DNA of 64,000 nt from Gottschalkia acidurici 9a (GTDB taxonomy: Bacteria; Bacillota; Clostridia; Tissierellales; Gottschalkiaceae), in contig NC_018664.1 in assembly GCF_000299355.1 (NCBI RefSeq), positions 3,023,993 to 3,087,992 on the forward strand. The letters run 5' to 3'. Each line of letters begins with the position of its first letter. The first letter of the stretch is position 1. The translations under genes and the position numbers were made by a program. This document shows, in pieces, positions 1 to 64,000 of this stretch. The notes beneath the pieces are model-generated. The model made no database searches. It was not told the DNA's origin and worked only from the letters and a program-made list of their open reading frames with translations.

Positions 1-151
1 AATACTTGCTATCACCTTTATCTACTGCCTCGTACAATTCTGCTAGTAACTTTTCACTATTAAAGTTGGACTTAAATATACTTATAAATATAAATCCTAG
101 AAATAAAACTATTATTAGTCCACCCATAATAATTTGTAGTTTTCTACTCAT
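1..151 (-). CDS. N-terminal part of a membrane-anchored protein (cut by window edge)
   Basis: Only the first 50 codons are present; the gene runs off the left edge. The start is ATG at 151, preceded by a good ribosome binding site (GGAAGGA). The visible part has a basic start (MSRK), then one hydrophobic segment of about 20 residues (roughly 6-27), then a hydrophilic stretch ending around EAVDKGDSKY. This looks like a signal anchor followed by an extracellular domain. It lies 19 bp downstream of the zinc-ribbon membrane protein gene and probably belongs to the same operon. Function is unknown; membrane-anchored proteins of the TcaA/zinc-ribbon type are a possible relative, but too little is present to say. 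Confidence 0.6.
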   Translation of the reverse strand, partial: MSRKLQIIMGGLIIVLFLGFIFISIFKSNFNSEKLLAELYEAVDKGDSKY

Positions 152-170
152 GTGTTCTTCCTTCCATGTT

Positions 171-1598
171 TTATTTTTCTTTACTTAATAGATTCCCAGC
201 TAATACCCCTATAAAAGAAAATATAAAGCTGCCTATAAATACACTAATAATACTAAATCCCATACTAATCATAAATGCATCTGATTCTTCAAATAACATA
301 TTGCCACTTACAGAAGCACTCATCTTTAAATTAATAATATATGCAAAGATTGTTACTAGTAATGAGTAAACCATTGATGTAAAAATGATTCTCTTCATAT
401 CCTGTCCATGCTTTATTTTAGTTTTCCTACCTAATAAAAAGAATACTATAAACGGAATTATTAAAGCTATATACATATATATTGAAAAGTTTCCACTGAT
501 GTCTGTTCCTACTTCATTCAAATTAAATATTGAAGTTTTATCTAAATAGGTTGCTGAATCGTCTTCAAACATTTTGAATGTTCCAAAGTTTAACAATAGA
601 AATACATAGGCACTTGCATGTAGCCTCATTATCATATTTATTCCTTCTCGACTAAGTAGTAACCCTTCTGATTTAGTATTAATAAATAAAATAATAAATA
701 CTAAAATAAATGATATACTTAAAATAACTCCAAAGTTAAAAGTACCATTTAATAAAATCTCATGTTTGAAAAGCGAATATTCTCTCTTCTTAAGCTTTCC
801 ATAAACACTATATCCAAACAGGCTAAATATACTTGATATAATAACTCCATTAAACAAAGCCGATGTAACAGCATATTTCTTAAGTAACTTGGCACTAAAA
901 CCATATTCATTAATTTCTATACTATATCTTGATATTAAAGAAATAATAGCTAGGTACAATCCATAAGCCAAACCGGTTAAAACTATATTACTTATATTTA
1001 TCTTTCTATTTTCAGACATATCCTTTTTGGATATTAGCATTCCTATAATAAAAAATACTGTAGCCGGTATTAGCATAAGTGGAAAATATCCTCCTTTTAA
1101 ACTTATGTTTGAGTCTCCAAGATGATCAATCACTCCATCTAACTTAAGGCTAACAAAATTAGATAGCAGTGTTAGATCCATACCATTTAATATGTTAATA
1201 TCTACGCTAGCAATTCGTATTTCTTCGCTTATAATTTTACTTATAACATCATTCGCCATAGATGCCATTACAAAGTTGGCTATGATCACCGCAAGAAATC
1301 CTCCAAGACTAAATTTCATGATCTTTATAAAGTCTATACTATCCTTGCTAATATTCACTTCGCCTATATTTTTACTTATGTCTATTATATTTTCTTTTTC
1401 GCTTATATCAAATAAACTTGCTCCACACCCATTACAGTATGTACTATGTTCCTCTACTATCTTTCCACATTCACTACAGTACTTTGACTTAGTTTTTTGA
1501 AATTTTGCATCTTTATTATTTTTGCTAAGATTTTGTCCATCTTTTTCACAGTAGTTTGAGTAGTCTTTATTGGACTGCCCACATTTACTACAAAACAT
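171..1598 (-). CDS. Zinc-ribbon multi-spanning membrane protein
   Basis: The protein has 475 residues. Two zinc ribbons lie at the N-terminus: CSKCG at residues 3-7 paired with YCEKDG near 17, and CSECG near 41 paired with CNGCG near 55. A short linker follows, then about eight to nine hydrophobic segments from residue ~90 to the end, typical of an integral membrane protein with cytoplasmic zinc ribbons. It follows another zinc-ribbon gene after 11 bp and precedes a membrane-anchored gene after 19 bp, so the three form an operon. I do not recognise a specific function. Zinc-ribbon membrane proteins of this type are common and mostly uncharacterised in clostridia. Confidence 0.75.
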   Translation of the reverse strand: MFCSKCGQSNKDYSNYCEKDGQNLSKNNKDAKFQKTKSKYCSECGKIVEEHSTYCNGCGASLFDISEKENIIDISKNIGEVNISKDSIDFIKIMKFSLGGFLAVIIANFVMASMANDVISKIISEEIRIASVDINILNGMDLTLLSNFVSLKLDGVIDHLGDSNISLKGGYFPLMLIPATVFFIIGMLISKKDMSENRKINISNIVLTGLAYGLYLAIISLISRYSIEINEYGFSAKLLKKYAVTSALFNGVIISSIFSLFGYSVYGKLKKREYSLFKHEILLNGTFNFGVILSISFILVFIILFINTKSEGLLLSREGINMIMRLHASAYVFLLLNFGTFKMFEDDSATYLDKTSIFNLNEVGTDISGNFSIYMYIALIIPFIVFFLLGRKTKIKHGQDMKRIIFTSMVYSLLVTIFAYIINLKMSASVSGNMLFEESDAFMISMGFSIISVFIGSFIFSFIGVLAGNLLSKEK

Positions 1599-1609
1599 TT
1601 AATCACCTC

Positions 1610-2095
1610 TTATTTTATACTGTATCCACAGCAACTACAGAATTCCGAAGATGCTGGTATAACTTCTTCACATTTGCTACAACTTATATAGTCTATAATA
1701 TCTTCCTCATTTTTGACTTCCACTGATGCTCCACAAGCTCCGCAAAACTTATCTGAATTCATTAACATATTTCCGCATTTGCACGCTGTAGTGTTAGTTT
1801 TATCCCTTATTTTTTCTTCAATAATCTTTAAATTGTTATAGATGTACTTATCTACTTCTTTTATTTCATCTAGTAGTCCGCTGAAGTCTGTACTATCAAT
1901 CTCTCCTTTTCTTATTTTCATATAGGCTATTTCTCCTACTAAAGATACTAGCTTAGCTCTTCTGCTTTCTTTTTCTGATATCTTCATCTTTAGAGAAATA
2001 ATCTCCTGTGAATTTTGAAACTTTTCCTTTCCTTCTTGGAGCCCTTTTTGAACTGATGAAAGTCCTTTCTGAAAAGTCCCTTGCAAATTTTCCAT
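1610..2095 (-). CDS. Zinc-ribbon protein with N-terminal helical region
   Basis: The start is taken at ATG 2095 because AGGAGGAGAG lies just upstream; the frame stays open for 13 more codons but with no better start. The protein is about 161 residues. The first ~100 residues are charged and helical (likely coiled coil, repeated K/E/Q residues), and the C-terminus carries paired CxxC motifs: CKCG with CGACG, and CSKCEE with CSCCG. It is the first gene of the small zinc-ribbon operon. Its biochemical role is unknown. The combination of an amphipathic helix and double zinc ribbons suggests a scaffold or adaptor for the downstream membrane protein; this is inference. Confidence 0.7.
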   Translation of the reverse strand: MENLQGTFQKGLSSVQKGLQEGKEKFQNSQEIISLKMKISEKESRRAKLVSLVGEIAYMKIRKGEIDSTDFSGLLDEIKEVDKYIYNNLKIIEEKIRDKTNTTACKCGNMLMNSDKFCGACGASVEVKNEEDIIDYISCSKCEEVIPASSEFCSCCGYSIK

Positions 2096-2267
2096 ATTGT
2101 CTCTCCTCCTTTTAATATATAGCATAAATGTCATTTTATATGATTAGGCCTCTTTTATAATATACTAATCTTCAGTATTTTTCTATACTATTTTACAAAA
2201 ATCGATTTATACTCGACTTTATAAATTACTTGTAGTATTTCTTAGATACTTTAAACCTTTACATATA

Positions 2268-2318
2268 AAAATCCCATCAGAAGTAATCACTTTAGATTAG
2301 TTCTGATGGGATTTTTTA
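2268..2318 (-). terminator. Rho-independent terminator after icd
   Basis: Arms ATCCCATCAGAA (2271-2282) and TTCTGATGGGAT (2301-2312) form a perfect 12-bp stem. In the minus direction the stem is followed by a U-rich run. It sits directly downstream of the isocitrate dehydrogenase stop codon, and the T run on the other side could make it bidirectional. Confidence 0.9.
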
Positions 2319-2321
2319 TTT

Positions 2322-3536
2322 TTATATTATTGCGTCTAAACGCTCTTTAATTTCTATTAAGAATTCTTCTGTATTTACTACTTTCACATTTGATGTTTCA
2401 GATAGTGATGACAGGTCTTTAGTCATAACCCCTTCTTCTATTGTTCTTATAGATGCTGATTCTAACTTATTTGCAAAATCTATTAGTTCATTTATGTTAT
2501 CTAGTTCTCCTCTTTTTCTTAGTGCACCTGTCCATGCGAATATAGTAGCCATAGCATTAGTAGATGTTTCTTCACCTTTTAAATGTTTATAGTAGTGGCG
2601 TTGAACTGTTCCATGTGCTGCCTCATATTCGTAGTATCCCTCTGGTGAAACTAGTACTGATGTCATCATAGCTAGACTTCCAAATGCAGTTGCTACTAAA
2701 TCTGACATAACATCGCCATCATAATTTTTACAAGCCCATATCATACCACCTTCAGATTTTACTACACGAGCTATAGCATCATCTATAAGTGTATAAAAGT
2801 AAGATATTCCTTCGGCTTCAAATTTCCACTTGTATTCATTATCATATATTTCTTCAAATACATCTTTAAATCTATGATCGTAAGTTTTAGATATAGTATC
2901 CTTAGCTGCAAACCATAAGTCTTCTTTTTGGTCTAGTGCATAGTTAAAGCATGATCTAGCAAAGCTCTCTATAGATTTGTCTATATTATGCATCCCAAGT
3001 ACTACTCCAGGTCCGTTAAATTCATGTATCGTTTGTCTTGATATCTCTTCTCCACTTTCATTTGTAAATACAAGTTCTGCTTTTCCAGCACCTTCTACAC
3101 GATACTCTACATCCTTATATATATCACCATATGCATGTCTAGCAACCGTTATAGGTTTCTCCCATGTCTTCACAAAAGGCTTTATGTTCTCTACTATAAT
3201 AGGTGTACGAAACACTGTTCCATCTAAAATTGCTCTTATAGTTCCATTCGGACTCTTCCACATATTTTTCAAAGTATATTCTTTCATTCTATCAGCATTT
3301 GGAGTAATAGTTGCACACTTTACACCTACTCCATATTTTTTTATTGCATTAGCTGCATCTACAGTGATTTGATCTTCTGTTTCATCTCTTTTCTTAAGTC
3401 CAAGATCATAATATTCTGTTTTTAAATCTATATATGGATTTAAAAGTTTATCTTTTATCATCTCCCATATAATTCTTGTCATTTCATCTCCGTCCATCTC
3501 TACGATAGGAACATTCATTTTAATTTTTTCAGTCAT
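2322..3536 (-). CDS. icd: NADP-dependent isocitrate dehydrogenase
   Basis: This 404-residue cytosolic enzyme oxidatively decarboxylates isocitrate to 2-oxoglutarate with NADP. Length and sequence match the eukaryote-like homodimeric subfamily (about 400-410 residues), not the E. coli type. Visible motifs are DGDEMTR near the N-terminus, the substrate-binding SPNGTIR segment (~94-100), the metal-binding YDGDVMSD region, and [11 protein letters not shown] in the nucleotide site. The gene is monocistronic, with its own terminator downstream and an intergenic gap of about 150 bp upstream. In a purine/amino-acid-fermenting anaerobe its likely job is glutamate precursor synthesis or NADPH supply. 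Family assignment is secure. Confidence 0.95.
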
Positions 3537-3691
3537 ATTTGATTTCCTCTCTTGTTTAATAAGTATTTTTTAATATCATGCTCTAACCTTTATTTATCTC
3601 ATTATATTATAATTATCCTTTATAGATAAGACATAGTCAAGAAAAGTTATAATTTATAGCTAGTTTAATCTATACAACTTATCGTTAGATG

Positions 3692-5365
3692 CTATTTTTT
3701 GTTATTATTTAGCAATAAGCTTACTCTTCTTTCTAGTTCAAGCACGGAAAATGGTTTTATAATATATTCGTCAACTCCTATTTGTACACATTCTGTTATT
3801 TCTCGTTTCTGGTTTTTATCTACTATCACTATTATCTTAGTTTTTTTTACATTATCATAATTCCTTATTTTTTTACATATATTTATTGGGTCAATATACT
3901 CCATTGTTAAATCTAGTATAACTAAATTCGGGGTAAATTGCTTTATCAATTCCTCAAGATGATTCTCGTCATAAGTAGAATAAAATTCATAACCTATATA
4001 TTTGAATTTTGTTTTGATAAAATCAGTTATATTACTTTCTTCTTTTAGCATTACTATTTTATTCTTATAGTCTCTATTCGTTTTTATATTATTACAGCAT
4101 ATGGTTCTGTTTTTTCCAAGTTCCTTAGATTTATATAAGCATTTATCCGATCTTTTGAGTATTTTTTCTATGCTATCTCTATTATTTATAGATGTAACCC
4201 CTATGCTAATAGTTATATTTATTTCACAATTTAAATCATCATATATAAATATTCTATCATTTAATTTCTCCCTGAAAACTTCCATACATTCAAATGCATC
4301 TATTTCTTTCTTACCATTAAATAAGACTATAAATTCATCTCCACCAAATCTAAATATAAGATCTTTTTGATCTATATGTTCCTCAAGAAATTCAGCAAAA
4401 TCTCTTAGTATATAATCTCCAACTAAATGACCATATGTGTCATTAATTAATTTAAAATCGTCTATATCTATAAAAGCTACTGAAAGATCCTGTGACAATT
4501 CTGTGCATTTCGTTATTTGTTTTATTTTCTCATTAAAAAAATCCTTAGTATGAACACCAGTAAGCTTATCAATATTTAGTTTTGACTTATATTGGCGTGA
4601 TCTCATTAACGCTCTCTCTACCCTTGCTATAACCTCTTTAATTTCAAATGGCTTTGTTATGTAGTCATCTGCACCTTTGCTTAATGCATCTACCTTATAG
4701 TCTGTTAAAGATTTTCCTGTTAAGAATATTATGGGTATGTCAATTTTATTTTTCTTTAAAATTTCAAATACCTCAAACCCATTAAGTTTGGGCATTATTA
4801 TATCAATAAGAACAATATTTATATGGCTACTTAAAGCTTGTTCTATAGCATCATAAGGATTCGTCGTAGTCTTTACATTATAACCTTCTTCTTTAAAGGC
4901 ATCTTTAAGTATACTTAACGTTAATCTATCATCATCTAATATTAATATATTGCCTTTACTTCGCCGTTTCTTTACACTTGAAATACTACTAATAATATCT
5001 TTATTAGTATTTAATTTTTCATTATTTAAGTTTACTTTTAACATTTCTATCTCTTTTCTTATAATTCCTATCCCATTTAATAGATTAGAGAAAAATTCAT
5101 GAGAATTTACTGTTACTTCATCTACCGAGTCTATGTAGCTTGCATAATATTCACCTGCATTTAATAAATTATTATATCCTAGTATAGAAGACGCCGCACA
5201 TATTGAACTAAAAAACCTCTTTATATCTTCTTTATACTCTGATTTAGGATTCAGTCTAAATTCTATAAGAGTGTTTATAATATTTATAGCTTTTATACCT
5301 TGTTCTCCTAGAAATATCTCTTTACTTTCATATGATAATTTATTAATATCTAAATCTTTATACAT
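3692..5365 (-). CDS. Hpt-REC-GGDEF-REC signalling protein (putative diguanylate cyclase)
   Basis: The 557-residue protein has an N-terminal helical Hpt-like region (~1-115) and a complete receiver domain (~138-255: LDDD, phospho-acceptor in VLIDIIMPK, FLTGKS, TKPF). A GGDEF domain follows (~260-425) with an intact RFGGDEF signature. A second receiver (~435-555) keeps the acceptor Asp (VILDLTM) and Lys (IKPF), but the acidic pair is replaced by KEE and the Thr/Ser position by Asp. The product-inhibition site that normally reads RxxD before GGDEF reads DQKD, so feedback by c-di-GMP is probably lost. The gene stands alone, so its partner kinase cannot be inferred. Domain calls come from motifs; activity is inferred. 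Confidence 0.85.
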   Translation of the reverse strand: MYKDLDINKLSYESKEIFLGEQGIKAINIINTLIEFRLNPKSEYKEDIKRFFSSICAASSILGYNNLLNAGEYYASYIDSVDEVTVNSHEFFSNLLNGIGIIRKEIEMLKVNLNNEKLNTNKDIISSISSVKKRRSKGNILILDDDRLTLSILKDAFKEEGYNVKTTTNPYDAIEQALSSHINIVLIDIIMPKLNGFEVFEILKKNKIDIPIIFLTGKSLTDYKVDALSKGADDYITKPFEIKEVIARVERALMRSRQYKSKLNIDKLTGVHTKDFFNEKIKQITKCTELSQDLSVAFIDIDDFKLINDTYGHLVGDYILRDFAEFLEEHIDQKDLIFRFGGDEFIVLFNGKKEIDAFECMEVFREKLNDRIFIYDDLNCEINITISIGVTSINNRDSIEKILKRSDKCLYKSKELGKNRTICCNNIKTNRDYKNKIVMLKEESNITDFIKTKFKYIGYEFYSTYDENHLEELIKQFTPNLVILDLTMEYIDPINICKKIRNYDNVKKTKIIVIVDKNQKREITECVQIGVDEYIIKPFSVLELERRVSLLLNNNKK

Positions 5366-5649
5366 GACAAATCCCCCAAGTAAACTTCAAATATATTTTA
5401 AATATTAGAGTATTTAATCTTATTATATATATGTATTTCTGTACATCTATTTATATACTATATATCAATAAATATATACAGGTGTTATCTTATGGTGTCA
5501 TCTTTATATCAAGGTATTTTTTAAGCTAGCATAGTTTCCTTCTTTTGTATATATTGTAATGTATAAGATGAATTTTTACAAGTAATAGTGAATTATTAAT
5601 TATATAAACATATGTCTCGAGTATTTTCAAATTAAATATAAATAAGAAA

Positions 5650-5702
5650 TAAAAAAGACCTAGGTATTCCTACATTTTTATAGGAAAACTTAGGTCTTTT
5701 CA
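5650..5702 (-). terminator. Terminator of the rRNA operon
   Basis: An imperfect long hairpin (AAAAGACCTAAG ... CTAGGTCTTTT read on the minus strand) is followed by a T run, just beyond the 3' end of the 5S gene. Confidence 0.85.
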
Positions 5703-5714
5703 AAAAATAAAAAA

Positions 5715-5830
5715 ACCAGCAACGTCTTACTCTCCCAGGCAGTCTCCCGCCAAGTACCATCAGCGCTGAAGGGCTTAACTTCTGTGTTCGGTATGGGAAC
5801 AGGTGTGACCCCTTCGCTATCGTCACTGGA
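5715..5830 (-). rRNA. rrf: 5S ribosomal RNA
   Basis: Read on the minus strand, the sequence contains the conserved 5S block CCCATACCGAACACAGAAG and the closing GGGAGACTGCCTGGGAGAG region. Its ends pair (CCAG...CTGG). The length is about 115 nt. It is the last gene of the operon, separated from 23S by about 70 bp. Confidence 0.95.
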
Positions 5831-5902
5831 TTTCTTTGCTTTTTTAAAGATGTTTTGCACCTTCAAAACTACACAGCGATTAGATTATTCTTTAATATAT
5901 TG

Positions 5903-8836
<2,934 letters not shown>

Positions 8837-9092
8837 GTTAGTAAGTAAATATCAAATAAGTTTGACATTCACTACTCAATTTATTATTGAGATTTAATTT
8901 TCCTTAATATATTAATATATCTCGGTTAATTGTATTTTAATCTATTTCGCTGTGTAGTTTTCAAGGTACAATTTGTTTTAGACGGCATTTTATAAAGCAT
9001 AGGTATCAGATGTTTTATCTGATCTATCTTTATAAGTGTTCTAAAACTTATTTGAGAGTTTTGGTCTCTCAAAATTAAACAGTAAAAAGCGT

Positions 9093-10628
<1,536 letters not shown>

Positions 10629-10706
10629 AAGTTTTCTGTCTCAGCTTCTGCTGACTGCTCTATTTAATGTTGAGCTTCATTTGTTATTAATTCTAGGAAT
10701 TAACTT

Positions 10707-10738
10707 GCTTTTTACTGTTTAATTTTCAAAGACCAAAG
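10707..10738 (-). promoter_or_regulatory. boxA-like antitermination and 16S processing leader element
   Basis: The minus strand reads TGGTCTTTGAAAA followed by the 18-nt segment complementary to the 16S trailer. TCTTTGAAAA next to the processing stalk is the usual Gram-positive rrn leader boxA-like arrangement. The assignment rests on similarity in motif and place. Confidence 0.6.
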
Positions 10739-10749
10739 TCTGTTTCACT

Positions 10750-10778
10750 ATCTTAACATCCTTTTAACATTCTGTCAA
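10750..10778 (-). promoter_or_regulatory. rRNA promoter P3
   Basis: Minus-strand -35 TTGACA (10773-10778), 17-bp spacer, -10 TAAGAT (10750-10755). It is the promoter closest to 16S. Confidence 0.8.
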
Positions 10779-10844
10779 GAAGTTTTTTCGACTTTTTTCT
10801 TACTTCTTGTTTTGCTGTGTCGCTTTCTTGCGGCGACTCTTACT

Positions 10845-10873
10845 ACTTTACCAGGTTTCTTTTTCTTTGTCAA
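10845..10873 (-). promoter_or_regulatory. rRNA promoter P2
   Basis: Minus-strand -35 TTGACA (10868-10873), 17-bp spacer starting AAGAAAAAGAAACCTGG, -10 TAAAGT (10845-10850). The spacer start is nearly identical to that of P1, pointing to duplication of the promoter unit. Confidence 0.85.
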
Positions 10874-10966
10874 CACTTTTTTAAAACTTTTTTTATTTCT
10901 TAATTTTCCAAGAAATTCGAGTGTCTTTATATCTGCGTTTGCCATATCTCTTTTGGCAACTTTATT

Positions 10967-10995
10967 ATCTTACCACCTATCTTTTTCTTTGTCAA
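10967..10995 (-). promoter_or_regulatory. rRNA promoter P1
   Basis: Minus-strand -35 TTGACA (10990-10995), 17-bp spacer AAGAAAAAGATAGGTGG, -10 TAAGAT (10967-10972). It is the farthest upstream of three tandem promoters, about 120 bp from P2. Confidence 0.85.
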
Positions 10996-11101
10996 CACAT
11001 TATTTTTTATTATTTATAATGTTTATAACTTAAACTTTGTGGCTAGACTCCTACTAAATAATTCTAATGTTTAAAATCATAATAGAAAGAGGTTTTTATA
11101 A

Positions 11102-11713
11102 ATGTCTTTACCTTTTCAGAAAGAAAATATATATGTGAACTCTGAGTCTAGATTTGCAAGATTGGAACTTAATAATGCACTACTTCAATTCATAACCAAG
11201 TACTATGATAGTAACTATAGTGATTTAGTTATTATGTGTATAGGTACTGATAGGTCTACAGGTGATTCACTAGGTCCTCTTATTGGACATAAGCTTTTTA
11301 ATAGCTTAAAGTCATATGAGAACATTCATGTCTTTGGAACTCTTAATGAACCTGTTCATGCTAAAAATCTAAACAATAATATTGAACGTATAAAGTCTAG
11401 CTTCAGTAATCCTTTTATTATAGCGATAGATGCCTGCCTTGGTTCTAAGGATAAAATTGGTTTTATTAATATTGTGAATGGCCCTTTGTCACCAGGATCT
11501 GGTGTTAATAAGACACTTCCTGCTGTAGGTGATATTAGTATCTTAGGTATAGTTAATATCTCTGGTTTTATGGAATATATGGTTCTACAAAGTACAAGAT
11601 TAAGTCTTGTTATGAAAATAGCTGATATTATTGCATCTAGTTTTGTAGTCTCACTTTGGAAGTTATCTAAAGATAATTTAGTATTTAAAGTTAAAGATAA
11701 TAAAGTACTTTAA
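11102..11713 (+). CDS. yyaC: YyaC-family putative sporulation protein (DUF1256)
   Basis: The 203-residue protein is close to the length of B. subtilis YyaC. It shows the family signature CIGTDRSTGDSLGPLIG near residues 45-62 and the acidic IAIDACLG block (~108-115), the pattern of the DUF1256/YyaC spore proteins that resemble germination or hydrogenase-maturation type proteases. Its role in clostridia is not established. The start follows an AAAGAGG ribosome binding site, and a strong terminator follows the stop. It is divergent from the rRNA operon. In Bacillus, yyaC sits near the origin in the spo0J region, which fits the parB gene at the other end of this window. Confidence 0.85.
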   Translation: MSLPFQKENIYVNSESRFARLELNNALLQFITKYYDSNYSDLVIMCIGTDRSTGDSLGPLIGHKLFNSLKSYENIHVFGTLNEPVHAKNLNNNIERIKSSFSNPFIIAIDACLGSKDKIGFINIVNGPLSPGSGVNKTLPAVGDISILGIVNISGFMEYMVLQSTRLSLVMKIADIIASSFVVSLWKLSKDNLVFKVKDNKVL

Positions 11714-11715
11714 GA

Positions 11716-11752
11716 CAAAAGAGAGTTCTTAATATTAAGAACTCTCTTTTAT
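11716..11752 (+). terminator. Terminator after yyaC
   Basis: AAAAGAGAGTTCTTAA pairs with TTAAGAACTCTCTTTT, a near-perfect stem with flanking A and T runs that could work in both directions. Confidence 0.9.
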
Positions 11753-11835
11753 AAACTCGACTTTTATCAAATTGCTATTTGCTTTTTAGACGACTATTTT
11801 ATGCCACTATAATTTGCTTTTCATTAGTAAAAATA

Positions 11836-12120
11836 TTATCCTCTCAATCCTAATGGACTATAGACTTTATTATTTATCATATTATCTATATCCTCTATTG
11901 TTTTACCTGTTGCATTAATTAATATTGCACCATTATTATTCAAAATATTTTCCCCGACGTCCATTATTTGATTATGATAATTTACATTAGCCCCATCTGC
12001 CATGTAGACTATTGCATCTATATCTACTCCTGTTTCCATATCAACTACACTATGTCCTAATTCATTTAATCCTTTTTTTATATTTTCTAAGTCACTTTGA
12101 ACTAAAACATTTTTTTTCAT
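11836..12120 (-). CDS. YkuS-like protein (UPF0180)
   Basis: This small protein (about 94 residues) resembles the Bacillus YkuS/UPF0180 family: an N-terminal VLVQSDLENIKKGL stretch, a central DAIVYMADGANV block, and a C-terminal GAILINATGKT block. Function is unknown in the family. Start ATG 12120 is preferred; the GTG three codons upstream overlaps the ribosome binding site AGGGGTG. That binding site lies inside the right arm of the terminator of the gene upstream, so translation from read-through transcripts would be impeded while transcripts starting inside the hairpin would be free. The gene is short and lacks motifs that imply catalysis. Confidence 0.7.
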   Translation of the reverse strand: MKKNVLVQSDLENIKKGLNELGHSVVDMETGVDIDAIVYMADGANVNYHNQIMDVGENILNNNGAILINATGKTIEDIDNMINNKVYSPLGLRG

Positions 12121-12128
12121 AAAAAACA

Positions 12129-12167
12129 CCCCTAACTTTAAGATATGTTTATTATCTTCTTTAGGGG
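12129..12167 (-). terminator. Terminator of the DUF4446 operon overlapping a ribosome binding site
   Basis: CCCCTAA (12129-12135) pairs with TTTAGGGG (12160-12167), with internal AAGATA/TATCTT pairing. On the minus strand a T run follows. The right arm contains the AGGGGTG ribosome binding site of the YkuS-like gene. Confidence 0.75.
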
Positions 12168-12203
12168 CTTATGCTATTCATAATTTATTTTATTATATTA
12201 TTT

Positions 12204-12740
12204 TTATGCTGTTACTTCACCTGGTAGTGACATAGCTCTATCTAAAGCTTGCATTTCTTCTACTGATAATGGATAAGTAGACTTTCCATCTACTATAGGT
12301 TTGGCATATACATTACTCTCATCTTTAGCATATATATTTGTTATTACAAATCCATTTGAATTTTCATCTAGTAAAGCTATAGAAAAACTTAGGTCACTTC
12401 CCATATCATTAAATGCGTTGTATCTAATAAATCCAACTTTCTGTATAGATACCTTTAACTTATCATTCATCTCTCGATATCTAAACTCTAAATTTCTCAC
12501 TCCATCCTTTACAGCTCCTAGTTCTTGAAGATAGGTTATTAGAGTATCTTCCAAAGATTCTGATTTTTCTAACTGAAGAAGCCTACTTAAATCTTTATAT
12601 TTTTTGGCCATAAGTGCTATCTTAGCTCTGTTAATTGCATTAAAAATTAATAAAATAATACTAACTATAACAAGTACAAATACTATTTCAAAACTATAGG
12701 TAGCAAAAATATTTTTTAAATAACCCATATAATAGTTCAT
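12204..12740 (-). CDS. DUF4446 membrane-anchored protein
   Basis: The 178-residue protein has one N-terminal transmembrane helix (~17-37), a coiled-coil-like stretch (~40-100) and a C-terminal globular part containing VGFIRYNAFNDMGSDLSFSI, the hallmark of the DUF4446 family. The family is widespread in clostridia and often lies next to parB/soj in the origin region; its function is unknown. It starts after a strong GGAAAGGAG site, 34 bp downstream of the cysteine desulfurase gene, and ends at a terminator. Confidence 0.85.
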   Translation of the reverse strand: MNYYMGYLKNIFATYSFEIVFVLVIVSIILLIFNAINRAKIALMAKKYKDLSRLLQLEKSESLEDTLITYLQELGAVKDGVRNLEFRYREMNDKLKVSIQKVGFIRYNAFNDMGSDLSFSIALLDENSNGFVITNIYAKDESNVYAKPIVDGKSTYPLSVEEMQALDRAMSLPGEVTA

Positions 12741-12774
12741 ATGTTTCTCCTTTCCCTTGTCTATAAAAAGCCTC

Positions 12775-13917
12775 TTATATTTCTTCTATTATTTGTTTTA
12801 TAGCTGTTATTGCTAAATCTATTTCTTCTTTAGTGTTAGAATATCCGATACTAAATCTTATGGTTCCTTGTTCTAGAGTTCCTATAGTCTTATGAGCTAA
12901 TGATGCACAGTGTAGTCCTGTCCTTACCCCTATATCAAATATATTATCTAAGACATATCCTACCTCTGAGGAATCCTGATCTTTTATATTTATAGAAATT
13001 ACCGGTGCTTGTTTTTCTACATCGCAAGGGCCATATATTATTACATCGTTTATTTTTTTTAATTCGTCTAAGAAATACTTAGTTAATTCTTTCTCATGGC
13101 TTCTTATATTCTCTATCCCTTTATCTAATATATATTTAACTCCAGCTCCTAGTCCAGCTATTCCTGGTGTATTTGGAGTTCCACTTTCAAATTTATCTGG
13201 CATCATTTCTGGTTGAAATAATGATTCAGAACTACTACCAGTTCCACCTTCTTTTATACAATCTAGACATAATCCTTCTTTTATATATATAAATCCTGTT
13301 CCCTGTGGTCCTAAAAGACTCTTATGACCTGGTGCCACTAATATATCTATATTCATATATTTTACATCTATATCATATACTCCTGCTGTTTGAGCTCCAT
13401 CTAATATATAGACTATGTTATTTTCTTTAGCTAACTGGCCTATTTCTTTTATTGGAAATATTGTACCTGTTACGTTTGATGCATGTGTTGTTATTATAGC
13501 TTTTGTGTTTTCTTTAATACTATTTTTAATATCATTTATATTTATAAATCCCTTTTCATCACACTGTATAATGGTAGTCTCAACACCTTTTTTTTCTAAT
13601 GCTTTAAGAGGCCTAAGGACAGAGTTATGCTCCATAGAAGACGTTATAACATGATCTCCTGACTTTAATAATCCCTTAATTGCTATATTTAAGCCTTCAG
13701 TTGCATTATTAGTAAATACTATATTCATAGGATTTTCTATATTAAAAAGTTCAGCTAGAATCTCCCTGGTTTCATATATAACTCTTCCTGCTTGTAGTGC
13801 TAGCTTGTGTCCTGATCTTCCTGGATTAGCTCCATATTCTTGCAGAGCTTTCATAACTTCTATATAAACACCCTCAGGCTTAGGAAAAGTAGTCGCAGCA
13901 TTATCAAGATAAACCAA
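12775..13917 (-). CDS. Cysteine desulfurase / selenocysteine lyase family aminotransferase
   Basis: This PLP-dependent class V aminotransferase-fold enzyme has 380 residues. The N-terminal YLDNAATTFPKP motif, the PLP lysine in APGHKSLLGPQGTG, and the catalytic cysteine in VRTGLHCAS place it in the cysteine desulfurase group that lacks the iron-sulfur operon context. It would take sulfur from cysteine, or selenium from selenocysteine, as a protein-bound persulfide. Lying just downstream of xdhC-yqeB-yqeC, it is a good candidate for supplying sulfur or selenium to molybdenum hydroxylase maturation, although the same gene type is also found near DUF4446/parB in clostridia. Substrate cannot be told from sequence. 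Confidence 0.85.
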   Translation of the reverse strand: MVYLDNAATTFPKPEGVYIEVMKALQEYGANPGRSGHKLALQAGRVIYETREILAELFNIENPMNIVFTNNATEGLNIAIKGLLKSGDHVITSSMEHNSVLRPLKALEKKGVETTIIQCDEKGFININDIKNSIKENTKAIITTHASNVTGTIFPIKEIGQLAKENNIVYILDGAQTAGVYDIDVKYMNIDILVAPGHKSLLGPQGTGFIYIKEGLCLDCIKEGGTGSSSESLFQPEMMPDKFESGTPNTPGIAGLGAGVKYILDKGIENIRSHEKELTKYFLDELKKINDVIIYGPCDVEKQAPVISINIKDQDSSEVGYVLDNIFDIGVRTGLHCASLAHKTIGTLEQGTIRFSIGYSNTKEEIDLAITAIKQIIEEI

Positions 13918-13987
13918 TTCTCTTTCTCCCTTCAGAATAAATTAGTTTTAAATAAACATATTAACTATAGAATATTATATTTTTATC

Positions 13988-14812
13988 TTAATTAAAAGTA
14001 CTTTTATATTTAAATTTATTTTTTATATTTTTCATATGATCTATTTTTGCGTTATTTTTTACAACAAGTATCTCTCCAAAGATTCCAAATGCTATCTCTT
14101 TTAAAGAATCTCCTCCCATATTAAGTCCTATGGGCATATATACTTTTTCTAAACTTTCTTTAGATATGCCTTCTTTCATTAAGTTTTCCTTTATAGTTTT
14201 AATTTTTTTACTACTTCCTAACATACCTAAATATTTAGCACCTCTATCTATACAGCTCTTAACTACTATCTCATCTTGCTTATGCTCATGACCTGATGCG
14301 ACTATATAACATTTCTCATCTATATTATATCTTTTTAAATTCTCCTCTATATCCCCGACATGTAGTTCATCAGCTTCAGGAAATCTATCTTTATTACAAA
14401 ATTCTTCTCTACTATCAAATATTACGGTATAGAAATCTTGTGATTTAGCTATTTGATATAGTGTGAATCCTACGTGTCCTCCACCTACTATTAGTAATTT
14501 TTCTTTAGGATTAAATACTTTTATAAACAATCCTATTTCAACGTCTCCTATTTTGGCTACTTCCGAAACTTCTTGCTTATAACAAAATGTTTCGCTTATT
14601 CCCGACTTAAGGCACTCTAATGACTTATTAACTACCTCAAATTCCATCTTTCCTCCACCTACTGTTCCTATAGTGAAGCCGTCTTCAGTCACACACATAC
14701 TTAATCCTACTCTTGCTGGTGTTACCCCCTTCACATTAGTAACCATCACTAGTGCGATTTTATTATTTTTTTTAATACTTTCGTATACTCTCTTTAAAAC
14801 TATAGTGTCCAT
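13988..14812 (-). CDS. xdhC: XdhC-family molybdenum hydroxylase maturation factor
   Basis: The 274-residue protein has the XdhC/CoxI N-terminal domain (ALVMVTNVKGVTPARVGLSM; TVGGGKMEFEV) and a C-terminal XdhC Rossmann domain with IVGGGHVGFTL near residue ~110, and SGHEHKQDE and MLGSSKK blocks. XdhC binds molybdenum cofactor, promotes its sulfuration and inserts it into xanthine dehydrogenase-type enzymes. It lies 12 bp downstream of yqeB. The xanthine dehydrogenase subunits themselves are not in this window, so the client enzyme is encoded elsewhere. The pairing with yqeB and yqeC marks the client as probably selenium-dependent. Confidence 0.92.
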   Translation of the reverse strand: MDTIVLKRVYESIKKNNKIALVMVTNVKGVTPARVGLSMCVTEDGFTIGTVGGGKMEFEVVNKSLECLKSGISETFCYKQEVSEVAKIGDVEIGLFIKVFNPKEKLLIVGGGHVGFTLYQIAKSQDFYTVIFDSREEFCNKDRFPEADELHVGDIEENLKRYNIDEKCYIVASGHEHKQDEIVVKSCIDRGAKYLGMLGSSKKIKTIKENLMKEGISKESLEKVYMPIGLNMGGDSLKEIAFGIFGEILVVKNNAKIDHMKNIKNKFKYKSTFN

Positions 14813-14824
14813 AATACTTACTCC

Positions 14825-15634
14825 TTATAAGCCTTTAATCTTTTTCATATAAAAGATACCTTCTAAGACACCTCCAGCTATTGATTTGGCTTTGTCAGTT
14901 ATAGTAAAGCAATGATCTATTTCCGCTCTCGGGTCTATATCAGCTATTTTTAATCCTTCAAAGACATCTATTCCGTTACTTATTAGTCCTCTCAATACTC
15001 CGTCTATACTAGCTTTAAGTGGTACCCTATTTTCTCCTATATAAGCTAATATATCATCCTTCTTTACTATATCCCCTATTGATCTTATATTTCTTATTAC
15101 TCCACTTGCTGGTGAATGCATAACTCTCTCTTTTCCAAATCCACCTATCATACCCGGTATTCCAGTATTTGGCTCTGCACTCCCCTTAGTTATAGCGGTT
15201 CCTAGATAATGTCCTCTCTTAGACTCTACTACTACATCTACTTCATCTGGAGCTATAAATCCTGGCCCTATTCCTATAGTTATAGGTGCCATGTCTCTAT
15301 TCGTTCCTCTATTTTTCTTAGCTATTATTGCATCTACTAATATATCTGGCTTCAATTCTTTTATAATTTCTGCTTTTGAATCTACCATAACTGGTACATG
15401 TGCTTTTTCCCAAACGTCATACACATCTTGTAGATTATTTGCCTTTATACATTTGACTCCTTCTACCTCTCCTTCCCCGTCAAATATAGCTTTAGTAAAT
15501 GCTACCGTTCTTCTTATGACTAGAGGGGTTTCAAGATCTAAATGTAGTACCTTAAATCCGCATCTATGAAGTCTATGTCCTATACCAGTTGCCAAATCTC
15601 CTGCACCACGTATAACTACTACATCATTAATCAT
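14825..15634 (-). CDS. yqeB: YqeB, selenium-dependent molybdenum hydroxylase system protein
   Basis: The 269-residue protein has an N-terminal Rossmann-like motif IRGAGDLATGIGHRLHRCGF and the conserved ETPLVIRRTVAF stretch, both diagnostic of the YqeB (EF2563) family. Comparative genomics linked this family, together with YqeC and SelD, to labile-selenium molybdenum hydroxylases such as purine hydroxylase and xanthine dehydrogenase. The biochemical role is unresolved. It sits between xdhC (12 bp) and the MocA-like gene (gap under 10 bp) in a tightly packed operon. Confidence 0.92.
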   Translation of the reverse strand: MINDVVVIRGAGDLATGIGHRLHRCGFKVLHLDLETPLVIRRTVAFTKAIFDGEGEVEGVKCIKANNLQDVYDVWEKAHVPVMVDSKAEIIKELKPDILVDAIIAKKNRGTNRDMAPITIGIGPGFIAPDEVDVVVESKRGHYLGTAITKGSAEPNTGIPGMIGGFGKERVMHSPASGVIRNIRSIGDIVKKDDILAYIGENRVPLKASIDGVLRGLISNGIDVFEGLKIADIDPRAEIDHCFTITDKAKSIAGGVLEGIFYMKKIKGL

Positions 15635-15638
15635 ATTG

Positions 15639-16217
15639 TCAAATCCCTTCTTTTAAGTTTTCATACTCTTCCCAGGTATCTATATCTATACCTGCTTTAT
15701 AATTCTCTATATTTATAAATTTTACTTTATCTATAAATTTGTTTATTATTATCTTTCCACCTACATCTCCATCTATATTAAAAAATTCCTCTTTCAAGCT
15801 TGTGGGAAAAATTACTGGATTTCCTTTCTTCTCTCCGTAAATAGGAACTATAATTTTATCTTTCTCTTTTCTAAATTCAATTATAAGGTCATCTATGGTA
15901 TTGGGATCTAAATATGGCTGGTCTCCTACTATAAACATTACCCCTTCAATATCATCATCGATATTCATTAGCCCAAGCTTTACAGACTCACTTTGACCGT
16001 TTACAGCATTTTCATTATATATAGACTTTATATTATATCTATCTGCTATTTCTTTTATTTCTTTTTTTCTATATATAATCATTATATCGTCTAACTTAGA
16101 AACCTTGCATGCTATTAAAACTTTCTCTATTATAGTACTCCCGTCTATCTCTAATAATAGCTTGTCTCTCTTCATTCTTCTAGAAAATCCTGAGGCCATT
16201 ATTATACCAATAATCAA
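15639..16217 (-). CDS. mocA: MocA-like nucleotidyltransferase (molybdenum cofactor cytidylyl/guanylyltransferase family)
   Basis: The protein has about 193 residues and a NTP-transferase fold: MASGFSRRMKRDKLLLEIDG at the start, VGDQPYLDP in the metal/nucleotide site, and GNPVIFP. Members add CMP to the molybdopterin cofactor of xanthine-dehydrogenase-type enzymes (MocA) or serve related enzymes (YgfJ). The frame can start at GTG 16226, but AGGGG lies 8 nt before TTG 16217, so TTG is preferred. The start overlaps the end of yqeC, indicating translational coupling. The neighbours make a role in the selenium/molybdenum hydroxylase pathway likely. Confidence 0.85.
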   Translation of the reverse strand: MIIGIIMASGFSRRMKRDKLLLEIDGSTIIEKVLIACKVSKLDDIMIIYRKKEIKEIADRYNIKSIYNENAVNGQSESVKLGLMNIDDDIEGVMFIVGDQPYLDPNTIDDLIIEFRKEKDKIIVPIYGEKKGNPVIFPTSLKEEFFNIDGDVGGKIIINKFIDKVKFINIENYKAGIDIDTWEEYENLKEGI

Positions 16218-16218
16218 A

Positions 16219-16950
16219 CTAATCACCCCTCATACTACCTATAATAACTTCATCTATATCAAATTTATTTTTTATTAATTTATCTTTTACTTCTAAAGCA
16301 GCCTGTACTCTTTCTTTTGACTCTGCCTTATTTAAAATTAAATATCTATCACTTTTTAGCGGTGTATTTTTAAACATTCCTTCACTAGCAACTATTATTT
16401 CATATATTATATCCGAAGTAATAGTATCTCCCAACTTACTATTTGTTAACTTAGTTATTATCTCTGGTCTATGAACGTTTTCTTTATATATCTTTTTACC
16501 TAAACAGTCCATACCAACCACACATATAGTCTTAGTTGTGTAGCCAGGTATTACTGGTTCATGCGATGCAGGAGCTTTTAAAGGCTTCATATTTGCTCCA
16601 TCTGCTTCTACTATTATATAGTCAAATATATTTGAGCTATATATCTCATTTACCATTTCTTCATCTATACCTTTATATTTATTTTCCTTTATTATCTCTT
16701 TTAATAGTACTGTTACCCCACTTTTAGGTACATCGTTTAAGGTATTTCCTTCTTCTAGTATTATTAGTTTTTCATATTTATCTTCTTTAGGCTTTAGTAT
16801 AGCTGTAGTAGTAGTTACTAAAACCTTTTTATTATGCTTAGATAGCTCATCTGCTAATCTAAACATAGTTGTTGTCTTACCTCCACCACCTATTATAGAA
16901 ATAAGTTCTTTTTTATTTAGAGATATATTTATATTTTCAAATAAATTCAT
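16219..16950 (-). CDS. yqeC: YqeC, selenium cofactor biosynthesis protein
   Basis: The 243-residue putative NTPase has a P-loop IIGGGGKTTTMFRLA at ~17-31, LVTTTTAI, and the family block VEADGANMKPLKAPASHEPVIP at ~115-136. These identify YqeC, a marker of selenium-dependent molybdenum hydroxylase maturation. It follows the molybdopterin-binding protein gene by about 10 bp and overlaps the MocA-like gene. The exact reaction is not known; ATP- or GTP-dependent handling of a selenium intermediate is the usual hypothesis. Confidence 0.92.
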   Translation of the reverse strand: MNLFENINISLNKKELISIIGGGGKTTTMFRLADELSKHNKKVLVTTTTAILKPKEDKYEKLIILEEGNTLNDVPKSGVTVLLKEIIKENKYKGIDEEMVNEIYSSNIFDYIIVEADGANMKPLKAPASHEPVIPGYTTKTICVVGMDCLGKKIYKENVHRPEIITKLTNSKLGDTITSDIIYEIIVASEGMFKNTPLKSDRYLILNKAESKERVQAALEVKDKLIKNKFDIDEVIIGSMRGD

Positions 16951-16960
16951 TTTAATACAC

Positions 16961-17980
16961 CTACTTACCTAAAGGACATACTGGATAAGTGCACACTTCA
17001 CATCCTAAACATAGTCCACCATGTCCAAGTTTAGTCATATCATTTTTAGTTATTCTCTCTCCTGCTAATATCCTAGGAAGAACTAAATCTAACACTGTTA
17101 TTTTGTGATACATCCCACATGCTGGTACCCCTATTATAGGAAGATCACCCCTATATGCAACCATAAACATGGATCCAGGCAGCACAGGTGAACCATAAGA
17201 TATTACTTCATCAGATGACTCTTTTATAGCTATTGGAGTTACATCGTCTGCGTCTACAGACATCCCTCCTGAAGTAAATATTAAGTTAGCACCTTCATTA
17301 ATGAGTTCTTCTATACATCCTTTTATCATTTCGCTATCATCTTTAGAGTATCTTAAACCCACTACAGTACTTCCATAATATTTTGCTTTATTTTCTAACA
17401 CAACTCCAAACTTGTCTTTTATTCTTCCCTCATAAACCTCAGTCCCAGTTACTACTATTCCAACTTTAAAGCTCTTTAATTTTTTTATATCTAATATATG
17501 TGTATTTACACTACATAACTCTTCCACTTGTTCTATAACCTTTTTATCTATACAAAGTGGTATTATTCTAGTTCCTGCTATAGCCTGATCTTTTTCCACT
17601 AATGTGTTGTTGTGAAGTGTGGCTAAAGTTACCATATCTATGCTATTTATTTTCTCTAAAGCATCTACATTTACTTTTAATAATCCCTTATATTCAGCTT
17701 TCAGAGTCACTTTACCTTCTGACGGTCCTTGTGTATATATTCCATTTCCTTTGATAGCATCTGCTATTCTTATAGCTGCATCTTCTTCATGAAGTTGATT
17801 TTCATCTAAATCTAGTGCTAATATATGATACTTACCAGCATCTTTTAGCAATTCTATATCTTCTTCCCTTATAAGGTGTCCCTTCTTAAATTTTGCACCT
17901 TTAAACTTCCCAGGTTCTATTTTAGTTAAATCATGAGCTAGAATCATGCCAAGTGATTCTTCAACTTTTACTTTTCTCAT
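16961..17980 (-). CDS. Molybdopterin-binding protein with C-terminal cysteine cluster
   Basis: The 339-residue protein contains a MoCF_biosynth (MoeA/MogA-like) domain: VVTGTEVYEG, LIFTSGGMSVDADDVTP and a GSPVLPGSMF region in the second half. The C-terminal tail carries CLGCEVCTYPVC, possibly a metal or iron-sulfur site not found in ordinary MoeA. It is the first gene of the yqeC-mocA-yqeB-xdhC operon and has a GGGAGGG ribosome binding site. Its place suggests it feeds molybdopterin to the hydroxylase maturation pathway. It is not a full MoeA (too short, different N-terminal domain). Confidence 0.85.
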   Translation of the reverse strand: MRKVKVEESLGMILAHDLTKIEPGKFKGAKFKKGHLIREEDIELLKDAGKYHILALDLDENQLHEEDAAIRIADAIKGNGIYTQGPSEGKVTLKAEYKGLLKVNVDALEKINSIDMVTLATLHNNTLVEKDQAIAGTRIIPLCIDKKVIEQVEELCSVNTHILDIKKLKSFKVGIVVTGTEVYEGRIKDKFGVVLENKAKYYGSTVVGLRYSKDDSEMIKGCIEELINEGANLIFTSGGMSVDADDVTPIAIKESSDEVISYGSPVLPGSMFMVAYRGDLPIIGVPACGMYHKITVLDLVLPRILAGERITKNDMTKLGHGGLCLGCEVCTYPVCPLGK

Positions 17981-18242
17981 CTATTAGTCCCTCCCAAGCT
18001 CAAAAATTATATTTTATTCGAAGCTATTAAATTTTATCTAAAATAAACTTATATTTTACTACTCTTTTGATTAAAAGGTTGTTTAATTATTAGCATAACG
18101 ATACTTATTCTTATCTTATACATGTTTAATGTGAAAACGCTATCATTATGTTAGTAGCATATTGTCAATTAGCTTTTACTTTATACTAAAATTATATAAC
18201 TTTATCTTTATTAAAACAAACAATAATTAAAATAATAAAAAA
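17981..18242. other. Intergenic region between the molybdenum hydroxylase operon and the adenine deaminase terminator
   Basis: About 260 bp of very AT-rich DNA upstream of the molybdopterin-binding protein gene. It must hold the promoter of the yqeC-xdhC operon, but I see no convincing -35/-10 pair, riboswitch or repeat. Confidence 0.5.
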
Positions 18243-18243
18243 T

Positions 18244-18276
18244 AAAAGCTTCATGCTTAAGCAACATGAAGCTTTT
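18244..18276 (-). terminator. Terminator after adenine deaminase (end of the BMC operon)
   Basis: A perfect 12-bp stem AAAAGCTTCATG / CATGAAGCTTTT with a 9-nt loop, followed on the minus strand by ATTTTTTATT. It marks the 3' end of the microcompartment operon. Confidence 0.9.
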
Positions 18277-18312
18277 CTATATTCTAGGGGTTTATGCTTT
18301 TTTTGAATTTAA

Positions 18313-20127
18313 TTATTTTACAACTGGATCTAATATTTCAAAGTTATTTACGTCTATTAGACCTTTATCTGATATTTTGAACTTTGGACTTGTTGATAAT
18401 GCTAAGAATGATACGTGCATAAATGGAGCATGTAATGTTCCACCTAATTGATCTTTTACTGTAGACTCTAAGTCTGCTATTTTAGCACTTACTTCTTGTC
18501 CTGTTAATTCGTCAGTGATAAGTCCTCCAACTGGTAATGCTAATTCATTTATAACTCTACCATTGTTAGATATAGCAACTCCACCACCCATTTCTATAAC
18601 TCTGTTGATAGCTATAACCATATCTCTTAGGTTTGTACCTACAACTGTCATATTGTGAGTATCATGTGCTATTGATTGAGCAAATGCACCTTGTTTAAGT
18701 CCTATTCCTTTAACCATACACTTACCGATGTTTCCGTTACGTCCGTATCTTTCTAAACAAGTAAGGTATAATACGTCTTGGTTTACATCTGCTTCTACTA
18801 CACCTCTATTAACTCTAACTTGTGCTTCTCCACCGTCTGTTAAGTTTTGATCTGGTATAGCTTGAATGTATCTAACTGTAGCAGTATTTCCATCTGCATG
18901 TATTTCTAAGTCAGCTTCTGTTACTGGCTTCATTCTTACTGAATTTTTAACTGAATCTGGGTAAGTGTATTTTGGCATTTCTATTAACATCTGTCCTTGA
19001 GACGCTACTAGTTGTCCTTTTATAAATACAGCTTCTACAGTCATTTCATTTAAGTCGCTGATAACAGCTATATCAGCTACTGTTCCTGGTAATAGAGCTC
19101 CTCTATCAGTGAATCCCCAATAAGTCGCAGGGTTTATAGTAGCCATTTGAATTGCTTCAATTGGATCTACACCTTCTCTTATAGTTCTTCTTATAATATC
19201 ATTCATGTGACCTGATTTTTCTAAGTCTTCAGCAACCATATCATCTGAAACTAATATTAATCTTCTTGAGTCTAGTCCTTCTTCAGTTACGGCTCTTATA
19301 CATTCAGCCATATTTCTTTGAGTAGAACCTTCTCTCATAAATACATAAACACCTTGTCTTAACTTTTCAACACACTCTTCTTTAGTTGTTGTTTCGTGAC
19401 AAGAACACTTTCCACCACAAGCTATTACATGTGACGCTAAGTCTGCACCAAATAATTCTGGAGCATTACCATCAACTGGCTTTCCTAAGCTCTTAGCATA
19501 TATAGTTGAAGTTAAAAGGTCTGTTATTATTTCTGGTGTATGCTTATACACGTGTTTAGTTAATGAATATCCTTGAAGCTCTCCTATACCATTTATGTTT
19601 GGATAGTTTAGAAGGTCTTCCATGTCTTTAGAGTTTACGTCAACACCTGCTGTTTCAAGTTTTGGTGCATCAGGAGTTAATGCTGGAACTTGTAATCTTA
19701 CATAGTTTGGAACTACGCTACACTCGTCTGCCATAGCCTTCATAGCTACTGATCCTAGTGCATTTCCAATCTCATGTGGGTCAGCTATTAAAGTAGTTGT
19801 TCCTGATGGTATTGATAATCTTGAGAATTCAGTTATAGTTAACATACTACTTTCAAAGTGCATATGTGAATCCATGAATCCTGGTGATAAATATTTACCT
19901 CTTACATCTACTACTACTGTATCTGGTCCTATTAATGATTGGCAATCTCCAACTAATGCTATATAGTCTCCTTTTATAGCTATATCAGCTGTATAAACTT
20001 CTCTAGTGATTACGTTTATAACATTACCGTTATATAAAACAACGTCAGCAAATCTGTCGTCTGCCATTAAAACGTCTATTAATTCTCTATATTCCATTGC
20101 TTGTTTAATATTTTCTGGTTTTAACAA
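18313..20127 (-). CDS. ade: Adenine deaminase
   Basis: The 604-residue metal-dependent amidohydrolase converts adenine to hypoxanthine and ammonia. The metal-binding DSHMHFES motif at ~82-89, the ADPHEIGNALG block at ~116-126, ILVSDDMVAEDL and the C-terminal substrate-specific domain match the AdeC family at its normal length. It is the last gene of the shell-protein operon, 22 bp downstream of the pentamer gene, and has a terminator after it. This placement ties the compartment to purine catabolism. Whether the enzyme is inside the compartment is unknown. Deamination of 4-aminoimidazole is another reaction needed in the pathway, but I have no sequence evidence that this enzyme does it. Confidence 0.93.
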   Translation of the reverse strand: MLKPENIKQAMEYRELIDVLMADDRFADVVLYNGNVINVITREVYTADIAIKGDYIALVGDCQSLIGPDTVVVDVRGKYLSPGFMDSHMHFESSMLTITEFSRLSIPSGTTTLIADPHEIGNALGSVAMKAMADECSVVPNYVRLQVPALTPDAPKLETAGVDVNSKDMEDLLNYPNINGIGELQGYSLTKHVYKHTPEIITDLLTSTIYAKSLGKPVDGNAPELFGADLASHVIACGGKCSCHETTTKEECVEKLRQGVYVFMREGSTQRNMAECIRAVTEEGLDSRRLILVSDDMVAEDLEKSGHMNDIIRRTIREGVDPIEAIQMATINPATYWGFTDRGALLPGTVADIAVISDLNEMTVEAVFIKGQLVASQGQMLIEMPKYTYPDSVKNSVRMKPVTEADLEIHADGNTATVRYIQAIPDQNLTDGGEAQVRVNRGVVEADVNQDVLYLTCLERYGRNGNIGKCMVKGIGLKQGAFAQSIAHDTHNMTVVGTNLRDMVIAINRVIEMGGGVAISNNGRVINELALPVGGLITDELTGQEVSAKIADLESTVKDQLGGTLHAPFMHVSFLALSTSPKFKISDKGLIDVNNFEILDPVVK

Positions 20128-20149
20128 GCTATTCGCCTCCCTCCGATAT

Positions 20150-20434
20150 TTAACTGTCTAATACGTCTTTATAGACATCCATATTGTCTACTATCCCTAT
20201 GATAGCCGCGTCTATAGCTGCATCCGGTTTTCCAGCTGCATTTCTAGATGCAGTTCCTTCAGCGTATAGTACTACTTCCCCTATACCTGCTCCCACAGTG
20301 TCTACCATTATTATTGGTTCTCCTGCTGGTTTATAGTCTATGTCTAAAGGTTGTGTTATCATAAGCTTTGAGCCTATAAGACTATCATCTTTTCTAGTTG
20401 CAACTAAAGTACCTACTACTCTACCAATATTCAA
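20150..20434 (-). CDS. BMC pentamer (vertex) shell protein, EutN/CcmL family
   Basis: The 94-residue protein is a single EutN/CcmL domain: N-terminal IGRVVGTLVATRKDDSLIG, the LMITQPLD block, VDTVGAGIGEVVL and a C-terminal DAAIIGIVD. Such proteins form pentamers that close the vertices of the icosahedral shell. It is the only pentamer gene seen in the locus. It lies between the flavoprotein gene (29 bp) and adenine deaminase (22 bp). Presence of this gene shows that a closed polyhedral compartment, not just sheets of hexamers, is likely built. Confidence 0.95.
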   Translation of the reverse strand: MNIGRVVGTLVATRKDDSLIGSKLMITQPLDIDYKPAGEPIIMVDTVGAGIGEVVLYAEGTASRNAAGKPDAAIDAAIIGIVDNMDVYKDVLDS

Positions 20435-20463
20435 GGTAATCTCCCCTCTCTTACATTGTTAAT

Positions 20464-21297
20464 CTATTTTCTTATAATTGTTATACCTTGTTTTTTTGCT
20501 GTATCAAGAGCTTGAGGAGTAATAATTGTTTTTATAGGTACAATTATTTCGTTATTGTTATTCACTGCACTTAATAAGTCTTTTTCAGTCATTATCTTAG
20601 GTAAACCTTGACTCTGAGCTGAGCTTTGTAAGTTTTGTGAATCTTCTATTTTCATACTAACATTTTTAAACTTGTTTATTAATTCTACGCTATAATCGCT
20701 TTTATCTAATTTTATTACACCTATCTTTTGTAACTTCTCTACATAATCTTTCATGATTTCAGCAAGCATTGGATTTTTTGATTCAACCCCTCCATATGTC
20801 AAGACGTTATCAAAATCCATTAAAACTGTTTTGCCATTCCATAAAGATCTCCATAATAGTGTAGATATGAAGTTATCTTGAATACCTAATACTAATTTGC
20901 TAGCAATATCTTGTGTAGCCATAGGTACCATTATACCATCTACACTTTCTATTACTTGATTAAATATTAGCTGATCTTCTTCGTTATATATCTTGTTCGG
21001 TTTAAGAGCTTTTTTTACTTCATTCATGCCTTCTTCTCCTAAAACGTGCGCACCGCTAAAGGAAAAAGCTACGTCAAAAGTAAATCCATATTTTCTAGCT
21101 CTACTAACTTCTCTTAAAACTTCCGTTAAACCAATATTAGTACCTGTAAATACAACTAATATATGATGATCAGAGTAATCTAATCGTTCTTCTATTTTAC
21201 TAGAAATATTAATCATATTATCATTTGTTACAGGTACTCTATTGACTCTTCCAACTAATTTTCTTATTATGTCATTTGTTAGATTATATTTATCCAT
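20464..21297 (-). CDS. BMC-associated UbiX-like flavoprotein with C-terminal TP-x-A motif tail
   Basis: The 277-residue protein has an N-terminal domain (~40-195) resembling the flavoprotein (HFCD/UbiX-type) fold: HILVVFTGTNIGLTEVLREV, FSFSGAHVLG, and the block VDGIMVPMATQDIASKLVLG, which resembles the flavin/substrate loop of UbiX-type proteins. A Q/S-rich linker (QNLQSSAQSQG, ~222-232) leads to a ~40-residue tail with EKDLLSAV ... TIITPQALDTAKKQGI, a motif also seen as an appendage in other BMC-associated proteins. It sits inside the shell gene cluster. A role in flavin or prenyl-FMN handling for UbiD is possible but is inference. Confidence 0.6.
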   Translation of the reverse strand: MDKYNLTNDIIRKLVGRVNRVPVTNDNMINISSKIEERLDYSDHHILVVFTGTNIGLTEVLREVSRARKYGFTFDVAFSFSGAHVLGEEGMNEVKKALKPNKIYNEEDQLIFNQVIESVDGIMVPMATQDIASKLVLGIQDNFISTLLWRSLWNGKTVLMDFDNVLTYGGVESKNPMLAEIMKDYVEKLQKIGVIKLDKSDYSVELINKFKNVSMKIEDSQNLQSSAQSQGLPKIMTEKDLLSAVNNNNEIIVPIKTIITPQALDTAKKQGITIIRK

Positions 21298-21357
21298 TTT
21301 GACACCTCATAGGGCACAGCTAAATATTAAATGCTGTTATTATATATTATCTAGTTA

Positions 21358-21633
21358 TTACTCGTTCTTTAAAAGAACTCTTTCAACTTCTGAGTGTGGT
21401 CTTGGTATTACGTGCACTGATACTAATTCTCCAACTGATCTTGCTGCTTCAGCACCTGCATCTGTAGCTGCTTTAACTGCTCCAACGTCTCCTCTTACCA
21501 TAACTGTTACTAATCCAAATCCTATTTTTTCATATCCTATTAATGTAACGTTAGCTGCTTTTACCATAGCATCTGCTGCTTCAACTGCACCTGTTAAACC
21601 TTTAGTTTCTACCATTCCTAATGCTTGACTCAT
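21358..21633 (-). CDS. BMC hexamer shell protein 1 (PduA/EutM-like)
   Basis: The 91-residue protein is a canonical [27 protein letters not shown] at the start (first 20 residues diagnostic), [18 protein letters not shown], and IPRPHSEVE at the end. It is the closest of the three hexamer proteins to PduA/EutM. The pore loop reads KIGFG where PduA has KIGSG, so a Phe would line the hexamer pore, which should narrow it or make it hydrophobic. A ribosome binding site (GAGGAG) precedes ATG 21633. Strong assignment. Confidence 0.96.
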
Positions 21634-21660
21634 GTTTATTCCTCCTCAACTCGAATAGAA

Positions 21661-22077
21661 TTATTTTTTATTACTTGCTGATTTTTCTTCTTTTTTAACT
21701 TCTTTTTCCGGTTCTTTTTCTTCTTCTTTTTTAGGTTCTTCAACCTTTTTAGCCGCATTTTCTTTAGCTTCTTGCTTAGCTTTTAAGTTTTTTTCAAACT
21801 CTTGAAGTAACTTATCAACTTCTTCGTGTGGTCTAGGTATTACATGGCTTGCTACTACTTCACCAACTCTTTCAGCTGCTGCAACCCCTGCATCTACTGC
21901 CGCTCTTACTGCTGCTACTTCACCAGCTATCTGAATTGTAACACTTATTTTTTTATTTACACCAATTACTTTATCAAAGCCAGCTAATCTAACATCTGCT
22001 GCCTTACTTGCAGCATCTAAAGCAGTTACTGCTGACGTTAGTCCTATTGCTTCTATTAATCCTAAAGCTGCTCTCAT
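21661..22077 (-). CDS. BMC hexamer shell protein 2 with charged C-terminal tail
   Basis: The 138-residue protein has one BMC domain (~1-92) ending IPRPHEEVDKLL, followed by a ~46-residue tail almost entirely of K, E, A and P (for example EEPKKEEEKEPEKEVKKEE). The pore segment is altered and longer than usual (KVIGVNKKIS). Tailed BMC-H proteins (PduK-type, though those carry a metal site) exist, but no cysteine is present here. The tail could bind cargo, other compartments or the bacterial nucleoid; no function can be assigned. A strong AAGGAGGTG site precedes the start, 23 bp after the end of the extended upstream reading frame. Confidence 0.93.
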   Translation of the reverse strand: MRAALGLIEAIGLTSAVTALDAASKAADVRLAGFDKVIGVNKKISVTIQIAGEVAAVRAAVDAGVAAAERVGEVVASHVIPRPHEEVDKLLQEFEKNLKAKQEAKENAAKKVEEPKKEEEKEPEKEVKKEEKSASNKK

Positions 22078-22100
22078 AAATTACACCTCCTTAGGTTCTA

Positions 22101-22780
22101 CTAAAATAAGGAGCCCTTTTTTCCTATAGAATCTAATGTTACCTTAGGAATATAAGCTTCTAAATTACTTAAAACATTAGATTTCACATAACTATTGTTA
22201 GGTTTTTCTTCTTTTTTATCATTGCTACTAACTTTTTTACTTTACCAGCTAGGTCTCCTAATGAAGTTATGCTACTTTGTTGTTGATTATAAGAAGTTTT
22301 GACTTCTTTTTTCTCAGACTTACTTCCACCTGATGCTAGGTCTCCTAAGCTTACTTTTTGCATTATATTTCTACTGTCTCTTTCTACACTAGATTTACCA
22401 ACAGAAATATTGCTTAATGTATTTAGGGTGCTCAGTGTTGTATTGTTCGTATTATTGTTATAGTTCGTATTGCCTTGATAACTATTATTACTAGATGATT
22501 CTTTTACTACACCTTTTTTAGATGCTAAAGAATCTAAGGTCTGCATAGCTCCAGCTCTGTTACTAACTTTTGTTGTTCTTCCATAAGAATTTTTATCATA
22601 TGAACCTACACCTGATTTTGTAACATTACCTTTGCTGTTTAATAAACTTGATAATAGTCTCTCTTCATCTTTTCCCAAATTAGTAGTGCCTAAAGATACC
22701 GCATTATTTGGTCTTGAAGCAACCTTACCACTTTTTTGTGCAATATTATTCATAACCACTCTTGCTAATGGGTTAGCCAT
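22101..22780 (-). CDS. Disordered repeat protein of the BMC operon, probable -1 frameshift product
   Basis: Not a recognised family. Start ATG 22780 (MANPLARVV) follows GGTGGTG. The zero frame stops at 22184 after a basic tail. An in-phase A_AAA_AAG heptamer (22238-22232) would allow a -1 shift, giving a 226-residue form ending at 22101. The protein is rich in S, N, K and T, with no stable-domain signature. Short repeats occur at residues 42-51 (LLSSLLNSKG), 81-90 (TLDSLASKKG), 118-128 (TLNTLSNISVG), 144-151 (SLGDLASG), 173-179 (SLGDLAG) and, only in the shifted frame, 215-223 (TLDSIGKKG). Being flanked by two hexamer genes suggests a scaffold or cargo-linker. A real single-base indel or a sequencing error in the A6 tract is the alternative to programmed shifting. 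Confidence 0.75.
22232..22238 (-). other. Candidate -1 ribosomal frameshift site A_AAA_AAG
   Basis: On the minus strand the zero frame reads GTA AAA AAG TTA, so the heptamer A AAA AAG is in the exact phase required for simultaneous slippage, as in dnaX. Slippage leads to GTT AGT AGC and an open frame of 43 codons. An AGGAG sequence lies 16 nt upstream; a weak downstream GTTAG/CTAAC pairing is possible. Confidence 0.6.
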
Positions 22781-22807
22781 TTTTTTCACCACCATTTAGC
22801 TATATTT

Positions 22808-23086
22808 TTAACCTACAATTATATCTAACATTTTATCTACTTCTTCATGAGGTCTAGCTATAACATTTGTTGCTATAATCTCGCCTAATTGAGCTGCTGT
22901 TTCTCTAGCATTCTCAACTGCTGCATTAACTGCTGCTACCTCACCTGATACTATTACAGCTATAAGTGCTGATCCTACAACGTCTAAATCCACGATATTA
23001 ACATCAGCCGATTTAACCATAGTATCTGCTGCTTGTATAGCAGCTACTAAACCTTTAGTTTCAACTAAACCTATGGCTCTTCTCAT
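22808..23086 (-). CDS. BMC hexamer shell protein 3
   Basis: The 92-residue single BMC domain has VETKGLVAAIQAADTMVKSA at the N-terminus, VSGEVAAVNAAVENA in the middle and IARPHEEVDKML at the end. Its pore segment VVGSALI differs from hexamer 1 (KIGFG) and 2, so the three hexamers would present chemically different pores. It follows the UbiD gene by 14 bp and precedes the disordered-protein gene. No tandem-domain (trimer) shell gene is visible in the window. Confidence 0.95.
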   Translation of the reverse strand: MRRAIGLVETKGLVAAIQAADTMVKSADVNIVDLDVVGSALIAVIVSGEVAAVNAAVENARETAAQLGEIIATNVIARPHEEVDKMLDIIVG

Positions 23087-23100
23087 AGTTTATACCACCT

Positions 23101-24474
23101 TTACTTATTTTTGATACCTGGCAAATATTTTTCTATATCTAATTCACCTTCAAAACCAGGGATTATTGCCATTTCAAATAAGTGTGCATATTCTCCTAGA
23201 GGTTTTGTAGCATCTATACCCATTTTATCCGTAACTCCACGTGCAACATGAGATGATTCTAGCCCTGAACCTAAAGCTCCCGGAACTATAACTACGTCTT
23301 GTGAAGCTTGAACTCTAGAAGATAGTGCAAGTTCTACACTACTTGAATCATATATATTTATATCTTCATCTACTATTACAACATGTTTTATATCATAAGA
23401 ACTTCCAAGTGCAGCTAGTATTGCTGTTTTAGCATCTCCAGCTTTACGTTTTTTTATAGATATTATAGCATGTAATCTACATCCAGCTCCAACAGTAATG
23501 TTAACATCTTGAACATCTATTGTTGCATTTTTAATTGCTGCATATAATTCCGCTTCTCTAATTAGACCATTCGCAAGATGCTCTTCTCTACAAGGGAATG
23601 CATGTTGGAATATTGCATTATTTCTATGCATTATACATTTAACTTCCATAACTGGGTTTGGAGCTACTTCTCCATAATATCCCATAAGTTCTCCAAAAGG
23701 TCCTTCTATAACACGTTTATTAGGAACTAGTACACCTTCTAGAACCATCTCAGCATAAGCTGGTACTTCTAAATCAACTGTGTGACACTTCACTAATTCT
23801 AGTGGCTCTCCTCTTAGAGCACTATCAACTTCATGTTTGTCTAATCCATATCTTCTAGAACCTATTTGAGATGCTAATAGATATGTGGCATCATATCCTA
23901 ATACAACTGCACATTCTAATGGTTTATTTATCTTTTCAAACTCAGCAAATTGTTCTAAAAGTGCCGGAGAGTGACCTGATACTAAAGCACTTATGCTATT
24001 TCCACCATTAATTTGGAATCTACGTACTGCCATATGAGTATATCCTGTTTCAGGATCTCTTACTATAAACATTCCCGCTGTAATAAACGCTCCAGAATCC
24101 TTCTCATGTGAAGTAGGAACTGGGAACATCCTAGGTATATCTATATTTCCTGTAACTATATTTTCTTTTATAGGTCCGTTATTCACCATTTTTGCAGGTT
24201 GCGGATTAGCTATAGCGTCCATAAATCTGAACAATCTATTTTCGCTTGTAACATCATTCATTAATTTATAGTAAAGTTCACGATTACCGTATAACCCACC
24301 TAATACAGGCATATCATATCCTTTTGGTTTGTTAAACATTATAGGTTTTCTGTTGCTAAAGTATCTTAACACAGCTCCTAATTCAAACTTAGGATCTACT
24401 TGAGTATTACAATACTCTATTTCTCCTAGTTGTTCTAATTTATTAATTGTTGCTCTTAACATTTGTGTTTCCAA
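23101..24474 (-). CDS. UbiD-family prenylated-FMN-dependent decarboxylase
   Basis: The 457-residue protein has typical UbiD length. UbiD enzymes use prenyl-FMN with Mn2+ and K+ to (de)carboxylate aromatic or alpha,beta-unsaturated acids. Visible are MAVRRFQINGGNS in the cofactor-binding half, and EGPFGELMGYYG, which holds the two acidic residues of the active site and metal site. It lies between hexamer 3 and its partner ubiX. In this purine context the best substrate guess is 4-amino-5-imidazolecarboxylate, decarboxylated to 4-aminoimidazole in the classical clostridial xanthine pathway. Family call is strong; substrate is inference. Confidence 0.92.
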   Translation of the reverse strand: METQMLRATINKLEQLGEIEYCNTQVDPKFELGAVLRYFSNRKPIMFNKPKGYDMPVLGGLYGNRELYYKLMNDVTSENRLFRFMDAIANPQPAKMVNNGPIKENIVTGNIDIPRMFPVPTSHEKDSGAFITAGMFIVRDPETGYTHMAVRRFQINGGNSISALVSGHSPALLEQFAEFEKINKPLECAVVLGYDATYLLASQIGSRRYGLDKHEVDSALRGEPLELVKCHTVDLEVPAYAEMVLEGVLVPNKRVIEGPFGELMGYYGEVAPNPVMEVKCIMHRNNAIFQHAFPCREEHLANGLIREAELYAAIKNATIDVQDVNITVGAGCRLHAIISIKKRKAGDAKTAILAALGSSYDIKHVVIVDEDINIYDSSSVELALSSRVQASQDVVIVPGALGSGLESSHVARGVTDKMGIDATKPLGEYAHLFEMAIIPGFEGELDIEKYLPGIKNK

Positions 24475-24493
24475 TCTGTTCCCTCCTTTCGTA

Positions 24494-25048
24494 CTATTCG
24501 CCCCATCTTGTTATAAGATTATGCTCTATTCCTATCTGATCAAGTATTCTAGCTACTATACCACTAACTATGTCTCCTATAGTTTCCGGATGACTATAGA
24601 ATCCCGGTGAAGGTGGAAGTACAGTCACACCTGCTCTAGACAGCTTAAGCATATTCTCAAGATGTATTTGGCTTAACGGAGTCTCTCTCGGTACTACAAC
24701 TAATTTCCTATTTTCTTTAATTATAACATCCGCGGCTCTAGTCAATAAATTATCTGATAATCCATTAGCAACAGCAGATACAGTCTTCATTGAGCAAGGA
24801 ACTATAACCATTGCATCCGTTTTAAATGAACCGCTAGCTATAGGTGCTGCTAAGTCTTTATTTTCATGAAAGTGTGTAGCTAGTCCTTTAAGTTCTTCTA
24901 GTTTAATACCACATTCGTGTTCTACTACATATTCTCCTAATGTAGATACAACTAAATGAGTTTCTATATTTAATTCTTGTAATATTTTTAAAAGGGCTAC
25001 TCCGTATATAGCTCCACTACCTCCAGAAATTCCTACAACTACTCTCAT
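24494..25048 (-). CDS. ubiX: UbiX-family flavin prenyltransferase
   Basis: The 184-residue protein makes prenylated FMN, the cofactor of UbiD, from FMN and dimethylallyl phosphate. Motifs are VGISGGSGAIYGVALL at the N-terminus, SGSFKTDAMVIVPCSMKTVSAV (central flavin/prenyl site), VPRETPLSQIHLENML and SPGFYSHP. Length is standard. It is 19 bp upstream of the ubiD gene, in the usual cofactor-plus-enzyme pairing. A terminator-like hairpin lies upstream of it, so ubiX-ubiD and the shell genes may be expressed at a lower level than the two hydrolases, or from a separate promoter. Confidence 0.95.
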   Translation of the reverse strand: MRVVVGISGGSGAIYGVALLKILQELNIETHLVVSTLGEYVVEHECGIKLEELKGLATHFHENKDLAAPIASGSFKTDAMVIVPCSMKTVSAVANGLSDNLLTRAADVIIKENRKLVVVPRETPLSQIHLENMLKLSRAGVTVLPPSPGFYSHPETIGDIVSGIVARILDQIGIEHNLITRWGE

Positions 25049-25102
25049 ACTGTTTCCTCACTTTCTGATTTTAACCCGTTGCTTTTATAGAACACCTATT
25101 AT

Positions 25103-25130
25103 TAAAAAAGTCGTCTTGAAAAAAGACGGC
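25103..25130 (-). terminator. Hairpin with T run between cysteine hydrolase and ubiX genes
   Basis: On the minus strand, GCCGTCTT pairs with AAGACGAC (one mismatch) and is followed by TTTTTT. This looks like an intrinsic terminator, probably leaky, inside the BMC operon. Confidence 0.65.
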
Positions 25131-25152
25131 ACTATATTTGGTCAGTATTTAT

Positions 25153-25186
25153 TATGACCACTTCCTCATATGAGGAAGTAGTCATA
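25153..25186. repeat. 34-bp near-perfect inverted repeat
   Basis: TATGAC-C-ACTTCCTCAT faces ATGAGGAAGT-A-GTCATA with one mismatch. Together with the adjacent hairpin at 25103-25130 it forms a strong structured spacer, likely an mRNA processing or stabilising element. Confidence 0.7.
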
Positions 25187-25214
25187 TTTTATTTCTTTAT
25201 TAAATAAGTTCTAA

Positions 25215-25838
25215 TTAACCTTGAACTTTGTTTTGTTGGTCTCCAGCTCCAGCCCATGGATCGTTTCCAGCATCTATAGCTGAAGTAAATTCGTCTATGT
25301 CTATAACTTTTGTGAATATACTTAAGTCTACTAATCCATTTTGGTGTTGTGCTTCGTCTTTAGAGTGAACTCCGTCTCTTAAAGTTATAACTCTGTAAGC
25401 TAATGCTAAAGCGTCAGCTGCAGTTGATCTAACACAAACGTTAGTCCAAACTCCTGTTACAACTACTGTATCTAAGTTTTCTTCTCTTAGGTATAAGTCT
25501 AAGTCAGTGTGCCAGAATGAACTGTGTCTTCTTTTAGGAATAGCGTACTCTTCTCCTTCTGGGTATAATTCTTTTATGAAGTCTGATCCCCAAGTTCCTT
25601 TTATAGCGTGAACTGGTCTAACTCTGAAGTCAGCGTCATTTTTTCTGTGCGCTTCTTGGATGTGGATTAATTGAACATCATCTTTACCTGCAGCGTTTCT
25701 TTCTCTTACCCATTTGAATAATTTTTGTAGGTTTGGAACTATTTCTTCTCCACCTGGACATCTTAATGGAGCTTTTTCTCCTATAAAGTCATTTAACATA
25801 TCGATTACAACGATACCATATCTGTGTTGATTACTCAT
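25215..25838 (-). CDS. Isochorismatase-like cysteine hydrolase (amidohydrolase)
   Basis: The 207-residue protein belongs to the cysteine hydrolase family that includes N-carbamoylsarcosine amidase, ureidoacrylate amidohydrolase and biuret hydrolase. The catalytic triad can be seen: Asp in VVIDMLNDF (~12-20), Lys in AIPKRRHSSF, and Cys in TGVWTNVCVRSTA. A C-terminal tail (NDPWAGAGDQQNKVQG) follows the core. It lies between the cyclic amidohydrolase gene (103 bp, with a hairpin) and the hairpin-rich spacer before ubiX. In the xanthine pathway it could release the carbamoyl group of 4-ureido-5-imidazolecarboxylate as CO2 and NH3. Family is clear; substrate is inference. Confidence 0.85.
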   Translation of the reverse strand: MSNQHRYGIVVIDMLNDFIGEKAPLRCPGGEEIVPNLQKLFKWVRERNAAGKDDVQLIHIQEAHRKNDADFRVRPVHAIKGTWGSDFIKELYPEGEEYAIPKRRHSSFWHTDLDLYLREENLDTVVVTGVWTNVCVRSTAADALALAYRVITLRDGVHSKDEAQHQNGLVDLSIFTKVIDIDEFTSAIDAGNDPWAGAGDQQNKVQG

Positions 25839-25887
25839 TTATATCTCCTCCTCGAATTTTATCAAAATTTATTTTATATAAAATAAT

Positions 25888-25919
25888 TATGGCGTACAGC
25901 GTATCTACTATACGCCATA
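25888..25919 (-). repeat. Intercistronic hairpin after the cyclic amidohydrolase gene
   Basis: A perfect 9-bp stem TATGGCGTA / TACGCCATA with a 14-nt loop. It is followed on the minus strand by an AT-rich stretch but no long T run, so it may stabilise mRNA or only partly terminate. Confidence 0.65.
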
Positions 25920-25941
25920 GTTATTTATTAACTATCTTAAA

Positions 25942-27609
25942 TTACTTATTGAACTCTGGTAGAGATTCTCTCTCTCTTCTGTTCACTCCTGTTGGAGTTG
26001 TAGTACCATAAGTTATTGTTTTTGGTAATACTTGAATGCTTTGTCTCTTAACGTACTTACCAAATCCTGGTTTAACCATGATTCCTTTGATTCTTCTTAC
26101 ATCTTCATTTATTTTTTCTGGATGTAGTTTTCTGTAACTTCTATCGTACTCAGCAGCTGCTAATTCTGGGAATTGCTCGAATATATCAGCAAATTTCTCT
26201 TCAGTACCTTCTGGGAAGTTATGAACTGTTTTTTCTAATTCTGCATCAGTTAATGTTGGTAATACACCTTCTTGAGTATCATCGAATACTACTGTTCCAC
26301 GAACTATAGTTTTTAGTACTCTACCTTTTAATTCCATACCGTCAAGTGGAGTGTATCCACACATTGAAGCTTGGTTTCCTTTCGCATCAATTGTCCATTT
26401 TTTCTCAAGGTCAACTATAGCAAAGTCAGCATCTGATCCTATTTCCATAGCACCTTTTTTAGGATATAGTCCGTAGTGTTTAGCAGCGTTAGTTGATAAT
26501 ACTTCCACAGTTCTGCTAAGTGATAATCTACCCTTGTTTAATCCTTCTGATATGATTATCGGAGCCATAGTTTCTACTCCTGGAATTCCTGGGAATGCTG
26601 TCCAGATGTTCATTCCTTCTTTATTTTTTTCTGATTCTATTTCATATGGAGCATGGTCTGTAGCCATGAAGTCTATGCTTCCGTTTCTTAACCCTTCCCA
26701 TTGCTCTTCGTTATCTGCAGAAGTTCTTATTGGAGGAGCTATTTTAGCTTGTGAACCATGTTTAGTCATAGCTTCTTGATAGTTAAGTGTTAAGTAGTGA
26801 GGACAAGATTCTGAAGTTGCGTTTATTCCTCTCTTCTTAGCTTCTCCTATTAATTTAGCACCGATTCCAGTACTCATGTGAACTATGTGAAGTCTTGCTC
26901 CTGTAGCTTCAGCGAAGCTTATTCCTAATTCTATAGCAACTTTTTCAGCTAATTCGTTTCTAGCTTCTGACCAAGCTGGTCCGTCCATTCTTCCTTCTTC
27001 TTGGAACTTCTTAACATAGAAGTCACATATAGCGAAGTTCTCAGCGTGGATTCCTATTGGAAGTCCTGTTTTAGCAACTTCTTTGAAGCACTCAAGCATC
27101 TCTGGATCAGTAACTCTTGGATAAGTTGGTACTGATGGAGTCATGTAAACTTTAAATGCAACTACTCCGAAGTCAGCTTGTTCTTTAACGTTGTGCATCC
27201 AACCTTCTCTAACGTCTTCTCCTGTTACTCCTCCCCATAGACCGTAGTCTACTATTGTTTGTGCGTTAGCTATATCTATTTTAAGTTCTAATTGTTTAAC
27301 TGTTCTTGTTGATGGAACTGTACAACATGGCATATCTATTATTGTAGATACTCCACCTCTTGCTGCAGCCGATGTTCCTGTTACCCAGTTTTCTCTATGT
27401 CCAAATCCATGATACATTATATGAGTATGTGAATCTATAAATCCTGGGAAAGTTAAATGTCCTTCAGCATCGATAGTTTCTTTTGCTTCTATTCCGTGAA
27501 TAGTACTTACAAAACCTGCTATTTTTTCGTCTTTAACTAAGATATTAGTTAATACAGTATTGTCTCCTTGAGGGATCTTAGCGTTTTTAATGATTACATC
27601 ATAACTCAT
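25942..27609 (-). CDS. Cyclic amidohydrolase (dihydropyrimidinase/allantoinase superfamily) with C-terminal extension
   Basis: The 555-residue metallo-hydrolase opens cyclic amide rings. Metal-site motifs are complete: HxH in GFIDSHTHI (~58-66), the carbamylated Lys in VVAFKVYM (~150), His in GIHAEN and in IVHMS, and Asp in MATDHAPYE. Allantoinases and dihydroorotases are about 420-460 residues; this protein carries roughly 100 extra C-terminal residues (from ~VLPTLTDAELE), ending RRERESLPEFNK. It is the first gene of the microcompartment operon. In context it is the best candidate for xanthine amidohydrolase, the enzyme that opens the pyrimidine ring of xanthine in purinolytic clostridia, whose gene was long unknown. 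This assignment is inference. Confidence 0.85.
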   Translation of the reverse strand: MSYDVIIKNAKIPQGDNTVLTNILVKDEKIAGFVSTIHGIEAKETIDAEGHLTFPGFIDSHTHIMYHGFGHRENWVTGTSAAARGGVSTIIDMPCCTVPSTRTVKQLELKIDIANAQTIVDYGLWGGVTGEDVREGWMHNVKEQADFGVVAFKVYMTPSVPTYPRVTDPEMLECFKEVAKTGLPIGIHAENFAICDFYVKKFQEEGRMDGPAWSEARNELAEKVAIELGISFAEATGARLHIVHMSTGIGAKLIGEAKKRGINATSESCPHYLTLNYQEAMTKHGSQAKIAPPIRTSADNEEQWEGLRNGSIDFMATDHAPYEIESEKNKEGMNIWTAFPGIPGVETMAPIIISEGLNKGRLSLSRTVEVLSTNAAKHYGLYPKKGAMEIGSDADFAIVDLEKKWTIDAKGNQASMCGYTPLDGMELKGRVLKTIVRGTVVFDDTQEGVLPTLTDAELEKTVHNFPEGTEEKFADIFEQFPELAAAEYDRSYRKLHPEKINEDVRRIKGIMVKPGFGKYVKRQSIQVLPKTITYGTTTPTGVNRRERESLPEFNK

Positions 27610-28483
27610 TTTTAAACTCCTCCTAATTTTTAAATTATTTTTTTGATATCTACTATTTTATCATGATATCGTTTTCAGTCAAATTACCTCTGAATAAGTA
27701 TAATGTTATATTATACAAATATCTTATAGTAACTTTGTCCTAACAGGAAAATATCAAGACAAAATTATTACCAAAATTATATGAAGCATTAATGTCAAAT
27801 TGAAGCCTTTTTAAGTATCACGTGATATATAATATAATTCTATATAGATTTATTTTCACCTTCTATTAAAAAGCTTTAATTTAAAACTTTCTTTAATATT
27901 AAGAAGGTAATTTCACGATATATTTATTACTTTTGATGTTAATATAACTATATCACAAAAAAGGATTTTTTACATTTGTTATTTTTATATAATTTAAAAC
28001 TGTTTTTAACTCTTTTTTAGGAAGTTCTTTTATAGTATTATTACAATAATGATTTATAAAGCCTCTTTATATTAGATAATTTACGCGTTTTTTCTACATT
28101 TTACTTGGTATACTTTTTTAATTAAATTCACAATAATAAAGATATATTTACAAGCTATGCATCATTTAATAACTAAGGCTTATAATTTCAATTGATTTAT
28201 TAATATTATACTTCTATAATTAGTTCAATTTATTATCATGCTAAAAGCTTATATTAAGTATAAATTAGTATAAGTATATAGATATATACCATAAATTTAT
28301 GACTATAGCTTGAGATTTTAACTTATATTATTAGCATTATAACTTAAACATCTATTATAAATCTAGCCTTTTTAGTATTTAAGATTTTAGCTATAATAAA
28401 TTTGTTAAGTATTAGATATAGTGCTATAATCATATATAGTAATATCTTTAAATTAAAAATATATTTGGAAAGGAGTTTTACTT
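27610..28483. promoter_or_regulatory. Divergent regulatory region between the BMC operon and the cyclase gene
   Basis: About 870 bp without a gene, very AT-rich. It must hold the promoters of both the BMC operon (minus) and the cyclase-family gene (plus). A perfect 12-bp palindrome TATCACGTGATA lies at 27816-27827, and a TTGGTATACT element near 28104-28113 contains the GTATAC core found before the permease genes. I searched for purine and PRPP riboswitch cores and saw none. A PucR-type regulator encoded nearby may act here. Confidence 0.5.
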
Positions 28484-29176
28484 ATGAACTTACGTTTAGT
28501 TGACTTAACGCAAGATATTTATGAAGGTATGCCATTATATGGAATACATCAAAAAACATTTATAATGACTAATCAAACTCATGAGCAAAGTAAAGCAGCT
28601 ACAGGAAGTGACTTAGGGTTTTATGCAAGAAATATCCTTATGAGTGAACACTGTGGAACTCATAGTGATGCTGTTCTTGAGTTTAAAGAAGGTGGCAAAG
28701 ATATCGTAGATATGCCTATAGAGTATTTCTATGGTAGTGCTATATGCGTAGACTTAACTCATATGAGATATCCAGATTATATAGAAGTAAAAGACTTACA
28801 AGAAGCTATTGCTAAATCTGGACAAGAGATAAGAAAAGGTGATATATTCCTTATGTACACTGGTCTATTTAATAGAGAATATCCAGGTGCAGGATATCAA
28901 AATCACTACACAGGGGTAAGTTATGAAGCTGCTAAATGGTTAGCTGAACAAGGAGTAGTAAATATAGGAGTAGATGCTCCCGCAATAGATCAAACTCCAG
29001 ATGACTTAACTTTTGCAGGTCATAAAGTTTGTGGAGAATATGGTATAACTAATACTGAAAACCTTTGCAACTTAGATCAAGTTGTAAATAAAAGATTCTT
29101 ATACTTTGGTCTTCCTTTAAAAATCCCTGGAGGAACTGGTTCTCCTATACGTGCAGTAGCACTATTAGAAGATTAA
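28484..29176 (+). CDS. Cyclase-family metal-dependent hydrolase (kynurenine formamidase-like)
   Basis: The 230-residue protein belongs to the cyclase family (Pfam Cyclase), Zn- or Mn-dependent amide/lactam hydrolases. The signature appears as SEHCGTHSDA (~63-72), followed by GDIFLMYTG and GVDAPAIDQTP; the last block holds further metal/catalytic residues. A GGAAAGGAG site precedes ATG 28484. It is divergent from the BMC operon and convergent with the PucR gene, sharing a bidirectional terminator. A role as imidazolonase (opening 4-imidazolone to formiminoglycine) would fill a step not otherwise covered here; this is inference, and other cyclic-amide or formamide substrates are equally compatible with the family. 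Confidence 0.85.
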   Translation: MNLRLVDLTQDIYEGMPLYGIHQKTFIMTNQTHEQSKAATGSDLGFYARNILMSEHCGTHSDAVLEFKEGGKDIVDMPIEYFYGSAICVDLTHMRYPDYIEVKDLQEAIAKSGQEIRKGDIFLMYTGLFNREYPGAGYQNHYTGVSYEAAKWLAEQGVVNIGVDAPAIDQTPDDLTFAGHKVCGEYGITNTENLCNLDQVVNKRFLYFGLPLKIPGGTGSPIRAVALLED

Positions 29177-29193
29177 TTATAGTACTTAAAATA

Positions 29194-29230
29194 AAAAATA
29201 CTCATAGAGTAAACTCTATGAGTATTTTTT
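29194..29230. terminator. Bidirectional terminator between cyclase and pucR genes
   Basis: ACTCATAGAGT faces ACTCTATGAGT across an AA loop, with A run on one side and T run on the other, so it serves both converging genes. Confidence 0.9.
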
Positions 29231-30908
29231 ATTTTCCAAGCAATTGTTTTATTTTCAGTGATATCTCTAGATTTAATCTATCATTAGGATTTTCTAAATC
29301 CATATTAGTTATTTCCATAATTCTTTGTACTCTGTAAAGAACAGTATTATAGTGAGTGAACAACTCGTCAGACATCTTTTTTAAATTTCCGTTATTGTCA
29401 AAATATGACTGTAGTGTCTTCACAAGTTCAGTAGACTTTTTCTCATCATAGTCTACTAAAGGTTTGATAGTACCATCATAGAATTTTGATAATTCCTCTT
29501 CTAGATGGTCTTGTGATAATATTTTAAATATACCTAAGTTTTCAAAGTTAGTCACTAAGTTTTCTTTTAATATCTTTCCAGTTGATATTGCCTTTATAGA
29601 GTCTATATAACTGTTTGCGAAATTTTCTAAATAACTATTAACTCTTCCTATTCCAACACTCATATCTATGCTTTTGAATCTTTCATCTATAGATTCTATT
29701 TGTTTTGAAAACTCATTTAGTGCACGCTCTATACTTTCATCATCTTTGAATGATAAAAGTATTATTATTAATTCAGTTTTACTTGCTACTACTCCAGTAA
29801 GTTCTAGATCTCTTATACTTCTCTCTATATGGTCATGAACTTTAGAAAGGTAAAGCTCTAGAGAATTAACTACTCCATCTAATTTCGTGAAGTTTTTTTC
29901 TTCAACATTATCTTTTCCTTTAATCTTTATAGTCACACTTAAAAATTTATCATTTCTATTCAAGTTAAAAAAAGATGCGCGTTCAATAGCCTTTTCTTTT
30001 CTTTTACTATCTAGTGATATAAGATCCTCTATGAATTCAGACTTATACCTATTTTCTACTTCTCTTACAGATAATATTTTGAGAACTTCTAATGCTATAG
30101 TAGTAGATGCTATTTCTAGTACTGACAGTGCATACCCTCCTAATGGCTTGTTTACCCCCCAAGCAAATATATGTCCAAAAACACTATCTTTAGCTATTAC
30201 TGGTACTACTATTCTCTTAATATATTTAGAATCTAATAATTCATTACTTTCATCTATCTTTTTCTCACTATACCTGTTAGGATTTTTATAAAAGTTTAAT
30301 ACATTTTCAAAAAGTATATCTTTCTTATCACTTTCAATTAATTCAAATTGAGATATTTCTTTATCCTGAACATCTAATTTAACCAAAACTGGATTTTTTA
30401 TATTATCACCTATGAGATTAGTTATGTCTTTAATATTTTGACCCTTTAGCATTGCATTCATAAACTGTTCATAGATTTTCTCTATCTTTTTAAGTAAATA
30501 TGCCTGTCTATTGAATATTTCGTTAAATATAGGGGTCATTATATCAGATAATGGTGTAGCATAATAAATATCTATAACGGGAAAGTTCAAATTTTCCGCT
30601 AGCTCCAAAACTTCACTCGGCAGAGTTTCTAAGTAAGGGTGTACTTTTATACCGATTCCAGCTAGTCCTTTCTTAGAAGATTCCTTTATTATATTTTTTT
30701 GTTCTTGTAATGTAATTTTTTTAAAGGAGTAACCTGTCATTAATAGCAAATCACCTTCTTCAACCCAACTTATAACATCTGGATCCGCCATAACATTTAC
30801 ACTAGATATAGTATTTTTTATGCCTTTAAATCCCGCTATTATTTTGCAGTTCTTCATACAGTCCATCTTTAATACTTCTTCAATAGTTATGCCGTTTTGT
30901 CTACTCAT
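29229..30908 (-). CDS. pucR: PucR-family transcriptional regulator
   Basis: The start ATG 30908 (MSRQNG) is preferred because GAGAGGAGTG lies just upstream. The protein of 559 residues has the PucR N-terminal domain (~8-130: VMADPDVISWVEEGDLLLMTG), a diverged central GGDEF-like/CdaR region, and a C-terminal PucR helix-turn-helix (~495-555: LKKMSDELFTHYNTVLYRVQRIME). Members activate purine catabolism genes, as in Bacillus where PucR controls the puc genes. Placed in the middle of the purine region, it is the natural candidate regulator of the BMC operon, cyclase, cyclodeaminase and permeases. The effector cannot be read from sequence. Confidence 0.92.
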   Translation of the reverse strand: MSRQNGITIEEVLKMDCMKNCKIIAGFKGIKNTISSVNVMADPDVISWVEEGDLLLMTGYSFKKITLQEQKNIIKESSKKGLAGIGIKVHPYLETLPSEVLELAENLNFPVIDIYYATPLSDIMTPIFNEIFNRQAYLLKKIEKIYEQFMNAMLKGQNIKDITNLIGDNIKNPVLVKLDVQDKEISQFELIESDKKDILFENVLNFYKNPNRYSEKKIDESNELLDSKYIKRIVVPVIAKDSVFGHIFAWGVNKPLGGYALSVLEIASTTIALEVLKILSVREVENRYKSEFIEDLISLDSKRKEKAIERASFFNLNRNDKFLSVTIKIKGKDNVEEKNFTKLDGVVNSLELYLSKVHDHIERSIRDLELTGVVASKTELIIILLSFKDDESIERALNEFSKQIESIDERFKSIDMSVGIGRVNSYLENFANSYIDSIKAISTGKILKENLVTNFENLGIFKILSQDHLEEELSKFYDGTIKPLVDYDEKKSTELVKTLQSYFDNNGNLKKMSDELFTHYNTVLYRVQRIMEITNMDLENPNDRLNLEISLKIKQLLGK

Positions 30909-30993
30909 TCCATCACTCCTCTCAGGTATTTTACATACTATATTTATATTATATAGAAAAACATATAAGATTATATACCTTTCCATATAATAT

Positions 30994-31024
30994 AAAAAGA
31001 GGGAATTAAAAATCCCCTCTTTGA
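30994..31024 (-). terminator. Terminator after the cyclodeaminase gene
   Basis: Minus strand AAAGAGGGGA pairs with TCCCTCTTT and is followed by TTTAT. It lies 14 bp beyond the stop codon. Confidence 0.85.
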
Positions 31025-31038
31025 AATATATTAATAAA

Positions 31039-31680
31039 TTATGCTAATTTACTGAAAACGTCTTTTTCGTGTACTTCTCTTAAAGCTTTAGCTTCTTTTA
31101 CTAATTCATCACATGTTTTTCTCATTTCGTCGTTGAAAGCTTGATCACTGATGCTTCCTAAGTTTATTAATACGTTATAAACAGCACCTTGTACTCCTGC
31201 TGTTCCTATTAATGATGCAACTCCTGCGTCAGTTATAGCATTTTGGTTTCCGTATTTTAAGAATGAATCTATAAGTTTTACTGATTCTAATGCTTTTTGA
31301 GCTGCTTCTAGAGGTACTCTAACAGCACCTTTCATAGCATCTTCCATAGCTTGTTTTCTAGCAGCTTTTTCTTCATCAGTTTCTTTTGGTAATTTTAAAG
31401 CTTCCATGTAGTCGTTGAAAGCGTTAGTATCTTCGTCAACTATTTCCATTAATCTTTTTCTTAATTCAATAGCTTTTTTAGTTCCCTCTTCTATTTCTGT
31501 CTTTTGGCTATCTTCTAAAGCATCAAATGCTTTTCTTCCTATAGATAATCCTCCAACCATTGCAGTTAGAGCAGATCCTAATCCTGCTGCTAAAGCTGAT
31601 ACACTTCCACCACCTGGAGCTGGAGCGTCACTTTCTACTACTTCAACGAAATCATTAACTGTTCTTTCTACTAATAACAT
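31039..31680 (-). CDS. fchA: Formiminotetrahydrofolate cyclodeaminase / methenyl-THF cyclohydrolase (FTCD_C family)
   Basis: The 213-residue all-helical protein has the FTCD cyclodeaminase signature APAPGGGSVSALAAGLGSAL at ~19-38 and the conserved DEDTNAFNDYMEALKLPKET block. It converts 5-formimino-THF to 5,10-methenyl-THF and ammonia, or acts as a methenyl-THF cyclohydrolase; both uses are known in clostridia. In purine fermentation the formimino group of formiminoglycine passes through exactly this step. The matching formiminotransferase is not in the window. The gene is monocistronic, with its own terminator, between pucR and the permeases. Confidence 0.92.
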   Translation of the reverse strand: MLLVERTVNDFVEVVESDAPAPGGGSVSALAAGLGSALTAMVGGLSIGRKAFDALEDSQKTEIEEGTKKAIELRKRLMEIVDEDTNAFNDYMEALKLPKETDEEKAARKQAMEDAMKGAVRVPLEAAQKALESVKLIDSFLKYGNQNAITDAGVASLIGTAGVQGAVYNVLINLGSISDQAFNDEMRKTCDELVKEAKALREVHEKDVFSKLA

Positions 31681-32127
31681 TCTGTTTCCTCCTTATATAT
31701 GTATAATTATTTGTTTATGCTTGTTTATATAGTTACATTTTAATATGTTTTATAGACTATGTCAAGTAAGTCAGTTGTCTATAAATCCTAATAATTTCAG
31801 TACTATATTATTTATAATACTCAGATAAAATCTGTTATTGGTTATATTGTTGGGTATAACTAAATATATAATAAGTATAAATATTTGTCATTTATAAAAG
31901 AACTGTACCATAATTTGTATAGTAGTTTTTTAGCATAAAAAGCATTGACAGGAATAAAGTATATAGTATACAATTTACCTAGGATAACGTTTTCCAATTA
32001 ATATTTCATATTATTTGCTCAATTAAATTAAGAAGCCTTAAATATTTCTATCAATTTAAATTTGTTTTTAAATACGAGATATAAATTTTCGTATTTAAGT
32101 AATAATATTATTAAGGAGGTAGATTCT
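31681..32127. promoter_or_regulatory. Divergent promoter region of cyclodeaminase and permease 1
   Basis: About 450 bp without a gene. A plus-strand promoter is visible: TTGACA (31945-31950), 16-bp spacer, TATACA (31967-31972). The -10 overlaps the 12-mer TATAGTATACAA (31962-31973), which recurs inverted before permease 2. Confidence 0.6.
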
Positions 32128-33477
32128 ATGAAAGAATGTCAAAATTTACAGGGTAATTCTTCAGAGCTTATTTGTAGGCTTGATGAAAAGCCACCTTTAG
32201 GTATGTCTATTTTATTAGCTTTTCAGCATATTGTAACTGCATTCGGTGGTATAGTTGCAGTTCCCTTAGTAGTATCAAGTGCGTTAGGTCTTCCTGTTGA
32301 AGGTGTTGCATTTATGGTTAGTGCTACTATATTCGTATCTGGTATAACTACTTTTATTCAGGCAAAAAAAATTGGTCCTGTTGGTAGTGGTTTGCCTTGC
32401 GTTATGGGAACTGACTTTACTTTTGTTGCTCCATCATTAGTTGTAGGAGTAAATATGGGATTGGGACTTCCTGGTATATTTGGTGCAACTATATTGGGAT
32501 CATTTAGTGAAATGATACTAAGTAGATTTATTAAACCACTAATGAGGTTTTTTCCTCCTATAGTAACTGGTACAGTTGTTACCCTTATAGGGACTACTTT
32601 ACTTCCTGTAGCTATGGACTGGGCTGCTGGTGGTGCTCACTTAGCTGGAACACCTGAATATGGTAGTCTAAGAAACGTGATTATATCAGTTACTGTACTA
32701 TTAATCATAGTTTTCTTAAATAGATATGGAAAAGGTATTCTGGGAAGTGCTTCAGTTTTAATAGGTATAGTTATTGGATATTTAATATGTTTGCCTTTAA
32801 ATATGCTTGATTTACAAGCTGTTGCTGATGCTCGTTGGTTCTCACTTCCTCAGATATTTAAATACGGGGTAGAATTTAATATAGCAGCATTGATTGCATT
32901 CATACCTGCATACTTAGTTACTACTATAGAAACTGTAGGGGTTTTAATTGCTGTAGGTGAAGCCTGTGAGTCAGAATCATCTAATAAGCAAGTTGCTGAT
33001 GGAGTGTTAGCCGATGGAGTTGGTAGCTTTATAGCCGGTTTCTTTGGAGCTGGTCCTAATACATCCTTTAGTCAAAACGTTGGACTTATTCCACTGACTA
33101 GAGTTGCCAGCAGACATGTGGTTATAGTAGCTGGTATTATACTAGCTATACTCGGTATTTTCCCTAAACTTGCCACTCTTATAGCTATAATGCCTAATCC
33201 TGTACTTGGTGGGGCTGGAATAGTTATGTTTGGTGTAGTAGCTGCTTCAGGTATTAAAACATTAGGTAATATAAGATTAAATAATCGTAATCTTATTATA
33301 ATAGCTGTATCACTAGGAATCGGTCTTGGTATTACTTTCAGACCTGACTATTTCGCTCAACTACCGGGAATATTAAAAACTATATTCTCATCTGGTATTA
33401 GTGCTGGTACTGTAGTTGCTCTTCTTTTAAATATACTTTTAAAAGAAGAAAAGACTGATAAGCCTAACTTGGTGTAA
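32128..33477 (+). CDS. NCS2-family uric acid/xanthine-type permease, copy 1
   Basis: The 449-residue integral membrane transporter has about 14 hydrophobic segments. The start is ATG 32128 after TTAAGGAGGT; the frame is open upstream but without a binding site. The QH motif (LLAFQHIVTAFGG, ~28-40) and the family signature GPNTSFSQNVGLIPLTRVASR (20 central residues diagnostic) place it in the nucleobase/ascorbate transporter family, and the FSQNVG form fits xanthine or uric acid carriers better than uracil carriers. It is probably a proton symporter for the purine substrate. A terminator follows. Copy 2 downstream is nearly identical. Confidence 0.9.
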   Translation: MKECQNLQGNSSELICRLDEKPPLGMSILLAFQHIVTAFGGIVAVPLVVSSALGLPVEGVAFMVSATIFVSGITTFIQAKKIGPVGSGLPCVMGTDFTFVAPSLVVGVNMGLGLPGIFGATILGSFSEMILSRFIKPLMRFFPPIVTGTVVTLIGTTLLPVAMDWAAGGAHLAGTPEYGSLRNVIISVTVLLIIVFLNRYGKGILGSASVLIGIVIGYLICLPLNMLDLQAVADARWFSLPQIFKYGVEFNIAALIAFIPAYLVTTIETVGVLIAVGEACESESSNKQVADGVLADGVGSFIAGFFGAGPNTSFSQNVGLIPLTRVASRHVVIVAGIILAILGIFPKLATLIAIMPNPVLGGAGIVMFGVVAASGIKTLGNIRLNNRNLIIIAVSLGIGLGITFRPDYFAQLPGILKTIFSSGISAGTVVALLLNILLKEEKTDKPNLV

Positions 33478-33556
33478 AAGAAGTCAATTTTTCACGAGAC
33501 ATATGATATTGTTTGCATCTTTATCTTTATTCAAGGTTTAATAAGTTTTAGTCTAA

Positions 33557-33592
33557 TAAAAATACCACCAGTTTATCTGGTGGTATTTTTAT
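33557..33592 (+). terminator. Terminator after permease 1
   Basis: AAAATACCACCAG and CTGGTGGTATTTTT form the stem. The same hairpin sequence follows permease 2, showing that it was copied with the gene. Confidence 0.9.
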
Positions 33593-34113
33593 ATCTCTAT
33601 AATAACATTTTTACTAGCATTGAATTTGAAGGTACGTTTCTGCTTTACTAATCTCACTAAAGCTTTTTGGTGATTTAAAATAAATTTTGATATTTTTCTT
33701 AAACTATATCGCATCAGATATTCAAAAGGTAGCTTTTGTCTATTTTGAATTTTTATCATTAATAGAACTATCAAAAATGTTCTATATTTAAGCTTACCAT
33801 CTTCAAAGTAACATTTTGAAGTTTTTTCTTTACTTCTATAAATCAAAGTCACTTATAACTTACATATCATAAAATTAGTATCTTCCATTTCTAAGGTATC
33901 CTTTTGTATACTATATGACAAAAAAGTGCCTAATTGCCGAAAAGATATTTAATAGATATTATTACAGTATAGGGTAGTTATACTGTAATTTATCACATTT
34001 CTCGCTATAATGTTACAGTGAGAGAAATGTTGATAGTAATGAAGTGCATGTTATACAATAAGATCTTAATATGTCGCATAATATTACGTATTTATTTTAA
34101 GGAGGTCGTTTAT
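33593..34113. promoter_or_regulatory. Spacer and promoter region of permease 2
   Basis: Starts with a segment homologous to the DNA after permease 2 (part of the duplicated unit). Features: TTGTATACTATA at 33904-33915 (the permease-1 motif, inverted); a promoter TTGCCG (33934-33939), 17 bp, TATTAT (33957-33962); then a perfect 11-bp inverted repeat ATTACAGTATA/TATACTGTAAT (33961-33989) where a repressor or activator could bind. A second pair ACATTTCTC/GAGAAATGT follows. A minus-strand open frame of 87 codons here is not supported. Confidence 0.55.
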
Positions 34114-35463
34114 ATGAAAGAATGTCAAGATTCACAAGCTAATTCATCAGAACTTATATGTAAACTCGATGAAAAGCCGCCTTTAGGTATGTCTATTTTA
34201 TTAGCCTTTCAGCATATCGTTACTGCATTCGGTGGTATAGTTGCAGTTCCTTTAGTAGTATCAAGTGCGTTAGGTCTTCCTGTTGAAGGTGTTGCATTTA
34301 TGGTTAGTGCTACTATATTTGTATCAGGTATAACTACTTTTATTCAAGCAAAAAAGATTGGTCCTATTGGTAGTGGTCTGCCTTGCATCATGGGAACTGA
34401 CTTTACTTTTGTTGCTCCATCATTAGTTGTAGGAGTAAATATGGGATTGGGGCTTCCTGGTATATTTGGTGCAACTATACTAGGATCATTTAGTGAAATG
34501 ATACTAAGTAGATTTATTAAACCACTAATGAGGTTTTTCCCTCCTATAGTAACCGGTACAGTTGTTACCCTTATAGGAACTACTTTACTTCCTGTTGCTA
34601 TGGACTGGGCTGCTGGAGGATCTCATCTAGCTGGAACACCAGAGTATGGTAGTTTAAGAAATGTACTTATATCAGTTACTGTACTATTAATCATAGTTTT
34701 CTTAAATAGATATGGAAAAGGTATTGTAGGAAGTGCTTCAGTTTTAATAGGTATAGTTATTGGATATTTAATATGTTTGCCTTTAAATATGCTTGATTTA
34801 CAAGCTGTTGCTGATGCTCGTTGGTTCTCACTTCCTCAGATATTTAAATACGGGGTAGAATTTAATATAGCAGCATTGATTGCATTCATACCTGCATACT
34901 TAGTTACTACTATAGAAACTGTAGGGGTTTTAATTGCTGTAGGTGAATCCTGTGAATCAGAGTCATCTAATAAGCAAGTTGCTGATGGAGTGTTAGCTGA
35001 CGGAGTTGGTAGCTTTATAGCTGGATTCTTTGGAGCTGGTCCTAATACATCATTTAGCCAAAACGTTGGGCTTATTCCACTGACTAGAGTTGCCAGCAGA
35101 CATGTAGTTATAATTGCTGGTATTATATTAGCCATACTTGGTATCTTTCCTAAACTTGCTACCCTTATAGCTATAATGCCTAATCCTGTACTAGGTGGAG
35201 CAGGAATAGTTATGTTTGGTATAGTTGCAGCTTCAGGTATTAAAACATTAGGTAATGTAAGATTAAATAATCGTAATCTTATTATAATAGCTGTATCACT
35301 AGGAATCGGTCTTGGTATTACTTTCAGACCTGACTATTTCGCTCAACTACCGGAAATATTAAAAACTATATTCTCATCTGGTATTAGTGCTGGTACTGTA
35401 GTTGCTCTTCTTTTAAATATACTTTTAAAGGAAGAAAAAACTGATAAACCTAGCTTAGTGTAA
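34114..35463 (+). CDS. NCS2-family uric acid/xanthine-type permease, copy 2
   Basis: The 449-residue protein differs from copy 1 by only a small number of residues, most of them conservative (for example V/I and A/S exchanges). The start is ATG 34114 after TTAAGGAGGTCG; the open frame upstream has no binding site. It has the same QH and SFSQNVG motifs. Long stretches of DNA in the middle of the two genes are identical, including silent positions, which indicates a recent duplication or gene conversion. Each copy has its own promoter region and terminator, so the two may answer to different signals or simply raise uptake capacity. Confidence 0.9.
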   Translation: MKECQDSQANSSELICKLDEKPPLGMSILLAFQHIVTAFGGIVAVPLVVSSALGLPVEGVAFMVSATIFVSGITTFIQAKKIGPIGSGLPCIMGTDFTFVAPSLVVGVNMGLGLPGIFGATILGSFSEMILSRFIKPLMRFFPPIVTGTVVTLIGTTLLPVAMDWAAGGSHLAGTPEYGSLRNVLISVTVLLIIVFLNRYGKGIVGSASVLIGIVIGYLICLPLNMLDLQAVADARWFSLPQIFKYGVEFNIAALIAFIPAYLVTTIETVGVLIAVGESCESESSNKQVADGVLADGVGSFIAGFFGAGPNTSFSQNVGLIPLTRVASRHVVIIAGIILAILGIFPKLATLIAIMPNPVLGGAGIVMFGIVAASGIKTLGNVRLNNRNLIIIAVSLGIGLGITFRPDYFAQLPEILKTIFSSGISAGTVVALLLNILLKEEKTDKPSLV

Positions 35464-35960
35464 AATAAATCCCCTTTCTTTACGAGCTATATAATATTGT
35501 TTGAATACTTTATTTTATTCAAAGTTAAATAAATTTTTAGGATAAAAAATACCACCAGACTATCTGGTGGTATTTTTTATAGCCTTATAAAGACATTGTT
35601 ACAAGCATTGCATCTGAAGATGAATTTTTACTTTACTAATCACAGTAAAAGCTTTTTAGTATCTTAAAGAAGTTTTGATATTTACCTAAAGTTATATATC
35701 ATCCTATATTGGATAAGAATAAATAAAGTAAAGAATATCCTGAAAAGTAAAAGTTGATTATTAATGATATATTGTATACAAAAAGGGTATAAAGTAAATG
35801 CAAATAATTATAAATAGAATTAAACTAGAAGGTAGATTGCACATCTTAAATAATAGCATGATCTTTTATATCTTGTGACTTACTATAGTAGTATAATATC
35901 TTGAAATATATTGATATAACTTTAATATGAATGAAAAATATTTAAGAAAGGTAGTTTTAT
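35464..35960. promoter_or_regulatory. Spacer between permease 2 and the FNT gene
   Basis: Contains the permease 2 terminator (35544-35579), then about 120 bp similar to the DNA after permease 1, then AT-rich DNA with the 10-bp palindrome TTGTATACAA at 35772-35781. That palindrome matches the element found before both permeases, suggesting common control of transporter genes. Confidence 0.5.
35544..35579 (+). terminator. Terminator after permease 2
   Basis: AAAAATACCACCAG and CTGGTGGTATTTTTT form the stem, a near copy of the hairpin after permease 1. Confidence 0.9.
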
Positions 35961-36803
35961 ATGTTTGATAAAACATCTAGTAGCACATCTACATCATTTA
36001 GACGTGGAAATAAAAGTATCTACGGGGAAACTGTTGACAAGGTATCTACAGCTGCAAAGATAAAAAGTAGAAAGATAAACTATAGCAAAGGAAGATTTGT
36101 AGCTTTATCAATGTTTGGAGGAGTTTTTGTAGGATTTGGAGTTATGTTGGCTAGTGCTATAGGAGGATATCTAGATAGAGTAAATCCTAGTTTGGGTATA
36201 ATTGGAGCAGGTCTTGTATTTGGAGTAGGTCTAAGTTTTGTTTTCATGGCAGGAGGTGAGTTATCTACATCAAATAGCTTAATAGTAACAATAGGTTTCT
36301 TAGATAAAAGAATTACTTTAAAGGATTCGTTAAGAATATTTGTATATAGTTTTATAGGAAACTTTGCAGGATCATTAATTTTTGCCATACTTTTAGCTAC
36401 ATCTGGAATTATAAAAGGGCCAGTCGCAGAACAGGTATTAAAAGTTTCTTCAGTTAAAATGACAACACCTTTCCTTCAACTGATTATGAGAGGAATTATT
36501 TGTAATATAATTATATGTTCTACAGCATGGTCTATAAATAGGATAAGTGATAATATTTCTAGAATCGTAATGGGATTTTGGTGTTCATTTGCATTCGTTG
36601 CATCAGGTCTTGAAAACAGTGTGGCTAATATGACATTACTACCAACAGCTTTAATGGTAATACGAGATGTCGACATAAGTATTCAAGGACTAGTGCGTAA
36701 TATATTATATTCAACTATAGGAAATTTTATAGGTGGATCAATATTTGTGGGACTTCCTTACTGGTATATAGCAAGTAGAAAAAATATTTATAACAAAAAC
36801 TAA
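35961..36803 (+). CDS. Formate/nitrite transporter (FNT) family channel
   Basis: The 280-residue membrane protein has six hydrophobic segments after a ~45-residue hydrophilic N-terminus. FNT hallmarks are GGELSTSNSL (compare GAELFTSS in FocA), RGIICNIIICSTAW, and ASGLENSVANM in the fifth helix region. In FocA the last block reads FEHSIANM: the central pore histidine is Asn here. FNT channels move formate, nitrite, lactate or hydrosulfide with proton coupling. Next to the purine genes, formate export or import is the likely role. The His-to-Asn change could alter proton coupling or selectivity. Confidence 0.88.
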   Translation: MFDKTSSSTSTSFRRGNKSIYGETVDKVSTAAKIKSRKINYSKGRFVALSMFGGVFVGFGVMLASAIGGYLDRVNPSLGIIGAGLVFGVGLSFVFMAGGELSTSNSLIVTIGFLDKRITLKDSLRIFVYSFIGNFAGSLIFAILLATSGIIKGPVAEQVLKVSSVKMTTPFLQLIMRGIICNIIICSTAWSINRISDNISRIVMGFWCSFAFVASGLENSVANMTLLPTALMVIRDVDISIQGLVRNILYSTIGNFIGGSIFVGLPYWYIASRKNIYNKN

Positions 36804-36894
36804 ATTATTACATTATACTAGTAAAGTTTACTAATACAAAAAACTCTAGCAATTATGTTAACCTATCATTGGTATGAGAATAGCATATACTAGG

Positions 36895-37284
36895 GTTGTT
36901 CAAGTATTCAGAAAGTTTAAGGAATTTTTTTGGTAACTTATGTAGTCATTGATTACCTGTACCATGGAGTTATTCCAAAATATACTAGGTCTCGTAAAAA
37001 TGTCATTATTCAATTTTATCTGATAGTGAAATTATAACAACTATCACTAGTATTGTAAGTTTGATATATCCCTACTTCATAAAGTCTTCAAAGATATATC
37101 CGTGTATGGTAAATGTCCATCTAAGAAAGAAACTTATTTTAATTCTAAAGTTTATGTGTTTTCAACTTTAGACGGATATATTAAGCTAAATAAAGTTAAG
37201 GTAAAGTCTCTATGCAGCTTAATAACAACATTGAGAACTAAAATTTTAGGTCATAATTTTGCTACTTTATTAACAAATATTTAA
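36895..37284 (+). pseudogene. IS982-family transposase remnant
   Basis: Fragments in different frames match an IS982-type transposase in order: an N-terminal VFRKFKEFFGNL-like piece, then LSDSEIITTITSIVSLI (about 37018-37068), then, after a gap with the central part missing, VYGKCPSKKETYFNSKVY and the C-terminal LRTKILGHNFATLL ending at 37284. Stops and frame changes show it is dead. It fills most of the space between the FNT gene and the chemoreceptor and is evidence of past insertion in this region. No clear terminal inverted repeats were found. Confidence 0.75.
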
Positions 37285-37467
37285 ATAAGAGTATCAATCT
37301 AGTAAATAGCATATATATGTATATGGGTTCCAAATTCTTAAGAATAGTCCAACTTTATGTATGACTATATTTTTCTTATAGATAATTAATTTTAACTATT
37401 GCAACAGCTTAATTTATCTTATGACTACTTTTTTATAGTTTCTAAAAAATATTTGAGGAGGGTCTAT

Positions 37468-39471
37468 ATGAAGTTCCGCTCGAAAATAGTTATACCTATA
37501 TCTATCTTATTTTTATTATGTACATCTATTTTAGGTTCTATCACTTATTTAAAATCAGCTTCCGCTCTTGAAAATCAAATTATAGAACAATCCAAAACTG
37601 AACTAAATACAATACAATCTATAATGGATAATCAAAGTGATGTGGTTAATATAGTTAAACAAGAAATATCAAAATCATATTTACCTGTAGCTAATAGTGT
37701 GGCACAACTAATAAGTAAAGATAGTAACTTATTAACTACTGAGAATATGATTAAGTTAACTAAAGACTTAGGAATCGATGAAATACATGTTATAGATGAT
37801 AATGGCATTGTAAGATACGGTAGTGTTCCGTCGAGCTATAATTTCGATTTTAGTACTACAGAACAAACCAAACCATTTTTAGATATTATAAATGATAAAG
37901 TAAGTTTCTTAATACAAGATCCCCAGTCTCGAGGTGAAGATGGTGCTTTGTTTCAATACATAGGTGTAAAAAGATTAGATTCACCAGGAATAGTTCAATT
38001 AGGAATTACTACTAACACACTTCAAAAATTGAATTCTACGCTAAATATAGCTCATTCTATAGAAAATATAAATGTAGGAGAAGGAAGCTCTATTTATATG
38101 ATAGACAAAAAAGGAAATATAGTTACTCATACAGATAAAGAAGTTAAGAGCTCTGATTACAGTAATGAAGAGTTTTTAAAACAAATGCTGGAAAAGAAAA
38201 ATGGACAAATAAAATATAACTATAATGGTGTAAAAAACATAGCTATATATAAAAGTATTGATGATAATATACTAGTTTTTGCTCAATCCCTAACAGACCT
38301 TAATAGTTTGCAAAACTCTATACTTACTAACTTTATCATCATTATGATCATATGTTTAATTATCTCGGCAATTGTTGTTCATCTCATTATAACTAACTTT
38401 GCATTGAATCCTATAAATGAAGTTATGTACTCCATGCACAGGTTAGAAATGGGTGATCTTAACGTCGAGATATCTATCAATTCTGAAGACGAATTTGGAC
38501 TTTTAGCTAGAACGTTCAATAATATGACCTCCAATATAAAAAATCTAGTTTCTCAAATAAATGTATTATCCACCAATCTCCAAAATTCTTTTGAAAACAT
38601 GAATAACAATGCTAAGGGCATAGAGTATTCTAGTGAAGAGGTTGCTAAAACTATACAAGAAATAGCTATAGGCGCCAATCAGCAAGCCGAAGATAGTAAT
38701 AACGCTTTAAACTTAACTAATCTCCTTTCTCATCAAGTTGAAAACATGACCAACAACTTAGATATTGTAATGGAAAGCACGCAGAATATGAAAGAAAAAA
38801 ATGTGGTTGGGAGAAATGCGTTAATAGAACTTAAGGAGAAGCTAGAAGAAAATATATCTTCTACTATAAATGTATCTGACAGTATTTCCAGTCTTTCTGA
38901 AAAATCTAATTTAATAGAATCTATTATAGAGTCAATAAAAAATATATCTAATCAAATAAATTTACTTGCTTTAAATGCAGCCATAGAAGCTGCTAGAGCT
39001 GGTGAACATGGACGAGGATTTAATGTAGTAGCTGAAGAAGTAAAAAAACTAGCAGAAGAGTCAAATAAGTCTACCGAGGAAATTCAAAATATTATAGATG
39101 AAATTCAACAAGTTATTGAAGCAACTAATATAAATATGAATATATCTAAAGATACTGTTAGCAATGCCAACTTATCATTGGATAAAACAAATGAAGTTTT
39201 TAATGACTTAGGATTATCTGTTGAAAATGTTATCCAGCAAGTTGATATTTTAGGTCAAGAAGTTATTAATGTTAATAGTGCTAAAAAAAATGTTCTTTCT
39301 TCCATAGAAAATATATCATCATTAACTGAAGAGTCTGCTGCTTCTATACAAGAGATAAGCGCTTCTACCGAAGAACAAACTGCATCTATACAAGAAGTAG
39401 CAGTAAATATAGATCATCTAAATAAAATATCCTACGAATTAGATAACTTAGTAAAAACATTTAAATTTTAA
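37468..39471 (+). CDS. Methyl-accepting chemotaxis protein
   Basis: The start ATG 37468 follows GAGGAGGG; the frame is open further upstream without a binding site. The 667-residue receptor has an N-terminal transmembrane helix (~10-30), an extracellular Cache-type sensor domain (~35-270), a second transmembrane helix (~282-305), a HAMP domain (~306-360) and a cytoplasmic signalling domain whose hairpin tip reads [22 protein letters not shown]. There is no C-terminal CheR-binding pentapeptide. Its position beside the purine transport genes hints at sensing purines or products, but the ligand is not predictable. Confidence 0.93.
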
Positions 39472-39477
39472 GTAAAT

Positions 39478-39525
39478 AAGACTCTGTATATCTAATTGTT
39501 TTAAAATTAGATATACAGAGTCTTT
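39478..39525. terminator. Bidirectional terminator between chemoreceptor and MOSC genes
   Basis: A 20-bp near-perfect stem (AAGACTCTGTATATCTAATT and its complement) with a short loop serves the converging genes. Confidence 0.9.
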
Positions 39526-39534
39526 AATTGAATA

Positions 39535-39981
39535 CTATTTTAATACTGTAACTGAGTCATTAACTTTTATTTTTCCACTTTGGATAACTTTAGCAAATAT
39601 AGCTCCTTCTTTTAGTGGACATATACTTTGCGCTTTCACTAAGTCACACTCTGCAAAGCATCTCTTTCCCAATGATTTTATTTCTACAATACTCTCTCCT
39701 ATTTTTACTTTCATCCCTATCTTTAGATCCTCTAAGCTTATATCATCTAGCAATATATTTTCCTTAAACCTTTTTGTGCAGATTCCCCTATTACTATAAC
39801 TTTCTTCTATATCTCTTCTATCTTTAGATAAAAGTATAACTAACTGTTTATTACTATTCCCTGTTCCAGAGTGACAGTCTCCAACCATACCAAAGTCTTC
39901 TTTTAAGAATGCTATTTCCACGAGCTCTCTAGGTTTTCCCTTTTCTTCACATATATATATTCTGGATAACCTTCCTAGCAT
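39535..39981 (-). CDS. MOSC-domain protein 2
   Basis: The 148-residue protein is a MOSC domain (molybdenum cofactor sulfurase C-terminal type): GDCHSGTGNSNKQLVIL, EIKSLGKRCFAECDLVK with a conserved cysteine, and AIFAKVIQSGKIKVND near the end. MOSC domains bind molybdopterin or take part in sulfur transfer to the cofactor. Its ATG overlaps the stop codon of the preceding MOSC gene (TAATG), so the two are translationally coupled. It belongs to the moaA-moaC-MOSC group. The protein's substrate is not defined. Confidence 0.85.
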   Translation of the reverse strand: MLGRLSRIYICEEKGKPRELVEIAFLKEDFGMVGDCHSGTGNSNKQLVILLSKDRRDIEESYSNRGICTKRFKENILLDDISLEDLKIGMKVKIGESIVEIKSLGKRCFAECDLVKAQSICPLKEGAIFAKVIQSGKIKVNDSVTVLK

Positions 39982-40424
39982 TATTCTATTTCCTCTATGA
40001 TATCTCCTACTTTAACTTTTCCGCCTTTTAAAACTTTAGTAAATATACCTTCTTTAGGCATTACGCATTTACCTACTTTTTGAGCTATAGCACAGCCTGT
40101 ATGACATTCCTTGCCTATTTGAGTTACTTCTTGAATTGTATCTCCTATTTTTAACTTGGTTCCAACAGGTAGCTCATAAAGAACTATACCTTCAGTAGTA
40201 ATATTCTCTGCAAAAGAACCATATTCTAAATCTTCTACTCCCATTGCCTTCATTTTATCAATACTCTCTACACCAAGTAGGCTAACTTGTCTATGCCATT
40301 TACCTGCATGAGCATCATCTTCTAAACCAAAGTCTTCTAAAAAATTACCCTCAGTTATTGGAGTTTTTATAACACCTTTTGTCTCACTTATATTAATCTC
40401 TAGCACTTTTCCTCTTATAGCCAT
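39981..40424 (-). CDS. MOSC-domain protein 1
   Basis: The 147-residue MOSC-domain protein has DDAHAGKWHRQVSLLG at ~36-51, the conserved cysteine in QIGKECHTGCAI, and GIFTKVLKGGKVKVGD near the C-terminus. Such stand-alone MOSC proteins occur beside moaC, moaA and mog genes in many anaerobes and are thought to act in molybdenum or tungsten cofactor handling. It lies 110 bp downstream of moaC. Family confident, reaction unknown. Confidence 0.87.
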   Translation of the reverse strand: MAIRGKVLEINISETKGVIKTPITEGNFLEDFGLEDDAHAGKWHRQVSLLGVESIDKMKAMGVEDLEYGSFAENITTEGIVLYELPVGTKLKIGDTIQEVTQIGKECHTGCAIAQKVGKCVMPKEGIFTKVLKGGKVKVGDIIEEIE

Positions 40425-40534
40425 ATAATCACCGCCATTTTTATTAGTCTTTCATTCATCATAAATACTTATTAGTTTAAATTAAATATCTTTTTATATA
40501 GAAAGTCATTTACTCTAATATAGTAAATACTGTT

Positions 40535-41008
40535 TTATTCTTGTCTTATATATTCACCTGATTTTCCACCAGTTTTTTTAATAAGTCTTATATCACCTAT
40601 TACCATATCTTTATCTATAGCCTTACACATATCGTATATAGTAAGAGCTGCCATGGATACTGCAGTCAGTGCTTCCATTTCTACTCCAGTTTTTCCTATA
40701 GTCTTTACTTCCGACTCTATTTCTATAGCATCATCTAGTATATTAAACCTTATATCTGAACCAGATATAAATATATTATGACACATAGGTATAAGATCAC
40801 TAGTTTTTTTAGACCCCATGATTCCACCTACTTGAGCTACTGAAAGAACGTCTCCTTTTTTTATAAGACCTTCTTTAATCATGTTTACAGTTTCAGTCTT
40901 CATCTTAATTATACCTCTAGCAATAGCAACTCTCTTGGTATCATCTTTTTCACTTACTTCTACCATATGTGCCCTTCCGCTCTCATTAAAGTGAGTAAAT
41001 CCCATCAT
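40535..41008 (-). CDS. moaC: Cyclic pyranopterin monophosphate synthase MoaC
   Basis: The 157-residue protein converts the cyclic GTP intermediate made by MoaA to cyclic pyranopterin monophosphate. Motifs: [28 protein letters not shown] (active-site region), [21 protein letters not shown] and KSGEY at the end. The start overlaps the end of moaA; two adjacent ATG codons follow AGGAGGTTGAT and the second (41005) has the better spacing. Placed between moaA and the MOSC genes. Confidence 0.96.
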
Positions 41009-41009
41009 A

Positions 41010-41966
41010 TCAACCTCCTATCTCATACATATTTCTAATAATATACTTTCCTTCTTCTAAGTGGTGCTCTTCTGGTTTCTGTAATATTGCCTCTTTTATA
41101 GTTTTTTCTAGGTCTCTACCACTTTGTAGTACATTTTTCAAGTCTATTTCATCATTAGAGTGTAGACATAGCTTTAGTTTTCCTCTTGATGTAAGTCTAA
41201 CTCTATTACAAGCATCACAGAACTTGCATGATATAGGATTTATTATTCCTACCTTTCCCTTTCCACCAGGTAGTTTATAATATACCGCTGGAGATGAAGG
41301 GTCGTTTCCTTCTGTTTTTTCTAATTCTTTAACTTTGTCTAATATCATACTGTTAGACACAAACTTTTTAGCTGCCCAATCTGAAGCTTCTCCTATAGGC
41401 ATAAGCTCTATGAATCTAACATCTATTTCTTCTTGTTTAGTAATATATACGAAATTCTCTATTTCATCCGTATTAAAGTCTCCTATTAAAACAGTATTTA
41501 TTTTTATAGGGGTTAATCCTACCTTTTTAGCTTCTTCTATTCCATCTAAAACTTTTAGAAGACTTCCGCCTCTAGTTATCTCTTTATACTTTTCAGGATT
41601 TAATGTATCTAAACTAATATTTACTCTATTTAATCCTGCATCCTTTAGCTGTTTTGCATAGTCTTTTAAATATATTCCATTAGTAGTCATAGCTAGATCT
41701 TTTACTCCATCTAATTTAGAGATCTTTTCAACAAGTTCTACTATGCCTTTTTTAACTAATGGCTCACCACCAGTTATTCTAATTTTATTTATACCTAAAG
41801 AAACAAATGCCTTAGCTATTTCATAAAATTCCTCAATAGATAAAACGTCTTCATGATCTACTTTACACACACCACCCTGTGGCATACAATACTGACACCT
41901 TAGATTACATAAGTCTGTTACTGATATTCTAAGGTAGTTTATATTTCTTCCAAATAAGTCCTTCAC
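41010..41966 (-). CDS. moaA: GTP 3',8-cyclase MoaA (radical SAM)
   Basis: The 318-residue radical SAM enzyme for the first step of molybdenum/tungsten cofactor synthesis. The N-terminal cluster site is CNLRCQYC (~19-26 with the third Cys just before), the second 4Fe-4S cluster is given by [21 protein letters not shown] in the C-terminal third (first 18 residues diagnostic), and GGEPLV is the SAM motif. Upstream 42023-42033 and 42119-42129 carry an 11-bp inverted repeat (TCTACTTCATT) about 85 bp apart; no Moco riboswitch is visible there. Confidence 0.96.
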
Positions 41967-42188
41967 GTTTAGCCCACCTTATCTGTCGTATATTACGTTA
42001 TATATCGTTCTTGTTTATATTCTACTTCATTTTAAGGTAAACTACCACCATAATTTTATAATACTATGCTTACTACATTACTTGATAAGTTCTCTTAACT
42101 AAATAGCATTAATTCAAAGTAATGAAGTAGATTCTTACTAGTTTATCCCATTGCTTTAACTTATATATCTTTTAAAACCTTTTTTGTT

Positions 42189-42509
42189 TTATTTTATTTC
42201 TTTTATATTTACTAAAGATTCTATAAAATCAAGATCAGATTCAGTAAGGTCTTCTTTAACATTTTTTCTATCCTCTTTTAATTCAACACTTACATATTTG
42301 GACTTGATATGTTGATCTAATAACTCTAAAATTCTATTTTCTTCTTCCTCTGTAAATACTCTGTCTGCCTTGTCCAAATCATCTATAATTAAATCTTTTA
42401 TATATCTAGTAAAATTAAAAGTCTTATCAAAATAGCCTTTCTTTTTTAATCTTTCACATAACTCTCTATCTCCTGATCCAAAAGTTATTGTTTTATTTAT
42501 CCTTTCCAT
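42189..42509 (-). CDS. Small protein paired with ParM-like actin, ParR-like candidate
   Basis: The 106-residue protein directly follows the ParM-like gene with no gap. The N-terminal half (NKTITFGSGDRELCERLKKK, KTFNFTRYIKDLI) has the look of a ribbon-helix-helix DNA-binding domain, and the C-terminal half is acidic and helical. In ParMRC systems the gene after parM encodes ParR, which binds the centromere with an RHH domain and the filament with its C-terminal region; size and order fit. I cannot confirm homology without profile searches. Confidence 0.55.
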   Translation of the reverse strand: MERINKTITFGSGDRELCERLKKKGYFDKTFNFTRYIKDLIIDDLDKADRVFTEEEENRILELLDQHIKSKYVSVELKEDRKNVKEDLTESDLDFIESLVNIKEIK

Positions 42510-42510
42510 C

Positions 42511-43497
42511 CTACAGCCCTTTTTTTGCTTTCAATTCCATCATTTTAGCTAACTTCTCAAAGCTATTAGCATTTGTAAACTGAGCATTTTCTAGCACTTC
42601 ACCAGACTTTAAGTTAATTAAATCTATATACTTTTCTCCAAAAGCTTCAAACCCACCACCTGTTAAATATACCTTTTCAGACCTCTCATATTCATCAAGT
42701 TTTCTTAACTCTCCGTTTATTTGTTCAAGATAATTTTCAATGATTGGCTTTATGTAATCAACAGAATGTAGTTCTCCCTTAAACATAATTTTATATTCAC
42801 CTATTCTTTTTATATACTTTATATAGTCTTCTATTTGATAGTCTTTTACATCCATTCCTAACTTTCCATATAAAACACTGGAAATAGAATCATATAACTT
42901 AGCTACACCCATTTTAATAGATTTCACTTTTACAGGTTTGCCATCTACAAATATAGTTACATCAACAGTATTCCAGCCCCAATCCACTAATACAGCAAGT
43001 GGTACTGCTTTAAACTTTTCAATATCTAGTACTGGAGTTACAGACCCCTGTGGTGAACAGTGAACATCATCAACTTTTATTCTTACAACTCTTCCATTTA
43101 GTCCTAACTTTACTCTTTTATCAATATCTTTTAGAAACTTAATAAAAGATTCTTTTTGCTCTGTAAATGATGAAGCTGGTAGGCCTGTCCCTAAAACAAG
43201 ATGAAGTTCTTCAGCACCTTGTTCTATTTCATCTTGAAATGACAAATATAGAGCTGTTAATGTTGTAGATTCTAAAATTAGTCTATCCTTTTCATCCTTA
43301 GTCTTATCCTCTGATCCAAAATGACCAACACCACCATAACCTATTGTCATTTCTTTTCCATCATAAAATATAATCTGGTTAGCACCCTCTATTCCTAAAC
43401 TCCCTTGTGACATATAAGCTGGAACTTTTACACCTCTACTTGTTTTTATTGTTGAGAATCCATTATCAAGTCCTATAACTTCTTTAACTATACTCAT
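42511..43497 (-). CDS. ParM/StbA-family actin-like protein
   Basis: The 328-residue protein has the actin-like fold signatures of the ParM/StbA group: N-terminal phosphate-1 loop IGLDNGFSTIKTSRG (~8-22), LVLGTGLPASSF, phosphate-2 segment VLVDWGWNTVDVTIF (~168-182), and the adenosine motif VYLTGGGFEAFG (~283-294). Such proteins form polymers that move plasmids; chromosomal copies occur in clostridia, often in elements of plasmid or phage origin. It sits with a ParR-like gene in the middle of cofactor genes, with a repeat-containing region upstream, and looks like an inserted segregation cassette. Confidence 0.85.
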   Translation of the reverse strand: MSIVKEVIGLDNGFSTIKTSRGVKVPAYMSQGSLGIEGANQIIFYDGKEMTIGYGGVGHFGSEDKTKDEKDRLILESTTLTALYLSFQDEIEQGAEELHLVLGTGLPASSFTEQKESFIKFLKDIDKRVKLGLNGRVVRIKVDDVHCSPQGSVTPVLDIEKFKAVPLAVLVDWGWNTVDVTIFVDGKPVKVKSIKMGVAKLYDSISSVLYGKLGMDVKDYQIEDYIKYIKRIGEYKIMFKGELHSVDYIKPIIENYLEQINGELRKLDEYERSEKVYLTGGGFEAFGEKYIDLINLKSGEVLENAQFTNANSFEKLAKMMELKAKKGL

Positions 43498-43787
43498 TTT
43501 TTATACACACATCCTTTCAATAGTCTTAATTTTATTCTATTAATATGGTCATTTACCATGATGTTTTTTGTAGTGTAATGCATTGTTATTCATTGTATCT
43601 CTTACTTTCAATTGCATTGCTTTTAATTGTTTTGCACTTATCATTCCTATAAGTCAGTAATACTGCCATATTCATAAATAAAAAGTCTAGCAGTAATAAT
43701 CTGATAGACTTTAAGTATTCTATATATTAACATTAACATCCTCTATTTAAGTTAAAGTGAATTCACGAAGTTTATTTAATTCTTAAT
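43498..43787. other. Region upstream of the ParM-like gene, candidate centromere
   Basis: About 290 bp without a gene. Between about 43570 and 43640, short CATTG/AATTG units recur with about 10-bp phasing (TGCATTG, TTCATTG, then TGCATTG, TTAATTG), as expected for RHH-binding iterons of a parC site. The signal is weak because the DNA is AT-rich. Confidence 0.35.
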
Positions 43788-45683
43788 TTAATCTATTATT
43801 CTAACTGAACCAGTATTTAAGAATTTATATCCACCTAAACTCTCAACTCTTCTTTTGAATTCATCAGATGTTAATATGCTTATAAATTCTTGTACTTTTT
43901 CACTATGAAAGTTTTCATAATGAATTAAAAAATCGTAATCTTCATATCCTACTTCTATAAAGTCTAAGTCCAATGCTTTAGCTGCTGAGTATATACCAAG
44001 CCCAGTAGTTGCTGATCCTGTCTTTACTCCCATAGCTACAGCCATATGAGTAGTCATTTCTCTATTATAACCTTTTATGTCCTGTAGATTTATACCTAAC
44101 TTCTTCAAATTATAGTCTAAGAGTATTCTAGTTCCTGCTCCTCTTTGTCTATTTATAAATATAATATCATTTCTTAACAAGTCTTTAAAGTCTATTATGC
44201 TCTTTGGATTTCCTTTTTCGACAATAAAGCCTTGTAACCTTTGTAATCCTTTTATAAGCGCCATTTTTTTTCCTGGGAAATATTTTTTTACATAGCTTAT
44301 ATTGTACTCTCCTGTCTCCATGTCTAACAAGTGGATTGGTGCTATATGGCATTCTTCTCTCTTAATAGAAAGTAGCCCTCCCATACTTCCTACATGTCCT
44401 GAAGAAAGATGCATCATGTCAGACATAATATCCATTACAAGGTCATGGCTTCCTATAGATACTAATGTATCCTTTATATTATTTACAGACTTTAATAGTT
44501 TAACTTGAACTTTTTCACCAGCTTCTACTCCTTCTACATTTTGAGGAATTTCTACTATTCCGTCAGCTTTTACTAAGCTCATAGTAACTCCTGCCCCACC
44601 AGAGAGTGGGGTAGCTATAAGTTTATCTTTTACAAGTCCCAGATTTACTCTCAATAATTCTCTACTTTTTAGCGAAGACACTACCCTTCTTGAGATGGTT
44701 GCTTCTACTATTTCATCTTTTTCTTCGTTTAATCCAACATAGCTATATATTATAGGTTTTACGAACGTTTCGAACACAAAGAAAGAAGATACTGGATATC
44801 CTGGTATACCTATAACAGGCTTATTATTTATTGCTCCTAATATAGTAGGTTTCCCTGGCTTTAAAGCTACACCATGTACAAATACTTCTCCAAGTTCTCT
44901 TATTAGACTAACTGTATAATCCTTAGACCCTGCTGATGAACCTGCATTTATTAATAGTATATCATTTTCATCTATACCTTTTAATATAGCTTGCTTAAGT
45001 TCTTCATAAGTATCATCTACTGGTAAGTACCTATTAGAAGTACCACCATACTCATTTACTAGTCCTTCAAATACTTTAGAGTTAGAGTCTGGTATTCTAC
45101 CTACTTCTTCTATCCCTATTTCATCTACTATCTCTGATCCTGTAGGTAGTATTCCTACTTTAGGTTTCTTATATACTTTTACACTCTTCATTCCACCTGC
45201 TATAAGCGCACCTAAGTCTATAGGTCTTATTTTATGTTTAGACGGTATTATCATCTCAGTTGCAACTATATCTTCCCCTATTGGTCTTACATGCTGCCAT
45301 GGATATGCAGAGCTTAGTATTTGAATCTTTCCTTTCTCTAGTTCTATAACATCTTCTATCATTATAACCGAATCAAATGGAGCTTCTATGGGATTACCTG
45401 TATTTATATATTTGAAATCACTATTCTCTATTAATATCTTGGGACTAACCTCAGTCGCTCCTATGGTATTCTCTGAATTTACTGCTATTCCGTCCATTGC
45501 CGCAGCATTATAGTGTGGCGATGAATTTTTAGCAAATACAGCCTCGTACGTTATTCTTCCCAGTGACTCTAATATATTTATTTCTTCATATAAATTTCTT
45601 ATCTGTAATTTTTCAAGATATAGTTTCTTTGCTTCGTCTACATTCATGTTCTCTATATAAATATTTCTATCTTTTTTATTCAA
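43788..45683 (-). CDS. MoeA-type molybdopterin molybdenumtransferase fused to a periplasmic-binding-protein-like domain
   Basis: The protein has about 631 residues. Residues ~10-405 are a MoeA: HYNAAAMDGIAV, GNPIEAPFDSVIMIEDV, LPTGSEIVD, INAGSSAGSKDYT and GKPTILG...GIPGYPVSSFFVFE. Residues ~405-630 are a PBP-like (LysR-substrate/ModA-like) domain with SSGHVGSMGGLLSI, NRQRGAGTRILLDY and MAVAMGVKTGSATTGLGIYSAAKALDLDF. MoeA inserts Mo or W into molybdopterin; the added domain may bind oxyanion or act as sensor. GTG 45692 touches the ribosome binding site, so TTG 45683 is the preferred start. Second MoeA at 46357. Confidence 0.88.
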   Translation of the reverse strand: MNKKDRNIYIENMNVDEAKKLYLEKLQIRNLYEEINILESLGRITYEAVFAKNSSPHYNAAAMDGIAVNSENTIGATEVSPKILIENSDFKYINTGNPIEAPFDSVIMIEDVIELEKGKIQILSSAYPWQHVRPIGEDIVATEMIIPSKHKIRPIDLGALIAGGMKSVKVYKKPKVGILPTGSEIVDEIGIEEVGRIPDSNSKVFEGLVNEYGGTSNRYLPVDDTYEELKQAILKGIDENDILLINAGSSAGSKDYTVSLIRELGEVFVHGVALKPGKPTILGAINNKPVIGIPGYPVSSFFVFETFVKPIIYSYVGLNEEKDEIVEATISRRVVSSLKSRELLRVNLGLVKDKLIATPLSGGAGVTMSLVKADGIVEIPQNVEGVEAGEKVQVKLLKSVNNIKDTLVSIGSHDLVMDIMSDMMHLSSGHVGSMGGLLSIKREECHIAPIHLLDMETGEYNISYVKKYFPGKKMALIKGLQRLQGFIVEKGNPKSIIDFKDLLRNDIIFINRQRGAGTRILLDYNLKKLGINLQDIKGYNREMTTHMAVAMGVKTGSATTGLGIYSAAKALDLDFIEVGYEDYDFLIHYENFHSEKVQEFISILTSDEFKRRVESLGGYKFLNTGSVRIID

Positions 45684-45726
45684 AATTTTCACTCCTTATA
45701 GAAAATTCTTATATATTTCGTTTACT

Positions 45727-45753
45727 AAGTCCTATTTCTAAAAATAGGACTTT
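45727..45753. terminator. Hairpin between MoeA-PBP and a small plus-strand gene
   Basis: AAGTCCTATTT pairs with AAATAGGACTT across a CTAA loop; a T run follows on the plus strand. It lies in the 5' leader of the MoeA-PBP transcript, so its purpose (insulator or leader structure) is unclear. Confidence 0.55.
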
Positions 45754-45889
45754 TATATACACATTTAGTTTTTATAATCATATCATACTAATACAGTTGT
45801 TAATTCAGCCTATATATTTTTTAATCTTGTTATTGAGTTTAATCCTCTAAATTAATTTATATACTAGTTATGAAAGGAGAATCTTATAA

Positions 45890-46216
45890 ATGAAAATTAA
45901 AGAACTGCTTGAAGAAAATAATGATAACTCAGATAATAAGTGCCCTAAAAGTACAATTGCATCATCTTTTTTTTCAATGCCACCCAAACAGTTTGCCTTA
46001 CTGTCGTCATTACTAGGAATCCTACTAGTTGATAATCTAAATATAGAACAACAAAACTCAATTGGAAACTTTATTGTAAATATAGGTCAATCCATATTAA
46101 CAGCAGCTGCTCAAGGGGAATCCATCAAATCTAATAATGAAAAAAATGATAAGATTCGTAAACAAATTGAAGAACTAAAAAAGGAACTTTGTGAGCTTGA
46201 AAAAGAACTAAATTAA
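45890..46216 (+). CDS. Small hypothetical protein with hydrophobic segment and coiled coil
   Basis: This 108-residue protein starts at ATG 45890 after a GAAAGGAG site. It has a polar N-terminus, a moderately hydrophobic middle (FALLSSLLGILLVDNLNIEQ, ~43-62, and GNFIVNIGQSILTAAAQG) and a strong C-terminal coiled coil (KIRKQIEELKKELCELEKEL). I do not recognise the family. It is a lone plus-strand gene between two minus-strand moeA genes, with a terminator after it. Its good start site and composition support a real gene. Confidence 0.65.
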   Translation: MKIKELLEENNDNSDNKCPKSTIASSFFSMPPKQFALLSSLLGILLVDNLNIEQQNSIGNFIVNIGQSILTAAAQGESIKSNNEKNDKIRKQIEELKKELCELEKELN

Positions 46217-46297
46217 AAGCCACATTACATAATAAGTCCTTTTAAAAATAGTATATAAATATATTAGAATCAATATATTATTAATAAATATAAGAAA

Positions 46298-46338
46298 ATA
46301 ATACCCTTGAGACTTGTTACAAATTGCAAGGGTATTTA
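46298..46338. terminator. Bidirectional terminator between the small gene and moeA
   Basis: AATACCCTTG pairs with CAAGGGTATT across a ~16-nt loop, with A/T runs outside both arms, serving converging genes. Confidence 0.8.
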
Positions 46339-46356
46339 TTATAGAAAATTCAAAAA

Positions 46357-47580
46357 TTAAAGTAAATACACATCTCTTTCCTCACCTTTATATATTCCTT
46401 CTTCATGTGATTGTATTTCTATATATCCTGATGACTGAGATAGTAACGTAATCATACCTGACTTCCCAAAGTTAGGTATGCAATAGACTTTTCCATCTCT
46501 TTCTTCTAGTGAAACCATTTGATAAGTAGTTTTTCCTGAAGATGAAGGGAAGTTAAAGTCTACTATAGCTTTAACTCTATCTTTTCCCTCTTTTACTCCC
46601 ATTATATCCTTAATAAATCTTTCTACTAACGCTTTAAATACTATTATAGATGACACAGGATGTCCTGGAAGCCCGAATACTCCCTTTCCTCTAGCTTCAC
46701 CAATGATTGTAGGTTTACCAGGTTTTATAGACATTCCATGTATAAAAACACCTTTACCCTCAAATGAATCTATAACTTGATGAGTAAAATCTCTTACACC
46801 AACTGAACTTCCTCCCGAAAGAATAACTATATCACTATCTTCTAAACCATTTTCAACTTCTTGCTTTAGTAATTCAAAGTTGTCTTTTACTATAGTTCTA
46901 TTTACTACTTCTCCACCTATTTTTTGTATCATAGAGTATAGAACATAGCTATTTATGTCTCTTATCTTTCCTATCTTCATTTCTTCATCTAAATCTATAA
47001 TTTCGTCACCCGTAGATATTATATAGAACTTAAGTTTTTTATATACTTTCACTTTAAAAATCCCAAGAGACGCTAATACCCCAATGTCCTGTGGGGTTAT
47101 CTTTTTGCCCTTTTCTAATGCTACTTGTCCTATTTTAATATCATCATCTTTAAATATTACATTCTCACCAAATGATATAGGCTTATATATTAGTATGTTT
47201 TCTTCATCCATCTTTTCTACATGCTCTATCATTATTACACCATCTGCTCCCTTAGGAAGCATACCGCCAGTAGGAACATAGATAGCTTCACCTGGATGAA
47301 TTTCTGTAACAGCTTCTTTTCCCATTCTTATCTCGCCATTTAAACTTAAGAAACTAGGAAGGGACTCACTGGCTCCATGACTATCACTCGATTTTATAGC
47401 ATATCCATCTACCGTTGATCTATCAAAACCTGGAACATTCTCTTCAGAAATAATATCATCGCATAGTATTCTGTCTGCAGAGCTTAGTATATCTACATAT
47501 TCCGATTCTAATTCTAAATTAATATTTTCTAGTAATAACTTTCTCGCTTCCTCAACTGATACAACATTAAAAAAATCCAT
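46357..47580 (-). CDS. moeA: Molybdopterin molybdenumtransferase MoeA
   Basis: The 407-residue protein has a full MoeA: FDRSTVDGYAI, GAGVIMIEHVE-type segment (GADGVIMIEHVEKM), LISTGDEI-like IISTGDEIIDL, ILSGGSSVGVRDFT and GKPTIIGEARGKGVFGLPGHPVSS. It inserts molybdate or tungstate into adenylylated molybdopterin. It is the last gene of the tungstate transporter operon (tupA-tupB-tupC-moeA), a placement that suggests tungsten insertion, while the MoeA-PBP fusion may serve molybdenum; that division of labour is inference. Confidence 0.93.
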   Translation of the reverse strand: MDFFNVVSVEEARKLLLENINLELESEYVDILSSADRILCDDIISEENVPGFDRSTVDGYAIKSSDSHGASESLPSFLSLNGEIRMGKEAVTEIHPGEAIYVPTGGMLPKGADGVIMIEHVEKMDEENILIYKPISFGENVIFKDDDIKIGQVALEKGKKITPQDIGVLASLGIFKVKVYKKLKFYIISTGDEIIDLDEEMKIGKIRDINSYVLYSMIQKIGGEVVNRTIVKDNFELLKQEVENGLEDSDIVILSGGSSVGVRDFTHQVIDSFEGKGVFIHGMSIKPGKPTIIGEARGKGVFGLPGHPVSSIIVFKALVERFIKDIMGVKEGKDRVKAIVDFNFPSSSGKTTYQMVSLEERDGKVYCIPNFGKSGMITLLSQSSGYIEIQSHEEGIYKGEERDVYLL

Positions 47581-47589
47581 ACTAACTCC

Positions 47590-48231
47590 CTACCTTTCAT
47601 CCTTTTTTAATCTTCCTTTTTCAAGATAAATTATTTCATTACATAATCTTTTTGACTGTTCTAAATTATGAGTGACTATAATTACAGTTCCTTTCTTTTC
47701 TCTATTATACCTTATTATTTCTCTTTCCATTATTTTAATTGACTCTGGGTCTATATTAGATGTAGGTTCATCCAGAAATAATACTTTGGGATTAAATACC
47801 AACGCTCTAGCTAGTGAAACTTTTTGTGACTCTCCACCTGATAATTTATGTGCTTGCTTATCTTTTAAATCATATATCTCTAAATCATATAAAATTTTCT
47901 CTACTTTTTGTTTTATTTTATCTTTATCTATCTTTCTTATTCTCAATGGATAATATATATTTTCAAAAACTGTCCTTTTAAATAAATATGGTCTTTGCAT
48001 AACCATAGTAATTTTATCATATATACTTTCATCTATGTTTTTTTCATCATAAAGTATTTTTCCTAAAAAATTATTATCTAACCCAGCTATTATATTTAAA
48101 AGAGTACTTTTCCCACATCCATTAGGTCCTGTTACTCCTGTTATTTTCTCTTTATTTATTTTTAATTCATCTATATTTAGTACTAGATTCTCACCATAAT
48201 ATTTTTTAATATTTAAGCCTGTAATATTCAT
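47590..48231 (-). CDS. tupC: Tungstate ABC transporter ATP-binding protein
   Basis: About 213 residues; start ATG 48231 (MNITGLN) follows GGAGG, and the upstream open codons are rejected because they overlap the permease gene. Walker A is GPNGCGKSTLL, the Q-loop VMQRPYLF, the signature LSGGESQKVSLARAL and Walker B VLFLDEPTSNID. It powers import of oxyanion together with the permease just upstream. Specificity is taken from the TupA-type binding protein in the same operon. Confidence 0.92.
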   Translation of the reverse strand: MNITGLNIKKYYGENLVLNIDELKINKEKITGVTGPNGCGKSTLLNIIAGLDNNFLGKILYDEKNIDESIYDKITMVMQRPYLFKRTVFENIYYPLRIRKIDKDKIKQKVEKILYDLEIYDLKDKQAHKLSGGESQKVSLARALVFNPKVLFLDEPTSNIDPESIKIMEREIIRYNREKKGTVIIVTHNLEQSKRLCNEIIYLEKGRLKKDER

Positions 48232-48232
48232 T

Positions 48233-48922
48233 TTAATCCTCCATACTATAGGAATATATAATGCTATTAATTCCAAACGATATTATCAGTAATACTATTC
48301 CTAATGCTATAGCCATAGGATAATCTCCCATAGAGTTTAACATGGATATGGAAGTAGTTATAACTCTAGTATATCCTTTTATATTTCCCCCTACTATCAT
48401 AACTGCTCCTACTTCAGATATTGCTCTTGAAAATGCTGTTACTATATTCATAAGTATATCTATTCTTAGCTCTTTTATTATGAGTATAATTATGTCCAGT
48501 TTGCTAGCTCCCAAAGTCTTACCTATTTTTTCTATAGACTTCCCTCTATTTTTAGAAATATTATAAGTTAGACCAAGTATTAAAGGGGTTACTAGCACTG
48601 TTTGTGCTATTATCATAGCGGTAGGACTATACATCAAATCTAAAAAACCTAAAGGTCCTCTTCTAGATAGTATTATAGCTATTACTAAACCTACTATAAC
48701 TGAAGGTGTACTCATAAGTGTATATAATATTCTTGAAAAAATTTTCTTACCCTTGAAGTCTTTTATACCCAAGTATATACCTAATGGAACTGTTATTATA
48801 GAGGAAAGTATCGTAGAAAGTGAAGATACAAACACTGACAATATAACTATTCCGTATACTTCCTTGTCAAAACCTATCAAAAGTTTAAACGCTTCCATTA
48901 TCCCACTTAATATATAATCCAT
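48233..48922 (-). CDS. tupB: Tungstate ABC transporter permease
   Basis: The 229-residue inner-membrane permease has five to six transmembrane helices and the ABC permease EAA-like loop (IGKTLGASKLDIIILIIKEL). Two-gene operons of this size with a TupA-type binding protein are the tungstate (TupABC) type. A hairpin in front of it (48950-49000) separates it from tupA. Its stop overlaps the tupC ribosome binding site. Confidence 0.9.
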   Translation of the reverse strand: MDYILSGIMEAFKLLIGFDKEVYGIVILSVFVSSLSTILSSIITVPLGIYLGIKDFKGKKIFSRILYTLMSTPSVIVGLVIAIILSRRGPLGFLDLMYSPTAMIIAQTVLVTPLILGLTYNISKNRGKSIEKIGKTLGASKLDIIILIIKELRIDILMNIVTAFSRAISEVGAVMIVGGNIKGYTRVITTSISMLNSMGDYPMAIALGIVLLIISFGINSIIYSYSMED

Positions 48923-48949
48923 TTAATCACATCCTTATATATGTAAAAA

Positions 48950-49000
48950 TAAAAAAGCTAATTATAAACTCTTTTAAGAGATTTATAATTGGCTTTTTTA
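48950..49000 (-). terminator. Intercistronic hairpin between tupA and tupB
   Basis: On the minus strand, AAAAAAGCCAATTATAAA pairs with TTTATAATTAGCTTTTTT, closed by a short CTCTTAAAAGAG hairpin, followed by ATTTTTA. It looks like a strong partial terminator that lets the binding protein be made in excess over the membrane components. Confidence 0.85.
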
Positions 49001-49029
49001 TTTCAAAATTATTATCTTTATTGTTTCAA

Positions 49030-49923
49030 TTACTTAGCATTTGGTACAAACAGTGGCTGTCCAAATTCTTTTACTCCAAATTCACCTATTAATTTTTGAG
49101 TTTCTGCTGATAGCATCCAGTCCATGAATGTTTTTGCACCTTCTGCATTTATTTTATTATTCTTTTCAGGATTTACTGGTATAATACCATATTGATTAAA
49201 TAGATTTTCATCTTTTTCTACTAGAATATCTAAATCTAAAACATCTTTCATACTTAGATAAGTAGCTCTATCTGTTAAAGTGTATCCTTTCTTTTCACTA
49301 GCTATTTTTAGTGTATCGCCCATTCCACGACCAGATTCCATATACCAATCTCCCTCTGGCTTTATTCCGGCCGTTTCCCAAATTTTCATTTCTTTATCAT
49401 GTGTTCCAGACTTATCAGCTCTTGAAACAAAAATAGCTTTATTTTCTGATATAGTTTTAAATCCATTAACTATATCACTTCCATACTTTTCTTTTAACTT
49501 TAGTGAATCATCTTTAGGTCCTACTAAAATAAAGTCATTATACATTACATCTTTTCTCTCAGTTCCATGTCCTTCTTTTACAAACTGTTCCTCTTTTACT
49601 TTAGAGTGAACTAAAAGTATATCTGCATCACCATCTTTACCTTTTTGAAGAGCCTCACCAGTTCCTACTGCTATCACTTTTACTTTTATACCTGTTTCTT
49701 CTTCAAACTTAGGTAATAAGAAGTCTAAAAGTCCACTATCTTGTGTACTAGTAGTAGTAGATAAGATTATAGAACCACCTTTTTTAGTATCTTTTTCTGA
49801 CTCTTCTACTTTTGACTTAGTTTCATTCTTTGGCTCTTCTACTTTATTACTACATCCAGCTAGTACAGATAACGATAAAACTAAACATAGAAGAACAGCA
49901 AATAGTTTTTTCATATTTTTCAT
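49030..49923 (-). CDS. tupA: Tungstate-binding lipoprotein
   Basis: The 297-residue protein is a lipoprotein: basic N-terminus, hydrophobic stretch and lipobox LAGC at ~20-23. The mature part starts with a charged linker and has the tungstate-specific motif LSTTTSTQDSGLL at ~53-65, as in TupA of Eubacterium acidaminophilum and Campylobacter, and the SRADKSGTHDKE and GRGMGDTLKIA oxyanion-contact segments. It captures tungstate outside the membrane for TupBC. A riboswitch-like leader lies upstream. Confidence 0.95.
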   Translation of the reverse strand: MKNMKKLFAVLLCLVLSLSVLAGCSNKVEEPKNETKSKVEESEKDTKKGGSIILSTTTSTQDSGLLDFLLPKFEEETGIKVKVIAVGTGEALQKGKDGDADILLVHSKVKEEQFVKEGHGTERKDVMYNDFILVGPKDDSLKLKEKYGSDIVNGFKTISENKAIFVSRADKSGTHDKEMKIWETAGIKPEGDWYMESGRGMGDTLKIASEKKGYTLTDRATYLSMKDVLDLDILVEKDENLFNQYGIIPVNPEKNNKINAEGAKTFMDWMLSAETQKLIGEFGVKEFGQPLFVPNAK

Positions 49924-50068
49924 TTTGTCACCCCTATATAATTTTTATTTAAAGTCTAAGAAGTATACTATTTTTATATTAATATACTCCTTAAACTTTT
50001 AAATCATAGAATCTATATTTTCAATACTTGTCCGATATCTTATAGGACTTATACTATTTCTATATAAT

Positions 50069-50132
50069 AAAAAAAGTAGTCTTCCATAAAAGTCATTTTA
50101 AATAAGTGACTCCTTTTGGAAAGACTACTTTT
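50069..50132 (-). terminator. Terminator of the tupA riboswitch
   Basis: Arms AAAAGTAGTCTTTCC (50118-50132) and GGAAGACTACTTTTTTT (50069-50085) on the minus strand form a long stem with a U run. The 5' arm contains CTTTCCAAA (50123-50115), which is the exact complement of TTTGGAAAG (50192-50184) in the aptamer. Confidence 0.88.
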
Positions 50133-50133
50133 G

Positions 50134-50254
50134 AGTATGCAAAGTTATAAAAAGTATATATACTTAAACATACTCAAACCTTCCTTTCCAAACGTGGGAG
50201 GCACAAAAGTTTCCCTTTATACCCATGGTCTTAAATTTCATGGAATTTCTTTCT
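50134..50254 (-). promoter_or_regulatory. Moco/tungsten-cofactor riboswitch upstream of tupA
   Basis: On the minus strand the sequence GTGCCTCCCACGTTTGGAAAGG (22 nt; 50202-50181 region, core GCCTCCC and TTTGGAAAGG) matches the conserved core of the MOCO RNA motif seen before E. coli moaA (GCCUCCC followed by UGGAAAGG). Just upstream GGTATAAAG pairs with CTTTTGTGCC to form the conserved stem ending in CCTCCC. The 5' part is short, resembling the variants that lack the P3 stem and were proposed to sense tungsten cofactor. A terminator downstream with complementary 9-nt segments suggests control by transcription termination. It sits directly after fdhD and controls the tungstate importer. Confidence 0.82.
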
Positions 50255-51037
50255 TTAGAAATCTAAGCTCGGAAAATTTGAATATATATTCATTTTATCT
50301 CCTCTAACAAAACCTATTACAGTTATATTTAAGTCTTTAGCCATCTCTATGGTTAAATTAGTTGGAGCTGATCTTGAAACTATTATAGGCAATCCTATCT
50401 TTGCCACTTTAATTAAAACTTCTGATGATATTCTACCACTAGTTAAAATCATCTTATCTGATATATCCATGCCTTGCATGAATACTTTTCCAATTATTTT
50501 ATCTAAAGCGTTATGTCTACCGATATCTTCTTCAAATATTAATATATTTTCTCTGTCACATAATGCACAACTATGAACTCCACCAGTCTTTAAAAAGAGT
50601 TCGGATTCTTTATTAAAAGTTCTTATGAGTTTCTTTATATCATCTGTATTAATTTTAGTATCATTTTTTATCTTTTTAGATTTAAATGAATCTATTACAT
50701 TGTAAAAAACTGTTCCTTTTCCACAACCAGTAGTTATAGTTCTTTTTCCATAAAGTTTTTCAGAAAGATTAGTTTTATTTTTAGTATAGACGTAGGCTAT
50801 TCCTTTTTCTTTATCTATTCTTATATTTTTAATATCCTCTTTTGACTTTATAAGTCCTTCGGAGTGTAAAAAACCAATAGCTAAATATTCTAAAGAACTA
50901 GGAGTACATAATAGAGTTATAAACTCGTTATCATTTAGAAAAATTGTAAATGCATGTTCAACTATAACATAGTCTTTATCTTCATATATTTCTTCACCTT
51001 TTACTCTTATAATGTCATATTCTTTAGTTCCTGTCAT
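50255..51037 (-). CDS. fdhD: Formate dehydrogenase sulfurtransferase FdhD
   Basis: The 260-residue protein transfers sulfur from a cysteine desulfurase to the Mo/W cofactor of formate dehydrogenase, which is required for activity. Motifs: TLLCTPSSLEYLAIGFL, TTGCGKGT (active cysteine; the second Cys of the E. coli CxxC is absent, as in many anaerobes), GGVHSCALCD, EDIGRHNALDKI, TSGRISSEVL and VSRSAPTNLTIEMA. It is 20 bp downstream of mobA, in the formate dehydrogenase operon. Its stop codon is directly before the riboswitch. Confidence 0.95.
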   Translation of the reverse strand: MTGTKEYDIIRVKGEEIYEDKDYVIVEHAFTIFLNDNEFITLLCTPSSLEYLAIGFLHSEGLIKSKEDIKNIRIDKEKGIAYVYTKNKTNLSEKLYGKRTITTGCGKGTVFYNVIDSFKSKKIKNDTKINTDDIKKLIRTFNKESELFLKTGGVHSCALCDRENILIFEEDIGRHNALDKIIGKVFMQGMDISDKMILTSGRISSEVLIKVAKIGLPIIVSRSAPTNLTIEMAKDLNITVIGFVRGDKMNIYSNFPSLDF

Positions 51038-51056
51038 AGTCTAGCCTCTCTTTACT

Positions 51057-51665
51057 TTAAATATTTGAGTAATTTCTTATATAATCATCTAATTCATCTC
51101 TAGTATTAAGGTTAATAAACATTTCCCATTTTGGACTAAACCTTCTAGCATCATCTTCTTCTATATATAGTGTATCTGATTTTTGTAGAAAAGAATTAAC
51201 AGATCTTTTATTTTCCTGTAAATGTTTTTCTATTCCATAATATAAATCTTTAGAGTAAAAGCTGTTAAAAGCTTCTATCCAGTTTCCAAATTTAGTTACA
51301 CATGCTTGCGGTTCTTGCTCCCTTTCCTGCATCTTTTTCTTCATATATCTAATATATTCTATACTTATATTAGGCATATCGCAAGCTATAAAATAAGCAT
51401 ATTTACTTGAAGAATTTTTAAGCCCTACATGAAGTCCTGAAAGAGGTCCCATTTCTTTTATAATATCACTTACTATCTTATCACCAAAGCCTATATAGTA
51501 CTCTGGCTTGTTAGTAACTACTATTATTTCGTTAAACTCTTTCTTAAGCTTGGATATAACTATATCCATAACTCTTCTTTCTTTTATCTTTAAAAATTGT
51601 TTATCAAATCCCATTCTAGAGCTTTTTCCACCAGCTAATATAATAGCTGTTCCAAATTTACTCAT
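51057..51665 (-). CDS. mobA: Molybdenum cofactor guanylyltransferase MobA
   Basis: The 202-residue protein has AIILAGGKSSRMGFDKQFL at the N-terminus (nucleotide loop), GPLSGLHVGL and ACDMPNISIE, matching MobA. It attaches GMP to the molybdopterin cofactor to make the bis-MGD form used by formate dehydrogenases. The gene lies between moaB/mog and fdhD within the formate dehydrogenase operon, which fits its job of finishing the W/Mo-bisMGD cofactor. Confidence 0.93.
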   Translation of the reverse strand: MSKFGTAIILAGGKSSRMGFDKQFLKIKERRVMDIVISKLKKEFNEIIVVTNKPEYYIGFGDKIVSDIIKEMGPLSGLHVGLKNSSSKYAYFIACDMPNISIEYIRYMKKKMQEREQEPQACVTKFGNWIEAFNSFYSKDLYYGIEKHLQENKRSVNSFLQKSDTLYIEEDDARRFSPKWEMFINLNTRDELDDYIRNYSNI

Positions 51666-51699
51666 ATCAATCCCCTGCCAACTTTATTAGTTAATAAAA

Positions 51700-52191
51700 C
51701 TACCTAGCACACTCGCTATCTCTACCAGTCATTATCTCTAGTCCATGATGAACTGAGTCTATTATATATTCAAGTGTCTCTCTTACTGCCTTTGGACTTC
51801 CTGGTAAGTTTATAATTAATGTTGTATCTTTTCTAATACCCGAAGTAGCTCTTGATAACATAGCTCTTGGAGTAAATTGTAAGCTAAAATTTCTCATAGC
51901 CTCTGGTATTCCAGGCACTAGCCTATCTATTACTTTAAGAGTAGCCTCAGGAGTTACATCTCTCTTGGCAAATCCAGTTCCACCAGTAGTTAGTATAAGG
52001 TCTATCTTTAGATTATCACACATATTTATCATTTCGTTAGATAATGAATCTAAGTCATCTGGAAGTATAACTTGTTTTTCTACTTTATATCCTTTTTCTT
52101 CAACTATTTCACGTATAACTAATCCACTCTTATCTTCTCTTTGTCCTGTAGATCCTTTATCACTAGCTGTTATTATACCTACCCTAAACAT
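51700..52191 (-). CDS. mog: Molybdopterin adenylyltransferase (MogA/MoaB family)
   Basis: The protein has about 163 residues; the start ATG 52191 (MFRVGI) follows GGGGAGG. The motifs GIITASDKGSTGQREDKSG, LILTTGGTGFAKRDVTPEAT and INLPGSPKAVRE define the MogA/MoaB family, which adenylylates molybdopterin before metal insertion. Placed between the ferritin-like gene (2 bp) and mobA (34 bp) in the cofactor part of the formate dehydrogenase operon. MogA and MoaB cannot be told apart here. Confidence 0.93.
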   Translation of the reverse strand: MFRVGIITASDKGSTGQREDKSGLVIREIVEEKGYKVEKQVILPDDLDSLSNEMINMCDNLKIDLILTTGGTGFAKRDVTPEATLKVIDRLVPGIPEAMRNFSLQFTPRAMLSRATSGIRKDTTLIINLPGSPKAVRETLEYIIDSVHHGLEIMTGRDSECAR

Positions 52192-52193
52192 TT

Positions 52194-52691
52194 TTAACCT
52201 CCCCAAGGAAGTGACATATATTCTTTCATTCTTCTATCATATTCTTCTTTAAATATAGATTCATGCCCTGCTTCCCAACCTGCTAAAGTTTCAAAAAGTT
52301 CCTTTATAATAGGTTCATCTGCTTGCTTAGATGCATTCTCATAGAATTCTTTAAAATCTCTCTCTATAAGATAAGCCATTCTCAATATAGTTATATCTGG
52401 AACATCGCTTTCTTTTAATGCTGCATCTACATATTCTTTTTTCGATCTTTTTTCAAATATTTCTGGATCGACATCTTCAAGCATTTCTTCTATTTCAAAT
52501 GTATCACTTTTCACATACTTTTCTAAATGTCTCTTTAGAAAATTATAGTGATCCATCTCTACCTCTGATAAGTTTAAAAATAGTGCTTTAGCAGTTTCAC
52601 TTGTAACCTGCCCCGCTTTTTCTTTAAAGAAATTAGAACCATCAAGCTCCATTTGCATAGCATATCTTATTGCTTGTTCATACTTTTTCAA
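52194..52691 (-). CDS. Ferritin-like diiron protein (rubrerythrin family, no rubredoxin domain)
   Basis: The 165-residue protein is a four-helix ferritin-like domain with two metal-binding half-sites: MELDGSNFFKEKA and LSEVEMDHYNFLKRH (first pair), LIERDFKEFYENAS and GWEAGHESIFKEEYDR (second pair). The rubredoxin domain of classic rubrerythrin is missing. Such proteins sit beside formate dehydrogenase genes in clostridia and probably protect the oxygen-sensitive enzymes against peroxide or store iron. Two bp separate it from mog, and 15 bp from the Cys-type formate dehydrogenase. Confidence 0.85.
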   Translation of the reverse strand: MKKYEQAIRYAMQMELDGSNFFKEKAGQVTSETAKALFLNLSEVEMDHYNFLKRHLEKYVKSDTFEIEEMLEDVDPEIFEKRSKKEYVDAALKESDVPDITILRMAYLIERDFKEFYENASKQADEPIIKELFETLAGWEAGHESIFKEEYDRRMKEYMSLPWGG

Positions 52692-52706
52692 CTCAGTAGC
52701 CCCTCT

Positions 52707-55355
52707 CTAGCTTATTTTCTCTATTTTAACTGCTGCAACCTTAAGTTCTGGTATTTTAGCAGCAGAATCAATTTTAGGATTAGTAAGATAATTTGCAGCG
52801 CCCTCTGCAAAATGAAATGGTATAAATACTACACCTTCTTCTACTATATCTGTTACTTTAGCCTTGACATCTATTGTACCTCTTCTTGATGTCACTTTAA
52901 CAAATTCACCATCTTTGATTCCTAGTTTATTTGCTGTTATTTCACTTATCTCTATATACGATTCTGGTACCTTTTCATTTAACTTTTCTACTCTTCCAGT
53001 CATGGTTCTAGTATGATACTGATAAAGTACTCTACCTGTAGTTAGTATATATGGATATTCACTATCAGCAGTTTCAGCACTACCTACATGATGAACCGGG
53101 AAAAATAATCCCCTTCCTCTAGCTATAGCATCTTTATATAGATACTTAGTTCCAGGGTGATCTTTATCTAGGCAAGGCCATTGTAGTCCTTCAGTTTCTA
53201 TCCTATCATAGCTTATACCACCATATTGTGGTGTTAAACTAGCTATTTCATCCATTACTTCTGAAACATTTCTATATCTTTTAGTATATCCTAGTCTATT
53301 CATAATCTCTATTAGTATCTGCCAGTCTGGTTTAGAGTCTCCTATTGATTCAATAGCTCTTCTTACTCTTTGGACTCTTCTTTCTGTATTTGTAAATGTT
53401 CCATCCTTCTCAGCAAAAGAAGCTGCCGGTAAAACAACATCTGCAAATTCAGCAGTTTCAGTTAAAAATATATCCTGAACAATCAAAAAATCAAGCTTTT
53501 CTAACGCATGCTTAACATGGTTTATATCTGGATCCGATATCATAGGATTTTCTCCCATTATATATAGCAGTTTAGCATTTTCAAGTATTTCTGCCATAGT
53601 CATCCCTACTTCTCTTGGTAAACTAACACCCCAAGCTTTTTCAAACTTATCAGCTATTTCTTCTTTAAACACTTTCTGATATCCTGGTAAGTCTGATGGT
53701 AATCCACCCATATCACAAGCACCCTGAACGTTATTTTGTCCACGAAGTGGATTTACACCTGCATTTTCTTTGCCTATGTTTCCACACATAAGTGCTAAGT
53801 TCGATACTGCCATTACCATATTGGTTCCTGATGTGTGTTGAGTTATACCCATTGCATAATATATTCCTGCTTTATCTGACTCTGCATATATTCTGGCTGC
53901 TTTTATAATATCATCTTTATCTACGCCACATACTTCTGCTACCTTTTCAGGTGTATAATCTCTAACTACTTCTTTAACTTCTTCAAAGTTTTCAGTTCTT
54001 TTATCTATATAATCCTTATCATAAAGTTCATTTTCTATTATATAGTTCATCATTCCATTTAAAAGAGCTATATTCGTTCCCGGCTTAAGCTGTAAGAATA
54101 CATCTGCTTTATCTGCAAGTTCTATTCTTCTAGGATCTGCTACTATTATCTTGGCTCCTTTTTTATTAGCTTGTTTCATTTTAGTCGCTATAACTGGATG
54201 ATTTTCTGAAGTATTTGAACCTATAATAAATATAACATCTGTATCAAGAACTTCATTTATACTATTAGTCATAGCACCACTTCCAAGTGTAGTTGCAAGT
54301 CCAGAGACTGTAGAAGAGTGACAGAGACGTGCGCAATGATCTATATTATTAGTTCCTATAACTGCTCTGAATAACTTCTGAAATAGGTAGTTTTCTTCAT
54401 TCGTACATCTTGCTGAAGTAAATCCACCTAAAGCATTAGATCCATGCTTTTCTTTAATTTCTTTTATCTTTGAAACTATTAAATTGAATGCTTCATCCCA
54501 TGAAGCTTCTCTAAATTTGCCTTTTTCCTTTATAAGAGGAGTCTTAAGTCTATCCGGATGATTTATAAACGGATATCCAAATTTACCTTTTACACATACA
54601 AGACCATTATTTGATGGACCTTTAGCTGGCTTAGAATCGACTACTGTATTTCCTTTAGTCATTAATTCTAATTGACATCCTACTCCGCAGTATGGGCAAG
54701 TCGTTAAAGTACTTTTAGTCTCCCAGACTCTAGCCTTTTCCTTAGATTTAGGCATTAATGCTCCTACTGGACATGCTGATACGCAATTACCACATGAAGC
54801 ACAAGTAGAATCTCCTATTCCACTTGACACACTTGTTCTAAATCCTCTTTCACCTAAAGCTATAGCTGATGATCCTTGTAGTTCACCACATATCCTAACG
54901 CATTTACCACATAAAACACATTTATTTGGATCATAGTGGTAAAAATGATTACTATCATCTATTGGTAACTTTCTCTTTTCACCTTTATAACTGTCTTTTT
55001 TAACATCATATTCATAACAGTAATTTTGTAATTTGCATTCTCCTGATTTTCCACAGTTTAAGCAATCATTTGGATGATTTGAGAATAAGAGGTCTAAAAC
55101 ATCTTTTCTTGCTTTCACTACTTTTTCACTATGTGTTTCTATTTTCATACCCTCTTCTACTTTAAGAGAACATGATGTCATAAGGTTTTTTCTTCCCTCA
55201 ACTTCAACCACACATAATCTACATGAAGAATCTGGTTCTAATCTATCATCATAGCATAAAGTCGGTATATCTATTCCATTTTCTTGGCAAGCTTGAAGAA
55301 CTGTAGTACCTTCATTAACCTTATATTTCTTTCCGTTAATAGTTATATTTATCAT
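52707..55355 (-). CDS. fdhF: Formate dehydrogenase catalytic subunit, Cys paralogue
   Basis: The 882-residue W/Mo-bisMGD enzyme oxidises formate to CO2 or the reverse. It has an N-terminal NuoG-like part: 2Fe-2S (CRLCVVEVEG region, ~44-53), His-Cys cluster (CLNCGKSGECKLQNYC), and two 4Fe-4S motifs (CVLCGKCVRIC; CASCGNCVSACPVGAL). The catalytic part begins CPYCGVGC (~221). The active-site residue is Cys in DHCARLCHSSTVSGLA, where the neighbouring paralogue has a UGA-coded selenocysteine. The second half shares long identical DNA with the Sec copy. A 183-bp spacer with weak hairpins separates the two genes. Confidence 0.93.
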   Translation of the reverse strand: MINITINGKKYKVNEGTTVLQACQENGIDIPTLCYDDRLEPDSSCRLCVVEVEGRKNLMTSCSLKVEEGMKIETHSEKVVKARKDVLDLLFSNHPNDCLNCGKSGECKLQNYCYEYDVKKDSYKGEKRKLPIDDSNHFYHYDPNKCVLCGKCVRICGELQGSSAIALGERGFRTSVSSGIGDSTCASCGNCVSACPVGALMPKSKEKARVWETKSTLTTCPYCGVGCQLELMTKGNTVVDSKPAKGPSNNGLVCVKGKFGYPFINHPDRLKTPLIKEKGKFREASWDEAFNLIVSKIKEIKEKHGSNALGGFTSARCTNEENYLFQKLFRAVIGTNNIDHCARLCHSSTVSGLATTLGSGAMTNSINEVLDTDVIFIIGSNTSENHPVIATKMKQANKKGAKIIVADPRRIELADKADVFLQLKPGTNIALLNGMMNYIIENELYDKDYIDKRTENFEEVKEVVRDYTPEKVAEVCGVDKDDIIKAARIYAESDKAGIYYAMGITQHTSGTNMVMAVSNLALMCGNIGKENAGVNPLRGQNNVQGACDMGGLPSDLPGYQKVFKEEIADKFEKAWGVSLPREVGMTMAEILENAKLLYIMGENPMISDPDINHVKHALEKLDFLIVQDIFLTETAEFADVVLPAASFAEKDGTFTNTERRVQRVRRAIESIGDSKPDWQILIEIMNRLGYTKRYRNVSEVMDEIASLTPQYGGISYDRIETEGLQWPCLDKDHPGTKYLYKDAIARGRGLFFPVHHVGSAETADSEYPYILTTGRVLYQYHTRTMTGRVEKLNEKVPESYIEISEITANKLGIKDGEFVKVTSRRGTIDVKAKVTDIVEEGVVFIPFHFAEGAANYLTNPKIDSAAKIPELKVAAVKIEKIS

Positions 55356-55538
55356 ATTCTTATTACCCCTATCCTTAGTTATAAAGCTTTAACTTACTCA
55401 AAGTAATCTATTATTATTAGGGTGTACTATTTTTAATAAAAAAACACAAGAATTTCATAAATATATCTAAAATATAAAGTTAATCTTTAAGATTAAGATA
55501 ACTTTGTTCTTATAAAGAACTTATATATTACTTTTACA

Positions 55539-58223
55539 TTAACAACTTTCTTTTAATTTTTCTATTTTTACCGCTGCAACTTTAAGCTCAGGTATCTTAG
55601 CTATAGGATCAAGCTCTGTATTAGTTAAATAGTTTGCAGCTCCCTCAGCAAAGTGGAATGGTATAAATACTACATCTTCATCTACTATATCTGTTACTTT
55701 AACTGCTATATTTATATTTCCTCTTCTTGAAGTAACTTTAACTACTTCTCCATCTTTTATCCCCATTTTGTTTGCAGTAACCTCGTTTAACTCTATAAAT
55801 GAGCTTGGTACTTTTTTATTTAATCCATCTACTCTTCCAGTCATAGTTCTAGTGTGATAGTGGTATAATACCCTTCCAGTAGTTAATATGAATGGATATT
55901 CTTCACTCTTAGTTTCTGCACTACCTGTATATTCAACTGGGAAGAATAATCCTCTACCTCTAGCTATAGCTTCCTTGTGTAGATACTTAGTACCCGGATG
56001 CTCTTTAGTAGGGCAAGGCCATTGGATTCCTTCATCCTCTATTCTTTCATAAGTTATCCCACCATATGATGGTGTAACACTAGCTATTTCATCCATTATT
56101 TCAGATGTGTCTAGATATATTTTATTATATCCAGCTTTATTCATTATCTCCATTAAGATTTGCCAGTCTGCTTTAGCATTACCTACTGGTTCTATAGCCT
56201 TTCTTACTCTTTGAACTCTTCTTTCTGTATTTGAGAATGTTCCATCTTTTTCTGCAAATGAAGCAGCTGGTAAAACGACATCTGCAAATTCAGCTGTTTC
56301 TGTTAAGAATATATCTTGAACTACTAAAAAATCTACACTTTCAAGAGCATGTTGTACGTGTGTTATATCTGGGTCAGATACCATAGGGTTTTCTCCCATG
56401 ATATATAGGAATCTTATATCTCCAGTTTCAGCACCATGAATCATTTCTGATATAGCTAGTCCTACTTGTCTTGATAAGCTAACTCCCCATGCCTTTTCAA
56501 ATTTTTCAGCAATTTCTTCTTTAAATACTTTTTGATATCCAGGTAAATCTGATGGTAAACATCCCATATCGCAAGCTCCCTGTACATTGTTTTGTCCACG
56601 AAGTGGATTTACGCCTGCATTTTCTTTACCTATATTTCCACACATAAGTGCTAAGTTAGATATTGCAATTACATTGTGAGTACCTGTTGTATGTTGAGTT
56701 ATACCCATTGCATAGTATATTCCTGCTCTATCTGATTCTGCATAAATTCTAGCAGCTTTAATAATATCATCTTTATTTACTTCACAGATTTCAGCTACCT
56801 TTTCAGGTGTATAGTCTTTTACAACTTGTTTAACTTCTTCAAAGTTTTCAGTTCTTTTATCTATATAATCCTTATCATAAAGTTCATTTTCTATTATATA
56901 GTTCATCATTCCATTTAAAAGAGCTATGTTTGTTCCTGGTTTGATTTGTAAGAATACATCAGCTTGATCTGCTAACTCTATTCTCCTAGGATCTGCTACT
57001 ATTATTTTAGCTCCTTTTTTCTTCGCTTGTTTCATTTGAGTTCCTATAACTGGATGATTCTCTGTAGTGTTTGAACCAATAACAAATAAAACATCATTAT
57101 CTACTGTTTCTCTAACGCTATTAGTCATAGCTCCACTTCCAAGTGTAGTTGCAAGACCTGCAACTGTAGAAGCATGTCAGAGTCGAGCACAGTGATCTAC
57201 ATTGTTTGTCCCAATTACTGCCCTAAATAATTTTTGGAATAAATAATTCTCTTCATTTGTACATCTTGCTGAAGAAAATCCTCCAAAAGCATCTGCTCCA
57301 TAGTTTTCTTTAGTTTCTTTTATTTTTGAAGCTATAAGTGAAATAGCCTCGTTCCAAGAAGCCTCTTCCAATACTCCATTTTTTCTGATAAGTGGATTTT
57401 TAAGTCTATCTGGATGATTAATAAAAGGATATCCAAATTTACCTTTTACACATAATAGACCATCATTAGGCTTTCCATTAACAGGTTGTACACCCACGAT
57501 TTTACCATTGGTTGATATAAGTTCAAATTGACAACCTACTCCACAGTATGAACAAGTAGTTTTTGTTCTTTTAGTATCCCAATGTCTAAAGTTTTCTCTA
57601 GTTTTAGGAGTAAGAGCTCCTACTGGGCATACTGATACACAGTTACCACAAGATACACAAGTAGAGTTTTCTAATCCTTTTCTAAAAGGTGTACTAACTA
57701 AAGAATCAAATCCTCTTTCATCTATAGTTATTGCATTTGTACATTGTAGTTCATTACAAACTCTAACACATTTACCACAAAGGATACATTTGTTAGGGTC
57801 ATAAAAGTAAAAATGATTACTATCATCGATAGGAAGGCTTCTCTTTTCACCTTTATATCCTCCTTCAAGGATTCCATACTCATAACAGTAATCTTGTAAC
57901 TTACATTCTCCAGATTTTTTACAAGTCAAACAATCATTTGGATGATTTGAAAATAATAAGTCTAATACATCTTTTCTAGCACTTACTACTTTTTGACTAT
58001 CAGTTTGTATTACCATGCCATCATATACTTTAAGTGAACATGAAGTTGGAAGATTTCTCATTCCTTCAACTTCTACCACACATAATCTACAAGATGCATG
58101 TGGTTCTAGTCTTTCATCATGACATAGTGTTGGTATATCTATACCTACTTTTTGGCAAGCTTGAAGTACCGTAATATCTTCCGGTACTTCATAGCCTATG
58201 CCGTTGACAATTACTTTTATCAT
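55539..58223 (-). CDS. fdhF: Selenocysteine formate dehydrogenase catalytic subunit
   Basis: One gene of 895 codons, 894 residues, read through a UGA codon at 57179-57177. Up to the UGA the sequence reads NVDHCARL, after it HASTVAGLATTLGSGAMTNS, exactly where the paralogue has Cys; a SECIS hairpin follows the codon. Domains are as in the paralogue: 2Fe-2S, CLTCKKSGECKLQDYC, CILCGKCVRVC, CVSCGNCVSVCPVGAL, then CSYCGVGC and the bis-MGD domains to the end. Start ATG 58223 follows AAAGGAGAA. It lies 24 bp downstream of the HylA-like gene, so it is the catalytic subunit of that complex. Naive gene finding splits it into two pieces. Confidence 0.95.
57140..57179 (-). promoter_or_regulatory. SECIS element with the UGA selenocysteine codon
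   Basis: The UGA codon is at 57179-57177. Eleven nt later the minus strand folds AGTTGCA ... TGCAACT (57165-57147) with the loop GGTCT, the same apical GGUCU loop bound by SelB in E. coli fdhF mRNA (GUUGCAGGUCUGCA). This identifies a bacterial SECIS and supports selenocysteine insertion. Confidence 0.92.
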
Positions 58224-58247
58224 CGGCTATTCTCCTTTCGACTTTTA

Positions 58248-59210
58248 TTATTTCTCATCTACAGGTTTTTGTTCTTCTAGTTTGTTTAGTTTTTCCATAA
58301 CTTCGCTTAATCCTAAAGCTTCTTTCCAAGATGTTTCTACAAACTTACCATTTGAATCCACATACTCTTTTTTATATGGAGCTTCAGGGTTATCTAAGTT
58401 AAGGAATTCAGTAGTTAATCTTCCTTTTAGACATAATGGTCTTCCATAAGCAGGATTCTTTGCTCTTACTGCTACTTTTTTGTTGTTTTTATAAAGAATC
58501 TCAAATTCACAACCATATTCACAAACTTTACATCTAAATGGTTCTACTTTACCATCCCATATTCTAGTTTTACCTGTAAGTCTCTTGTCCAGTAGTGCCC
58601 CTACTGGACAGACTGTAACACATCTATTACAAGATACACAGCTAGATTCTTCAAAGCTTTGATCAGCATCCGCTGCTACTTTAGTATTAAATCCTCTATT
58701 AGCAAGAGTTAATACTTGTCTGTCAGATACTTGTGCACAAGTTCTAACACATTTACCACAAAGGATACACTTAGATTCATCTTTTAATATATATGGGCTA
58801 GATGTGTCTACAACTGCTTCTTTATATGCACCATCATGGTCTCTAAATTTAACTTCATATCTATAAGCATATTTTTGTAATGCACATTCTCCTGCTTTTT
58901 GGCAAGTTAAGCAGTCATTTGGATGGTTATCTAAAAGTAATTGTAGTATTTCTTTTCTTGCTTTAACTACTTTTTCACTTTCAGTATGAACTACTGAATC
59001 TTCTGTTACTAGTATTGAACAAGAAGTCTGTAGTTTTGGATTTCCTTCAACTTCTACAACACATATTCTACATGCTGACACTATTTCTAAATTTGGGTCA
59101 TAGCATAGTCTCGGGATTTCTATTCCAAGCTTTTGAGCTGCTTGAAGTATAGTATAATTCTCTGGTACTGTTACTTTTCGTCCATCTATCGTAAGAGTTA
59201 TGTTTCTCAT
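58248..59210 (-). CDS. hylA: HylA/NuoG-like iron-sulfur subunit of the formate dehydrogenase complex
   Basis: The 320-residue protein has an N-terminal 2Fe-2S domain (CRICVVEVEG), the His-Cys 4Fe-4S motif (HPNDCLTCQKAGECALQKYA), two 4Fe-4S motifs (CILCGKCVRTC; CVSCNRCVTVCPVGAL), and then only the small 4Fe-4S part of the molybdopterin oxidoreductase fold (CKVCEYGCEF). It thus looks like the truncated NuoG-type HylA that joins formate dehydrogenase to the flavin-bearing HylB in the electron-bifurcating complex known from Clostridium acidurici. It transfers electrons between W enzyme, FMN and ferredoxin. The symbol is used by analogy. Confidence 0.87.
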   Translation of the reverse strand: MRNITLTIDGRKVTVPENYTILQAAQKLGIEIPRLCYDPNLEIVSACRICVVEVEGNPKLQTSCSILVTEDSVVHTESEKVVKARKEILQLLLDNHPNDCLTCQKAGECALQKYAYRYEVKFRDHDGAYKEAVVDTSSPYILKDESKCILCGKCVRTCAQVSDRQVLTLANRGFNTKVAADADQSFEESSCVSCNRCVTVCPVGALLDKRLTGKTRIWDGKVEPFRCKVCEYGCEFEILYKNNKKVAVRAKNPAYGRPLCLKGRLTTEFLNLDNPEAPYKKEYVDSNGKFVETSWKEALGLSEVMEKLNKLEEQKPVDEK

Positions 59211-59351
59211 TTTTATCCCCCTATTCTTATTTTTAGCGTTATTCTATAAAATACATTTCGTTTCTTTCATGATAGTATTACGTCTTTTATAAAATTAGGG
59301 ATATATATTTCAATACCCCTATTTTTATAAACTAGCTTTTATTATAATCTA

Positions 59352-61232
59352 CTATCTTTTTATTACTGCATTTACAGGACATACATCTGCACATGCACCA
59401 CATTTAACACATGCTGATGTGTTTATAACGTGTCTTTCTTTTACTTTTCCATCAATGCATGATGCTGGACATTGTCTAGCACACTTAGTACATCCAATAC
59501 ATTTATCTGTTATATAGAACTCTAGTAAAGATTGACATGCGCCTGCTGGACATTTCTTATCTTTAACGTGAGCTTCATATTCATCTCTAAAGTATTTTAG
59601 TGTAGATAATACTGGGTTTGGAGCTGTTTGACCTAATCCGCATAATGAAGATGATTTTATAGTTTCTGCTAAACTTTCTAATCTATCTAAGTCTTCCATT
59701 TCTCCTTTTCCATCAGTAATTTTTTCTAGTAACTCTAACATTCTCTTAGTACCTTCACGACATGGAGTACATTTACCACAAGACTCTTCAACAGTAAAGT
59801 CTAAGAAGAATCTAGCTATATCTACCATACAAGTGTCTTCGTCCATTACAATCATTCCACCTGATCCCATCATAGATCCAAGTTCATTTAATGTCGCGAA
59901 ATCTATTTCAGTATCTATATAGTCAGCAGTAATACATCCACCTGAAGGTCCTCCAGTTTGAACTGCTTTGAATTGTTTTCCATCTGGTATTCCTCCACCA
60001 ACGTCATATATAACTTCTCTTAGAGTAGTTCCCATTGGAATTTCAACTAATCCTGTGTTGTTTATTTTACCACCAAGGGCAAATACTTTAGTTCCTGGTG
60101 AATCTTTAGTACCAAAGCTTGTAAACCAGTCTGCTCCTTTTAATATAATTTGAGGAACATTTGCATAAGTTTCAACGTTATTGATTAAAGTCGGTTTATC
60201 CCATAATCCTTTGTTTGCTGGGAATGGTGGTTTATTTCTTGGCATACCTCTTTGTCCTTCGATAGAAGCTATTAGTGCTGTCTCTTCACCACATACGAAT
60301 GCACCTGCACCAAGTCTTATTTCCATATCAAAGTTAAATCCTGTACCAAATATATCTTTTCCTAATAATCCTTTTGCTTTAGCTTCGTCAATAGCTATTT
60401 GAAGTCTCTTAACAGCTATAGGATACTCTGCTCTTACATATACATATCCTTGATCTGATCCAATAGCATATCCAGCTAGTGCCATTGCCTCTATAACTGA
60501 GTGAGGGTCCCCCTCAAGTATACTTCTATCCATGAATGCTCCTGGGTCTCCCTCGTCAGCATTACATAACACATATTTTTGGTCTCCTGTTGCTTTAGCT
60601 GTAAATTCCCATTTAAGGCCTGTAGGGAATCCACCGCCTCCTCTACCTTTTAATCCTGATTTTTTCATAGTTTCTATAACATCTTCAGGTTTCATTTCTG
60701 TTAAAGCTTTGTGAAGAGCAAAATATCCATCATGTGATATATATTCATCTATACATTCTGGATTTATAAGTCCACAGTTCTTTAAAGAAACTCTTTTTTG
60801 TTTTGCATAGAATGCAACTTCACTTATAGCTTTGATTTTATCTCCGTCTATAGAACCTTTATAAAGAAGTTCTTTTATTACATTATTATTTATAAGATCT
60901 TCTTCTACAATTTGATCTACATCTTCTACTTTTATATGGCTATAAAAAGTACCTCCTGGATATACTACTACTATAGGGCCTGCTTCACATAACCCAAAGC
61001 ATCCTGTTCTTACAACATTTACTTCATCTTGAATACCTTTTTCTTTTAATAATTCTTGGAATCTTTCTTCTATTTTATCCGATTTAGATGAAGTACATCC
61101 TGTACCACGACATAATAGAATTTGCTTTCTATATGTGCTCTCTATTTTTTCTCCACCTTCTATATCTCCTCTTAAAGATACTTTTGGTAGAGTTTCTTCT
61201 TTAATTTTCTTTAAATCGTTAATAGTTATCAT
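59352..61232 (-). CDS. hylB: HylB/NuoF-like NAD- and FMN-binding subunit
   Basis: The 626-residue protein has an N-terminal thioredoxin-like 2Fe-2S domain (CRGTGCTSSKS; RTGCFGLCEAGP), then the 51-kDa NuoF core with NAD/FMN site KGRGGGGFPTGLKWEF and GAGAFVCGEETALIASIEGQ, an SLBB domain, the 4Fe-4S site CGKCTPCREGTKRML and a C-terminal 2x4Fe-4S ferredoxin domain (CIGCTKCARQCP; CVKCGACADVCP). This domain set is the hallmark of NAD-linked bifurcating hydrogenases and formate dehydrogenases. It is 32 bp downstream of the NuoE-like gene. It would couple formate oxidation to NAD and ferredoxin reduction. Confidence 0.93.
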   Translation of the reverse strand: MITINDLKKIKEETLPKVSLRGDIEGGEKIESTYRKQILLCRGTGCTSSKSDKIEERFQELLKEKGIQDEVNVVRTGCFGLCEAGPIVVVYPGGTFYSHIKVEDVDQIVEEDLINNNVIKELLYKGSIDGDKIKAISEVAFYAKQKRVSLKNCGLINPECIDEYISHDGYFALHKALTEMKPEDVIETMKKSGLKGRGGGGFPTGLKWEFTAKATGDQKYVLCNADEGDPGAFMDRSILEGDPHSVIEAMALAGYAIGSDQGYVYVRAEYPIAVKRLQIAIDEAKAKGLLGKDIFGTGFNFDMEIRLGAGAFVCGEETALIASIEGQRGMPRNKPPFPANKGLWDKPTLINNVETYANVPQIILKGADWFTSFGTKDSPGTKVFALGGKINNTGLVEIPMGTTLREVIYDVGGGIPDGKQFKAVQTGGPSGGCITADYIDTEIDFATLNELGSMMGSGGMIVMDEDTCMVDIARFFLDFTVEESCGKCTPCREGTKRMLELLEKITDGKGEMEDLDRLESLAETIKSSSLCGLGQTAPNPVLSTLKYFRDEYEAHVKDKKCPAGACQSLLEFYITDKCIGCTKCARQCPASCIDGKVKERHVINTSACVKCGACADVCPVNAVIKR

Positions 61233-61264
61233 GAAAGTGCACCTCCAACCAAATTTTTATATTT

Positions 61265-61759
61265 CTAGTTATCATTCTTATATTTTTCTAGTATACCTTT
61301 TACATCTTCTGCCTTAAGTCTACCGTAAACTTCTTCATTTACAGACAGAACTGGAGCTAGTCCACATGCACCTATACATCTAGTTGCAATTAGTGAGAAT
61401 TTTCTATCACTAGTAGTTTTACCAACTTCTAATTTAAGATCTTTCTTTATCTCATCTATTAAAGCTTGAGCACCTTTAACATAGCAAGCTGTACCTAGGC
61501 AAACCCCTATTTCATATTTACCTTTTGGTATTAAAGTAAATTGTGAGTAGAATGTTATTACTCCGTATATCTCAGCTAATGGTATATTAAGACCTTCTGA
61601 GATTATTCTCTGAACTTCAATTGGTAAATATCCGAATAAATGTTGTGCTTCATGTAGAACTGGCATTAATGCACCTTTTTTATTCTTGTTTTCATTAATT
61701 ACATACTTAAGTTGCTTAATGTTTTCTTCATTTTCTTCCCAGTCAAATATAAATTCCAT
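61265..61759 (-). CDS. hylC: HylC/NuoE-like 2Fe-2S subunit
   Basis: The 164-residue protein is a NuoE (24 kDa) homologue with the 2Fe-2S cysteines in GVCLGTACYVKG (Cys-x4-Cys) and ATRCIGACGLAP (Cys-x3-Cys), after an N-terminal helical domain. It is the first gene of the hylC-hylB-hylA-fdhF operon and provides the electron transfer partner of the NuoF-like subunit. An AAGGAGG site precedes ATG 61759. The upstream region has a 30-bp palindrome. Confidence 0.93.
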   Translation of the reverse strand: MEFIFDWEENEENIKQLKYVINENKNKKGALMPVLHEAQHLFGYLPIEVQRIISEGLNIPLAEIYGVITFYSQFTLIPKGKYEIGVCLGTACYVKGAQALIDEIKKDLKLEVGKTTSDRKFSLIATRCIGACGLAPVLSVNEEVYGRLKAEDVKGILEKYKNDN

Positions 61760-62133
61760 TTGTTAACCTCCTTAAATATAGTAACTATATATAATTTATA
61801 TAGATTATATTCTACAAATATATATTTGTAGAATATTTAACACATGTCCTAAAAATATATATTGTTTTTATAATAAAATAATATATATTTATAAATATAT
61901 ATTTGTGTTTCGACTCTTTTTTACTTTCTACACTTCTAAGTTTAATACGTGATATGGTCGATTGTCAATGTATGTTATTTATTATACAATGATGTTGTTC
62001 TTATAAATAAACATAATTTTCTTTTGGAACGTTTAGATTTGCCTGACTGTATTTTTTTTGAATATAAGTAAATATAGTTCATGTAAATTGTGGACATGAT
62101 ACCTATATATTACTTAATATATTAATCTAATCA
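61760..62133. promoter_or_regulatory. Upstream regulatory region of the formate dehydrogenase operon
   Basis: About 370 bp of AT-rich DNA. It contains a perfect 30-bp palindrome at 61807-61836 (half-site ATATTCTACAAATAT), lying about 50-80 bp upstream of the hylC start. A weak minus-strand promoter is possible: TTGACA (61968-61963) followed by TATTAA (15 bp) or TTAAAC (17 bp). No riboswitch core was seen here. Confidence 0.6.
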
Positions 62134-62178
62134 TAAAAAAAGACGTGAGATCACTTAAATTATTATCTCACATCTTTC
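62134..62178 (-). terminator. Terminator after the PhzF-like gene
   Basis: Minus strand AAGATGTGAGAT pairs with ATCTCACGTCTT (one G-T) and is followed by TTTTTTT. Confidence 0.9.
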
Positions 62179-62191
62179 GCTTAGTTACCAT

Positions 62192-63079
62192 CTACCCAAA
62201 AGTCACTACCCCTTCTAGGTATATACTGGCTCTTCCTGCGATTTTCATAGGGAATCCCTCTTTACCTTCTATAATTTCACAATGAATATAATTATGTCTA
62301 TTTGTAAAGGATTTATCTCGATATATAATATTGTCTTTATTCAATAGTTTGTTTTTCTTTATATAATATATTAGTCCGGAGCTTGTATCTTCATTTACAC
62401 AGTCTTCACTTCTCATAAATTCAAAGTTCTTATAATTAATTATCTCATTCTCATCTATTGAAAATACATGTATTTTATCTAAATCACTCATCCCAATACT
62501 ATTTTTTAACTTATTCATATTCAAAGTTAAATTGTCTATTATATCATTGCTTCTTACCGGTATAATCATGTCTTTTATTCCAGTAAAGAGTATTTCAGGC
62601 TTCAGATTCATTGTTCCTATACCAATATCTTCTTTATTAATGTTTAATATAGAACTTAGTTCTTCTAAATTAGAATACTGTCCTAGTGATATTGGTCTAT
62701 CTTCATATAACTCTACTTTTTCTACTTGCCAATCCTTAAAATAAATATCTATAGGTTTTTTACCTACCTTAGAACATTGATATACTCTCACTACCCCATT
62801 CTTTACCCCTTTTATATAACCTCTCTGCGCAAGAGCATAAAAAGAAGCTACGCTTCCACAATCACAGAAAGTTATTTCTTCTTCAGGAGTAAAAAATCTT
62901 ATAGTATAGCATTCATCATCATTTTTAGTAACAAATGCAATCTTATCTAGATTAGTTATTTTAACTATTCTCTTCATATCTTCTTCAGTTAAATTGCTAG
63001 CATCAGGGACTATTCCAGTTGGACTTCCCTCAAATAGTTCGTCTGTAAAAGCGTTTGCTTGATACATTATTATCTGCAC
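62192..63079 (-). CDS. PhzF-like protein lacking catalytic residues
   Basis: The protein has about 295 residues; start GTG 63079 (VQIIMYQANAF) lies 9 nt after AAGGAG; ATG 63067 is an alternative and the longer frame through the parS site is rejected. It has the PhzF fold markers YQANAFTDELFEGSPTGIV and GFPMKIAGRASIYLEG. The catalytic Glu of PhzF (NLSETAF in typical members) is replaced (NLDKIAF), and the FCGHAT motif reads FCDCGSVAS. It is therefore unlikely to have the usual isomerase activity. It lies directly downstream of parB. Function unknown. Confidence 0.78.
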   Translation of the reverse strand: MQIIMYQANAFTDELFEGSPTGIVPDASNLTEEDMKRIVKITNLDKIAFVTKNDDECYTIRFFTPEEEITFCDCGSVASFYALAQRGYIKGVKNGVVRVYQCSKVGKKPIDIYFKDWQVEKVELYEDRPISLGQYSNLEELSSILNINKEDIGIGTMNLKPEILFTGIKDMIIPVRSNDIIDNLTLNMNKLKNSIGMSDLDKIHVFSIDENEIINYKNFEFMRSEDCVNEDTSSGLIYYIKKNKLLNKDNIIYRDKSFTNRHNYIHCEIIEGKEGFPMKIAGRASIYLEGVVTFG

Positions 63080-63116
63080 TTGACAACACTCCTTAATCTG
63101 ATAGGGTATTTTATTA

Positions 63117-63132
63117 TGTTCCACGTAAAACA
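63117..63132. other. parS-like centromere site
   Basis: TGTTCCACGTAAAACA matches the 16-bp ParB-binding consensus TGTTNCACGTGAAACA at all but one position. It lies immediately after the parB stop codon (63134), before the PhzF-like gene, a common place for parS in Firmicutes. It supports ParB function and an origin-proximal location. Confidence 0.85.
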
Positions 63133-63133
63133 A

Positions 63134-63919
63134 TTATTTAGATATCAGTTCTATAATTCTATCAAGTTCCTCGTCGCTATAGTATTCTATCTCTATTTTA
63201 CCTTTGTTCTTACCCTTGACTATTTGAACCTTTGTTCCAAGACTTTCTCTAAGAGCTTGCTCTATATCTGATATTACAGGATCTATTTCTTTTAAACTAT
63301 ATACTTTTTCTTTTTCACAATTTAGTTCTTTAACTAATTTTTCTGTTTCTCTTACACTTAAATCTTTTTCAACTATTAATCTAGCTAGCATTACTTGTTT
63401 TTTTATATCTTTAAGTCCTAGTATTGCTCTTCCATGTCCGCTAGTTATTTCTTCATTCATTAAAAGATCTATTACTTCGCTCTCTAAATTTAAAAGTCTT
63501 ATGGTATTTGCCACATATGGTCTACTTTTTCCTAATAACTTTCCTATCTTCTCTTGTGTTAATTTATGTTGATCTATAAGTTCTTTAAAAGCTAGACCTT
63601 CTTCTATAGGATTTAAATTCTCTCTTTGAATGTTTTCTACTAAAGCTATCTGCGCTACTTCTAACTCTTCTATATTCTTTACTATAGATGGTATCTTAGT
63701 TAATCCCGATACTCTAGCAGCTCTCCATCTTCTCTCCCCCGCTATTATCTCATACCCATTTTCCTTTTGTCTAACTATTATCGGTTGAATTACACCATGG
63801 TTCTTTATGGAATCTGAGAGACTATCAATCGCTTCTTTATCAAATTTTTTTCTTGGCTGATCTTTATTAGGACTAATCGAATAAATATCTAGATAGACTA
63901 CCTCATCCTTTATATTCAT
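63134..63919 (-). CDS. parB: ParB/Spo0J chromosome partition protein
   Basis: The 261-residue protein is the CTP-dependent ParB clamp. The ParB/Srx domain has NKDQPRKKFD and the CTPase motif GERRWRAARV (~64-73), followed by ALVENIQRENLNPIEEG, a helix-turn-helix (LTQEKIGKLLGKSRPYVAN) that binds parS, and a C-terminal dimerisation region. Sequence favours Spo0J/ParB over Noc. The AAAGGTGATATAG site precedes ATG 63919. The ParA/Soj gene should lie just beyond the right edge, but is not seen. Confidence 0.92.
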   Translation of the reverse strand: MNIKDEVVYLDIYSISPNKDQPRKKFDKEAIDSLSDSIKNHGVIQPIIVRQKENGYEIIAGERRWRAARVSGLTKIPSIVKNIEELEVAQIALVENIQRENLNPIEEGLAFKELIDQHKLTQEKIGKLLGKSRPYVANTIRLLNLESEVIDLLMNEEITSGHGRAILGLKDIKKQVMLARLIVEKDLSVRETEKLVKELNCEKEKVYSLKEIDPVISDIEQALRESLGTKVQIVKGKNKGKIEIEYYSDEELDRIIELISK

Positions 63920-64000
63920 CTATATCACCTTTCCAATTCATGCGAATATTTTACATATATACTATTATAGAGTAATCCTAATATATTTTAAAGATAACAA

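Follow-up and report, generated by a model that had tools for sequence, protein, structure and literature searches.

The UbiD protein encoded beside shell genes in the window (the whole 64,000-nucleotide stretch of Gottschalkia acidurici 9a DNA that was analysed) is, with a probability that we put at about 90%, the decarboxylase that works with prFMN in the anaerobic fermentation of xanthine, i.e. the enzyme with the XauD role in the Xau/BUF1 microcompartment; as judged from sequence and gene context, its substrate would be 4-amino-5-imidazolecarboxylate. The first-pass annotation had suggested UbiD chemistry on this acid, and the suggestion is supported by the gene content, by co-occurrence with xanthinase, by the regulator, permeases and formiminotransferase, and by closeness to HmfF. 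The role is not new, having been proposed in 2019 in a comparative genomics study that described the same xanthine pathway with the decarboxylase, XauD, as its step 4 (Ravcheev 2019; PMC6620236), which means that the cluster is no novelty in itself. With the function assignment very likely right and already published, the results that we consider worth following up are the loss of metal-ligand residues from the decarboxylase and a linker-like protein encoded among the shell genes.

The UbiD reading frame is complete (TTG start, 457 amino acids) and its product matches all three UbiD Pfam domains (UbiD, 2.6e-57; UbiD_C, 3e-30; UbiD_N, 2e-14), as well as scoring above the cut-off of the TIGR00148 model. 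The best PDB match of an AF2 model built with 22 sequences (pLDDT 88, pTM 0.86) is HmfF (TM-score 0.89/0.91, 42% identity). Along with the three domains and the UbiD fold, the protein has the catalytic Glu-Arg-Glu/Asp network: Arg152, Glu257 and Glu262 are kept, with the EGPFGE motif at residues 257-262, and Lys213 and His147 stand in place of the metal-ligand Glu and Asn, respectively. By domains, fold and catalytic residues the protein is a UbiD, yet these residues indicate that it is not of the canonical metal-binding type. The dN/dS values for close pairs of UbiD genes are 0.03-0.17, and the enzyme is therefore under constraint. With the UbiX gene directly upstream and a BMC-H gene 14 bp downstream, the earlier observation of a UbiD adjoining shell genes is confirmed, and the UbiD, which is complete, has a UbiX of its own.

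Table 1. Features of the xanthine locus in the window, in order of position.
Feature	Position	Strand	Basis
Molybdenum hydroxylase maturation genes: XdhC, MocA-like, YqeC, MoCF-domain protein	13988..17980	-	profile matches
Adenine-deaminase-like amidohydrolase, proposed 4-aminoimidazole deaminase	18313..20127	-	TIGR01178, PF13382
BMC-P (EutN/CcmL) vertex protein	20150..20434	-	PF03319 8.8e-31
TIGR02536-like BMC accessory protein	20464..21297	-	profile match; weak flavoprotein-fold match
BMC-H shell protein	21358..21633	-	PF00936 6.6e-31
BMC-H shell protein, charged Lys/Glu-rich C-terminal tail	21661..22077	-	PF00936 1.8e-22
Low-complexity linker-like protein, candidate scaffold	22101..22795	-	motifs NPLARVVMNNI, TLDELA-like; ORF 22184-22795
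BMC-H shell protein	22808..23086	-	PF00936 1.6e-23
UbiD-family decarboxylase, XauD-like	23101..24474	-	Pfam and TIGR00148 matches
UbiX flavin prenyltransferase, prFMN maker	24494..25048	-	PF02441 4e-47; TIGR00421 above cut-off
Isochorismatase-fold hydrolase, proposed 4-ureido-5-imidazolecarboxylate hydrolase	25215..25838	-	PF00857 2e-40; position, co-conservation
Allantoinase/dihydropyrimidinase-like amidohydrolase, proposed xanthinase	25942..27609	-	profile matches; UbiD co-occurrence
Cyclase-family hydrolase, proposed 4-imidazolonase	28484..29176	+	PF04199; conserved divergent neighbour
PucR-family regulator	29229..30986	-	PF07905
FTCD_C cyclodeaminase/cyclohydrolase, one-carbon end of the pathway	31039..31680	-	PF04961 1.9e-65
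Xanthine/uracil permeases (two)	32062-33477 and 34018-35463	+	PF00860

On the minus strand the operon runs from the amidohydrolase through the isochorismatase-fold hydrolase, UbiX and UbiD to the first BMC-H gene, followed by the genes for the linker-like protein, two further BMC-H proteins, the TIGR02536-like protein, BMC-P and the adenine-deaminase-like protein. The cyclase-family gene, the PucR regulator, FTCD_C and the two permeases lie on one flank, and the molybdenum hydroxylase maturation genes (among which the MocA-like and YqeB-like calls come from reading the sequence only) lie downstream. The deaminase-like protein matches TIGR01178 with 459 bits, below the cut-off of 472.5; the nearest NCBIfam models for the isochorismatase-fold hydrolase, RutB and biuret amidohydrolase, are both below cut-off; and a single-sequence structure model of the TIGR02536-like protein gave no usable fold (pLDDT 42). 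No aldehyde dehydrogenase was found among the operon proteins scanned, and the shell genes are three for BMC-H and one for BMC-P.

The operon region holds homologues for all steps by which clostridia ferment xanthine as far as the opening of the ring, i.e. for the reactions of the xanthinase pathway of Rabinowitz and Pricer (1956), in which aminoimidazolecarboxylate is decarboxylated to aminoimidazole. Xanthinase-like, ureidase-like, decarboxylase, deaminase-like and ring-opening hydrolase genes are all present, and by gene kinds and proposed pathway the locus is Xau/BUF1. It resembles the published Xau/BUF1 system (PMC6620236) in these respects, in the aromatic decarboxylase at step 4 and in leaving xanthine dehydrogenase and the formiminotransferase outside the shell; one formiminotransferase domain (FTCD_N) gene and three molybdenum hydroxylases are found elsewhere in the genome. 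The BUF1 name comes from the Axen 2014 and Sutter 2021 catalogues, and BUF1 has been equated with the xanthine compartment (PMC8156839). As cited in PMC12507026, Tong 2023 identified the xanthinase pathway gene cluster, which occurs in Clostridia and Bacilli. Going beyond the Xau/BUF1 description, our analysis adds the linker-like protein across many loci, shell-less versions of the locus and the loss of the UbiD metal site.

In the proposed sequence of reactions, the amidohydrolase would open the xanthine ring and the isochorismatase-fold hydrolase would strip the ureido group to give 4-amino-5-imidazolecarboxylate, which UbiD, with prFMN supplied by the neighbouring UbiX, would decarboxylate to 4-aminoimidazole. 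The next enzyme, the adenine-deaminase-like one, would form 4-imidazolone, the cyclase-family enzyme would open the ring to formiminoglycine, and the one-carbon unit would pass to folate via the formiminotransferase and FTCD_C. The pathway in its 2023 description reportedly employs four hydrolases and a prenyl-FMN-dependent decarboxylase. At UbiD, the prFMN iminium would bond to the electron-rich ring carbon that bears the carboxylate, CO2 would leave, and Glu262/Glu257 with Arg152 would serve in proton transfer and release; the prFMN phosphate is probably held without Mn2+, by the invariant Lys213.

The locus is conserved. A single-sequence contig search returned one close relative only, and whole-genome searches were therefore used. 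In a class-wide sample of 391 genomes (E up to 1e-100 for UbiD and up to 1e-110 for xanthinase), both enzymes were present in the identical 13 genomes, co-occurrence and linkage being not independent of shared ancestry and the pattern spanning several families; within the order, UbiD was found in 44 of 199 genomes. Gene order is nearly identical throughout the 52 loci compared, with the UbiX-UbiD-BMC-H adjacency almost invariant, and the module recurs elsewhere in the phylum, once with its parts separated along a contig. For 56 of the 60 UbiDs of the clade, the sampled stretch also contains BMC-domain genes, in most cases arranged alike, and the linkage of UbiD to the shell genes is therefore not due to chance. 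Two genomes (G731 and G803) have no BMC domain anywhere and keep xanthinase, ureidase and a UbiD of the clade side by side. Locus L151 was rejected as a shell-less case; it contains fragments of genes and appears to be a copy in decay.

Tree building with 118 UbiDs placed the 60 purine UbiDs in a clade of their own (100% support), outside the HmfF clade and sister to a group made up of HmfF and one canonical UbiD; a second, more widely sampled tree agrees. The Mn2+ ligands of Fdc1 are N168, H191, E233 and K391, with R173, E277 and E282 associated with the cofactor (PMC4947166). The corresponding residue spacings are 5, 61, 105 and 5 in the window UbiD versus 5, 60, 104 and 5 in Fdc1, i.e. equal within one residue, such that the alignment columns are secure although Fdc1 is absent from the alignment. 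While Arg152, Glu257 and Glu262 (window numbering) are present in 60/60 purine UbiDs, the metal-ligand Asn (Fdc1 Asn168; window 147) is retained in none of the 60, being almost always Phe, Tyr or His, and the metal-ligand Glu (Fdc1 Glu233; window 213) is Lys in every one. The reference UbiDs, which include HmfF, E. coli UbiD and AnInD, have Asn in 58/58 and Glu in 58/58. The His191 column was left out of the evidence for metal loss, as it varies among the references themselves (Gly in 29, His in 26). As aligned, residues equivalent to the Mn2+ ligands Asn168 and Glu233 are thus lost across the purine UbiD clade. The exchange of Glu for Lys is also present in shell-less UbiD copies and is therefore a trait of the clade rather than of encapsulated enzymes. 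Lysine at this position is not unique to purine UbiDs, an idea that was considered and rejected: eight of 73 other Bacillota UbiDs have it (L238, L247, L251, L255, L256, L258, L259 and L262, some near other UbiD genes) and, as these are scattered on the tree, the exchange has probably arisen more than once.

The loss is of interest because Mn2+ or another metal is considered to belong to the prFMN site of the solved UbiDs reviewed; our search of the papers available to us found no metal-free UbiD. The alignment suggests that the lysine anchors the prFMN phosphate in place of Mn2+. It is possible, at somewhat less than even odds, that the purine UbiDs are not metal-independent but still bind a metal through other residues near the phosphate, as His147 replaces Asn in the window protein and His or Tyr does so in about half of the clade; however, 26 of the 60 sequences have Phe there and all have a positively charged Lys for Glu, which sits uneasily with a divalent metal. 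If the lysine does replace the metal, then a natural branch exists in which metal is dispensable, assay conditions change, and engineering of prFMN enzymes might be aided. The in vitro assay with Mn2+ and K+ that had been suggested for this enzyme may rest on a wrong assumption, the conserved metal ligands having gone from the whole clade.

In 50 loci, that of the window included, a linker-like protein is encoded between the first and second BMC-H genes. These proteins have 70-255 residues, are of low complexity, rich in Lys and Asn, and fast-evolving; 48 of the 50 begin with a motif resembling M(A/V)NPLARVVMNN(I/V), 49 have a TLDELA-like motif and 16 a SIGK tail. In a hydrophobic-moment test the N-terminal helix gave a weak signal (mean z 0.42). 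The relatives of the window linker are encoded in one open frame, whereas in the window the frame changes after paired AAAAAAG runs and the conserved C-terminal motif YIPKVTLDSIGKKGSLF follows in a different one (22101-22250, minus strand), a change that may reflect a homopolymer error, a real mutation or slippage. In Xau loci of other families (L186-L188, L191 and L194; families f150, f176 and f189), the linker slot is occupied by a longer BMC-like protein with a helix-bearing N-terminal extension, which starts with an encapsulation-peptide-like helix (LENLVDKIVSEVLNR in L186/L188).

By position and conservation, the linker-like protein is a candidate adaptor. No encapsulation-peptide extension was found on the termini of UbiD, the isochorismatase, the amidohydrolase or the deaminase (about 50-60 sequences each), and our literature search found nothing on the targeting of Xau cargo. 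The long C-terminal region of the window xanthinase was rejected as a targeting tag, the stand-alone second copy having the same region. With UbiD lacking an encapsulation peptide, its putative placement in the shell rests on gene neighbourhood; since shell-less genomes keep UbiD, the chemistry does not need a shell. The reasons for encapsulation offered by the first-pass annotation, that it keeps 4-aminoimidazole and CO2 local or protects prFMN, are possible ones, but the UbiD termini and the shell-less genomes lend them no support. The lack of terminal targeting extensions and the two genomes that have the three enzymes but no BMC domain would also fit a cytosolic pathway of which a part, e.g. 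the deaminase step, is encapsulated, with UbiD encoded beside the shell genes but working outside the shell. We regard this arrangement as plausible but not the favoured one, given that the UbiX-UbiD-BMC-H adjacency is nearly invariant, that reactive 4-aminoimidazole is a reasonable motive for a shell and that an adaptor can recruit BMC cargo. The linker-like protein suggests how a compartment might be loaded when its enzymes lack targeting peptides, an idea that is open to test. We tentatively propose, while rating the combination below an even chance, that the purine UbiDs are metal-independent, with Lys in place of Mn2+, and that a dedicated disordered linker recruits the peptide-less enzymes into the microcompartment.

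With respect to the substrate, HmfF, a furan-2,5-dicarboxylate decarboxylase (PDB 6h6v), is the closest solved relative, being from the sister clade, with 42% identity over the fold and the same catalytic Arg and Glu pair. It differs at the metal site, where HmfF has Asn147 and Glu210 and the purine clade has Phe/Tyr/His and Lys, as well as, mostly, Pro for the adjacent Arg (Arg168). His299, which has been tied in HmfF to furan specificity, is not diagnostic because 56 of 58 other UbiDs carry it. The decarboxylases PA0254/HudA (pyrrole-2-carboxylate) and AnInD (indole-3-carboxylate) likewise employ prFMN on nitrogen heteroaromatics, but both bind Mn2+ with prFMN; PA0254, which is dimeric and closer to Fdc1, requires Mn2+ and K+. 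PA0254 also reacts covalently with imidazole, forming a prFMN adduct (PMC7976604). This reaction, together with the action of HmfF on a five-membered heteroaromatic acid, makes prFMN chemistry on an imidazole ring reasonable. Although HmfF acts on a furan dicarboxylate and sequence is a poor guide to UbiD specificity, it is very improbable that the window UbiD works on another aromatic acid (of the furan, pyrrole or hydroxybenzoate type) and that its position in the cluster is unrelated, because it is the only UbiD of the genome, its co-occurrence with xanthinase is exact, the operon has no furan or phenol pathway genes, and shell-less genomes retain xanthinase, ureidase and UbiD together.

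Elsewhere in the same genome there is a second xanthinase (81% identical) paired with a cyclase (L166:10196-12623; G000:C2, about 456700-459120), with no UbiD, ureidase or shell gene alongside. A lone BMC-H gene (L195:9825-10106) and a gene for a lone two-domain BMC protein (L196:9317-9883) also lie outside the window; their products could complete the shell of the Xau locus, which itself has no BMC-T. Within the window, 35961-36803 and 50255-55355 encode a formate/nitrite transporter, FdhD and a molybdopterin oxidoreductase resembling formate dehydrogenase, which fit with formate as a product of purine fermentation.

Follow-up and report, generated by a model that had tools for sequence, protein, structure and literature searches.

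How does a riboswitch aptamer come to stand between a formate dehydrogenase operon and a tungstate importer, where does it begin and end, and what would it do there? The locus in question lies on the minus strand of a 64,000-nucleotide stretch of Gottschalkia acidurici 9a (contig NC_018664.1; below, the window, whose positions are used throughout). A preliminary description, made from the letters alone, had proposed at 50069-50256 a riboswitch for the molybdenum or tungsten cofactor that controls the tungstate importer, and we followed this up by covariance-model, profile, and folding analyses and by comparison with related genomes.

A full-length aptamer that lacks P3

The preliminary description named the Rfam MOCO_RNA model as its check and the absence of a covariance-model hit as its refuter; cmscan with this model gave, on the contrary, a strong match to RF01055 (79.3 bits, gathering score 36; E = 1.5e-17; untruncated over positions 1-135 of the 135 in the model). 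In folding, the aptamer reaches -39.8 kcal/mol (z = -4.8), with 0 of 200 shuffles as low, and the RF01055 alignment and the fold together place the junction segments CCGAG, CCUCCC, and UUUGGAAAGG amid the stems P1, P2, P4, and P5. The core noticed in the letters is there with its stem: on the minus strand, the match at 50202-50193 starts with GCCTCCC, and TTTGGAAAGG occupies 50192-50183. P4 bears a GNRA tetraloop (GAAA), and CUAA...AUG is aligned to the P2 receptor, its putative tertiary partner. In the junction, as read by eye, P2 and P4 are joined by just four nucleotides (CCAT) and P3 is absent; this rules out a P3 stem that is present but overlooked. The aptamer is an ordinary, well-formed member of a known riboswitch class, Moco RNA (RF01055, the molybdenum-tungsten riboswitch aptamer reportedly described by Weinberg in 2007), and the class had been correctly recognized.

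The boundaries had not. The range first proposed cuts the aptamer, leaving out its 5' 30 nt (50257-50286), that is, the P1 5' strand, CCGAG, and the P2 5' strand. The 5' part had been likened to the short one of tungsten-type variants; it seemed short because its first 30 nt sit inside fdhD (50255-51037), and what is truly shortened in the structure is the missing P3. The class, its P3-lacking form, and the types of associated genes are described in the available text of PMC2408646 (2008). With Moco RNAs in general, our element shares the full model match, the GAAA tetraloop and receptor, the CCUCCC/UUUGGAAAGG core, a platform of the terminator type, and a setting among genes of Mo/W cofactor metabolism (here tupABC-moeA). 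With the P3-lacking form, the proposed Tuco riboswitch, it shares the absence of P3 and the tungsten-related genes downstream, the aptamer itself being no different.

Genes around the aptamer

Five tightly spaced genes, fdhF-rbr-mogA-mobA-fdhD, lie upstream, and tupA is indeed the next gene after the switch, followed by tupB, tupC, and moeA (Table 1). Besides its NF041772 match, TupA has close relatives in the PDB (3lr1, deposited as a tungstate-binding protein, E = 8e-68; 5my5, E = 3e-63). TupA, TupB, and TupC do not reach their curated NCBIfam cut-offs; for TupA this says little here, because in a phylum sample of 398 genomes NF041772 is matched in 188 and its 400 bits are reached in none. 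Farther upstream, a second fdhF (55539-58223, minus strand) has an in-frame TGA (57177-57179) for selenocysteine (HCARLUHAST) where the first has Cys, so that Sec and Cys forms stand in tandem upstream of the aptamer. The genome encodes five PF00384 proteins and one AOR, and another match to PF00384, at C2:1736766, contains one TGA. The window also holds one rRNA operon (16S-23S-5S, 5714-10627, minus strand), and ARAGORN found no tRNA genes in its 64 kb.

Table 1. Features of the fdhD-tupABC-moeA locus in order of transcription
Feature	Position	Strand	Evidence or remark
fdhF, formate dehydrogenase alpha, Cys form	52707..55355	-	TIGR01591, 925 bits
Rubrerythrin-like gene (rbr), upstream operon	52194..52691	-	ferritin-domain matches under cut-off
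mogA, upstream operon	51700..52206	-	NF006932, 160.7 bits (cut-off 158)
mobA, upstream operon	51057..51665	-	
fdhD; C-terminus ...MNIYSNFPSLDF encoded by aptamer 5' strand	50255..51037	-	TIGR00129, 241 bits (cut-off 140.9)
P1 5' strand, within fdhD coding sequence	50271..50287	-	17 bp with 50168-50184 in Gottschalkia acidurici
P3-lacking Moco RNA aptamer (RF01055), full length	50165..50286	-	cmscan, 79.3 bits; fold z -4.8
CUAA of P2 tetraloop receptor	50255..50258	-	supplies fdhD stop UAA (50255-50257)
P4 hairpin, GAAA tetraloop	50199..50224	-	cmscan alignment, fold
Conserved TTTGGAAAGG; also 5' half of inner antiterminator stem	50183..50192	-	sequence
P1 3' strand; in the antiterminator, its GTTTGAGTATG is paired with CATACTCAAA (50130-50139)	50168..50184	-	folding
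Anti-P1 strand CATACTCAAA	50130..50139	-	folding, sequence
Intrinsic terminator, seven T	50069..50132	-	-23.4 kcal/mol alone
CTTTCCAAA in terminator 5' arm, exact complement of TTTGGAAAG	50115..50123	-	sequence
tupA, tungstate-binding protein	49030..49923	-	NF041772, 249.8 bits (cut-off 400); PDB 3lr1, 3muq, 5my5
tupB, permease	48233..48922	-	NF041773, 174.1 bits (cut-off 320); NF038017, 212.3 bits (cut-off 100)
tupC, ATPase, start codon uncertain	47590..48276	-	generic ABC matches; NF041774, 141 bits (cut-off 400); position
moeA	46357..47580	-	profile match

The aptamer encodes the end of FdhD

The last codons of fdhD, AUA UAU UCA AAU UUU CCG AGC UUA GAU UUC UAA, read I-Y-S-N-F-P-S-L-D-F-stop, and these bases serve a second time in the RNA, as the 5' strands of P1 and P2, as the conserved CCGAG, and as the CUAA of the tetraloop receptor. 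The locus is thus arranged as a conserved dual-coding overlap, a feature absent from the preliminary description. Herein lies its difference from the Moco RNAs of PMC2408646, whose available text does not mention an fdhD that ends in the 5' strand of P1 and P2 and takes its stop codon from the receptor. A search of titles and abstracts, with most subscription journals outside its reach, likewise turned up no paper describing the fdhD overlap among those on the class, on overlaps, or on fdhD and riboswitches.

For the order Tissierellales we assembled 125 aptamers (120 regions plus the loci of this genome and of one family member), which are the best 125 among the RF01055 matches listed, down to 61 bits; of the weaker matches, only two, found through fdhD (G220 and G221), were used in addition. 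FdhD lies upstream with its stop 31 to 33 nt into the aptamer in 32 of these best 125, and three further overlap loci, one truncated where its contig stops (L086) and two with weaker matches (L212 and L213), raise the count to 35. The overlap therefore occurs in at least 35 loci of 35 genomes, covering 21 genera and 7 families of the order; it has a single phase and a single place in all 35, and in 34 of them tupA follows within 1.8 kb. Searching the class sample with a strict pattern, which would pass over looser forms, gave no overlap in the 390 other genomes, among them 18 further members of the order. The inner seven P1 pairs form in 32 to 35 of the 35 relatives and the outer pairs do not; because of this, the 17-pair P1 of our locus is not general.

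The codons within the overlap are uniform when set against a background of fdhD and the nearby Mo/W genes of the same loci. Proline is encoded by CCG in 33 of the 33 overlap loci that have it (background, 91 of 2,215 Pro codons), Phe, where it is the last residue, is encoded by UUC in 29 of 29 loci (392 of 2,345), and fdhD stops with UAA in 35 of 35 (91 of 215 complete neighboring genes). This invariance is local, since the codons just upstream vary (Ile: ATC 19, ATA 8, ATT 7; Tyr: TAT 22, TAC 13). As judged by comparing sequences from loci that are related and not independent, the codon choice shows selection on the RNA, beyond that on the peptide alone; it is the RNA, and not the overlap as such, on which the conserved codons show selection.

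Natural controls are provided by genes that lack the arrangement. FdhD is matched in 88 genomes, and we read the gene ends of the 35 overlap loci, of 25 FdhD genes without an aptamer, and of two other FdhD genes near aptamers. The 25 mostly keep the MN(I/V/L)Y(S/T) end; their tails differ (NFTEFY, NIDRYL, NFDNII, KYKNLII, and others), as do their stops (UAA 15, UAG 7, UGA 3). Three of them have tails that, from their sequence, look like former or incipient overlap ends (NF(P/S)TLKV in G188 and G190, NLSSFID in G203). The tup aptamers of G203 lie elsewhere (L071), two in tandem before tupA at 1260-1379 and 1487-1606. On an FdhD tree of 57 rows, for which the overlap rows were trimmed of their tails, mapping the overlap label takes 11 changes, and well-supported branches force at least 5 of these; the overlap has therefore been lost, or gained, several times.

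Does the overlap have a role of its own? We consider it somewhat more probable that it has none and is a relic of gene crowding, the aptamer having landed once at the end of fdhD and then been inherited. Such a single origin predicts the one phase and one place seen in 35 of 35 loci, and other aptamers of the class precede genes without an overlap of this kind; its persistence across 7 families and 21 genera speaks against a mere relic, as do the other tails and stops of the lineages without it and the repeated changes on the tree.

Terminator, antiterminator, and the proposed switch

The preliminary description had pointed to a ready-made antiterminator, in that TTTGGAAAG of the aptamer is exactly complementary to CTTTCCAAA, which spans 50123-50115 and belongs to the 5' arm of a long hairpin ending in seven T (50095-50069). 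The complement of 9 nt is exact, and when the 120 nt downstream were shuffled 20,000 times, a perfect complement arose in only 0.04% of cases, which rules out chance complementarity. A terminator pattern scan of the region missed this hairpin, probably because of its loop limit of 8 nt. Aptamer and terminator together fold at -68 kcal/mol (z = -6.7). Both the terminator and the antiterminator are there as described, and we computed them as two exclusive folds; on its own, the antiterminator (-27.6 kcal/mol) is more stable than the terminator (-23.4 kcal/mol). It also extends beyond what had been noted, comprising UUUGGAAAG/CUUUCCAAA plus the pairing of the P1 3' strand GUUUGAGUAUG with CAUACUCAAA (50139-50130). 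P1 and the antiterminator are mutually exclusive because the P1 3' strand pairs in both, the typical build of such a switch.

We modeled the nascent RNA by folding growing 5' portions from 50300 downward, as a thermodynamic sketch. P1 is present at lengths of 150 to 162 nt, begins to meet competition from the anti-P1 strand at 168 nt, and has given way to the full antiterminator in the free RNA at 186 to 222 nt. When P1 is given an assumed bonus of -8 kcal/mol in imitation of bound ligand, it stays and the terminator forms, and an OFF switch is therefore predicted. In the full-length RNA, the terminator wins in every state. Across the 35 overlap loci, the scan used finds a strong terminator at 27 and none at 8; in 19 of the 27, the aptamer 3' end has a better complement in the terminator 5' arm than in shuffled arms (P < 0.05).

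We think it quite probable that the element is a transcriptional OFF riboswitch, a P3-lacking Moco RNA, which at low cofactor lets transcription of the fdh operon continue into the tungstate importer. Three elements of this account are inferred: that the switch works in the OFF direction, that most of the transcript arrives by read-through from the fdh operon, and that the ligand is the tungsten cofactor. Transcription past fdhF-rbr-mogA-mobA-fdhD would reach the aptamer, which is at once the fdhD 3' end and the leader of tupABC-moeA. Were the pterin cofactor plentiful, most likely in its tungsten form, P1 would be held, the terminator would form, and the transcript would end after fdhD. Were it scarce, the terminator 5' arm and the stretch preceding it would be taken up in pairing with UUUGGAAAGG and the P1 3' strand, and with this antiterminator formed, RNA polymerase would continue into tupABC-moeA. 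The available text of PMC2408646 reports that the Escherichia coli member behaves as an OFF switch and that others have terminators.

As for a separate source of transcript, promoter-like sites around the aptamer are no more frequent than in shuffles (38 versus 37.7). A dedicated promoter immediately ahead of the aptamer would correspond to one weak match (TTGTTA-TATATT, 50310-50281), whose start point would cut P1; a promoter inside fdhD is possible.

The plan recurs: an operon of the formate dehydrogenase type ending in fdhD is followed by the aptamer (35 loci) and then by tup (34 of 35). In two further genomes (G018 and G019), tupABC comes after an aptamer that directly follows an AOR-moaD-moeB operon, and in another two (G016 and G017) the aptamer after such an operon precedes moeA genes (moaD assigned by size and position in all four). 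Operons for tungsten enzymes with a tungstate importer behind a putative cofactor-sensing gate hence recur.

P3 and the metal

In the order, P3, assigned by eye from the aptamer junctions, is present in 11 and absent in 114 of the best 125 aptamers. Within 4.5 kb downstream, the P3-lacking aptamers have TupA in 52 cases and ModA in 1, those with P3 have TupA in 0 and ModA in 5 (Fisher P = 1.3e-6, for rows that come from related genomes and are not independent), and neither gene follows in 61 of the 114 and 6 of the 11, respectively. One aptamer of the order without P3, L161, lies beside modA. RF01055 occurs in 220 of the 398 phylum-sample genomes. Leaving our own locus out, seven phylum aptamers stand directly before TupA, six without P3 and one with it, and three more at a greater distance from TupA also lack P3; among the 30 phylum loci taken (gene presence and aptamers legible by eye), none has TupA within about 1.5 kb. 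The one exception before tupA (L297, G638:C12:6798-6937) and a P3-lacking aptamer beside modA (L246), both outside the order, break the rule, and P3 is for this reason a good but imperfect marker. The association repeats, within one order, the rule of Regulski 2008 (PMC2408646), in whose available text P3-lacking variants, 58 of 176, are proposed to sense the tungsten cofactor.

Gene context makes the tungsten cofactor the most likely ligand. That the same switch instead responds to the molybdenum cofactor or to either form, tup being repressed with either of the two metals in the pterin, we regard as rather unlikely. The genome has a modA of its own (TIGR01256, 214.8 bits, with a weaker second match, 83.2 bits, above the cut-off), which fits such a ligand, as does the imperfection of P3 as a metal marker; the 52:0 distribution of TupA in favor of P3-lacking aptamers argues the other way, as does the fact that of the two RF01055 matches in the genome one is at tup and neither at a modA match. 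The other of the two ends an AOR operon, and AOR is typically a tungsten enzyme. Direct binding of Tuco is not shown in the available text of PMC2408646, and a 2022 review (PMC10043782), in the part available, counts both cofactors as ligands.

Possible ribosome gating at the fdhD stop

Because the stop codon lies within the aptamer, we also considered a ribosome-gated riboswitch, in which a ribosome at the fdhD stop would cover P1 and P2 and force antitermination, adding fdhD translation as a signal. With nucleotides -15 to +13 around the UAA blocked in the folding model, P1 no longer forms at 168 nt or more and the full antiterminator does from 186 nt, and the overlap is conserved; the footprint, however, is an assumption, and in the full-length RNA the terminator wins in all states, and we judge such gating unlikely. 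The evidence so far favors the neutral alternative, in which the overlap was inherited and has no function in itself. FdhD is the maturase of the tungsten formate dehydrogenase, and it seems quite improbable that the element is a dual sensor, in which the ribosome completing FdhD must leave before the aptamer folds and tungstate import is turned on by low cofactor together with heavy FdhD translation; if true, a riboswitch would be coupled to a full-length upstream gene as leader peptides are to attenuators.

A second aptamer and other settings

The second Moco aptamer of the genome (L003, 9787-9904; G000:C2:2626786-2626903, plus strand) closes an AOR-moaD-moeB operon at its 3' end; a terminator is present, there is no gene to control, and a convergent chemotaxis gene stands behind it. 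In its counterpart in another genus (G003, L026), the AOR operon also ends in aptamer and terminator, with a different neighbor 411 nt on, which we take to be a clpB-like gene. Between the two genera, the orphan aptamer is identical at 110 of 119 positions and the terminator at 25 of 26, the next 100 nt at only 60 of 111 and the third codon positions of moeB at 153 of 199; the orphan is conserved more than its surroundings. Like the antisense-acting riboswitches described in the available text of PMC9943018, it ends an operon before a convergent gene; unlike them, the fdhD/tup aptamer is sense-acting, and the arrangement of the orphan is kept in G003 without a convergent gene.

Other aptamers precede genes of further kinds. 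Seven stand before FecCD-type ABC transporters, six without P3 (L084, L128, L130, L142, L156, and L167), in which a gene for a Big_5 protein comes first, and one with it (L151). These transporters are perhaps, we assume, Mol-like molybdate/tungstate importers. For 24 of the 114 P3-lacking aptamers (e.g., L062, L069, L075, and L144), the first match within the gene set searched is to a secreted protein with SLH and/or molybdopterin-oxidoreductase-like domains.

Significance

Annotation that treats aptamers as purely intergenic cuts elements of this kind, as happened in the preliminary description. With importer, enzyme, and a strong switch in a compact locus, G. acidurici offers a good place to test the proposed tungsten-cofactor branch of the class. 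In the overlap, one stretch of RNA is under three demands at once, those of a protein C-terminus, a stop codon, and a ligand-binding fold, and it provides a testable link between translation of the upstream gene and the riboswitch.
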